Source: a virus. From it: 38,354 bases of DNA. Below, in pieces: positions 1-38,354 of this stretch. The notes under the pieces were generated by a model. The model was not told the origin of the DNA. It saw only the letters and a list, made by a program, of their open reading frames with translations, and did no database searches. Numbering within the stretch: position 1 is the first letter of the stretch; the number at the start of each line of letters is the position of its first letter. The DNA lies in the IMG/VR virus record IMGVR_UViG_3300042398_000318, positions 1-38,354 of that record; one strand, given 5' to 3'. The position numbers and the translations under genes were made by a program.

Positions 1-172
1 CAAACCAGTTCAGTAGTGTGCCGTTCCATTTACCGAAGTACGCAATGGCTTCGCCGTTGTGCATCTCGTGTGGTATGGCAAGTTTGGTTGTGGTCGGCTT
101 TGTAATGATGACATCACATAAGCATTCAACGGGATGTTCGGGTACTCCGCATCCCTCGGGGCTGGCTGTCAT
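1..172 (-). CDS. Hypothetical protein, 5' part (continues at right end)
   Basis: This is the first 57 codons of the gene seen complete at 37720-38154, cut by the window edge. The ATG at 172-170 is preceded on the minus strand by AAGGAGAAC, a good ribosome binding site. It follows the zinc-ribbon gene 312-440 after a gap of about 140 bases. The product is described under the complete copy. Confidence 0.8.
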   Translation of the reverse strand, partial: MTASPEGCGVPEHPVECLCDVIITKPTTTKLAIPHEMHNGEAIAYFGKWNGTLLNWF

Positions 173-208
173 GTTCTCCTTGTCATGTATCTGCTTACTG
201 GTTCAGGT

Positions 209-233
209 GCGCACGCCCTGCTGGGCGGTGCGC
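209..233 (-). other. GC-rich hairpin in the gap between two leftward genes
   Basis: GCGCACGCCC and GGGCGGTGCGC pair around a TGCT loop with one bulged base. It lies in the gap 173-311, downstream of the zinc-ribbon gene and upstream of the ATG at 172. A second, looser pairing (CCACCCCCTGTT around 251-263 with AACAGGGTGGG around 289-299) occupies the rest of the gap. No clear U-run follows on the minus strand, so attenuator, weak terminator or processing structure are all possible. The same sequence recurs at 38191-38215. Confidence 0.4.
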
Positions 234-311
234 TTCTTGGTCTGATGACCCCACCCCCTGTTGTCCCCCTCCCCTGCGGTCGTAAGACTAACAGGGTGGG
301 TTGGGAACCTG

Positions 312-440
312 TCAACGCTTGACCATTTTGTAGGTCTTGCCGTTGTGCCCATAACAGGTTGGTGGCTCTTTCAATTCTAGGTCGGTCTCAAAGGCGTTAC
401 CGCATTTGGGGCAGACCCAACGGTTCTTGGCTTTAGCCAT
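312..440 (-). CDS. 42-residue zinc-ribbon microprotein
   Basis: A short ORF runs from ATG 440-438 to TGA 314-312 and encodes 42 residues. It has a CPKCG knuckle near residues 10-14 (WVCPKCGNAF) and a later Cys and His (TCYGH near residues 29-33), which resembles half of a zinc ribbon with an irregular second metal site; the C-terminus is basic. An AGGGGG Shine-Dalgarno-like stretch lies about 12 bases upstream, and the previous gene stops only four bases before the start. Such tiny zinc proteins in phages often bind nucleic acid or host proteins, but no specific role can be assigned. The 3' end is repeated at 38294-38354. Confidence 0.7.
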   Translation of the reverse strand: MAKAKNRWVCPKCGNAFETDLELKEPPTCYGHNGKTYKMVKR

Positions 441-443
441 TGG

Positions 444-653
444 CTACCGACCCCCTGCGTTCTGTAGAGACTCACTTACCAGCCTCTCGTGGGCTGTGGC
501 GACCTTGTACGCTTCAATGGTGTACCACAGGGCGTCCATGGCGTCGTAGATTGTTTCTGACTCTTCCATGTTGTCTCCCCAGCGGTCTAGTGCGTCACCC
601 AACAGGTTGCTGACAACGAGTGCTGCTTTGATGATTTCTTCTGTGTGGTTCAT
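444..653 (-). CDS. Hypothetical helical protein
   Basis: The ATG at 653-651 overlaps the TGA of the Rpf-like gene in an ATGA junction and follows GGAG at good spacing, so it is preferred over an upstream in-frame GTG at 674. The product has 69 residues and is predicted from its heptad-like pattern to be mostly helical ([18 protein letters not shown], then [17 protein letters not shown]). It is acidic in the middle and I recognise no family. Its coupling to the Rpf-like gene suggests co-translation and possibly a shared process, but this is only positional evidence. Confidence 0.65.
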
Positions 654-1204
654 TTGTTTCTCCAAGCCGACCAAGGTGTCGGCACCGTAGGTTGTAGTGG
701 TTTGTTGTTGTAGATACAGCCCCAGCCGTTAAATCCGACCGGCTGTTGGAACACCCCGTCTTGTCTGAGGTATCCATGCAGGGCGATGCGGTTGGCTACA
801 TGAATTTGCTCTTCTCGTGTAGCGCCTTGAGGCCGTCCTGCGAACTGTCTGCCACCGAACGCCCTCCAAGTGGGTACGTAGATGCCAAGTCCGCCACCCC
901 ACATGCCAAGGTCTTGCCAATTTCCACCAGTCTCACATTGAGCAACAGCATCCCAATATGAATCCTTTGGAGTTCGTAGCGTAGCGAGCCACTCCATCGG
1001 CCACGCATTTCGCTCGGTCTGCGGTGGTACTGTGGAAGTGGTAGTGCTTGTCGTTGATTCGATGGCAAGTGTGTCAGTAGGTGTTTCGGCATTTGGTACC
1101 TCTGTTGTTGTGGAACTCCCCACGCTTGGGGAGTTCATTGGTTGGCTGACTAGGGATGGGTGTACGCTGATAAGAGCGAGGGATGATAGAAGTATTCTAA
1201 GCAT
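650..1204 (-). CDS. Rpf-like (resuscitation-promoting factor) peptidoglycan hydrolase, secreted
   Basis: The 184-residue product has an N-terminal hydrophobic segment (residues 1-20, [13 protein letters not shown]...) that looks like a signal peptide, a Ser/Thr/Pro-rich linker (about 24-66), and a C-terminal domain (84-165) with the Rpf signature: [13 protein letters not shown] with catalytic-type Glu91, [27 protein letters not shown]. Cys90 and Cys163 could form the family disulfide. Rpf domains are lysozyme/lytic-transglycosylase-like enzymes of Actinobacteria that cleave peptidoglycan and can wake dormant cells. The ATG at 1204 is chosen because it starts the signal peptide cleanly; an upstream GTG at 1216 is possible. 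It overlaps the preceding gene by eight bases. It lies in the leftward early-type operon, far from the M15 endolysin. Oddly, codons 24-30 are a copy of the CTCCCC/GGGGAG palindrome. Confidence 0.85.
1114..1135 (-). repeat. Palindrome family copy 1, inside the Rpf-like gene
   Basis: The arms AACTCCCC and GGGGAGTT enclose a six-base centre (AAGCGT on the minus strand). It occupies codons 24-30 exactly in frame and encodes N-S-P-S-V-G-S between signal peptide and linker. Copies 2-5 are all intergenic. Copy 5 has the same centre. Confidence 0.85.
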
Positions 1205-1415
1205 CCGGCATCTCACTTAATGCTCTAGACATAGAGTGTCCAAACTTGTTGTTGGCTGACATAAGAATCATGAGTTCCTCCTGAACGTCGGTGTGGTATT
1301 TGGTTGATGTAAGTCTATCAAGTTTCCTGGATAGTTGGTCACAGCCGATGCTGAGTGACTTCATGACGGCACGAAGTTCGTCAAAGGATAGTTCTGTGTA
1401 TATTTGTGGTGTCAT
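1197..1415 (-). CDS. Hypothetical coiled-coil protein
   Basis: The 72-residue product is helical in pattern ([21 protein letters not shown], then [19 protein letters not shown]) without membrane segment or recognisable motif. It starts at ATG 1415 after a short gap, with AAGTAAGGTACAAC upstream as a weak ribosome binding site, and its end overlaps the start of the Rpf-like gene. I do not recognise a family. The coupling may coordinate its synthesis with the Rpf-like enzyme. Confidence 0.65.
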
Positions 1416-1458
1416 TGTTGTACCTTACTTTGTGTTGACTGGGATTTGATTGGGCTTG

Positions 1459-2238
1459 TTAGAATGGTTCTACCCTGGTTGCAGACTGTGAATCAACAGG
1501 CACACAGTCCTCAAACAAACCGTCGAGACGGGTGATGACAGCCTCACGGACGCTGGTCACCCAGCGGTCTGTGTGCATGACATCGTGGTTACGACGAGCC
1601 TCGTCAACAATCTGTGTCATCAACTGAACAGGTAGTGTTGGCAACTGAATAAATGACGCATCCGGGGACACGGTGTTCAGGTGCGTACATGTCTCGGCAA
1701 GTTTGTCGGTCTTGCGGATTGAACGCCAGTTGTCATTCCAGTTGGTGATTGTATCCATCACGGATTGAATCTGTCCTGTCAGCCACAGGTTAGGACGGCG
1801 ACGGTTCTCACTAGCGAGCACAGTCTTAGATTGGACATGGTTAACCCATGTCTGTTTCATGTCGCTGATGCTGATGTTCTCACCTGTCAGGTCAACATTC
1901 ATGGATGGTGCAGTCTGAATGGCGTGACTGATGACGCTAGCGATGCGCTCGGTTGCGTTCTGTGCACACCATGCGTCAGGTGTGTTCATGTCAAAGCGAA
2001 CATGTGTGATTATGAATGTTTCGTGCTTGCTGGTTGGGTTTGGTGTAGGCATTGTTGTCTCCTGTTGTGTTGGTTGTGTAATTGTTTCAGCCATGCTGTA
2101 CCACTCGGTGTTACGCTCACGCATTGCGTTAGCACGAGCCATGAGGGTACGCATGTAGTCGGTTGTTGTGTTGACGACGATGGGTAAACCATCGGCGTCA
2201 TACTGAAGCGGTGCTACGTGTGGTCTTGTGTGTGGCAT
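1459..2238 (-). CDS. Hypothetical protein, 259 residues
   Basis: A soluble-looking protein with no transmembrane segment. The N-terminal 75 residues are rich in Thr, Pro and Gln (for example around 51-70), consistent with a flexible tail; the rest has mixed helix-like blocks (ERIASVISHAIQ, MDTITNWNDNWRSIRK, LMTQIVDEARRNHDVMH). No family is recognised. The start ATG overlaps the stop of the upstream amidotransferase gene (TAATG), so the two are translationally coupled and this protein could belong to the same modification pathway. That link is inferred from position only. Confidence 0.7.
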   Translation of the reverse strand: MPHTRPHVAPLQYDADGLPIVVNTTTDYMRTLMARANAMRERNTEWYSMAETITQPTQQETTMPTPNPTSKHETFIITHVRFDMNTPDAWCAQNATERIASVISHAIQTAPSMNVDLTGENISISDMKQTWVNHVQSKTVLASENRRRPNLWLTGQIQSVMDTITNWNDNWRSIRKTDKLAETCTHLNTVSPDASFIQLPTLPVQLMTQIVDEARRNHDVMHTDRWVTSVREAVITRLDGLFEDCVPVDSQSATRVEPF

Positions 2239-3185
2239 TAGAAGAAGTCAATAACTCCTTGGTCATAGTTGCCGATAGCGAGAGACTCGGCGTATTCCTG
2301 CTCTCGCATCTCGTCACGGTACTCCTCAACGAGGTCGGACTGGCGCTCATAGCATGAACACAGCAGGCGTTCTGACTCACAGAACCAGCATGCGTCACAC
2401 TGCGGACACAGGTCGGCGGTGTCAATGTTGTCCTCGTCAAAGTAATGCTGGAAGTCACAATGTGAACATGTCCACATCTCTGCCCACACCCATTCGCCAT
2501 TGGCTTCACGATATGAACAGTCAACGATACCACGGTCAGCGTCAGCGTATTCCTTGGGCACATAGATAGGTGACTCGGACTGCTTAGTCCAACCACTGGT
2601 GTACATGCCCGAACCGCTGTAGGTGTATCGAGCATACTTGTAACTCGTGTTAGACCACCACACACCGTCAGCATCGTAAGCACCCAAGTCCTCGTTGATG
2701 ATTGTGTAATCATTCTGCACATCAGGATTAGCAGATAGGAACACAAGTTTAGAACCAGCAGCAAACTTACTCATCTTCTTGCGCATCTTCTTGCTGTTGA
2801 GGATTGGAGAGCCACCCATCTGTGGAATCATTTCCTCTGCATAGATGCGGGTGTCAGACTTGCCATCACGCTCCTTGATAGGGAGCATGCCGTTGTGTGC
2901 CATAACAGTTTGAGTGTCACGACCAACTTGGAATGGATGACAATTCTCTACGGTCGTACCGCCATGGGTGGTGATACGAGAGTGGAACAATGCAGGCCCA
3001 CTGTGCTTAGCACGCACATCAAGAAACTCTTGCAGGATTCTGTCAAAGTCTAGACCGCTGTTGTGAATGATGCTGGTGCCGGCATGCACTGCAAAACCGA
3101 AACCATCAGGATTGTTGTAGGCACCGTTAGTGAGACTGTCGATGTCGGGTGTTGTGTATTCAGGAATAAAAGTCAGCAAACACAT
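2238..3185 (-). CDS. Class-II glutamine amidotransferase with C-terminal zinc cluster
   Basis: The 315-residue protein begins Met-Cys, so removal of Met would expose the Ntn-hydrolase nucleophile Cys2. Family motifs follow: NPDGFGFAV (26-33), FHSRITTHGG (67-76), NCHPFQV (81-87) and AHNG (96-99). Such domains hydrolyse glutamine and pass ammonia to a partner enzyme. The C-terminal third carries paired cysteines at 240/243, 260/263, 266/269 and 276/278 that look like a zinc-binding module, unusual for this family. The gene begins three bases after the amidoligase gene ends, with AAGGGGG as ribosome binding site. Known phage and bacterial operons pair class-II amidotransferases with amidoligases, so the two likely form one amide-forming system; the substrate is unknown. 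Confidence 0.85.
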   Translation of the reverse strand: MCLLTFIPEYTTPDIDSLTNGAYNNPDGFGFAVHAGTSIIHNSGLDFDRILQEFLDVRAKHSGPALFHSRITTHGGTTVENCHPFQVGRDTQTVMAHNGMLPIKERDGKSDTRIYAEEMIPQMGGSPILNSKKMRKKMSKFAAGSKLVFLSANPDVQNDYTIINEDLGAYDADGVWWSNTSYKYARYTYSGSGMYTSGWTKQSESPIYVPKEYADADRGIVDCSYREANGEWVWAEMWTCSHCDFQHYFDEDNIDTADLCPQCDACWFCESERLLCSCYERQSDLVEEYRDEMREQEYAESLAIGNYDQGVIDFF

Positions 3186-3188
3186 TGC

Positions 3189-4343
3189 TTAGACCCCCTT
3201 GCTTTCTGCGTATGTATTGAAGTTTGTGTATGTTTTTTGTTGGATAGTCCACTCACGGAACCTGTCCCAGTCGTGGGCGGACTTGATGGATACGGCATTG
3301 CGTGTGGCGTAGGCGTACTCAGCGACAGCGTGAGCAGCCTCGATACGAGCAATGAATGTTTGTGGTCGCAATGTACCCTTGAAGAAGCGCAACTCAATCG
3401 TGTTGCGGTTCTGCAGGTTGAGTGCAACATAGCGGTCGTTGTTGCGCACATGAGCACCAACGGCCATGCCTTTGGTGTAGTCAAGCATGCGCTCTAACTC
3501 GTAGTCAGACCACGATGCGTACGAGGACTCAGAACGACCAGCAATCTTCTTCCATTGTTCTGCGTTGCGGTAGAACATTGACATGAAGCGGTACATGGTT
3601 GTTGGGTTCTTCTGAAAGAAGTCCTTGTTGATATGAATGTGCAAACCACATGTACGGGTGTTAGCGGAACGCATACCGATTGCAGACAACTCACTGAGTC
3701 GTTGCCATGGGAAATGCTCAGCAACAAACTCACGAGACAACGGATGTGAAACCATTTCAAAGCCGTCGTTGAGTGAGCCGTCATGCTTTAGGTAGCACCA
3801 CTTGTCGTAGATGGATGATGCAAGTTCTGCACCTTCGTAACGCTCGCACTCTGTCGCTTCCATCTCCAACTCAAAGCCGGTCACAGTCTGATGACCGAAA
3901 CCGAATGATGTGCTGGTGGTACTGCCGTCCTTGCGAACGATAAAGAACTGTGGGTCAGGACGATATGAGTAGTCGTGAATCAAACCGTTTTGCTCCTCGC
4001 TGCATTCGTCGCATATGTCACCGTTGTAATACTCGTCATGGCTATCACAGTAGGAGTAGTTCTGTGAACAATCAGGACAGATTGTGTTGTGATTGACAAC
4101 GATTGCTTCATCCGAGTATGTGTGATACATCGAGTCGCATTCATTGCATGTCTCTCGGTGTTCGTCACAGTCATCACAAAGATGAATCGTTGTGAGGTTG
4201 CCGTTGCGACGGTTCCAATAGCCCTGATAGAACTCATGGATGTTGAGTTCATCTGTTGGGTATGTCTCGTCACACCACGAACAGTCCTGAGTGTCAGGTA
4301 CTGCGTCATCGTCGTTGACTGGGTTTTCATTGATGTTTGTCAT
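3189..4343 (-). CDS. Putative amidoligase (COOH-NH2 ligase) with three N-terminal zinc modules
   Basis: The 384-residue product has two parts. Residues 21-114 contain Cys/His pairs arranged as three likely zinc modules: C21/C24 with C56/C59, C66/C69 with C89/C92, C99/H102 with C111/C114. Residues 155-350 carry the amidoligase (Amidoligase_2) pattern of the glutamine-synthetase-like ligase fold: GFELEME (156-162), KHDGSLNDGFEMVSHPL (186-202), CGLHIHINKDFF (232-243) and NTIELRFFKGTL near 319-330. These enzymes join carboxyl and amino groups with ATP. The adjacent amidotransferase could supply ammonia. AAAGGAG precedes the ATG, and a CTCCCC/GGGGAG palindrome lies 34 bases upstream in the leader. 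Substrate (protein, peptide or cell-wall precursor) cannot be read from the sequence. Confidence 0.82.
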   Translation of the reverse strand: MTNINENPVNDDDAVPDTQDCSWCDETYPTDELNIHEFYQGYWNRRNGNLTTIHLCDDCDEHRETCNECDSMYHTYSDEAIVVNHNTICPDCSQNYSYCDSHDEYYNGDICDECSEEQNGLIHDYSYRPDPQFFIVRKDGSTTSTSFGFGHQTVTGFELEMEATECERYEGAELASSIYDKWCYLKHDGSLNDGFEMVSHPLSREFVAEHFPWQRLSELSAIGMRSANTRTCGLHIHINKDFFQKNPTTMYRFMSMFYRNAEQWKKIAGRSESSYASWSDYELERMLDYTKGMAVGAHVRNNDRYVALNLQNRNTIELRFFKGTLRPQTFIARIEAAHAVAEYAYATRNAVSIKSAHDWDRFREWTIQQKTYTNFNTYAESKGV

Positions 4344-4376
4344 TGCTGACTCCTTTGTTTTGTTGTTGTTTGTTGG

Positions 4377-4398
4377 AACTCCCCAAGCATGGGGAGTT
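4377..4398 (-). repeat. Palindrome family copy 2, leader of the amidoligase gene
   Basis: AACTCCCC and GGGGAGTT enclose AAGCAT (plus strand). The arm overlaps the TAA of gene 4397-4618, and the element lies 34 bases upstream of the amidoligase ATG. As RNA it forms an eight-pair hairpin with six-base loop. No strong U-run follows, so it is not a textbook intrinsic terminator. Confidence 0.85.
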
Positions 4399-4618
4399 AT
4401 GAACGGTGGTTGCCATTCACATCTACGACACTTAGGTCAAGGACGGGTGTCAATAACCATGTCATGCCGACATTGTTCTCACGCTCAAACATAGGCAAGT
4501 CTGCCTCGTCTACGAATGTGCGGTAGTTGGTGTCCGTGTTGATTGCCTGCCAATACAGCAACGCACCAGCGTTGCGTGCTTTGGTTGCCACACGGTCAAT
4601 GTTGTTATCGGGTTTCAT
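4397..4618 (-). CDS. Hypothetical protein, 73 residues
   Basis: A small soluble protein without recognisable motif; it includes a possible helix at the N-terminus (NNIDRVATKARNAGALLYW) and a hydrophobic stretch VGMTWLLTPVLDLSVVDV. The ATG at 4618 immediately follows the stop of 4619-4831. The stop codon is embedded in palindrome copy 2. Its role is unknown. Confidence 0.6.
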   Translation of the reverse strand: MKPDNNIDRVATKARNAGALLYWQAINTDTNYRTFVDEADLPMFERENNVGMTWLLTPVLDLSVVDVNGNHRS

Positions 4619-4831
4619 TTAGTTCTCCTCAAAGAAATCGTTGTCGGTGTCAAAGGTAAAGAGTTCATCATCAGTAATGAACTGGCGGAAAGTAACAGCA
4701 TTGTCATAACGATGGCAACGCTCAATGTCAAGACGGTCAATGGCGTTCTCAAGCCACCATGTCACACGCCTACGCAGACGATACTTCGCCGGCACGACAT
4801 ACCGCAGATACAACTCGGTGCGCTTATCCAT
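4619..4831 (-). CDS. Hypothetical protein, 70 residues
   Basis: The N-terminal half is basic (YVVPAKYRLRRRVTWWLENA) and the C-terminal half is acidic (DDELFTFDTDNDFFEEN), a charge layout seen in many small phage proteins that bind nucleic acid or host factors. No family is recognised. The ATG overlaps the preceding stop (TAATG), indicating translational coupling in the small-gene cluster 4397-6794. Confidence 0.62.
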   Translation of the reverse strand: MDKRTELYLRYVVPAKYRLRRRVTWWLENAIDRLDIERCHRYDNAVTFRQFITDDELFTFDTDNDFFEEN

Positions 4832-5130
4832 TAGAAATCCTCCTCATCGTCGTCGTTCTGTTTATCAAAGAAGACTCTTTTTGCTTCATTAAGTCTCAAG
4901 TGAAGTTTTTCGTATGAGATGGCGTTAATCACAGCATAGAACGATTTCGCTTCATCTTGATTGAACTCCATTATTACCTTTCCATCTTTCTTGAGGACCA
5001 TAAACAAGATGTCGCCAGCCTTGTTTAACTCAGCCTGCATCTCATAACCATTACGGATTGAGATAGCAGAACTTGTGTCATAACCATGAACCATTTCGGT
5101 TAATGCCATATCAACGAATGCGTTAATCAT
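4831..5130 (-). CDS. Hypothetical protein, 99 residues
   Basis: A soluble protein with alternating beta-like and helical segments (DILFMVLKKDGKVIMEF, then EAKSFYAVINAISYEKLHLRLNEA) and a strongly acidic tail (DDDEEDF). No known motif. It is coupled by TAATG to the preceding gene. The pattern would suit a small compact domain, but I cannot assign it. Confidence 0.65.
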   Translation of the reverse strand: MINAFVDMALTEMVHGYDTSSAISIRNGYEMQAELNKAGDILFMVLKKDGKVIMEFNQDEAKSFYAVINAISYEKLHLRLNEAKRVFFDKQNDDDEEDF

Positions 5131-5414
5131 TACTTTACCTCCTTACGCTTAGCAACGAATGGCTTGAACTGTGACTTGTGATTACCGCTATCGCAACGAT
5201 TACGGCAACAGAAGTAAACCTTGTCAGAACGAACAGGAGTTGCAAAAGCAAAACGCTCGTACTCATCTGTGCCTGCTTCTTCCAACTCAGCCCAATCAAG
5301 GAGAATTGATTCAATGTTGTCGGTATCACGAGCAATGACACGATTGAACTCCGCAAGGAAGTTCTTAGTGTCAGTGTACGGAACACCGTTGATGGATAAT
5401 GATGTAGTAGGCAT
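5130..5414 (-). CDS. Hypothetical protein with cysteine-rich C-terminal segment
   Basis: The ATG at 5414 (MPTTSLSINGVPY) follows AAAGGGCT at good spacing. An earlier in-frame ATG at 5477 lies inside palindrome copy 3 and is rejected. The 94-residue product has a C-terminal stretch VYFCCRNRCDSGNHKSQF, with Cys-Cys, Cys and His that could bind one metal ion, and a basic tail (AKRKEVK). The N-terminal part is helical. The family is not recognised. It couples to the next gene by TAATG. Confidence 0.65.
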   Translation of the reverse strand: MPTTSLSINGVPYTDTKNFLAEFNRVIARDTDNIESILLDWAELEEAGTDEYERFAFATPVRSDKVYFCCRNRCDSGNHKSQFKPFVAKRKEVK

Positions 5415-5467
5415 GGTTAGCCCTTTCTGTGAACTCAACATTTCTATTGAGTAGCAAGGGCACCAAC

Positions 5468-5489
5468 AACTCCCCAAGCATGGGGAGAT
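5468..5489 (-). repeat. Palindrome family copy 3, between two small genes
   Basis: The arms CTCCCC and GGGGAG with centre AAGCAT match copies 2 and 4; the outer bases are AA and AT, as in copy 4. It lies 30 bases after the stop of 5520-5693 and about 54 bases before the ATG of 5130-5414. Confidence 0.82.
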
Positions 5490-5519
5490 GCTGATGCACT
5501 TGTACCCGACAGGAATTAT

Positions 5520-5693
5520 CTAGGCGATACGGTCGCCCTTGATACCAGTACGAGATGACATGCGAGCGAACTCGTACTCACGCAACGCAACCAACTCTTC
5601 TTTCTCGTCAGCAATTTGATTAGCCCACTTATCAGCAGGCACAAAGCCGAACAACTCAATTTCGATTTGCTCCAACATTTCAGATGTAGTCAT
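5520..5693 (-). CDS. Hypothetical 57-residue protein
   Basis: A short ORF runs from ATG 5693 to TAG 5520 and is preceded by the strong ribosome binding site AAAAGGAAATAATC. The product is helical and acidic in the middle (MLEQIEIELFGFVPADKW, then IADEKEELVALREYEFARM). No family is recognised. Its leader contains two hairpins with the same architecture as the leader of 5986-6210. Confidence 0.68.
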   Translation of the reverse strand: MTTSEMLEQIEIELFGFVPADKWANQIADEKEELVALREYEFARMSSRTGIKGDRIA

Positions 5694-5761
5694 GATTATT
5701 TCCTTTTGTTTTCTGACTCGTCAGTACGGACATTTATCCGTAGACGCCCGAAGGCGTTTCG
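5694..5761 (-). promoter_or_regulatory. Double-hairpin leader L1
   Basis: On the minus strand the gap between gene 5762-5983 and the ATG at 5693 forms ACGCC-TTCG-GGCGT (5757-5744, a UUCG-type tetraloop stem) and then TACGGA with TCCGTA around a six-base loop (5742-5725), followed by ACTGACGA and AACAAAAGGAAATA. The same order of elements is found in leader L2. Function may be mRNA protection, processing or translational control. Confidence 0.6.
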
Positions 5762-5983
5762 TCATTTAACAATCGTGATGTAACCGTCACGCAGTTCTGC
5801 AATGTGCTTACACCACACATCATGAACAATGGACTGAAACACAGCACACTCAGATGCAGTATCAAAAGTCATGAGCACTTGTGTGACATCACCCATTGCA
5901 TGATTGACAGATTGCGTGAACACAACAATGCCACGGTCTGCGACACGGTCGTAACCGATTACTTTCTCGCCGTTGATTTCCAT
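5762..5983 (-). CDS. Hypothetical protein, 73 residues
   Basis: A compact beta-rich looking protein (EINGEKVIGYDRVADRGIVVF, later TQVLMTFDTASECAVFQSIV) with no recognised motif and no membrane segment. ATG at 5983 follows the upstream gene's stop by two bases, with AAGGAAAGTAATC as ribosome binding site that overlaps the end of that gene. Function unknown. Confidence 0.62.
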   Translation of the reverse strand: MEINGEKVIGYDRVADRGIVVFTQSVNHAMGDVTQVLMTFDTASECAVFQSIVHDVWCKHIAELRDGYITIVK

Positions 5984-5985
5984 GA

Positions 5986-6210
5986 TTACTTTCCTTCCAA
6001 CTCATTCATTTGCTGATTGAAAAACTCAACAGCCTGAGCCAAACCACGAGGAGGCAAACCCGCACGAAAACGGAACCACTCATTCAAACGCAACATGCGT
6101 TCAGCAAAATTATGTGAAGACATAATCCTTCGGGCATGCGCCTTAGCAACGGCACAATGCCATTCAATGTCGCCATTGCGAATGGCAACAACATCAGAAG
6201 ATGTAAGCAT
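5986..6210 (-). CDS. Hypothetical protein, 74 residues
   Basis: A mostly helical small protein with basic patches (AVAKAHARRIMSSHNFAERM, LNEWFRFRAG) and an acidic end (NQQMNELEGK). No family is recognised. ATG at 6210 is preceded by AACAAAAGGAAATATCAAA, the same leader end as in 5520-5693. The leader carries a double hairpin and palindrome copy 4. Confidence 0.62.
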   Translation of the reverse strand: MLTSSDVVAIRNGDIEWHCAVAKAHARRIMSSHNFAERMLRLNEWFRFRAGLPPRGLAQAVEFFNQQMNELEGK

Positions 6211-6296
6211 TTTGATATTTCCTTTTGTTATCTAACTAATCGTCAGTCACACTCACAGGTGTGATACGCCTCACGGCGTTTCATAGGGTAGATACA
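6211..6296 (-). promoter_or_regulatory. Double-hairpin leader L2
   Basis: Reading leftward after palindrome copy 4: ACGCC with GGCGT around a four-base loop (6279-6266), then TCACAC with GTGTGA around a six-base loop (6264-6247), then GACTGACGA and the ribosome binding region AACAAAAGGAAATA. The first stem and the ACTGACGA block match leader L1, while the second stem differs in sequence but not in form, which suggests selection on structure. Confidence 0.6.
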
Positions 6297-6316
6297 AACT
6301 CCCCAAGCATGGGGAG
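6297..6316 (-). repeat. Palindrome family copy 4, just after a stop codon
   Basis: CTCCCC and GGGGAG flank AAGCAT as in copies 2 and 3. It begins one base after the TAA of gene 6318-6794 and opens the leader of 5986-6210. Confidence 0.85.
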
Positions 6317-6317
6317 A

Positions 6318-6794
6318 TTACTTGAGACCAAGCGCCTTGATGATTTCATCACGAACGGCTGGCGAATACTTAGCGAGACGCTTGCGAGCCTCTGATGCAG
6401 TAATCGTGATAGCCGTTGCAGGCACAGGCTTGCTGTCGCTCTTCGCACGCTGACCTGCAGGAGCCCAAGTAATGAAAGCACCGATAGTCACATACTCATA
6501 ACGAGTTTCGTTGAGGAACGCTTGCTTTGCAGCCTCGTACGAACCGTACTTACGAACAGCACGAGTGATAGCGCCAAGCGTGTTCTCAAACGACTTGAGT
6601 TTGTAATCGGTAATGCGCTTCGTGTCACTTGCGTAGAACTTGTGATACTTCGCAGGTGAATCGCCACGCTTCACCATGTCGCCATGACGCAAGCACCACT
6701 CTTCCCAAAAATGCTCGTTGCCTTTCTTGTTGAGCAAGTCTGCCTTGCGTGATGTATTCCATGCGGTAAGTCCGCTTGCCTTGTTGGTGCTAAT
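6318..6794 (-). CDS. Hypothetical basic protein, possible ATT start
   Basis: The reading frame is open from 6794 to 6318. The only textbook-type start is TTG at 6737 (139 residues), but 57 bases upstream an ATT codon (6794-6792) stands exactly where its neighbours have ATG, after AACAAAAGGAAAAAC, the same leader end as in two adjacent genes. With ATT the product has 158 residues (ISTNKASGLTAWNTSRKADLL...). The protein is basic, with blocks KYHKFYASDTKRITDYK and SEARKRLAKYSPAVRDEIIK, and shows no recognised family. Palindrome copies flank it on both sides (6297-6316 and 6814-6835). The frame is secure; the start is uncertain. Confidence 0.68.
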   Translation of the reverse strand: MSTNKASGLTAWNTSRKADLLNKKGNEHFWEEWCLRHGDMVKRGDSPAKYHKFYASDTKRITDYKLKSFENTLGAITRAVRKYGSYEAAKQAFLNETRYEYVTIGAFITWAPAGQRAKSDSKPVPATAITITASEARKRLAKYSPAVRDEIIKALGLK

Positions 6795-6813
6795 TGTTTT
6801 TCCTTTTGTTAGA

Positions 6814-6835
6814 AACTCCCCACGCTTGGGGAGTT
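6814..6835 (-). repeat. Palindrome family copy 5, upstream of gene 6318-6794
   Basis: The arms AACTCCCC and GGGGAGTT enclose the centre AAGCGT on the minus strand, identical to copy 1 inside the Rpf-like gene. It lies 20 bases upstream of the proposed ATT start, in the leader. Confidence 0.85.
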
Positions 6836-7088
6836 GATGGATTAGCGAGATAGGAACACAGACAACCAGCGTTGAATCGCCAGCGGGCTGTGCGCCCTCT
6901 CACCTATGAAAGTGTCGGACTTATCCTGCCCTGCCCTCCTTGTGCTTGTTGGGGTTTAGGCACACACAGACACGCACACGCACCCCCCTCGGGGCAGGCC
7001 CCCCCCGTGCCGCCCGACATATAAGGGACTCATCTCACGCAGGGCGAGAGCGTTAATTCCTAGATACCCCCTAGACTAAGGGTTTATT
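6836..7088. other. Non-coding, C-rich (plus strand) region
   Basis: No convincing gene is seen on either strand in these 253 bases. The plus strand holds long C runs (about 6983-7006), a CA/CG-repeat stretch (cacacacagacacgcacacg region 6961-6980) and an imperfect GC-rich fold around 6983-7010. A 38-codon GTG frame on the minus strand (from about 6918) follows a stop directly and has no near ribosome binding site, so it is not called. Structured RNA, a replication origin or a promoter region are possibilities without decisive evidence. Confidence 0.45.
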
Positions 7089-7388
7089 TTACCATTTTAC
7101 CTTGTTGGCCCAGTATGCCGCTGACATGGGTCCTTTTGCGATGTTGCTGGAATGCCTTGCCTGAAAGGATTTGCGGCGTTTTGCATAGGCTGCGGATTCC
7201 CCTGTTTTCTTCGGTGAACCTTTTACACCTTGCTGTCCGAAGCGGATGGTCTTTATTTGACTACCGGACTTGGCTACTACGATGTGTGACTTCTTGGGAT
7301 GGTCGGGTGTGGCTTTGGGTTTGTTGTATCCGCTGACACCTGCACGGGCTAAACGTGGGTCACGCTTGGGGGTAGGTTTGGATGGCAT
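7089..7388 (-). CDS. Conserved-looking basic phage protein
   Basis: A 99-residue, strongly basic protein. Its layout (KPKATPDHPKKSHIVVAK, then KTIRFGQQGVKGSPKK, then KRRKSFQARHSSNIAKG and AYWANKVKW at the end) is like a small protein family I have seen encoded in many tailed phages of aquatic bacteria, for which no function is established. High charge suggests nucleic-acid binding. The ATG at 7388 lies inside the 3' end of the upstream gene (29-base overlap). It is the second gene of the leftward block. Confidence 0.72.
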   Translation of the reverse strand: MPSKPTPKRDPRLARAGVSGYNKPKATPDHPKKSHIVVAKSGSQIKTIRFGQQGVKGSPKKTGESAAYAKRRKSFQARHSSNIAKGPMSAAYWANKVKW

Positions 7389-7662
7389 TGATTACCTCTA
7401 TTGATAGTATCCACCCGAAGGGGATGTGGTTGATGTCGCCTACTGTTTTGGGAGAGTCCCCTTCATATTCGAAGACGGTTCCTGCTAGGGTTAGGTAGTG
7501 GTCTTGACAGTCCGGCCAAAACCGTCCTGTTGTCACAGCTATAGCATCCTCAGGTTCATAGTCGTCAACTTCATGCCAACCGGAGTGTGGCGCATAAGCG
7601 TCACGCCATCGAACCCGTAGTTCTGTCCAAGGCTGTATATGCTTAATCTGTTCGGGACTCAT
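7360..7662 (-). CDS. Hypothetical protein, first gene of the leftward block
   Basis: A 100-residue acidic soluble protein with no recognised motif (TELRVRWRDAYAPHSGWHEVDDYEPEDAIAVTTGRF, Trp-rich beta-like pattern). The ATG at 7662 follows GATAGGTT, whose AUAGGUUAUG context also precedes the rightward gene at 9983. It opens the leftward operon directly after the divergent control region. Being first suggests early expression, but its role cannot be read. Confidence 0.66.
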   Translation of the reverse strand: MSPEQIKHIQPWTELRVRWRDAYAPHSGWHEVDDYEPEDAIAVTTGRFWPDCQDHYLTLAGTVFEYEGDSPKTVGDINHIPFGWILSIEVINAIQTYPQA

Positions 7663-7846
7663 AACCTATCTTTCATGAACGGGGCTTCGCTTATGGCTTG
7701 CCCCGATGTATTTGCTATACCTGTCTAGAACTGCCTTTAGGGCAGTTTTCTTGCTACCCCCCCTATAGTCCCCCCCATTCGTAACCTGGGAATCATTCTC
7801 ATTTTTCCTAGCCGTTTACGGCGTCCTAGGTGACGAAGTTACCTAT
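7663..7846. promoter_or_regulatory. Divergent control region between leftward and rightward blocks
   Basis: The region separates the leftward gene 7360-7662 from terminase. It contains two hairpins: CGGGGC with GCCCCG (7680-7685/7700-7705) and AACTGCC with GGCAGTT (7729-7735/7741-7747), the latter followed on the plus strand by TTCTT and on the minus strand by a weaker tail. On the minus strand 7785-7758 reads GTTACGA, then G-rich sequence, then CTATAGGGG, like the rightward motif series. At 7830 GTGACGA starts the rightward motif before terminase. Both blocks are probably transcribed from here. Confidence 0.6.
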
Positions 7847-7852
7847 ATGGGT
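7830..7852 (+). promoter_or_regulatory. Late-motif copy f (terminase)
   Basis: GTGACGA followed by CTATATGGG and then GTATG, aligning with the five GTAACGA copies and best with copy c at 15033. It is the most divergent rightward copy. Its alignment favours the second ATG (7853) as terminase start. Confidence 0.5.
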
Positions 7853-8281
7853 ATGAAAGAAGAATTAATTCTTACGCAGACACAGACCGAGTATTTGGAC
7901 TGGCTTTGCACTGCTCCTTCTGAGCGTACCCCACCTTCTAAGAACAAAATGGCTGTTCATTTGGGTGTGGATATTACAACGCTTCGCCGGTGGGAGAAGA
8001 AGCCTAATTTCCGTCAGCAGTGGCAGGACAGGGTGGATGATATCCAGGGGTCCCCCGAGCGCACCCAGGCTGTGTTAGATATGTTGTACAACAAGGCTAC
8101 ACAGGATAACGATGTAAAGTCTGCACAATTGTACTTGCAGGCAACTAACCGTATGGCTCCGCCTACGGTGGAGGTTAAGACTGACCGCAAGATGAGCGAG
8201 ATGTCTGATGCCGAGCTAGACGCTTTGATTGCGTCTGTAGCCTCTAGGGAGAAGGAGACCCGTACTCTTAAGGTTGTCTAA
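7853..8281 (+). CDS. terS: Terminase small subunit (putative)
   Basis: A 142-residue protein (from ATG 7853; ATG 7847 adds two residues) with an N-terminal HTH-like segment: residues about 30-60, KNKMAVHLGVDITTLRRWEKKPNFRQQW, similar to the transposase/phage HTH found in small terminases. A helical middle (TQAVLDMLYNKATQDNDVKSAQLYLQ) would suit oligomerisation. Small terminases recognise the packaging site and regulate the large subunit. It stands directly ahead of the large terminase, separated only by a zinc microprotein, which supports the call. No Shine-Dalgarno is evident, as for other genes led by the same motif. Confidence 0.78.
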   Translation: MKEELILTQTQTEYLDWLCTAPSERTPPSKNKMAVHLGVDITTLRRWEKKPNFRQQWQDRVDDIQGSPERTQAVLDMLYNKATQDNDVKSAQLYLQATNRMAPPTVEVKTDRKMSEMSDAELDALIASVASREKETRTLKVV

Positions 8282-8400
8282 TGGACATTATAGAGTGCAA
8301 GCGGTGCGGGGAGGATTACCCCGATGGATGGGCTGAATGTCCGTTTTGTGCTGCTGAACGTAAACACGATGGGCGTCATGCCGAGGATGAATGGAATTAA
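8281..8400 (+). CDS. 39-residue zinc-ribbon microprotein
   Basis: The ATG overlaps the small-terminase stop (TAATG) and the frame ends ten bases inside the large-terminase gene. The product is essentially one zinc ribbon: IECKRCGEDYPDGWAECPFC, with CxxC pairs at residues 6/9 and 21/24, then a His-rich acidic tail. Similar tiny Cys4 proteins sit between packaging genes in other actinophages; a role is not established. Both junctions overlap, which is typical of real coupled genes. Confidence 0.72.
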   Translation: MDIIECKRCGEDYPDGWAECPFCAAERKHDGRHAEDEWN

Positions 8401-9965
8401 CTGAACTTATAAACGAGCGTGAGTGGCGCTTATGTAAAGGACCTGACGATGCGAGTGATTCGGACCTTGCGGATGCTTTTGAGTATTTCTGCTCTAACTA
8501 TTGGTTTATTCGCCACCCTGAACGTGGGCGTATTTTATTTCCTATGCGTGATGCGCAGAAGGAAACTGCGTACGCTTGGATATCAAACCGCAACAGTATC
8601 GTTCTCAAAGCCCGTCAGATTGGATTTTCAACCCTAGCTGCTGCGTTTGCTTTTTGGGAGGTTTTCTTTTGGTCAGACCGTTTTGAGGTTATGCTTAGCC
8701 GTACCGAGCGTGAAGCCGCCAAGCTTCTACAGAAATCTAAGTATGGATTTAAAATGTTGCCTGACTGGATGAAAGCCCGGGGACCTGGACTAGTTTCCGA
8801 CAATCAACTAAAGATGGTGTTTAGTAATGAATCTGCTCTTGAGTCTCTTCCTAGCGGTAATGACCCTGCTCGTGGTGAATCCGTGTACCGTGTCTTTATT
8901 GATGAGATGGCCTTCCTTCCGAACTCGGAGGAAGCATGGGCGTCTATTGAGCCGATTGCCGATGTGGGTGGTCGTATTGTGTGTCTATCCACCGCTAGAG
9001 GTGAGGGCAATATATTTCATAAGCTTTGGGTCGGGTCACAGACTGGGACGAATGATTTCAAAGGTATTTTCTTTCCGTGGTCAGCTGGTGACCGTGACGA
9101 CTCATGGTATGCAGTCAAAAAAGCGCAGCTTCCTGACTGGCAGCTTGCCCAAGAATACCCGTCTGACCCTGATGAGGCGTTTGTCCGGTCTGGTCGTCCT
9201 GTTTTTGATATTGATATTATTCGTGCTATTGTTCCTGTAGATGGAATCAAAGGAACGTTGCTTATCGATGGGGACTATTATTTTAAAGCCGATGGTGGCG
9301 CCCTGACTGTGTGGGCTGAACCCGAGGCTGGTCAAGTGTATTGTGTAGGGGCCGACGTTGCTGAAGGACTGCAACACGGAGACTATAGCGTAGCTCAGAT
9401 TATTAATGCTGAGACTCTTGAAGTTGTCGCTAGGTGGCGTGGACATGTTGACCCGGACTTGTTTGGGTCTGACGTGTTGTTTGACTTGGGGGACTGGTAT
9501 AACCACGCCTTAATTGGTGTGGAAAATAACAACCATGGGTTGACAACGCTGAAGGCGTTGCAACGTGTGGGGTACAGAAACATATACAGACAGCGCAGGC
9601 TAGCTAATCGTGCTCCTCAGGCTACAGAGATTCTTGGTTGGCGTACTACTGCCGCTTCTAAGCCCTTAGCTATTGACGAACTGGCTAAGGCTATCCGTGA
9701 TAGTGAACTTATTATTTTTGACGAGCACACTTTGGCTGAGTTGCGAACATTCGTTCGTGATGAGAATGGTAAAATGCACGGTTCACCTCATGACGACCTT
9801 GTGATGGCGATTGCTATCGCCAATCAAATGCTAAAACATGTGTGGCTTCCTGAATATACACCTGACTTGGCCCCACCCAAGTTTTCTTTTGATTGGTTTG
9901 CTAACCAAATTGAACCCGAAAAGAAAGAAAAGTTCGTTTTGGGTTCCTTTAACGCTCGTAAGTAA
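8391..9965 (+). CDS. terL: Terminase large subunit (DNA-packaging ATPase-nuclease)
   Basis: The 524-residue protein has the two-domain terminase plan. ATPase: an adenine/Walker A-type loop KARQIGFST (about 69-77), Walker B VFIDEMAF (about 169-176) and a coupling motif CLSTARGEGN (about 198-207). Nuclease (RNase H-like): GADVAEGLQHGDYS (about 323-336), GVENNNHG (about 377-384) and HDDLVMAIAIA (about 465-475), which place the acidic metal ligands. It fills procapsids and cuts DNA. Length and order fit tailed phages. It overlaps the preceding microprotein gene; its stop lies in the next late-motif copy. Confidence 0.95.
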   Translation: MELTELINEREWRLCKGPDDASDSDLADAFEYFCSNYWFIRHPERGRILFPMRDAQKETAYAWISNRNSIVLKARQIGFSTLAAAFAFWEVFFWSDRFEVMLSRTEREAAKLLQKSKYGFKMLPDWMKARGPGLVSDNQLKMVFSNESALESLPSGNDPARGESVYRVFIDEMAFLPNSEEAWASIEPIADVGGRIVCLSTARGEGNIFHKLWVGSQTGTNDFKGIFFPWSAGDRDDSWYAVKKAQLPDWQLAQEYPSDPDEAFVRSGRPVFDIDIIRAIVPVDGIKGTLLIDGDYYFKADGGALTVWAEPEAGQVYCVGADVAEGLQHGDYSVAQIINAETLEVVARWRGHVDPDLFGSDVLFDLGDWYNHALIGVENNNHGLTTLKALQRVGYRNIYRQRRLANRAPQATEILGWRTTAASKPLAIDELAKAIRDSELIIFDEHTLAELRTFVRDENGKMHGSPHDDLVMAIAIANQMLKHVWLPEYTPDLAPPKFSFDWFANQIEPEKKEKFVLGSFNARK

Positions 9966-9982
9966 CGATTTCCACATAGGTT
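9962..9982 (+). promoter_or_regulatory. Late-motif copy a
   Basis: GTAACGA (9962-9968), which includes the terminase stop TAA, is followed by CATAGGTT and directly by ATG 9983. No other spacer exists between terminase and the portal module. Confidence 0.55.
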
Positions 9983-10210
9983 ATGGCTGAATTTAAATGT
10001 GAGCGATGTGAATCTACCTGGATTGAGGATACTTTGCCTCGCCGTGGAGAAATCTGTTTTGCTTGCCACCTTAAATCTATCCGTATTGGCTTTACTCATG
10101 GCAAATCAGAGTTTAGTGGTCCTACTATTGGTGAGCGTCAGCGTCAAACAATTGCTGCTGCAGCTAAAGAAGGTCGTACCATTGAACCTGCTGGAAGCCG
10201 TTGGGTGTAA
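9983..10210 (+). CDS. Zinc-ribbon protein upstream of holin candidate
   Basis: A 75-residue protein with CxxC at residues 6/9 (KCERCESTW) and CxxC at 25/28 (ICFACH), a clear zinc ribbon, followed by a Gly/Ala-rich basic tail with GERQRQTIAAAAKEGR. Its ATG abuts late-motif copy a without a Shine-Dalgarno sequence. It lies between terminase and portal. Function unknown; nucleic-acid or capsid binding is possible. Confidence 0.72.
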   Translation: MAEFKCERCESTWIEDTLPRRGEICFACHLKSIRIGFTHGKSEFSGPTIGERQRQTIAAAAKEGRTIEPAGSRWV

Positions 10211-10213
10211 GAC

Positions 10214-10423
10214 GTGGAAGCGTGGCTTGTACCTATTATTGTTGCCGTACTTACAGGTCCGGTAGTTGTAATACTTCAGAAGCTACGTAGCGAAAATACC
10301 AGCCAACATGCCGAGTCTCGTGGTTTGCTTGAGCATCTTGTTATCAAGATTGATAACATTGATGACAAGCTTGACGAACATATTTCAGACCCCACCCCCC
10401 ATACCCGAAAGGAAATCCAATGA
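10214..10423 (+). CDS. Small membrane protein, holin candidate (DUF2746-like)
   Basis: The 69-residue product starts with GTG at 10214 and has one N-terminal membrane segment (about residues 4-22, WLVPIIVAVLTGPVVVILQ) and a charged helical tail (NIDDKLDEHISD). This arrangement resembles small actinophage membrane proteins of the DUF2746 type, some proposed as holins. Its distance from the M15 endolysin (31618) is a point against; phages do split lysis genes, however. Upstream spacing is three bases. Confidence 0.55.
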   Translation: MEAWLVPIIVAVLTGPVVVILQKLRSENTSQHAESRGLLEHLVIKIDNIDDKLDEHISDPTPHTRKEIQ

Positions 10424-10578
10424 CAAAGTTCACCAGTGGAAACGTTCGTGCGCTTGTGCGCTCAATGACGGTTTTGGTAACCGCATTCGGTTTAGACCTC
10501 AGTGGAGAACAAGTCGCAGCAATTCAGCTCGTAGTTGAATCAGCCCTGCGTCTTGTGTACGTTAAGAAAGAAGCCTAA
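10420..10578 (+). CDS. 52-residue hypothetical protein
   Basis: ATG 10420 overlaps the previous stop (ATGA) after the good ribosome binding site AAAGGAAATCCA; the TAA overlaps the portal ATG (TAATG). The product has a moderately hydrophobic amphipathic centre (VRSMTVLVTAFGLDLSGEQV, then IQLVVESALRLVYV) and basic ends. It might be a membrane-associated partner of the preceding holin candidate or a small head protein. No family is recognised. Confidence 0.62.
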   Translation: MTKFTSGNVRALVRSMTVLVTAFGLDLSGEQVAAIQLVVESALRLVYVKKEA

Positions 10579-12449
10579 TGGCCCGTCCTACCCATCGCAG
10601 TACACTTGCTAACTACAGAGGAAAGATTGACAATTCCCGCAAGTGGCGCAAGGAAGAAAAATACGATAAGCTTTGGCGTCGAATGATTGACCTCTACCGA
10701 GGCAAGCATTTCGACCACGTATCCAGTGAAGACCAAATGCTAATCAACGCTGCATTTTCTACTATCAATGTTATCGCACCCAGCGTCGCAGTAAACCACC
10801 CCAAAATTACTGTCGGCGCTAGGAAACCCGAAGATGGCGACAAAGCCATTATTACAGAAGCTATCATTAACTACTGGTGGCGTCATTTTGATTGTCAAAA
10901 GCAACTGCGTCGAGCAGTTGATGACTATCTAATTATCGGACACAGCTGGTTGAAGGTTGGATATAAGTTTGTTGAAGAGGAGCGCAAAAAGCCTAAGGCT
11001 GCTCCGCTTCCAATGTCTGATGCACCTGCTCCCGGACAAGAAATGGAAGACGAATCTTCCGACCTTGATTCAGTTGCAGAAGATTCACCAATGGAAACAG
11101 AAATTGTCGTTACCGAGGACCGTCCATTCGTTGAACGTGTTTCTCCTTTTGACGTTTTTGTAGACCCTGATGCAACTTCTCTTGAAGACGCTAAATGGAT
11201 TGCTCAGCGCATACGTCGCGGACTGTTGGATGTTCGTAGCGACCAACGCTACAACCGTCAGGCACGTAATGACGCACAGGCAACACAGTATAACAAATGG
11301 GCCGGCGATGAAGAACGTCCTCGTGCTTCTAAAGATGACCGTGATGCCTATGTTGATGTTTGGGAGTTTTACGATATCAAACGTGGAACAATGTCTGTAT
11401 TCTGCAATGGTTGTGATGGTTTTCTAGTGAACCCAACACCAATGCCGTACGCTTTTGGTCATCCTTTTGTGATGATGCGCAACTATGATATTCCGGAACA
11501 CTTTTACCCAATGGGCGAACTTGAAGCTATCGAGCCTTTGCAGTACGAGCTTAACGCTACACGTACGCAGATGATGAACCACCGCAAGCGTTTCTCACGT
11601 AAGTGGTTGTACAAAGAAAACGCTTTTGACACCCCAGGTCGTGACGCCCTAGAGTCGGATGAAGACAACGTAATGGTTCCTGTCATCAGTGATGAGCCGT
11701 TGCAATCCGTTGTGCAAGCTATGCCTGCCATTGTCAACCCTCCTGACATGTATAATCTGACGAATCAGATTATGCAGGATATGGACCGTGTTTCAGGTGT
11801 TGCAGAGTTTATGCGTGGTGGTGCTTCGGAAATTAACCGTACCGCCACTGAAGCTGCAATGATGCAGGACGCTATGAACGCACGCACATCTGATAAGCTT
11901 GCTGAAGTTGAACGTGCTATTGCATCTTCTGCTAAGCGTCTTATTGGTTTGGCCCAGCAGTTCTTGACCGGTGAGCATGTTGCCCGTGTTGTCGGTTCTA
12001 TGGCAATGCCTATTTGGGTAAACTTTGACCGTGATTACATTATGGGTGAGTTTGACTTTGAAGTTGAAGCTGGCTCTACACAACCTGTTAACGAATCATT
12101 CCGCCGTCAAATGGCGTTGCAGATGGTTGATGCCATGGCACCATTCGTTGGTGCTGGCATTATTGACATGGGTGCTTTGGCTCGTCACGTACTTCAATTT
12201 GGCTTTGGTGTTAAAACACCTGAAGCTTTCCTTGCTGCACCTCAGCAACAAGGTCCAGTTGGTCCCGATGGTCAGCCAATGGCACCTCAGGGTCCTCCTC
12301 AAATGGGTGGAGCCCCGGCTGGTATTAACCCTGAGGAAATGATGCAAGGCGCTCCTCCTACCGGAGGTATGCCAATGCCAAGCAGTATTCCACCGCAGGT
12401 TCTCGCTATGATTGAGAACGCAACAGGTGGTTTACCAAATACAATGTAA
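10578..12449 (+). CDS. Portal protein
   Basis: The 623-residue protein has features of podovirus-type portals: a helical N-terminus with WRRMIDLYRGKHF, wing-like segment VSPFDVFVDPDATSLEDAKWIAQRI, the hub region EPLQYELNATRTQMMNHRKRF, and a stem/clip region NRTATEAAMMQDAMNARTSDK. The last 100 residues are rich in Pro, Gly, Gln and Met (for example PQQQGPVGPDGQPMAPQG), probably flexible. Portals are dodecamers at the packaging vertex. Order terminase, portal, scaffold, capsid confirms the call. The stop codon is part of late-motif copy b. Confidence 0.9.
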   Translation: MARPTHRSTLANYRGKIDNSRKWRKEEKYDKLWRRMIDLYRGKHFDHVSSEDQMLINAAFSTINVIAPSVAVNHPKITVGARKPEDGDKAIITEAIINYWWRHFDCQKQLRRAVDDYLIIGHSWLKVGYKFVEEERKKPKAAPLPMSDAPAPGQEMEDESSDLDSVAEDSPMETEIVVTEDRPFVERVSPFDVFVDPDATSLEDAKWIAQRIRRGLLDVRSDQRYNRQARNDAQATQYNKWAGDEERPRASKDDRDAYVDVWEFYDIKRGTMSVFCNGCDGFLVNPTPMPYAFGHPFVMMRNYDIPEHFYPMGELEAIEPLQYELNATRTQMMNHRKRFSRKWLYKENAFDTPGRDALESDEDNVMVPVISDEPLQSVVQAMPAIVNPPDMYNLTNQIMQDMDRVSGVAEFMRGGASEINRTATEAAMMQDAMNARTSDKLAEVERAIASSAKRLIGLAQQFLTGEHVARVVGSMAMPIWVNFDRDYIMGEFDFEVEAGSTQPVNESFRRQMALQMVDAMAPFVGAGIIDMGALARHVLQFGFGVKTPEAFLAAPQQQGPVGPDGQPMAPQGPPQMGGAPAGINPEEMMQGAPPTGGMPMPSSIPPQVLAMIENATGGLPNTM

Positions 12450-12467
12450 CGAATTCACCTACTATTT
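12446..12467 (+). promoter_or_regulatory. Late-motif copy b
   Basis: GTAACGA (12446-12452) is followed by TACTAT (12460-12465). Here a 30-base leader with GGAG precedes the scaffold ATG 12497, so the TATAG-like core cannot be a ribosome binding site. This supports a transcriptional role for the motif. Confidence 0.6.
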
Positions 12468-12496
12468 AGAGCAACCTTTTAGGACTCTGGAGACAC

Positions 12497-13282
12497 ATGG
12501 AAATTGAAAATTTTGAATCTGAAGCCGTAGACCCCATTGAGTATGATGGACAAGTTGATGGTGGAGAAGAAACTACTACTGAAGAGTATACACCTGAGTA
12601 TCTCGATTATGATAACTTTGCCGACAAATATGTCAAGGTAACGTTGGATGGCGAGGAACTTGAAGTACCACTCAAGGAAGCTGTTTCCGGATATCAGCGT
12701 CAGGCGGATTATACCCGCAAGACGCAGCAACTAGCAGAAGAACGTAAGAACGTACAATTTGCTCAGGCAATCCAACAAGCGTTGGACAATGACCCTGCAG
12801 CTACAGTTGAACTTCTTAAGAGCCATTATGGTTTGGCAGAGCAAGACGTCTTTGAAGAAGACGATTTGTGGGCAGACCCGATGGAGAAACAATACAAGCA
12901 GCTTGAAAAGCGTCTAGCTTCCTTTGAGGAGCAGCAGGCGATGAACGAGCTTGAGCGAACTATTGGCGGACTTCAGCAAAAGTATGGAGATGACTTTGAC
13001 GCAAATGAAGTTGTTTCGACAGCCCTTGCTCAGGGCACTAGCAATTTAGAGGCGGTGTACAAGCAAATGGCTTTCGATAGACTTTTTAGCAGAGAGCAGG
13101 CACAACGAGAGTTGCAGTCACGCAAGACTCAGCAGGAACAAAAAATTGTTCAGGCTAAGCGGTCTAGTGGGATTGTAGCTGGAGGTTCGTCGGCTCAGGG
13201 TTCATCTGCAGACTCAGCACCTATCACTTCACTAAGGGATGCTTTCTCTGCTGCTAAACAGCAGTTAGGTATCTCAAACTAA
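12497..13282 (+). CDS. Scaffolding protein (putative)
   Basis: A 261-residue acidic protein directly ahead of the capsid gene. The N-terminal 45 residues are very acidic (many Glu/Asp, GGEETTTEEY), the middle is heptad-rich and helical (about 70-170 and 180-220, with KQYKQLEKRLASFEEQQ), and the C-terminus holds a small helical segment (TSLRDAFSAAKQQLG) that could dock on the coat protein. Scaffolds typically have this layout. GGAG lies eight bases upstream of the ATG. Sequence identity to a family is not visible; position and composition carry the call. Confidence 0.8.
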   Translation: MEIENFESEAVDPIEYDGQVDGGEETTTEEYTPEYLDYDNFADKYVKVTLDGEELEVPLKEAVSGYQRQADYTRKTQQLAEERKNVQFAQAIQQALDNDPAATVELLKSHYGLAEQDVFEEDDLWADPMEKQYKQLEKRLASFEEQQAMNELERTIGGLQQKYGDDFDANEVVSTALAQGTSNLEAVYKQMAFDRLFSREQAQRELQSRKTQQEQKIVQAKRSSGIVAGGSSAQGSSADSAPITSLRDAFSAAKQQLGISN

Positions 13283-13300
13283 TTATCATAAGGAGTTAAA

Positions 13301-14257
13301 ATGCCGAACGCAAATTTTGACGCACTACTTTCAACTACGCTTGCTAACTACCGTGACAAGCTTACCGACAACGTGTTCACCGCACGTCCTCTCACATACT
13401 GGCTTTCAGACAAGGGTCGCATTCGCACCGAGTCCGGCGGTACCAAGATTGTTGAGCAATTGATTTATGGTCAGAACGACACTGTTAAGTCGTACTCAGG
13501 CTATGAGACACTCAGCCTTACCCCTCAGGAAGGCATCACAGCTGCTGAATACGATTGGAAGCAGTATGGTGCTTCTATCGCTATCAGCGGTATCGAAGAA
13601 GCAAAGAACAACGGCGAGCATGCCATCATTGACTTGCTTGAAGCTAAGATTATGCAGGCTGAAGAGTCATTGCGTGAAGGTTTCAACCAAATGTTCTTCG
13701 GCAACGGCACAGGCAACTCAGGTAAGAACTGGAACGGCCTTGGCAACCTTATTGAGCGTGGCAACACGGTCGGTGGAATTGACTCGTCAGTTGTTACGGC
13801 TCCTGGAGTTGTTGGCAACGAGTTTTGGAACTCATACGAGGAAAACACCGCAGGTGCTTTGACCTTGCTGCAGATGGCAACCGCATACAACAGCGTGTCT
13901 GTTGGTAACGACCATCCTGACCTTATCCTTACGACACAAACATTGTTTGAAAAGTATGAGTCGCTGCTTCAACCACAGCTTCGCTACACCGACACCAAGA
14001 CTGCAGAAGCTGGTTTCCAGAACCTGTTGTTCAAGGGCGCTCCAATCATGTATGATGTGCACGCTCCTGCCGGAACGATGTTCTTCATTAACTCCAAGTA
14101 CCTCAAGCTTGTTGGTCACACCGACAAGTGGTTTGCACAGACCGATTTTGTACGCCCTGAAAACCAGGACGCACGTTTCGCTCTTATCATGTGCTACGGT
14201 AACCTTGTTTGTTCAAACCGTGCAAAGCAGGGTAAGCTTACCGCAAAGACTGCGTAA
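13301..14257 (+). CDS. Major capsid protein (HK97-fold type)
   Basis: A 318-residue protein with the strong ribosome binding site AAGGAGTTAAA. The pattern suits the HK97-like fold: an N-arm, an E-loop-like region about 45-75 (GGTKIVEQLIYGQNDTVKSY), a spine helix (DLLEAKIMQAEESLREGFNQMFFGNGT, about 109-135), and a P/A-domain region with LILTTQTLFEKYES and FKGAPIMYD. No protease domain is present. An intrinsic terminator follows, typical after highly expressed coat genes. Scaffold upstream and portal position confirm the identity. Confidence 0.9.
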   Translation: MPNANFDALLSTTLANYRDKLTDNVFTARPLTYWLSDKGRIRTESGGTKIVEQLIYGQNDTVKSYSGYETLSLTPQEGITAAEYDWKQYGASIAISGIEEAKNNGEHAIIDLLEAKIMQAEESLREGFNQMFFGNGTGNSGKNWNGLGNLIERGNTVGGIDSSVVTAPGVVGNEFWNSYEENTAGALTLLQMATAYNSVSVGNDHPDLILTTQTLFEKYESLLQPQLRYTDTKTAEAGFQNLLFKGAPIMYDVHAPAGTMFFINSKYLKLVGHTDKWFAQTDFVRPENQDARFALIMCYGNLVCSNRAKQGKLTAKTA

Positions 14258-14273
14258 GTTAACCACATTGTTT

Positions 14274-14302
14274 GGGGGGCGCAAGCCCCCCTTACTTTAT
14301 TC
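14274..14302 (+). terminator. Intrinsic terminator after the capsid gene
   Basis: GGGGGGC-GCAA-GCCCCCC (14274-14291) is followed by TTACTTTATT. The loop and GC stem are classic. It is likely leaky, since the genes downstream up to late-motif copy c have no own visible promoter, and would set a high coat-to-tail transcript ratio. Confidence 0.88.
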
Positions 14303-14324
14303 GTTCAATTTTTAAGGAGTAAAA

Positions 14325-15032
14325 ATGCCACAGGTTGGTAAAATGAAGTTTCCATACACAGCAAAGGGAAAAGCTGCAGCTAAAAAAGCAGCAGAGTCAA
14401 CAGATGAGTTTGGCAACAAAGTAAGCATGCCACGCAAGGCTACTGGTGGACAATCAATTCGTGCAACAGGCAAGGACAAGACTTCAGGTTCTCGTAGCGG
14501 TTCTTCGCTTCGTGCACGTGGAGTTGAAAAGGGAAGCCCACGTCGTGTAACAGCTACGGGTGCACAATCAGCTCGTGCTGCTGGTGCGGAATCCAAGCGT
14601 GGACGTGGTACACAGCCTTCATCGGCTCGTGCTGCAGGAGCAAAGCGTAAAGCTAATGCTACTGCTCCACGTTCAGCTCGTGCTGCTGGTGCAGAGTCTA
14701 GGACACGCACACGTTCGGCAATGACTGGCGGAACTGCTCGTTCTACCGGTGCAGAGCGTATGGGTGTAACTGGCAAGCGTGGCGGTTCTTCGCTTCGTGC
14801 ACGTGGAGTTGAAACTGGTGGGATAAAGAAGGCAGCTTCTAAAGCTTCTTCTTATCCTCAGTCTGTTCGTGCTGCTGGTGCTAAGGCTAAAACAAACGAT
14901 ACTCAGCCTTCGTCTTTCCGTGCTCAGCGCTTCGGAAAAGGCGCAAAGGGTGGTAGTGCACAGGTTAAGCCTCGTGTTAACCAGTCTATGCGTGCTGCAG
15001 AGTACCGCAAGAAGAAGCCTGGCAAATATTAA
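14325..15032 (+). CDS. Basic repeat protein after the capsid gene (S-x-R-A repeats)
   Basis: A 235-residue, very basic, low-complexity protein. After an N-terminal segment MPQVGKMKFPYTAKGKAAAK it holds ten repeats of the pattern S/T-x-R-A/S beginning at residues 44, 61, 82, 100, 117, 137, 156, 180, 197 and 221, spaced 17-24 residues, most continuing as A-G-A/V-E or R-G-V-E. Linkers are Gly, Ser, Thr, Lys rich. It looks intrinsically disordered. Position after the capsid suggests a capsid-interior or DNA-condensing role, or a decoration protein; not established. A 31-base DNA stretch recurs at 14499 and 14784, showing internal duplication. The ribosome binding site is AAGGAG. Confidence 0.82.
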   Translation: MPQVGKMKFPYTAKGKAAAKKAAESTDEFGNKVSMPRKATGGQSIRATGKDKTSGSRSGSSLRARGVEKGSPRRVTATGAQSARAAGAESKRGRGTQPSSARAAGAKRKANATAPRSARAAGAESRTRTRSAMTGGTARSTGAERMGVTGKRGGSSLRARGVETGGIKKAASKASSYPQSVRAAGAKAKTNDTQPSSFRAQRFGKGAKGGSAQVKPRVNQSMRAAEYRKKKPGKY

Positions 15033-15054
15033 GTAACGAATCTCCATATAGGGT
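15033..15054 (+). promoter_or_regulatory. Late-motif copy c
   Basis: GTAACGA (15033-15039) is followed by CATATAGGGT, then ATG 15055. Here the motif does not include the upstream stop codon, so its conservation is not a by-product of TAA. Confidence 0.6.
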
Positions 15055-15270
15055 ATGAGTAAACAACTTGCACACACCCTATATGGTGAACCAGTTAAAG
15101 GTATCCGACCTGCGGGGGAAGCCCCGGGGAGTCGCCTGGCACCAGCGGGTGCGCCCTATGTCGGGCGCAACCGTTGCGTTGCTAATGAGGATACATGTGA
15201 AGGCCCTAAAGCTAAGGGAACAGATTATTGCGCAGGCCACCTGCGTTCAATGGCTAAGAAAGAAGTTTAA
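15055..15270 (+). CDS. Small putative zinc-binding protein
   Basis: A 71-residue protein with Cys41, Cys48, Cys59 and His62 (NRCVANEDTCEGPKAKGTDYCAGH), a plausible single zinc site, after a Gly/Pro/Ala-rich start (GIRPAGEAPGSRLAPAGAPY). No Shine-Dalgarno; ATG abuts late-motif copy c. It is coupled to the connector gene by TAATG. Function unknown; it might be a structural adaptor. Confidence 0.65.
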   Translation: MSKQLAHTLYGEPVKGIRPAGEAPGSRLAPAGAPYVGRNRCVANEDTCEGPKAKGTDYCAGHLRSMAKKEV

Positions 15271-15968
15271 TGGCTACTACGGCTGAGCTTACACAATTTG
15301 TATGGGATGTGATGGACCTTGAAGAAGTGGACCTTCCGGGCGCACTTGTGCGTCAGTTTATGCGTGATGGCTTTGACCGTATTGTTAATCTTGAACGGCG
15401 TTGGCCTTTTTATGAGTCGTCATACACTCTTAATACAACCCCTAGTCAGCGTGATTATCCTATTGGGTCTATTGGTGCTGGAGACTTACGAGAAGTAGTT
15501 TCTATTCTTGACAATAGTTCTGCCGGTAATCGTTTAACGATTACCTCTATTGACGATGCCGAGGCTTTGTGGCATGGCTCGTTTGACGTTCCTACTCGTC
15601 CTTTGTTTTATACAGAATGGGGAGAAACCATCAAGCTTTATCCTAAGCCTGATGCTGTCTACCCTTTGTCTGTCCGTGGATACCGAAAGCCCAGCTATAC
15701 GTGGGTGACTGATACTACGTTGCAGCCTGATTTGGATTATCGTTTCCACACTGCGTTGGCTTACTATGCTATTTCCCAGGCTTATAAGCGTCAAGAAGAT
15801 TCTGAGATGACCAACCAATACAAGCAGTCTTTTGATGAGGCTGTTCAATTGGCTAAGTTGGAGTTGATGCGTCCTCCTTCTCATCGTCCTATGATTATGT
15901 CACGTGGTTATGTTCGTCCGTCGTCTAAGTATTGGCTTGAATCTATGGGTCGTACCCTGGGACAGTAA
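15270..15968 (+). CDS. Head-tail connector / tail-tube A-like protein
   Basis: A 232-residue protein with the helical head ELTQFVWDVMDLEEVDLPGALVRQFMRDGFDRIVNLERRWPFYE followed by a beta-rich part (YTLNTTPSQRDYPIG, REVVSILDN, TIKLYPKPDAVYPLSVRGY) and a long terminal helix (YKRQEDSEMTNQYKQSFDEA). This plan matches adaptor proteins of short-tailed phages (T7 gp11-like or P22 gp4-like), which close the portal and start the tail. Distant similarity only. It lies between head genes and tail nozzle and is coupled on both sides. Confidence 0.7.
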   Translation: MATTAELTQFVWDVMDLEEVDLPGALVRQFMRDGFDRIVNLERRWPFYESSYTLNTTPSQRDYPIGSIGAGDLREVVSILDNSSAGNRLTITSIDDAEALWHGSFDVPTRPLFYTEWGETIKLYPKPDAVYPLSVRGYRKPSYTWVTDTTLQPDLDYRFHTALAYYAISQAYKRQEDSEMTNQYKQSFDEAVQLAKLELMRPPSHRPMIMSRGYVRPSSKYWLESMGRTLGQ

Positions 15969-17569
15969 TGGCTAGTTTGCAAGTTGTTCGCCAGGACGAT
16001 TTTACTGGTGGTTTGAATCTTAGAGCTGACCAGTTCCAGCTGGGACCTAACGAGTCGCCTAAGATGTTGAATGTTGAGATTGACCCTCGTGGCGGTGTTT
16101 TTTCTCGTGGCGCTATGCGTCGTATTAACAACTCTAGCATTTCTGCTCATTGGTTTCCCAAAAACATGTTTCCTTTTTATGGTCAGGTATATCACGCCAT
16201 GTTAAGCACTGGAAGTTCCGGTGGTGTTGATGGTAGTGTTTATTATTCTACTGGTTCAGATTTTAGTAATTTGTCTATTCCTGTTGGGTATGAACATGGA
16301 GCTTCTTTTGCTCCTTGGGGAAAGACGCTATTTATTACGGGCGGACCAACAAAAGTTTCCCATAAATGGAATGGCACAACTAAAACTGCCTTGACTGCCA
16401 GTGGTCCTGTGTGGCAAAACAGCTATGGAAGTCCAACCATTACTCCTGAGTATTTTCCTCAAGCTGCTCACACAATTACTCATGCTGGTAAAATCTTTGT
16501 TGCGAATACAAGAGAGAACAGTATAGACAAACCAAACGTTCTTAGATGGTCACACCCGAACAATCCGACTAACTGGGCTGAGCAGGACTTTATTGAAATC
16601 AACGATGGCGGTCAAGAGATTACCGGGTTGGCTTCTTTCGGTGGTCACCTGCTTGTGTTTAAGAACAACGCTGTGTACGCTATTTTTGGTTATGACTCCG
16701 ATACTTTCCAGGTTGTTGAGATTTCTCGCAATGTTGGTGCTGCAACGCCACAGGCGATTTGCACCACAGAACGTGGTGTTTATTTTTTCTCGTATCCTGA
16801 TGGTTTAATGCTCTACAACGGCACAAGCATTGTCGATGTTTTTGAACCTATTCGTCCGGCAATTATTGATGGCAACATTAAGGTTGCAGCAATCAATAGT
16901 GTTTGTGTCAACTATGTTAACCGTCGTATTTGGGTTTCTGTTCCTTACAGTGAAACATCTACTCCGACATACACTACAGCTGTTTTTGTTTATGACCCTA
17001 GTGTTTCTCAGCGTGGGGCTTGGCTGATGTTTAGCACTTGGGATTCTAGAGGTGTTTCGGGTGGTTGTACTTTTATTCAAAGAAATGGCGACACGCTGCA
17101 TCTTGCTGCTCACCCTACTTCTCCTAATGTTTTAAAAGTTGACCAATACACCAGTGGATATGACAACACCGCTGGTTCTGACCAACCATTTTTTTCTAGG
17201 TATAGAACACGTTGGGTTGATGCTGGTTCGTACAGTCAACGTAAAATGTGGCGTCGTCCTGACGTGGTTGTTAAGCAAGCCAGTTTTAACGCCAATTTAA
17301 ATTTTGATATTTTTTCTGACTATGAAGAAGCAACTGTTGTAAAAAACTATAGTGTTTTTATTCCAAGTGCAACCACAGGTATGACGTGGGGTGTTAGTAG
17401 ATGGCTTGAGGCAAACTGGGGAGCAACGAATGTTGGTTCTCAAATTATTAATGCTCGTTCTATTGGTTTGGCCAAAGCTATTCAGGTTGAGTTTTCAGGA
17501 ACTCCGGGCGTAGCTTGGGGTATTAATAGTTTTACTTTAAAATATAATCCACGAAAGGTGACTAAGTAA
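15968..17569 (+). CDS. Tail nozzle / tail hub protein (beta-rich)
   Basis: A 533-residue beta-rich protein. The start VRQDDFTGGLNLRADQFQLGPNESPKMLNVEIDPRGGV is typical of podovirus tail nozzle and hub proteins (T7 gp12-like, P22 gp10-like stabilisation protein), as are propeller-like repeats such as GKTLFITGGPTKVSHKWNG, GHLLVFKNNAVYAIFGYDSD and GVYFFSYPDGLMLYNGTS. These rings extend the tail below the connector and bind fibres. Coupled to the genes on both sides. No contractile or long-tail genes occur, supporting a short-tailed virion. Confidence 0.75.
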   Translation: MASLQVVRQDDFTGGLNLRADQFQLGPNESPKMLNVEIDPRGGVFSRGAMRRINNSSISAHWFPKNMFPFYGQVYHAMLSTGSSGGVDGSVYYSTGSDFSNLSIPVGYEHGASFAPWGKTLFITGGPTKVSHKWNGTTKTALTASGPVWQNSYGSPTITPEYFPQAAHTITHAGKIFVANTRENSIDKPNVLRWSHPNNPTNWAEQDFIEINDGGQEITGLASFGGHLLVFKNNAVYAIFGYDSDTFQVVEISRNVGAATPQAICTTERGVYFFSYPDGLMLYNGTSIVDVFEPIRPAIIDGNIKVAAINSVCVNYVNRRIWVSVPYSETSTPTYTTAVFVYDPSVSQRGAWLMFSTWDSRGVSGGCTFIQRNGDTLHLAAHPTSPNVLKVDQYTSGYDNTAGSDQPFFSRYRTRWVDAGSYSQRKMWRRPDVVVKQASFNANLNFDIFSDYEEATVVKNYSVFIPSATTGMTWGVSRWLEANWGATNVGSQIINARSIGLAKAIQVEFSGTPGVAWGINSFTLKYNPRKVTK

Positions 17570-18165
17570 TGTCTAGTTTAAATTTTCCACATACCTTAAG
17601 CAATAACACGGTTGCTGATGCAAACCATGTTATGGCAAACTTTAATGCTATTAGAGATTTTACAAACACAGAGGTTGTTCGTAATGATGGCTCTGTAAAG
17701 GCGTTGTTAAGTTCGCTTGCTAACGAGGTAATTAACAAGCTTGTACCTGTTGGTACTATTGCTATGTTTGGTGGTTCAGTCGCCCCTACAGGTTGGTTGC
17801 CTTGTGATGGAATATCGACGACTGGTTATCCTCTTTTGCAGGCGGTTGTTGGCGCAACAACTCCCGACCTTCGTGGTCGTGTACCGGTTGGTTCGGGTTC
17901 GGGTGCTGGTTTGACTGAAAGAACTTTAGGTACTACTGGTGGTTCCGAAACACATACGCTTACTGTTGGACAAATTCCTAGCCACGCTCACTTTTATAAC
18001 CAAACAACTGTTACACAAAGAGTGGTATTTAACCCTGATTTGGACTTAATTGACGATGTTGTAAATGCTTTTGGCAGCGCTACAACAGGGTCAGAGGGTG
18101 GCGGTCAACCGCACAACAACATGCAACCATTCCGAGTTGTAACTTACATTATTAAGCACGACTAA
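17569..18165 (+). CDS. Tail collar-domain protein
   Basis: A 198-residue protein with a helical N-terminus (MANFNAIRDFTNTEVVRND) and the phage tail collar pattern: VPVGTIAMFGGSVAPTGWLPCDG, PDLRGRVPVGSG, GGSETHTLTVGQIPSHAH, and C-terminal GGGQPHNNMQPFRVVTYIIKHD. Such domains sit at fibre tips or the base of receptor-binding structures, often using His pairs to bind metal. It precedes two collagen-like proteins, so the three likely form the adsorption apparatus. Confidence 0.85.
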   Translation: MSSLNFPHTLSNNTVADANHVMANFNAIRDFTNTEVVRNDGSVKALLSSLANEVINKLVPVGTIAMFGGSVAPTGWLPCDGISTTGYPLLQAVVGATTPDLRGRVPVGSGSGAGLTERTLGTTGGSETHTLTVGQIPSHAHFYNQTTVTQRVVFNPDLDLIDDVVNAFGSATTGSEGGGQPHNNMQPFRVVTYIIKHD

Positions 18166-18547
18166 TGACAGTTGAAACTCCACGCAATAATCCACCTGAA
18201 CAGATATGGACGGCTCCTCTTATGGAGACGCTCCGTTCTTCGGATGCGCGTGCTCTTCAACATATTTTTACTAGCCTAAAAGAATACCTAAATGGTGTTC
18301 AGGCAACTATTTCTAGCAACTACTATAATCTTGTTATTGGTTCTGTTTCTCAAGGCGTAGCTGGGGCAAGCATTACCGGAACATTCCCTAACCAAACTTT
18401 AAATCTTAGTTTACCTCAGGGAGCCACCGGACCTGCTGGTCCTGCTGGCCCGCAGGGTCCTGGTGGGTTTTCAACTTTAAACCTTGATGGTGGACAACCT
18501 GATTCTGTGTATGGTGGTCTACCTTTGATTGATTCGGGGAATATCTA

Positions 18548-18548
<1 letters not shown>
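18165..18548 (+). CDS. Short fibre linker with collagen-like segment
   Basis: A 127-residue protein: helical N-terminus (MEVET... [24 protein letters not shown], about 19-42), beta region, a short Gly-X-Y run ([16 protein letters not shown], about 86-101), and the ending [16 protein letters not shown] with LPLIDSGNI, a pattern common at the end of phage fibre proteins. Its helix may bind the tail; its collagen run may join the neighbouring 748-residue fibre. Coupled by overlapping start/stop on both sides. Confidence 0.7.
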
Positions 18549-20794
<2,246 letters not shown>

Positions 20795-20795
20795 A

Positions 20796-21113
20796 ATGAT
20801 ACTTCATTTAGACTGTGTACCCCTTCAGTGGGACAATGACAACAACTGCCCGATTGTTGCTCAAACATCAGAAGAATTTCTGATTGTTTTAAGACAACAT
20901 AGAAACGTTATGCTTAGTCAATCTGACTGGCGAATTGGTGTTGACTCGCCATTGTCTGAAGAAGAAAAGCAAGATTGGATTGAGTACCGCAGGTATCTCC
21001 GTGGTTTGACAGACGACCTCCCTTCTGTGCTCGCAAATACAGTTGAGATTGTTGACCCACCATTAAGTGGTGGTCCAGTAAATGTAATGACCCCTCAGAG
21101 TGCGCCGAGGTAG
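20796..21113 (+). CDS. Tail fibre assembly chaperone-like protein
   Basis: A 105-residue protein whose core (LRQHRNVMLSQSDWRIG, then DWIEYRRYLRGLTDD) matches the pattern of phage tail assembly chaperone proteins of the tail_APC type: R-x-x-R-N-x-x-L-x-x-S-D-W ... W-x-x-Y-R-x-x-L-R. In those phages it follows the fibre gene, as here. A Pro-rich tail (VDPPLSGGPVNVMTPQSAP) ends it. It probably helps fold or attach the collagen-like fibre. Confidence 0.72.
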   Translation: MILHLDCVPLQWDNDNNCPIVAQTSEEFLIVLRQHRNVMLSQSDWRIGVDSPLSEEEKQDWIEYRRYLRGLTDDLPSVLANTVEIVDPPLSGGPVNVMTPQSAPR

Positions 21114-21118
21114 ATGCA

Positions 21119-21199
21119 ATGGCTAAGTTGGTAGATTTAGTGAAGACCGCAAAGAGTACCATTATCTCCTCAGATAGTAACGAATTGGGCATACAGTAG
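21119..21199 (+). CDS. Possible 26-residue ORF
   Basis: ATG 21119 to TAG 21199 gives MAKLVDLVKTAKSTI... ending with NELGIQ. It starts just after the stop of the chaperone-like gene and contains late-motif copy d in its last third. There is no convincing ribosome binding site. It may be chance; I include it because no other gene fills 21114-21207. Confidence 0.3.
   Translation: MAKLVDLVKTAKSTIISSDSNELGIQ
21177..21197 (+). promoter_or_regulatory. Late-motif copy d
   Basis: GTAACGA (21177-21183) is followed by CATACAGT (21190-21197). TAGGAG and ATG 21208 come after it, so here too the motif lies upstream of a separate ribosome binding site. Confidence 0.6.
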
Positions 21200-21207
21200 G
21201 AGCATTT

Positions 21208-21645
21208 ATGGCAGATTTTGACTATATGGGGTACAACCAAAAGAAGCGTGCAGCTGGTTCGGGCTATGCCTCGAAGCAGGCTGCTAACACGTATGCCCAG
21301 TTTTTGTCTCAGCAACGTGGTGCCCGCAAGAAGTTTGACATTCAACAGGGGTACGAGAAGCAAGCACCCAAGGTAGTTGGTTCGTTTACTAAGCGTGGTT
21401 TGGCTGGTCCCGGTGTTCAATCAGGTATTTATCAGAAGGGTTTAACTGATTTTGCTCAGAAGAACTTTATGGATTTTGCTGACCTAAATAGGGACCAGGA
21501 CGAAGAGATGCAACGTTTGCAGTTTGAAGGTAGGCAGAACACTGCCGAGTATGACCAGCAGATTGCAGAGTTAGAAGCACAGAAGCAGGCTAGCATCGCT
21601 CAGGCTGCTGCAACATTATCGGCCTTTAAGCCGTTTTTAAGTTAG
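21208..21645 (+). CDS. Internal or tail-associated structural protein (putative)
   Basis: A 145-residue basic, Gln/Ala-rich helical protein: KKRAAGSGYASKQAANTYAQ, a Gly-Leu motif FTKRGLAGPGVQSG, and a long helix DQDEEMQRLQFEGRQNTAEY continuing to QKQASIAQAAATLSA. This style is common in small proteins placed before internal virion genes. TAGGAG precedes the ATG. No family is certain. Confidence 0.62.
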   Translation: MADFDYMGYNQKKRAAGSGYASKQAANTYAQFLSQQRGARKKFDIQQGYEKQAPKVVGSFTKRGLAGPGVQSGIYQKGLTDFAQKNFMDFADLNRDQDEEMQRLQFEGRQNTAEYDQQIAELEAQKQASIAQAAATLSAFKPFLS

Positions 21646-21654
21646 GAGATTAAA

Positions 21655-22494
21655 ATGGCTGGAAAGAAAATTATTGGTCGTGACGCTATGGGTAATCCTA
21701 TTTATGAAGGCGGTCGTCTTCCTTCTGCTCCTGGTGCTGGTTCAGGTGTTGGTGTAAGAACTTCGGGTACTGCTCCAAAAACTAAACCTGCTGCTCCCCA
21801 ATCTCCACGTAGGGGTTTTGGTTCTGCTGGAACGCCCGGAAAGGAAGCACCAGTATCAATAGGAAATGTGTCACGCAACCTTCAGGGGGCACCACAAGAT
21901 ACTGCAAGAAGAATTATTGGCATGGGTGCTGCTCCTAAAATTCCTACTGTTCCCGAGCTTGAAGCTATTCGCAACAAGGCTGCTGGTCCTGGTCCAGGCA
22001 CTGGTGGTGGCGGAGTAAAGAAAGACGACCCTTATGCTGCTTTGCTTAAAGCTTTGACTGGTCTTGGTGATTATGCTGCTGGGAATATTAACTCATCTAT
22101 GGATTCGTTGGCTAGCACTTTGCAGGCACAGACCAACCCGTTTGCAGACTTTAAGGCGCAACAGACACAGACAACGCCAGAGTTGTCTCAGCTTCTTCAG
22201 TCTCAGGGTGTTTCCCAGGACCCTTTGCAACAGTTTGCTACTGCTATGAATGCGCAGAATCAGAATCAAGCTACTGCTTTCCAAAATCAAGCTGATATTA
22301 TGAGCAAGATTTATGGTGCTAATCAGACTGGTTCTATTGGTGATGTTGCTCAGCAACGTTATGATTTGTTGAATCAGCTTCAGGGTAATGTTTTGGGTGC
22401 TGGAACTAAACTTCTTGGAGGCAAGGGGAAGAAAGCTCTTGATAGCAATACGATTGCACAGATGATTCTTTCGGCTATGAAGGCAGGCCAGTAA
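21655..22494 (+). CDS. Low-complexity virion protein (putative internal)
   Basis: A 279-residue protein. The first 120 residues are rich in Gly, Pro, Ala, Ser and basic residues (likely disordered), the rest is Gln/Asn/Leu-rich and helical (about 175-235, QTQTTPELSQLLQSQGVSQD, FATAMNAQNQNQATAFQNQ), ending with a basic Gly/Lys loop (GGKGKKALDS). Composition is like ejection or internal core proteins. GGAGATTAAA precedes the ATG. Coupled to 22494-23522 by TAATG. Confidence 0.62.
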   Translation: MAGKKIIGRDAMGNPIYEGGRLPSAPGAGSGVGVRTSGTAPKTKPAAPQSPRRGFGSAGTPGKEAPVSIGNVSRNLQGAPQDTARRIIGMGAAPKIPTVPELEAIRNKAAGPGPGTGGGGVKKDDPYAALLKALTGLGDYAAGNINSSMDSLASTLQAQTNPFADFKAQQTQTTPELSQLLQSQGVSQDPLQQFATAMNAQNQNQATAFQNQADIMSKIYGANQTGSIGDVAQQRYDLLNQLQGNVLGAGTKLLGGKGKKALDSNTIAQMILSAMKAGQ

Positions 22495-23522
22495 TGGACC
22501 CGGAATCAATTCAAATGTTGATGCAGTATTTGTCTTCTGCTAAAAAAGGCAACAAGGGTGTCAGCTCTGTTGCTGGCAATCTTGACAACCCTATCTTGTT
22601 GGCTTTGGCTGGTGTTCTTGACCCGTACTATGGTTCAGGTCAAACAACCAGCGGTGCTGGTAATTTGTATGGTTCCTTTGCTAGCGATAAAACAACCCCT
22701 GCTGCTGTCAGGGCGGTTATGGATTATGTTGACCAAGGCATGAACTCTTATCAGATTGAAGCGCAGATTAACGCTTTGGATTCTGATGTTATTCAGAACT
22801 CCGGCTATACCGATGAGCAACTTATTTCTATGGGTCGTGAAATGGCTAAGGAGGGCGGCAAAAAGGGCACCGATGTGTTTGCTAAAGCTGGTCTTCGTAA
22901 TCCTAATGACATTTATGGTTTGGGAGATGTTCCTTTGGATGCTTCCCAGTCAGAAGATTATCAATCTTATGTTGATGCATCTAAGAAGTCGGGCAAGGGT
23001 CGTGAGTTGGCTGATTGGCGTTTGGCTGTTGCCCGTAACAATATGAGCAAATACACCGAGGATGGTGTTGAGGTTCCTGATTGGTTCCCTAAGGGTGCAG
23101 CAGAAGGTACTGTAGCCCAAATCGGTAAGGGCGCAAAGTACAACACGGCTCGTATTGGTCTTGATAAAAATGGTAAGGGTCCAAACCTTAATACGGCCCG
23201 TATTGGACTTGACGCAGACGGTAAAGGTCCAAACCTTAACACAGCCCGTATTGGTGAAGGGGCGGAGTACAACACTGCTCGTATCGGCCCTGTACCGAGA
23301 AAGTCAAACAAGAAAGAAGGGAAGCGTCCTTCGCAGGATGAGCGTGATGCGTTGTCACGTGCACAGGCTGGAGTAGCAGATGTCGAGACTCAGGTCGCTG
23401 CCGATTTGATGCGGGCACAGGCTGTTCGTGAGGGTGCTCTTAGGCGTGCTTCACAGTCGGGTCGTACTCCGTTTACGGACCAAACTTCTACGTTGTTGAA
23501 GTTTATCGCCGGCTCTAAGTAA
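22494..23522 (+). CDS. Virion protein with NTARIG tandem repeats
   Basis: A 342-residue protein. Residues 1-200 are a mixed domain (LLALAGVLDPYYGSG, AVMDYVDQGMNSYQIEAQINAL, GMREMAKEGG-like segments) without clear family. About 214-264 hold four copies of the hexapeptide N-T-A-R-I-G, two inside a 17-residue unit ending GKGPNL. The last 75 residues are basic and helical (RRASQSGRTPFTDQ). DNA copies at 23141-23290 are near identical but differ at silent positions, so the peptide is under selection. It likely belongs to the internal core with the genes on either side; its stop lies in late-motif copy e. Confidence 0.65.
   Translation: MDPESIQMLMQYLSSAKKGNKGVSSVAGNLDNPILLALAGVLDPYYGSGQTTSGAGNLYGSFASDKTTPAAVRAVMDYVDQGMNSYQIEAQINALDSDVIQNSGYTDEQLISMGREMAKEGGKKGTDVFAKAGLRNPNDIYGLGDVPLDASQSEDYQSYVDASKKSGKGRELADWRLAVARNNMSKYTEDGVEVPDWFPKGAAEGTVAQIGKGAKYNTARIGLDKNGKGPNLNTARIGLDADGKGPNLNTARIGEGAEYNTARIGPVPRKSNKKEGKRPSQDERDALSRAQAGVADVETQVAADLMRAQAVREGALRRASQSGRTPFTDQTSTLLKFIAGSK
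23141..23290 (+). repeat. Tandem repeats coding for N-T-A-R-I-G units
   Basis: Four copies of AACACGGCTCGTATTGG-like sequence, at about 23141, 23189, 23237 and 23270. The spacers between copies 1-2 and 2-3 are alike (GATGGTAAGGGTCCAAACCTT type). Codon differences (AATACGGCC, AACACAGCC, AACACTGCT) keep the same residues. Confidence 0.8.
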
Positions 23523-23539
23523 CGATTTAAACATATAGT
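23519..23539 (+). promoter_or_regulatory. Late-motif copy e
   Basis: GTAACGA (23519-23525) is followed by CATATAGT and ATG 23540. It is the closest copy to a TATAAT-like core, placed ahead of the 8-kb gene. Confidence 0.6.
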
Positions 23540-26500
23540 ATGGCTAATCCGTATACAGATATGCGGGCTATCACTGCCCGTCTTGGGCAGGTTCAGCCCC
23601 GTGGTATTTCCGCCCCTGGCGGGTTGAATCCGACTTCCCCAACTCGCTCTAAAGAGTCTATCCAGTTGGGTAGGGCAGCCAACAAGTTTGCTATTCAGAA
23701 CCCACAGCTTCGTGAAGAGATTGAACGCATCGCCAGTGGTTCTCGTTCTGAGAAGCCTAGTGGATTTTTGGGGACTGTTCTCGGCAACCCTGTTACCAAA
23801 GTTGCTTTAAAGGGTCTTGAAGCTTTTGCTGTTCCTGGCCGTGCCGTTGTGTCGGCTGCTCGTGAACTTACTGACGTTGTTGACGGTGACGCCAAAACTA
23901 AGGCTAGCTTTGGTGACTTTGGCAAGCAAGTCAAGGATTCACGGTTTGGTTTTGGTAGAGCATTCAAAATTGACACTGGCAGCAAGTGGCTTGACAGGGC
24001 TATTGGTTTTGTTGGTGACGTTGCCCTTGACCCATTAACGTACGCAACCTTCGGTGCGTCCGCAGGTCTTAAGGGTGTTCAGGGGTCCTATAAGGTTGGT
24101 AACTATGCTAACAAGATGACCCTTGCTGCTAAGGTGTTGGAGAATACTGGCGACAATGTGCTTGCGGCTGCTGTTGCTCGTCGTGGTCGTGTTGCTTTGC
24201 GCAACAACCCCGAAGTTCTTGAGAGGGTTGGCGCTAACAAGTTTGGTGTTTACTTCTTTGGTAAGCGTGTGAAGGTCGGCAAGGATGGAATGGGTCTACG
24301 TGTTCCTCTTAGTGGAACAATTGGAGAGATTGGTGAGTCCACTCTTTCTCGTGCTCGTCTTGGTATAACTAACACACGCATGGGTAAATACATGCAGAAG
24401 ATGACGATGCCTAAGGATTTCTTGGATATGCGTCTTGGTGTTGCTCGTGGCACTTTAAATCCTGAGGATGCTGCTGATGCTTTGAAGTTGTTCCAGGTTG
24501 TTCCTAACCAGCGTCTTGCCCGTGCTTCTGCACAGCAAACACTTGAGCAGCAGTTGATGGGTGTTTTAAAATCTGAGGAACCAAACATTGAGGCTTACCG
24601 CAACTCTGTGTACAAGTTTATTGAGGACCCAACTCGCTTGGCTGTTGCCAGCGAAGCTGAGAAGCGGGCTTATGCCGTGTGGAAAGGTTTCTTAGACCAG
24701 CAGTTTGACAACGTTTCTTCTGCCTGGAAGAACGTTGATGAGGCTGCAGAGATTGGAAAGACAGAGAATTATTTCCCTAGAGTCCGTAGTGATGAAGCAC
24801 AGAGATACATGGATTCTAATGCTAGTTTTGCTGCTGATATTCGTGGCATTTATATGGATGACCCTTTTGCTTTACCGGGTGCCTTTACTCCTCGTTCTCT
24901 TCGTGAGGGTAAGAAATGGTTTGGTGTTCCTTTAAAGAAGGGAGACTTAACAACCGAAAAGCTGAATCAACTTGCCCGCACTAACGGCGGTATTGATTTT
25001 GATTTCTTTGAAACAGACGTTGTTGATGTTATGCGCAAATACATCTCCGACACTGCTGACGAGCTTGGAATCATTCAGCGTAATGCCGACCTAAAAGAGA
25101 CCGGTTTCTTTAGGCGTATCGAGGAGCAACGCATCCGTCAACTTGAGGTTGACGAGGATGATGTTGCTTCTGCTCGTGCTTTCCTGGATGAACAAAACAA
25201 CATGATGGTTGGCGTTGAGCAGGATTTCCGTAAGTCTATTACCAACCTTATTGATAATGTTCGTGCTGAACAGGTTCGTGTTTCACAAGGCCTTGCTACT
25301 GGCGAGCGCTTGGCTCAAGATATGAGCAAGTATTTGTATGACATGGTTGATGATGTTACCCGTAAGTCTGAGTTCATTGCTGGGCTGAAAGAGAATCTGT
25401 CTAAGCTTTGGGGTAAAGAATCTGAGATTCCAATGTATGCTCTCAGTGATGACTTCCCAGTTATGTTGCGTCCTGTTCTTGGACAGTATGACCAAATGGT
25501 TAAAGACTTGGATGATTTCAACAAGATTATTCAGGAACTTCAAGAGCAGGCAATGAAGGCCGACTATGATGTCTTGGCAGCTAAAGAGGCGCTGCGTCAA
25601 ATTGAAGAGGGCGGTAACGCTGCTCATGTTGCGATGAAAGAAGCACAGGAGTCAATCCGTTCCGCCATGGAAATGGCTAACGTTATTGAGGGTGGATGGG
25701 ATTCTGTTGTTCTTGGTCGTTCTCCTCGTGCTGGTGGAACAGCAGCTCAGAAGGTTCTTCGAGACATCAGTGACATTCTTGGTGTACGCAGAACCGCTAC
25801 AGGCAAGAAGTCTCAGGTAGCAAGAGCCAAGGCTCTTGGTTCTGAAGGAAAGCTTAAGGATTTCCTTCGTGGTAAGGTAGAGCCAGGTTCTAAAGAATCA
25901 CGTGCATATGATTTCTACATGTCACAGTGGAACAAGGTTGCCGGTCAAGGTCAGGCTGGCCTTAAGCCTTCTGCTGTTTCAGAAATGACTGAGGATAAGT
26001 TCTTTAATATTATTTTGAACTCGTCTTCTCCTGACATTAACCTTGTTGACTTGCGTGTTGCTTCTTTGTATGCGCTTGGTCGTGATATTAAGTTGTACAA
26101 CGCCGAAAGCATTGACGAACTTCCGAAGTTTGTTCGTAGTTTCCATGAGACACTAAATAGGAATCTTGAGTTGGCTGCTTGGGATGAGTCGGGTCGTGTT
26201 GCACGTTCTAATGCTACAAAGACATTGGACCAAGAGATTGATGCAATTAATGCACGCTGGGGCGCCATGTATGAAGAGGCTACGTACATGCGTGACACTC
26301 TTGGTGATTATTTTGATGTTATCAAGTTTGTTGAGGACGACATTGCAAAGCAGTTGGGCAATGACTGGGAATCTCTACCGTTTGATGAGTCAATCGCCCC
26401 AGCACTTGAAGAGGCTATCGGTGGCGCACGCCTACCTTTCCTGTATGACGATTACATTGATGGTGCGGAAGAGTTGTTTGGTCGTCAGGCAACGCTTGGT

Positions 26501-29500
26501 GATGTTGTATCGCATTTGAAGGAACGCCATGAAACCATGCGTGTCGCCTATGAAGATGTTCCCGTCGAGATTGACCCTGATAGTGCCAGGAAGATTGCAA
26601 ATCTTGAACAGAATCGTCAGGAACAGATAGATTCTTTCGGTGAAGAATATGCAAATAATGAAGAGTTTTTAACTGATTTTGTTAGAGAAAGAGCTCGCAT
26701 TAAACGTGATGCAGAAACAACAAGAGAAAATTTAATTAAAAAGTACGAAGCAGAGATTGCTGCTGCCAAGTCACGAAGCAAAGCATCTTCAAGACCTGGA
26801 TTTGAGTTCCGCCCAAGCGAGGCTCGCAAGATGCGAGCTGCGGACACAACAAAAGAAACGTTAACTCGTAGTTTGGTTGAGTACCAGGCTGTATCCGATT
26901 CGGTTCAGAAGTTTGAGGCAATTGCTGGATACCTTGCACCGCATGGTCTTGTTCCTACCGAGAACATGTGGCGTGGAATTATGAAGACAGTTGCAGACCA
27001 GTATGGTTCGCAGTATGGCGACAAGGTTCGTCGTATTCAGTCTGCAGAAACAAAGTTTACAGAGTTCTATACTGACTATACGAAGAAGCTTCAAGAAATG
27101 AAGCGTCTTCCAAGAGAAGAACAAATTCCTGTATCTAGATTGTTCAAAGAGTCTCTTGAAAATTTAATGTCCGGTCCTGATTCTGAAATCATGTCTGAAC
27201 TGTTTGGCCCCACAATGAGCAGACTTGTTGACAAGGGCGACATGTTTGCAGATGTTCGTTCTATAAACTCTGCTATCAGAAATGCACCAAACGAAAATGT
27301 TCGTAACGCTGCAAAAGCAAGACTTGATAGATATGTTAAAACATACGTTATTCCTTGGGCTAAAGAACTTGACCCCACTATTCGTGCGGACAAGGGTCCT
27401 GCTCTTAGACTGTTGAAGAACTCTGTTGCCGGTGAAGGAACAGGCCTGAAGACTGCCAGCAAGGCTGTGCTTGCCGAGATTAGAACTCCTCTTTCACGTG
27501 ATGCTTCTGAGATTGACGTTTATCGTTGGTTTAACTCAATGATGAAGACCGTTGACCCTAAGACTGGTGACACCATATCTCCTGGCATTATGGCCCAAAG
27601 GCGAGAAAGCTACCGCACATCAGAGCTGTTCTTTAATCGTATGCGTGATGGTTATCTTGATGTTGAGCAGTTCTTTAAAACATTAGACGGTTCTCAGCAC
27701 ACTCCTTCAAGCTATGCTCTTCAGATGCTTGAACTTGCTAACAGGCTTGATGGCCCTAGTAATGTTATTTTCCAAAAAAGAATGGAACTTCAAAGCGCTG
27801 TTGATGAACTTCAACTTATCGCAGAAGAAAAGGGATTGTCTACCAGCCAAAAAGCACAGTTGAGCCGTGCGCAGAACCAACTTAATCAGCTTGATAAGTT
27901 GGGTTCCAGCTATATGGGTATTTACAAGTCCGGCGATAAGGCAGTTGCTAGCATCGTTAAAGAAGCAGACGAAGCAGAACTTGTTGCTCGTACTGCCCGT
28001 GAAATGACTGACGCTTATAAAAACCCTGACTTAACGTTGGATGAACTCAAGACTATTGGTTTTACCAAGCAAATGATTGCGGAGCGTGAAGAGGTTTTAG
28101 CTCTTGAGCGTTTTGATGCTTCTCTTGATTATGCTAAAGCCATCCAGGACCAGGAGATGGTTTCTTTCTTAGACTCTGTATCGGGTGTGAACTTTGCAGA
28201 GTTTAACGATGGTATTGTTATTGGTACTGAGCAGATAGAAAAGTTTGCTGATGACTTTATTCCTGAGACTGCAGGTAGCGTGCAGGCACAGGTTGAGGTT
28301 CTGCAGAAACAACTTGACGAAGTTGACAGGTTTGAAGCCGAAAGCCGGGCTAGAGTTGTTCAGCCCTACACTGTTCAGCGCAATGGCAAGACAACTTGGC
28401 AAAGTGCGGAGCATAGGCGGGCTGCACAAATGAAGCTTGACCAGTGGGCTACGAACGAACAGGGTAGATTCAGGGCTGAGCGTACAAGACTGCAAGGGTT
28501 AATTGATACCGCTGAGGAGCGCACGATTGCGTCTACTCGTGAGTCTCTTGGTTTTGAGTTTGTTCCTGTGTTTGCTAAGATGCCTGATGGTTCTGCTATT
28601 AAGTTTACGCAGGATGAATGGGATTCTTTATTTACTCCTCCTTACGGCCAAAAAGACCTTAACTTGATTGTTGATGAAATCAACGACATAAAAGCAAAGA
28701 GAAAAACCGCACAGGGTCTTCTTAACAAGGCTATTGAATCTTCTCAAAGAAGTTCATGGGACCCAGCTAAGAGAAGGTATGTTCGTGAGCTTGAGAAGCG
28801 TATTGCTAAATTGGATATTGAGATTAAGAAGCCTGAAGCCGAGTTTAATCGCAGTATGCCTGGTGTTCGTAATGCTGCTTTAGAGAAGACAAGAATTCTT
28901 ATTAAGCAGATGCAGGAAGCGACACCGCAGGATGCTGGTGTTAGCTGGATGAAACAATGGGAGAATGCTGCCGAGCAGGCAGCTACCTCTCAGCGTGTAA
29001 CTAACTTGCAGGCTCGCAGGATTTGGTCGGAAGGTCAAATGGTTGGCGCATATGAAGCCACAGAAAATGCTGCTGGTGTTTCTTGGGTCAACGCTTTGGC
29101 ACACAGAAACGGTAATGCCAACTACACTTTCTCATATTACTTTGATAAGATTGTTAAATCTGATTCTAATGTAATGCGTACTCCTAGTTCTTGGACAAAT
29201 GTTGACAGGGGAATGCAGGAGCGCCGAAACCTTCTGCAGATTATGTGGCGTAGTAACAAGTCTCACTCTGTTCTTGAACAGCGTGAGGAGCTTGTTCGTG
29301 CTGCTGCTTTGACAGCATATGACGACTTTGATAAGTATGCTCGGATGTCACAAAGGGCTGCTGTTCAGGCACGCAAGATTGCGGATGAGTCACGGTTTGT
29401 TGTTAATGATGTGCAGGAATCTTTCCGTAAGTCAATTTCTGAGATTCGTAACGCAGAGCTTCAAGCGGCTAAGGCTGCTGGCGCTGAGTTCGACACAAAG

Positions 29501-31618
29501 ACTCCGTTTTGGTCTACGAATACAGAGGTCAACTACACACTTAATGGAAAGGTATACAGCGTTCCTTCTATTTCTGATATGCTTGCTGACCCGGCTAAGT
29601 ATGTTAAGCGCTCTAGAACCAGGGGGGATTTGTTCTTTGATTTGAAGAAGCCAGGAAATGTTGTTATGTTCAACGAAGCTAATGAGGCTACTCGTGCAAC
29701 TATTGCTTTGTTTGGTATGCAGAATGTTTTGATGCGTGAATCTGCCGACATGTTTGAGGCTGGTATTGTCAATCCTTCTATTGCTAGAAGCAGTGAAGCA
29801 TACGTGACAATGGCTAAGTGGGCCGAGGAAGCAACAACACTGGCCGACAATATTAAAACTGTCCGTGCTGCTGTTACTAGAGAACGTGAATCCTTGGACC
29901 TTAATGTGTATATGCGTGAAAGAGAACTTGAAGGCGTAAAGCTTGACATGTTTGAGTTCGCTGCTGAACTTCGTGCAACGCTTGGTGACTTCAACCCATC
30001 GGTTGAACTCAGCCAGGACGGCATGATGCGAATGGAAACTTTAATTTCTAATTTGCGTAAGCGTTCCGCATTGCTGGAGGGCATTGCTCAAGACATGCCT
30101 AGTAAAGCGGATACAGCAGCGTTGAATGCTTCCAAGAAGCCTGCTACTCGTGCTAAGTGGATGAAGCTTCACCTTGACCAAATTAATAGCAACCGTCAAC
30201 TTCTTAGGTCGTTGGCGATGGCTGAGTTGGCTGATGGTGGCGAAGCTAAGATTTGGAATAGTTTGCTTGAGGCTTCTGCTGCCGAAACTAGGTTCATGCT
30301 TCACGAGGGTAGGGTTTCTCGTGCTACTGCTGCTTTGGATACGGCACAGGCTGGTTCGTATGTTGAGAAGGTCTTGGACCCTGCTTCTAGGAAGTTCCGT
30401 GATGCTGCTAGCAAGATGCTTGAAGCACAGGGTCGTACTTTTGCTGATGACTTTAACATGCCTAGCTATTCTGTTAGTGCACCGTTGAATGAGATTATGA
30501 ACAACCTTGACCGCATTAATGATGGCGCTATTCTTCGTGAGCTTGGTGGATTCATGAGTTCATACACTGGTTTCTTTAAGGCTTACGCTACTCTTAGCCC
30601 CGGATTCCATGTGCGTAACTCCATCAGCAACAGCTTCCAGTTGTTTGCTGCTGGTGCTGAAGTGAAGAACATGAAAGCTGGTTTGAAGTTGTGGCGTTCT
30701 CTTGGCGAGCACGTCAAGAATGGTGGAACTTTGGATAGCTGGTTGTCTAGTGGTTCCATCCCTGCCAACATGCAGGCACAGGCGCGTATTGCTGGTGAGG
30801 TTGCATTGGCTTTGGGTGGCGGTAAAACTGACGATGCTTTTGCCGATTTTGTTGCTATGGGTAAGAACATTCTTACTGACAACGCTGCTACTCGTGCTTC
30901 TCGTGGGTTTGGTCAGCGTGTCGAGGGTTCTGCCCGTTTCATGTTAGCGTTTGACTCTGCTGTCAAGGGAGATGGTTTTAACGATGCGTTTAACCGCACC
31001 AGCCGTTTCTTGGTTGACTATAACAACCCAACGTTGTTGGATGAGTCAGTTCGCAACATCCTTCCGTTTTGGACTTGGATGAGTCGCAACCTGCCGGTGC
31101 AGATTACGACACAGTGGACTAACCCTAAGCCGTATGTCATCTATCAGCGTTTTGCTAATAACTTTAGTACCGACGAGGATGAGCAGTTGCCTCCATATTT
31201 GATGGATAAGAATCCTATCCAGGTTGGTAAGGGTACGTTCTTGGCTCCTGACCTTCCGTTCATGGCTGCTCAGGAAACAATCAATCTTGCTAATAATCCA
31301 CGCAAGGCCCTGTCGATGGTTAACCCTGGTTTGCGTGTTCCTTTGGAACTTGCTGGTGGTAAGACTTTCTTTACTGGTCGTGAGTTTGGTAGCGAGCCAG
31401 GACAGCAGAGCGCTATGGAGTATTCGGCACAGAACTTGTTGCCAATGCTTGGACAGATTGACCGCATCACAGACATGAGTGCTGGTTCTGACCAGCTTGG
31501 TCTAGCAAGATATCTTGGTGTACCTATTCGGGGTATGACCGACGAGAAGCGCAACAATGAACTGCAGAGACGATTGATTGAACTTCAACAATTACAGAGA
31601 AATACTGAAGGAGCGTAA
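23540..31618 (+). CDS. Giant (2692-residue) internal/ejected virion protein
   Basis: This one gene takes about 21 percent of the genome. The N-terminal 220 residues have Gly-rich amphipathic and hydrophobic stretches (GFLGTVLGNPVTKVALKGLE, WLDRAIGFVGDVALDPLTYA) seen in large internal proteins of short-tailed phages. Next come long helical, coiled-coil-like tracts, an ENYFPRVRSDE motif (about 408-418), and Glu/Lys/Arg-rich repeats. Residues about 2330-2560 form a distinct hydrophobic, Trp-rich region (FFKAYATLSPGFHVRNSISN, then LPFWTWMSRNLPVQITTQW). Such proteins are often packaged at the portal and ejected with DNA, forming a conduit or protecting it. No single-subunit RNA polymerase, protease or methylase motifs were found. 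Codon use matches neighbours. The stop overlaps the endolysin ATG. Confidence 0.8.
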   Translation: MANPYTDMRAITARLGQVQPRGISAPGGLNPTSPTRSKESIQLGRAANKFAIQNPQLREEIERIASGSRSEKPSGFLGTVLGNPVTKVALKGLEAFAVPGRAVVSAARELTDVVDGDAKTKASFGDFGKQVKDSRFGFGRAFKIDTGSKWLDRAIGFVGDVALDPLTYATFGASAGLKGVQGSYKVGNYANKMTLAAKVLENTGDNVLAAAVARRGRVALRNNPEVLERVGANKFGVYFFGKRVKVGKDGMGLRVPLSGTIGEIGESTLSRARLGITNTRMGKYMQKMTMPKDFLDMRLGVARGTLNPEDAADALKLFQVVPNQRLARASAQQTLEQQLMGVLKSEEPNIEAYRNSVYKFIEDPTRLAVASEAEKRAYAVWKGFLDQQFDNVSSAWKNVDEAAEIGKTENYFPRVRSDEAQRYMDSNASFAADIRGIYMDDPFALPGAFTPRSLREGKKWFGVPLKKGDLTTEKLNQLARTNGGIDFDFFETDVVDVMRKYISDTADELGIIQRNADLKETGFFRRIEEQRIRQLEVDEDDVASARAFLDEQNNMMVGVEQDFRKSITNLIDNVRAEQVRVSQGLATGERLAQDMSKYLYDMVDDVTRKSEFIAGLKENLSKLWGKESEIPMYALSDDFPVMLRPVLGQYDQMVKDLDDFNKIIQELQEQAMKADYDVLAAKEALRQIEEGGNAAHVAMKEAQESIRSAMEMANVIEGGWDSVVLGRSPRAGGTAAQKVLRDISDILGVRRTATGKKSQVARAKALGSEGKLKDFLRGKVEPGSKESRAYDFYMSQWNKVAGQGQAGLKPSAVSEMTEDKFFNIILNSSSPDINLVDLRVASLYALGRDIKLYNAESIDELPKFVRSFHETLNRNLELAAWDESGRVARSNATKTLDQEIDAINARWGAMYEEATYMRDTLGDYFDVIKFVEDDIAKQLGNDWESLPFDESIAPALEEAIGGARLPFLYDDYIDGAEELFGRQATLGDVVSHLKERHETMRVAYEDVPVEIDPDSARKIANLEQNRQEQIDSFGEEYANNEEFLTDFVRERARIKRDAETTRENLIKKYEAEIAAAKSRSKASSRPGFEFRPSEARKMRAADTTKETLTRSLVEYQAVSDSVQKFEAIAGYLAPHGLVPTENMWRGIMKTVADQYGSQYGDKVRRIQSAETKFTEFYTDYTKKLQEMKRLPREEQIPVSRLFKESLENLMSGPDSEIMSELFGPTMSRLVDKGDMFADVRSINSAIRNAPNENVRNAAKARLDRYVKTYVIPWAKELDPTIRADKGPALRLLKNSVAGEGTGLKTASKAVLAEIRTPLSRDASEIDVYRWFNSMMKTVDPKTGDTISPGIMAQRRESYRTSELFFNRMRDGYLDVEQFFKTLDGSQHTPSSYALQMLELANRLDGPSNVIFQKRMELQSAVDELQLIAEEKGLSTSQKAQLSRAQNQLNQLDKLGSSYMGIYKSGDKAVASIVKEADEAELVARTAREMTDAYKNPDLTLDELKTIGFTKQMIAEREEVLALERFDASLDYAKAIQDQEMVSFLDSVSGVNFAEFNDGIVIGTEQIEKFADDFIPETAGSVQAQVEVLQKQLDEVDRFEAESRARVVQPYTVQRNGKTTWQSAEHRRAAQMKLDQWATNEQGRFRAERTRLQGLIDTAEERTIASTRESLGFEFVPVFAKMPDGSAIKFTQDEWDSLFTPPYGQKDLNLIVDEINDIKAKRKTAQGLLNKAIESSQRSSWDPAKRRYVRELEKRIAKLDIEIKKPEAEFNRSMPGVRNAALEKTRILIKQMQEATPQDAGVSWMKQWENAAEQAATSQRVTNLQARRIWSEGQMVGAYEATENAAGVSWVNALAHRNGNANYTFSYYFDKIVKSDSNVMRTPSSWTNVDRGMQERRNLLQIMWRSNKSHSVLEQREELVRAAALTAYDDFDKYARMSQRAAVQARKIADESRFVVNDVQESFRKSISEIRNAELQAAKAAGAEFDTKTPFWSTNTEVNYTLNGKVYSVPSISDMLADPAKYVKRSRTRGDLFFDLKKPGNVVMFNEANEATRATIALFGMQNVLMRESADMFEAGIVNPSIARSSEAYVTMAKWAEEATTLADNIKTVRAAVTRERESLDLNVYMRERELEGVKLDMFEFAAELRATLGDFNPSVELSQDGMMRMETLISNLRKRSALLEGIAQDMPSKADTAALNASKKPATRAKWMKLHLDQINSNRQLLRSLAMAELADGGEAKIWNSLLEASAAETRFMLHEGRVSRATAALDTAQAGSYVEKVLDPASRKFRDAASKMLEAQGRTFADDFNMPSYSVSAPLNEIMNNLDRINDGAILRELGGFMSSYTGFFKAYATLSPGFHVRNSISNSFQLFAAGAEVKNMKAGLKLWRSLGEHVKNGGTLDSWLSSGSIPANMQAQARIAGEVALALGGGKTDDAFADFVAMGKNILTDNAATRASRGFGQRVEGSARFMLAFDSAVKGDGFNDAFNRTSRFLVDYNNPTLLDESVRNILPFWTWMSRNLPVQITTQWTNPKPYVIYQRFANNFSTDEDEQLPPYLMDKNPIQVGKGTFLAPDLPFMAAQETINLANNPRKALSMVNPGLRVPLELAGGKTFFTGREFGSEPGQQSAMEYSAQNLLPMLGQIDRITDMSAGSDQLGLARYLGVPIRGMTDEKRNNELQRRLIELQQLQRNTEGA

Positions 31619-32139
31619 TGGCTAAGTTAACATATCCAACAAAACGACTTGTGGTGCCCGAAGCGCTGGGTCGCATCCCGAGTGGGAAGCTCCCCGCTGG
31701 TTTGATGGGCAAGTGCAAAGCTGGTGGATGGTTGTACCGTCCGGCTGCTAAGTCATTCAACGAGATGTATAAGCATGCGTTGTCTTGTGGCATCAAGCTT
31801 AAGTCTATTGGTTCTTATCGTTCGTATGAGAAGCAGTATGATTTGTTTATTAGCAGATACAGCCTTAAGGATACTGGTCGTGTTCCTCAGGTGACTCGTA
31901 AGTTTGATGGTCGTGTGTGGTACCTGAAGAAGGGGATGTCGCCGGCTGCGACCCCTGGTGCTTCTAATCACGGTTATGGCTTGGCTATTGACCTTGATGT
32001 TACCGACCCAAAGGTGTACGCATGGTTAGACATGCACGCTCCGACGTATGGTTTTTATTTGCAGGGTAAGCCGACGTTGCCGAACGGTAAGAAGAACCCT
32101 GAGTTTGAGGCTTGGCATTGGCAAAAAGTTGATGCCTAA
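31618..32139 (+). CDS. M15-family peptidase endolysin (VanY/D-Ala-D-Ala carboxypeptidase-like)
   Basis: The 173-residue protein carries the M15 pattern: SYRSYEKQYDLF (66-77), SNHGYGLAIDLD (116-127) with zinc ligands His118 and Asp125, and PEFEAWHW (161-168) with catalytic Glu164 and zinc ligand His167. These enzymes cut peptide cross-bridges or stem peptides in peptidoglycan. No signal peptide, so export needs a holin or an alternative route. It is the last gene of the late block, before the terminator. The Rpf-like enzyme would cleave the glycan strand, so the phage has both bond types covered. Confidence 0.88.
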   Translation: MAKLTYPTKRLVVPEALGRIPSGKLPAGLMGKCKAGGWLYRPAAKSFNEMYKHALSCGIKLKSIGSYRSYEKQYDLFISRYSLKDTGRVPQVTRKFDGRVWYLKKGMSPAATPGASNHGYGLAIDLDVTDPKVYAWLDMHAPTYGFYLQGKPTLPNGKKNPEFEAWHWQKVDA

Positions 32140-32149
32140 AACGCAGAAA

Positions 32150-32182
32150 GGCCACCCCGTAGGGTGGCCATTTCTTATTCTT
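32150..32182. terminator. Bidirectional intrinsic terminator at the convergent junction
   Basis: GGCCACCC-CGTA-GGGTGGCC (32150-32169) is followed on the plus strand by ATTTCTTATTCTTT. On the minus strand the stem is followed by TTTCTGCGTTTT. It sits between the endolysin stop and the last leftward gene, so it ends both transcription blocks. Confidence 0.92.
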
Positions 32183-32315
32183 TAATTTTTCCTTCAGGTC
32201 CATACCCTTCCATGTAAGTTACCTTTACTGGTCTAGGGTTTGAACTTGTATATGGTGAGCGTGGCCTGCACGCTCTAAGCTTTCTACGCTTGGTGGGTCG
32301 TATGCTCCGTCCCAT
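32175..32315 (-). CDS. 46-residue basic protein, last of the leftward block
   Basis: The ATG overlaps the previous stop (TAATG) and follows a very good ribosome binding site, GGGAGGAATA. The product is basic at the start (MGRSIRPTKRRKLRACRPRS) and ends VTYMEGYGPEGKIKE. No family recognised. Its stop is five bases before the terminator stem. The start overlap and site make the call reasonable despite the size. Confidence 0.68.
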   Translation of the reverse strand: MGRSIRPTKRRKLRACRPRSPYTSSNPRPVKVTYMEGYGPEGKIKE

Positions 32316-32593
32316 TATTCCTCCCAAATATTTATCTTGTCATTCTTTAGGGCCATCTCCATCGTTCCAAGGAGACTCATCAGAACTCCGATACCGACTA
32401 TCCATGATTCTCTGTCGGCTAGTCGCATTCCGTAGCCTGCTCGTACTGCGTCAATCATATCTTCTTGACTCATCATTACGCTCATCTCGTAGAATGTTCC
32501 GTGTTGTTCTACTATTCGTTTTGCTTTGGATTCAATGTCTGCCACATCTTCGGGTGGTAGAAAGTTTTTAATCCAATCGGGTTCGTCGCTCAT
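32315..32593 (-). CDS. Hypothetical protein, 92 residues
   Basis: An acidic soluble protein, helical in pattern (DVADIESKAKRIVEQHGTFYE, MSQEDMIDAVRAGYGMRLAD) with a mildly hydrophobic segment IVGIGVLMSLLGTMEMAL (about 65-82) that might be a buried helix or a weak membrane segment. Not recognised. Overlaps the upstream gene by 26 bases. Confidence 0.65.
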   Translation of the reverse strand: MSDEPDWIKNFLPPEDVADIESKAKRIVEQHGTFYEMSVMMSQEDMIDAVRAGYGMRLADRESWIVGIGVLMSLLGTMEMALKNDKINIWEE

Positions 32594-32747
32594 TTGCTAT
32601 CACAATCCAATCTTGCGGTAATCCATTTACCAAGACGCCTTGACCCAACTCTACGAGTGGCATTCCATAGTGTCGGGCCAAGACTTCATACAGTTCCTGG
32701 ACGCTTATCGGTAGGTGAAAGGCGACCGTGAACTGGGTGGATATCAT
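32568..32747 (-). CDS. 59-residue hypothetical protein
   Basis: ATG 32747 overlaps the upstream stop in an ATGA junction, and the frame runs to TAA 32568, 26 bases inside the next gene. The product has a beta/helix-like pattern: TQFTVAFHLPISVQELYEVL, then GQGVLVNGLPQDWIVIANE. No motif is recognised. Without it, 32594-32743 would be an unexplained gap in an otherwise gap-free operon. Confidence 0.66.
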   Translation of the reverse strand: MISTQFTVAFHLPISVQELYEVLARHYGMPLVELGQGVLVNGLPQDWIVIANERRTRLD

Positions 32748-32929
32748 TCGGTACCTTCGGACTCCTTACGCATTGCCTCTTCAATAGTTGTGGCTGCTGC
32801 AACAATCTGTTCTACAGATGTTGGTCCAAACTTGTCTTCAAGGAATGCAATCAAAGCGAAGATGTTTGATACGACCCAGTATTGGTCAATTGGTTGTTGT
32901 TCGTTATTCGTGGGTTCCGGTGTTTCCAT
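32744..32929 (-). CDS. 61-residue hypothetical protein
   Basis: A small acidic protein: disordered start (METPEPTNNEQQPIDQ), then a helical core VVSNIFALIAFLEDKFGPTSVEQIVAAATTIEEAM. AGGAGACTACG lies before the ATG. It overlaps the sigma-like/Nmad1 gene by 26 bases. No family is recognised. Confidence 0.65.
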   Translation of the reverse strand: METPEPTNNEQQPIDQYWVVSNIFALIAFLEDKFGPTSVEQIVAAATTIEEAMRKESEGTE

Positions 32930-33746
32930 CGTAGTCTCCTAATTCAAGATTGAAAGTATCGTCTAGTATCATTAGAGCAATCACGCAGTATCCAACGATA
33001 TCCATAAGTGTATCATTGGTTGACTCGTGGAATGCTTTTGTGTTTCTGTTTTTTAAGTTGTCTAGTCGTTCAATCTTGTCGCTGAGACGGACAACTACTC
33101 CGTACATCCCGAAGCGGTTTATGTTGCCGTGACCATAGTCGTGCTGTTTACGGCACAGGGTTGCTACCATTTCCCCTGTGTCCCATGTCTCTGCAAAACG
33201 CATCTCGTTAATAGCTGACACTGCGATGTCGGTAAACGTTTCCTGCCTGACCATGACCTCCCGGTCGGTTCGGTATACAGCCTCTAGTGCTGTGATGTAT
33301 GAGCGCATGCGTTCAATGTCTAGTGGTTCGGAATCTTCTGTGCTTCCTAGTCCTGCGATGTACATCACCCATTGCATGGCTGATTGTTCCCATGTGTCGG
33401 CTAGACGGATTGATTTGCGGATTGTTGTGTTTGCTGACATTGCTACCTTTAGCTTTTCAAACGCCTGATTACGCAGGCGCCATACGTGTGTTTTTGTCAT
33501 GTTCAGTTCGTCGGCAATCTTCTGTAAAGATTTGCCTTCGCTTATACATGCGTTGATTATCCACAAATCTCGTGGTTCTAGGTCGTCTACTATTGATGCT
33601 ACGGCTTCCCGTAGCACCAGTAGTTCCTCGTTGGAGGTTGGTGGTTCCTCAAAGGGTTTGGTCTGCATGAGCGCTTCAATGTCCGTGTCGGGACTTCGGT
33701 CAGCGGTTGACCTGATGGGTCTGAACTCATTCATCATACAGTTCAC
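32904..33746 (-). CDS. Sigma-region-4-like HTH fused to a DUF1599/Nmad1-like domain
   Basis: The 280-residue product (GTG start 33746; ATG 33737 also fits) has two recognisable parts. Residues 43-101 resemble sigma-70 region 4: an initiating helix REAVASIVDDLEPRD, then ISEGKSLQKIADELN with HTH turn MTKTHVWRLRNQAFEKL. Residues 193-265 carry the pattern of DUF1599 (nucleotide modification associated domain 1): LCRKQHDYGHGNINRFG, VVVRLSDKIERLDNL and NDTLMDIVGYCVIAL. The middle (105-190) is helical and unassigned. Such Nmad1 domains accompany DNA-base modification loci in phages; here no such genes are seen. It may redirect host RNA polymerase, act on nucleotides, or sense them. Near the end of the replication operon. 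Confidence 0.72.
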   Translation of the reverse strand: MNCMMNEFRPIRSTADRSPDTDIEALMQTKPFEEPPTSNEELLVLREAVASIVDDLEPRDLWIINACISEGKSLQKIADELNMTKTHVWRLRNQAFEKLKVAMSANTTIRKSIRLADTWEQSAMQWVMYIAGLGSTEDSEPLDIERMRSYITALEAVYRTDREVMVRQETFTDIAVSAINEMRFAETWDTGEMVATLCRKQHDYGHGNINRFGMYGVVVRLSDKIERLDNLKNRNTKAFHESTNDTLMDIVGYCVIALMILDDTFNLELGDYDGNTGTHE

Positions 33747-34188
33747 TGTACATCATGCTCATCACTTGGTCGGGTTCTATAATCCATCCTCGTGCTGGGT
33801 TGCTTGAGCGTCGTGCAAAGTCCATCATCTTCAGATTCTTTTTGTTTTTGCGGATGTACTTCTTGAGTCGCTTCACTGATACGACAATGAACGCACCGCC
33901 CGTACCATCTAGTGTGTATACATATACCCACCATTTTGCTTTAGTTACATTTATTCCGGAGGGGTTCCAAACTTGGTTTCCTTCTTCGTCTGTTTTGCGG
34001 AAAGGGTTTTGTTCAACCTCGACTGCCATCCTGCCATTCCTGTAGCGGTCTGTTTTGACTTCAAACGCTCCGTCGCTGAGCGAGTCAAGAAACGATTGTA
34101 CGAGTTTTTCTCCTTGTTGGCCATATGCTAAATCCTTTTGAAAGTTAAATTTGCTTGCTGGGATATCCCAGTCTGAGTTCTTTGTCAT
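33727..34188 (-). CDS. PD-(D/E)XK-type nuclease (putative)
   Basis: A 153-residue protein with GQQGEKLVQSFLDS (23-36), FEVKTDRYRNGRMAVEVE (42-59) and SGINVTKAKWWVYVY (about 77-91), the layout of small phage nucleases with the active site E27/E43-x-K45 and a following acidic residue. Enzymes of this pattern act on DNA, often in recombination or host DNA breakdown. The C-terminal part is basic (VKRLKKYIRKNKKNLK). Between the RusA gene and the sigma-like/Nmad1 gene, overlapping both. Confidence 0.72.
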   Translation of the reverse strand: MTKNSDWDIPASKFNFQKDLAYGQQGEKLVQSFLDSLSDGAFEVKTDRYRNGRMAVEVEQNPFRKTDEEGNQVWNPSGINVTKAKWWVYVYTLDGTGGAFIVVSVKRLKKYIRKNKKNLKMMDFARRSSNPARGWIIEPDQVMSMMYSELYDE

Positions 34189-34526
34189 CGTTTGGTTACC
34201 TGTAGTTTGTATACAAGCTTGTCGTCTGTGTATGCCACACCGTTAAGCCCGTCTAGGATTGACTTCGCATAGTTGTCAATGTCGCCCCGTAGTGGGCTAG
34301 GCTCAAGTGTATCATACTCTGTGACGGTCACCGTAAACTTATCCTTGTACAGACTAATGGACAGGGCGACTGGTTTCTCTGCGCAGAAACCATCGTACGC
34401 CTCGTTCACTAGCCGTTCAAACTCCAAGGTTTGGACGGGTGTAAACACCCGCCCTCGCCTGCCGAGTCTTGGTCGTTGTTTTACTTTCGGTTTGAACCTA
34501 AAGGTTTGGGTGTGTTTCCTATTCAT
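34185..34526 (-). CDS. rusA: RusA-like Holliday junction resolvase
   Basis: A 113-residue protein. It has the RusA pattern: FKPKVKQRPRLGRRG with a basic N-terminus, and the catalytic cluster RGDIDNYAKSILDGLNG (Asp82, Asp84, Lys88, Asp92) followed by AYTDDKLV with Asp101, Asp102 and Lys103. RusA cleaves four-way DNA junctions. It is coupled to primase upstream and nuclease downstream. Fits a recombination-linked replication set. Confidence 0.85.
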   Translation of the reverse strand: MNRKHTQTFRFKPKVKQRPRLGRRGRVFTPVQTLEFERLVNEAYDGFCAEKPVALSISLYKDKFTVTVTEYDTLEPSPLRGDIDNYAKSILDGLNGVAYTDDKLVYKLQVTKR

Positions 34527-35451
34527 TAGGTTGTGCTCCGAATACTATGTTGTATGACCGTTCAATGATTTTGATTAGTTCTTGTTCACCGTCCGAACGG
34601 AGATAGAACTTACCCCAACGCCCGTCTGCAGACCTAAGAATAGAAAGAGCTTCTCCAGCAGTAAGGCTGTTGTCCCTGAGTTTACATGCAAGTCTAAAGA
34701 GAGTTGAAGAACGGTCTGTCCCTTCAAGGGGTCCGTCTCTCCAGATGACGTAGGGGATTGCTCCTGCCCTTCTGAGCAGGACACGGACGTCTTCTGTGAC
34801 TCCTTCTTGAACGGCGTGGACCCTTTGTGGGGGTACATAGAGTGTGGCGATTCCTTCGAGGTGCTCGAGGGTTGTTCTGTGTTGCAATGCTTCGGACAAG
34901 AAACTGTGCAACCCCATTGGCTTGTCTTCTTCGTCCAGTATGATTCTTTCATCTAATCTTCCTTCGTATGCGTTTGGGTATGGCAGGCGCACATAGTTGC
35001 CGTATCCAGTACCGGCTGACTCCTGCTTTGGGTTTACTTCTTTTGCTGGATAGTTGATTGCTTGATGAGCTGCAAGGAATGCTCTGCGCATTGTCGCTGC
35101 TGGCACGAGGCTGTCTGCGAATACCCAAATGTGGTAGCCCTTGCGTGTCTTCTCAACCCATGCTTTGATATCTTTGACGGCGAACGCCATCTGCAGATTA
35201 CGTGCAGCGTCTAGGTCGTCGACATCAATGTCTGTGCATCCCCACACGCAGAACCAACTGGATTTGTATGGTACCAGTGGGTACACACCAATCAGTTCGT
35301 CACCCTGTAGGTGACCCATGAAGGTGTCGGGTGTCAATGGTTTGCGAACACAGCCACCAGTCCACGCTCCGTATACGTCTGCACGTCCACGGAATAGTGT
35401 GGTGAATGAGTCAACTAGGTATGGGGTTATCCCAACTCGGGCTGTTGCCAT
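34519..35451 (-). CDS. Primase (primase-polymerase/AEP-like)
   Basis: A 310-residue protein with a palm-like set of AEP primase motifs: CTDIDVDD (72-79) with Asp74 and Asp76, a basic Lys-Gly-Tyr-His motif in KTRKGYHIWVF (101-111), and YGNYVRLPYP (about 150-159). The C-terminal half is helical and may be a helicase-binding or primase C-terminal domain (LLRRAGAIPYVIWRDG, SILRSADGRWGKFYL). It would make primers, and some relatives extend DNA. It overlaps the helicase gene; no polymerase is evident, so it may also help extend or the host enzyme is used. Confidence 0.78.
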   Translation of the reverse strand: MATARVGITPYLVDSFTTLFRGRADVYGAWTGGCVRKPLTPDTFMGHLQGDELIGVYPLVPYKSSWFCVWGCTDIDVDDLDAARNLQMAFAVKDIKAWVEKTRKGYHIWVFADSLVPAATMRRAFLAAHQAINYPAKEVNPKQESAGTGYGNYVRLPYPNAYEGRLDERIILDEEDKPMGLHSFLSEALQHRTTLEHLEGIATLYVPPQRVHAVQEGVTEDVRVLLRRAGAIPYVIWRDGPLEGTDRSSTLFRLACKLRDNSLTAGEALSILRSADGRWGKFYLRSDGEQELIKIIERSYNIVFGAQPNE

Positions 35452-36482
35452 TGGGCCCTCCGCAGATACTGGTCAGGTAGTTCGCCATGCTTCAGTTCCC
35501 ACAGTCGTCCTGTCTTGATGTCTAGTTCGAAGTCAACATCGTCAACCAAGGTTCCACCCGGACGTTTGTTCTTCAACAAACTGAGTGTGACTGTGTACTC
35601 ATGGATGCGCTGGTCATACACAAGCGACTCCATACGCTCCTGCGCTTTCTCGCTGTGATTACGGTCTAGTCTTTCTCGCAGGTCGTTTATCTCTGCCATG
35701 ATTTCGTACTTCTTGCGTCGTACGCCGATGATTGATGTGGCTTGCTGTTCGCCACCGTAGGCACCTGATGACATGGTGAGTTTGCGTCCCTCTGCACCGC
35801 TGGAGCGTGAAGTCTGATGCAACACGAGCATTGGGATGTCGTGTCGACGTCCGAAGCCTTTGAGGTAGCCAGCTTTCTCGGGCACCATCTCTCCTGCTTC
35901 GACAAGTTCAAGATAGTCCACAACCATAAGGTCAGGCTTAGACCCCCAAACGTCGGACACTTCGCCGTAGGCTCGTTCCATGTCTGCGGGTACGAGAGGC
36001 TGGTCAAACACAGCAAGGTTGGGAAAGTCTTCCTCTGCTGTTTGTCTGAGCAAGTCAATCGCTTCCTTGTCGTCTTCTGCTACACGCTGTTCTAATATAC
36101 GAGCGTCAATGTTGTGGTGCATGCACACAAGTTTGGTGAGTACGAGTGTCTTGGGTTCGTCCGGGATAAATAGGGCGACCTTCTTGTCACGGTTGTTCCG
36201 CAACGTATGCAACAGCACTAGGGTTTTGCCACCGTGTGAGTAGCCGAGCATCATGGCTAGTTCGCCTGGGGCGATGCCACGCATCTCGTTATCGATGGGT
36301 TCAATACCTAGATAGACTCGTTCTTCGGGTGACTGTGCCCAGCGCACGAATGAGTGGGCTGCTTCTGTGAGTGGCACATAGTGTTTGTATTCACGGGGTA
36401 GAGACGAAGCAGGGGCCAACGCTGTTGCGTTGACCCCCACGTTGTCCCATCCCGCTTTGATGTCTTCAAGCGAGAGTCTCAA
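35427..36482 (-). CDS. Replicative DnaB/RecA-fold helicase (ATPase domain only)
   Basis: A 351-residue protein. Walker A GYSHGGKT (80-87) follows APGELAMML, Walker B LMVVDY (185-190) is clear, and later motifs LVLHQTSRSSG (about 216-226), SSGAYGGEQQ and LKNKRPGG (about 309-316) match the DnaB-family hexameric helicase ATPase core. The N-terminal DnaB domain is absent: length is about 350 instead of about 450 residues. Its partner primase is encoded next and overlaps by 25 bases. It should unwind DNA at forks. Confidence 0.85.
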   Translation of the reverse strand: MRLSLEDIKAGWDNVGVNATALAPASSLPREYKHYVPLTEAAHSFVRWAQSPEERVYLGIEPIDNEMRGIAPGELAMMLGYSHGGKTLVLLHTLRNNRDKKVALFIPDEPKTLVLTKLVCMHHNIDARILEQRVAEDDKEAIDLLRQTAEEDFPNLAVFDQPLVPADMERAYGEVSDVWGSKPDLMVVDYLELVEAGEMVPEKAGYLKGFGRRHDIPMLVLHQTSRSSGAEGRKLTMSSGAYGGEQQATSIIGVRRKKYEIMAEINDLRERLDRNHSEKAQERMESLVYDQRIHEYTVTLSLLKNKRPGGTLVDDVDFELDIKTGRLWELKHGELPDQYLRRAQWQQPELG

Positions 36483-36483
36483 A

Positions 36484-36873
36484 TCAGGCCCCCTTTGGTG
36501 GCCAGTATGCCTTTTCCTTGTCGTTCACGGCTTTGAACCATGGACGCTTTGGATTGGCTGCAAGGTCTGCACGGTTGTCGTACACTTCGGTAACACCGTC
36601 ACGCTGACAAGCGGATACAAGCCAGGATGGGATTGGACCTTGCTGGTCGTTCTTGATTCGCACAGAGAAGTCTGTTGAGGTTGCCTGTGGGAATGCTGTG
36701 GCTACGATTGCCTCGTCGGATGGTGCGCCTGCACCACCGTAGATTGCATTCATAAGCAGTTCGGTTACCGCATCAAAGTTGTCAGCAAACTGTGCAACGC
36801 TTGCGTTGTTAGTTGTGAGTTCCGATGCAATCTTTGCAGCGACCTGCGTGATGATTGATTTGTCCTTATCCAT
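36484..36873 (-). CDS. Hypothetical recombination-associated protein
   Basis: ATG 36873 is preceded by the near-ideal site GGAGGTTAACA, so it is preferred to an in-frame start at 36975. The 129-residue product has a helical N-terminal half (IITQVAAKIASELTTN, FADNFDAVTELLMNAIYGG) and a C-terminal segment GVTEVYDNRADLAANPKRPW and KAYWPPKGA, which resembles the C-terminal piece of small proteins next to phage exonucleases. It overlaps the nuclease gene. A DNA-binding helper of the nuclease or helicase is possible; not shown. Confidence 0.65.
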   Translation of the reverse strand: MDKDKSIITQVAAKIASELTTNNASVAQFADNFDAVTELLMNAIYGGAGAPSDEAIVATAFPQATSTDFSVRIKNDQQGPIPSWLVSACQRDGVTEVYDNRADLAANPKRPWFKAVNDKEKAYWPPKGA

Positions 36874-37723
36874 TGTTAACCTCCAATAGGTTGTTGTCGA
36901 TATCGCTAAGTCGTGAGCCCTTACAGATTGACCAGTATGGGCACCACTTTTCTGAACACAGTCCGTGTTGGTCATTTGCCATCCACGGTGTCTCCACTCC
37001 TAGTGATAAACATGATTGCAGTACAGATTGTACCTGATGCTTGAACCAGTCAACGTGCTGTTCGGTACGAATGACTGGAACGATTTGTCCGACGCTTTTT
37101 GATGTGCGTGTCATCACACCATAGTTGAAGCGTACGGGGTATGCCGGTGACCATCCGTTCTCTACACACGCATAAGCGTACGCTGAGGCTTGGATGGATT
37201 GGCGTTGCTTCTCGCCTTGGTAGTATTTACGGCCTGCTGTTTTCCAGTCCCAAATAATACCGTCAGGGTCGATGTAGTCAATAGTTCCACCCAGCCACAC
37301 GGACGGCTGTGCGTCGAACGGAAGGCTTGTGTCTTCGGGCAGGTCGTACAGTTTGACACCGAACTTCTGCTCACACACACCGCCCTTGGTAACGGACGGT
37401 GCGACGTCGCCGTGGAATGTCTTCATCAACGTGATGACGTACTCCCCCATGTGGGCGATACCGTTGGTTGAGTTGATACGGAATGGTTCTTCCTCAACGA
37501 GACGCTCAAGCTCTGCGTTGGCAACCCAGTAGGATTTTTCTACTTCGTCGTGTGTCAAGTAGTGTTCAATGCCTGCGTGTACGGCCGTACCGATGTGCGT
37601 TGCGTCTGACCCCATGCGCCACTCAGGCATTGTCACTGCCAATCGTGAACGCTCGGGGCAAATCATAATGTCATTCAGCCAGGATTGGCGTACCCATACT
37701 TTTCCGTCGTCGGCTACTCTCAT
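36866..37723 (-). CDS. Cas4/RecB-like PD-(D/E)XK exonuclease, probable iron-sulfur protein
   Basis: A 285-residue nuclease. Motifs: HIGTAVHAGIEHYL (43-56) with motif-I His, GGTIDYID (145-152) with Asp149, WDWKTA (158-163) with Asp159 and Lys161, and QSIQASAYAYA (175-185). One Cys near the start (Cys22) and three near the end (Cys256, Cys261, Cys267, in LCSEKWCPYWSICKG) fit the four-cysteine iron-sulfur site of Cas4 and AddB nucleases. It likely trims DNA ends for recombination. No CRISPR array or cas1 is nearby, so this is a phage recombination exonuclease, not a CRISPR gene. Confidence 0.86.
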   Translation of the reverse strand: MRVADDGKVWVRQSWLNDIMICPERSRLAVTMPEWRMGSDATHIGTAVHAGIEHYLTHDEVEKSYWVANAELERLVEEEPFRINSTNGIAHMGEYVITLMKTFHGDVAPSVTKGGVCEQKFGVKLYDLPEDTSLPFDAQPSVWLGGTIDYIDPDGIIWDWKTAGRKYYQGEKQRQSIQASAYAYACVENGWSPAYPVRFNYGVMTRTSKSVGQIVPVIRTEQHVDWFKHQVQSVLQSCLSLGVETPWMANDQHGLCSEKWCPYWSICKGSRLSDIDNNLLEVNNG

Positions 37724-38154
37724 AGTTCGCCTCGTCTTTCTAATCGTTGTCGAAGTTTGGTCACATACGACTTGTGGATGGTGACACCAAAGATGTCAAT
37801 CAGTTCCTGTCGTAGTGGCGTTGGTTGTTTGCCGTCTCTGATACCCTCCACCAAATAGTGGTAGGCATCGTCGGGCATGGTTCGTTTGTATCGTGTGGCG
37901 TACGATGGGTTAGCGTGCACAGGCGGGACTTCTAGTTCCTGTCTGTACTTGTGGATGGCTTGCCATGCTACGTCTGCTAGTTCAAACCAGTTCAGTAGTG
38001 TTCCGTTCCATTTACCGAAGTACGCAATGGCTTCACCGTTGTGCATCTCGTGTGGTATGGCAAGTTTGGTTGTGGTCGGCTTTGTAATGATGACATCACA
38101 TAAGCATTCAACGGGATGTTCGGGTACTCCGCATCCCTCGGGGCTGGCTGTCAT
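37720..38154 (-). CDS. Hypothetical protein with HTH-like C-terminus
   Basis: A 144-residue protein. The first 25 residues have Cys and His (EGCGVPEHPVECLCDV) that may bind metal. The C-terminal third, GKQPTPLRQELIDIFGVTI and YVTKLRQRLERR, has a helix-turn-helix look. The centre (YFGKWNGTLLNWFELADVAW) is aromatic. The ATG at 38154 follows AAGGAGAAC. It is the first of the replication set and may be a regulator or DNA-binding factor. The 5' part is repeated at 1-172. Confidence 0.65.
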   Translation of the reverse strand: MTASPEGCGVPEHPVECLCDVIITKPTTTKLAIPHEMHNGEAIAYFGKWNGTLLNWFELADVAWQAIHKYRQELEVPPVHANPSYATRYKRTMPDDAYHYLVEGIRDGKQPTPLRQELIDIFGVTIHKSYVTKLRQRLERRGEL

Positions 38155-38190
38155 GTTCTCCTTGTCATGTATCTGCTTACTGGTTCAGGT

Positions 38191-38215
38191 GCGCACGCCC
38201 TGCTGGGCGGTGCGC
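38191..38215 (-). other. GC-rich hairpin, right-end copy
   Basis: This is the copy of the hairpin 209-233 in the terminal overlap. It lies upstream of the ATG at 38154 and downstream of the (partly repeated) zinc-ribbon gene. Confidence 0.4.
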
Positions 38216-38293
38216 TTCTTGGTCTGATGACCCCACCCCCTGTTGTCCCCCTCCCCTGCGGTCGTAAGACTAACAGGGTGGGTTGGGAACCTG

Positions 38294-38354
38294 TCAACGC
38301 TTGACCATTTTGTAGGTCTTGCCGTTGTGCCCATAACAGGTTGGTGGCTCTTTC
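38294..38354 (-). CDS. Zinc-ribbon microprotein, 3' fragment in the terminal overlap
   Basis: These are the last 61 bases of the gene that is complete at 312-440; the rest lies past the window edge. The sequence is identical to the left copy. Confidence 0.7.
   Translation of the reverse strand, partial: KEPPTCYGHNGKTYKMVKR

Follow-up and report, generated by a model that had tools for sequence, protein, structure and literature searches.

The locus and its genome

A predicted amidoligase gene (ALD) and a predicted class II glutamine amidotransferase gene (GAT) lie side by side on the minus strand of the window, that is, the whole stretch of DNA that was analysed, a virus record 38,354 bases long. 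Because the first and last ~370 bases of the window repeat each other (positions 1-300 match 37983-38282 at 99%), it probably represents a whole genome that was assembled as a circle. Its genes include those for terminase, portal, head, collagen-like tail fibre, DnaB and primase, and a Transglycosylas (PF06737) gene was detected with Pfam at 650-1216. A Megablast search with the first 25 kb gave no match among cultured phages, and Rfam and tRNA scans of the window found nothing. The features considered here are the following.

3189-4343, minus strand: ALD, amidoligase, 384 aa; predicted GS-fold carboxylate-amine ligase with a putative N-terminal zinc array
4002-4283, minus strand: ALD zinc array, residues 21-114, assigned from the Cys pattern and its conservation, the model and a profile match to LIM
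3192-3881, minus strand: ALD catalytic domain, residues 155-384, with GFELE, GLHIH and IELRFF motifs and invariant residues
2238-3185, minus strand: GAT, class II glutamine amidotransferase (predicted Ntn glutaminase), 315 aa, with a putative C-terminal zinc tail
2352-2468, minus strand: GAT zinc tail, residues 240-278, CxxC-x16-CxxC-x2-CxxC-x6-CxC
1459-2238, minus strand: third gene, family unassigned, 259 aa
4374-4398, no strand assigned: palindrome AACTCCCCAAGCATGGGGAGTT, upstream of ALD

Our ORF calls gave the same reading frames as an earlier note on this DNA, the same 3-base gap between ALD and GAT and the same overlap of the 1459-2238 ATG with the GAT stop codon (TAATG), and the motifs quoted there are present as given in both proteins. 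The note had also added the third gene and the palindrome to the unit. On the strength of the ATG/stop overlap the third gene is probably translationally coupled to GAT, but its homologues are found in near relatives only, and it is an accessory gene outside the conserved pair. It gave no Pfam, NCBIfam or confident PHROG match. The palindrome does not belong to the unit. It has the form AACTCCCC-N-GGGGAGTT, folds into a strong hairpin and occurs in five near-identical copies in positions 1-7000 (10 strand matches where chance would give 0.55), with copies at matching places in near relatives. Since the five copies are spread across the left arm we rejected it as an amidoligase-specific regulator; it is a general repeated left-arm element, outside the pair.

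Two predicted enzymes with conserved catalytic residues

ALD was matched by Amidoligase_2 (PF12224; E 2.6e-8, 34.5 bits against a Pfam cut-off of 22) and by phrog_16683 (5.7e-36); the NCBIfam search gave no model for it. Foldseek analysis of its AlphaFold2 model (mean pLDDT 90.8) returned YbdK, glutamine synthetase, gamma-glutamylmethylamide synthetase, Dop and PafA as best matches (E 1.3e-5), plant glutamate-cysteine ligase was also among the matches, and hardly any other fold scored well. Because the TM-scores of these matches are low (0.3-0.4), we base the fold assignment on the agreement among the hits and on the Pfam match. Both point to a glutamine-synthetase-type amidoligase fold of the GS-GCS superfamily. 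Residues E158, E160, H235, H237, R270, N309, E317 and R319 are invariant in 92 homologues, and they include E-x-E, H-x-H and E-x-R motifs that we take to be the catalytic motifs of glutamine synthetase. ALD therefore resembles glutamine synthetase, YbdK, gamma-glutamylmethylamide synthetase and Dop/PafA in fold and in signature acidic, His and Arg residues, but its sequence identity to these proteins is 6-14% and it differs from them in its zinc array and its paired glutaminase.

GAT was matched by GATase_4 above the Pfam cut-off (E 4.9e-6) and by phrog_25883 (9.1e-35), and NCBIfam found it weakly glmS-like. In its AlphaFold2 model the glutaminase domain has a pLDDT of ~95 and the zinc tail of near 80. 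The top Foldseek match was the glutaminase domain of GlmS (E 7e-9), GlmS 1xff being the best match by sequence as well as by fold, and a profile alignment with GlmS brings H-x-R-x-x-THG, N-x-HP and HNG into register. C2, R70, H74, G75, N98, G99 and D111 are invariant in 102 homologues. By its fold and conserved residues, GAT is a GlmS-type class II glutaminase with an N-terminal Cys, an oxyanion Asn-Gly and a glutamine-binding Arg/Asp. It shares the class II Ntn fold and the catalytic residues with the glutaminase domains of GlmS and PurF, and has a zinc tail in place of their sugar or PRPP domain.

The earlier proposal of an amidoligase and a class II GAT with intact catalytic residues is thus upheld by Pfam, Foldseek and the invariant residues. 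Loss of the amidoligase fold or of catalytic residues, which had been set as refutations, was found neither with AF2/Foldseek nor in the 92 ALD and 102 GAT homologues. The chemistry proposed with it, amide bond formation with glutamine-derived ammonia, would fit the folds, the residues and the pairing of the genes.

Zinc modules on both proteins

In ALD, C21/C24/C56/C59, C66/C69/C89/C92 and C99/H102/C111/C114 form three treble-clef-like units, and in each of them the AF2 model places the second CxxC at the start of a short helix, which is the treble-clef pattern. Among homologues this N-terminal part is a run of CxxC-x(8-31)-CxxC units whose number varies from one to five: about one in a clade of ~20 phage sequences, three in the window and about five in Nocardia. 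C66, C69 and C89 are present in every aligned ALD row. On the catalytic-domain tree the few-unit state requires 3 changes, against 19 in shuffles, indicating that the unit number is inherited by clade and that gain or loss is rare. The GAT tail contains C240, C243, C260, C263, C266, C269, C276 and C278, and its 8-Cys signature, CxxC-x(n)-CxxC-x2-CxxC-x(n)-CxC, terminates the protein in 99 out of 102 homologues. Because the Cys-rich sections of both proteins are conserved in distant homologues, they do not appear to be products of chance. An hhalign comparison of the ALD zinc section with the GAT tail gave no convincing homology.

An ALD profile found LIM chains in the PDB (E 2.7e-5), and the BFVD entry of one structural relative is named LIM domain protein. 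Since Pfam LIM reached at best 0.023, below cut-off, in one relative and a single-sequence PDB search with a Nocardia zinc array gave no match, we use LIM-like as a weak label for these units.

The earlier note was right that both proteins carry zinc sections. These sections are absent from the Pfam models but are the rule in this ALD-GAT subfamily, and their widespread occurrence among homologues led us to reject the view that they are a peculiarity of this phage. When their co-occurrence was surveyed, as had been suggested, the GAT tail was nearly always present and the ALD array varied in copy number, with exceptions: in the Manatee Spring podovirus ALD alone carries a zinc array, the GAT of MEP402 lacks the tail and one further GAT (locus L027) has the first four Cys only. 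Because of these three cases, the ALD and GAT modules are not strictly tied together.

Pairing, spread and neighbouring genes

In all 112 distinct viral loci, that is, uncultivated viral contigs holding both genes, window included, both genes lie on one strand, ALD first, and the distance to GAT ranges from -20 to 84 bases. When all fetched loci with enough upstream sequence were counted, Nocardia and cultured phages included, ALD was directly upstream of 172 out of 179 8-Cys GATs, the remaining seven, from Nocardia and Micromonosporaceae, being ORFs called too long, which extend back across an ALD. One ALD relative, in Clostridioides phage AR1086-1, has neither a GAT nor zinc units; standing alone, it speaks against the two-subunit enzyme proposed below.

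Pairs with both zinc sections are also present on plasmids of Mycobacteroides abscessus, Mycobacterium intracellulare and M. paragordonae. In Nocardia the pair was found in 34 out of 98 sampled genomes, usually with exactly two GAT copies, and the loci inspected have the tandem order ALD-GAT-ALD-GAT. Profile-checked neighbours of the Nocardia pairs are integrase and DUF2637 genes (loci L201, L203 and L230) and DUF4192, SSB and a weak ParB match (L231 and L232). Because of the integrase, DUF2637, DUF4192 and SSB neighbours we place the Nocardia copies on integrated mobile elements. These elements are probably, not demonstrably, conjugative: among the profile-searched genes no relaxase was found beside Nocardia pairs. 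Labedaea, which carries a single pair (L204, L233), has a TrwC relaxase close to it, and a Micromonosporaceae pair (L209) has a T4SS coupling protein in its vicinity.

Downstream neighbours were scored in the 87 viral loci whose downstream sequence reaches 2.5 kb or more. WhiB-like proteins are typical of actinobacteria and their phages, and a WhiB-like gene (representative: Pfam Whib, 8.2e-9) follows the pair in 61 of these loci. As most relatives adjoin whiB, actinophages are the main carriers of the pair; no WhiB relative was found in the left arm of the window. A lysozyme/transglycosylase-like gene lies 1-2 kb downstream in 51 of the 87 loci and belongs to one of three mutually exclusive and mutually unrelated classes, one of which has no Pfam match and was assigned by eye. 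This is a hint of an envelope connection, although lysis genes may be nearby through conserved gene order within a phage clade. No ATP-grasp or gamma-glutamylcyclotransferase gene turned up among those searched with profiles at 650-6737, around the pair, and neither belongs to the most recurrent neighbour families. Neither ALD nor GAT matched a PADLOC defence family.

Some loci have PD-(D/E)XK nuclease and DnaB genes as neighbours, and a gene matching SspD (E 7.6e-8) lies near one Nocardia pair. With the capacity of zinc fingers to bind nucleic acids, these genes could be read as signs that the fingers hold DNA or RNA and that amidation falls on a modified base or on a protein bound to nucleic acid. 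We consider this highly improbable: nuclease and helicase genes are commonplace in replication, no family of DNA-binding fingers scored above its cut-off, and no hypermodified-base genes were seen in the part of the window whose genes were searched.

Comparison with known systems

Amidoligase-glutaminase pairs are common phage genes, usually classed as auxiliary metabolism or cell-wall modification. A closely similar arrangement is found in the Marvinvirus RedRaider77 (cluster S mycobacteriophage), where gp112 and gp113 are an adjacent ALD and GAT in the same order as in the window, with ~30% identity, a Cys-rich N-terminus on ALD and an 8-Cys tail on GAT. Unlike the window ALD, the Marvinvirus protein carries an additional region at its C-terminus, with a CxCxxC of its own, and host and genome type are different. 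The gene products are annotated merely as glutamine amidotransferase domain proteins. An amidoligase-GATase pair has been reported in the OM43 phages MEP401 and MEP402 (PMC10580990); the genes are adjacent and alike in order and enzyme domains, but the GAT has no 8-Cys tail and the ALD is longer, with an irregular Cys region. That paper cites Iyer 2009 for the phiEco32 pair and a cell-wall change against superinfection, and also cites Marvin (PMC10580990). The early-gene cassette of phiEco32, LUZ24, tf and RIO-1 likewise combines Amidoligase_2 with a class II GAT, and podoviral cassettes with additional ligases are interpreted there as peptidoglycan modification, with Iyer 2009 and Hardies 2013 cited (PMC5498523). 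Compared with the window, the phiEco32/LUZ24 cassette has in addition an ATP-grasp protein, a gamma-glutamylcyclotransferase and a second COOH-NH2 ligase, and the ALD of Pseudomonas phage tf is without a zinc section.

The enzyme pair is therefore real, well conserved and known in kind. What is new is that zinc modules characterise the family as a whole and that the pair has spread to plasmids and Nocardia elements. In the searchable literature, which did not extend to Iyer 2009 and the Marvin genome paper, we saw neither the zinc architecture nor tandem Nocardia pairs described.

In a Planctomycetes phage, related genes have been suggested to act in nitrogen metabolism (PMC10945688). By extension, and in keeping with the GS fold, the pair might assist nitrogen assimilation or make a small amide metabolite, with no macromolecular target. 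This seems quite improbable to us: it leaves the elaborate conserved zinc modules of both proteins unexplained, and mobile-element spread and tandem duplication suit conflict better than nutrition.

A putative amide synthase and its target

Sequence and models make it reasonably probable that ALD and GAT are a two-subunit, glutamine-dependent amide synthase. GAT, whose N-terminal Cys would become the nucleophile once Met is removed, would hydrolyse glutamine to ammonia; ALD would use ATP to activate a substrate carboxylate as glutamine synthetase does and would couple it with the ammonia to form a primary amide. We infer complex formation, ammonia transfer and distinct roles for the zinc modules: the constant parts (unit C66-C92 of ALD and the 8-Cys tail of GAT) would most likely join the subunits, and the extra, variable ALD units would most likely dock the target.

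As to this target, we tentatively suggest, by analogy, a carboxylate of the host envelope, in a peptidoglycan stem peptide or precursor, and the envelope change would benefit the resident phage, plasmid or integrated element. Glutamine-dependent amidation of peptidoglycan is carried out by AsnB/LtsA. It is also described for MurT-GatD (PMC3267633). Two observations touch on this target. The pair is without the ATP-grasp protein and gamma-glutamylcyclotransferase of the phiEco32/LUZ24 cassette, where the cell-wall idea was first applied, which speaks against it; and a zinc array of the protein-interaction type is no less suited to a macromolecular target than to a lipid-linked precursor.

The strongest rival to an envelope peptide is a protein target. 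The pair would then amidate side chains of specific host or competitor proteins captured by the LIM-like units, or otherwise ligate to them, in a PafA/Dop-like manner. Treble-clef/LIM-like units in variable number are modules of a kind that binds proteins; the structural relatives of ALD include Dop and PafA, of the same superfamily; and a conflict enzyme could be expected to occur, as the pair does, on phages, plasmids and integrated elements. We nevertheless regard a protein target as rather unlikely, as there is no candidate target, the E-x-E, H-x-H and E-x-R motifs look in our own reading nearer to glutamine synthetase than to PafA, and the ammonia requirement suggests a simple amide over a protein conjugate.

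In all, these results define a subfamily of amidoligase-glutaminase pairs by a fixed architecture, a zinc array on the ligase and an 8-Cys tail on the glutaminase, that spans actinophages, mycobacterial plasmids and integrated elements of Nocardia. Marvinvirus in Mycobacterium smegmatis is a tractable member for target finding. A bolder and somewhat unlikely proposal is that these elements share a zinc-array-targeted amidation system in which the variable treble-clef row would select the macromolecule, the two Nocardia enzymes presumably having two targets. If true, zinc-array-targeted amidation would be a previously undescribed post-translational or envelope modification system.

Gene neighborhoods of the cassette

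About one third of Nocardia genomes carry the amidoligase gene (ALD) and the class II glutamine amidotransferase gene (GAT) as tandem ALD-GAT-ALD-GAT cassettes on integrated elements (loci L196-L210 and L230-L232), near which we found DUF2637, DUF4192, integrase or SSB genes. A few genes away from the cassette of L231 lies a gene with a match to SspD (L231 5318-6292; PADLOC, 7.6e-8). A small protein also recurs near the cassette in several elements, the likeness between copies being judged by eye; some of these copies contain a CQVCG motif, and a Pfam search of one copy returned no match.

Copies of the recurring small protein
L230 (Nocardia), 18368-18937
L231 (Nocardia), 6321-7004
L232 (Nocardia), 13363-14004
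L233 (Labedaea, single pair), 11960-12568

In some phages (L150, L159, L166, L168 and L170) a second amidoligase-like gene, shorter and devoid of zinc units, is located upstream of the ALD-GAT pair.

Organization of the viral genome

Because positions 1-372 and 37983-38354 of the window are repeats of one another, this record probably represents an entire genome that was assembled as a circle. It includes a tail fibre gene with collagen-like repeats of 9-base period (18420-19272) and an ORF of 2692 aa (23540-31618) that gave a weak PHROG match and nothing beyond. The left arm contains five copies of a palindrome of 22-25 bases, AACTCCCC-N-GGGGAGTT.

Palindrome copies (window)
1111-1135
4374-4398, upstream of ALD
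5465-5489
6294-6318
6811-6835

Relatives keep this palindrome too, and it is possibly an operator or an RNA hairpin.
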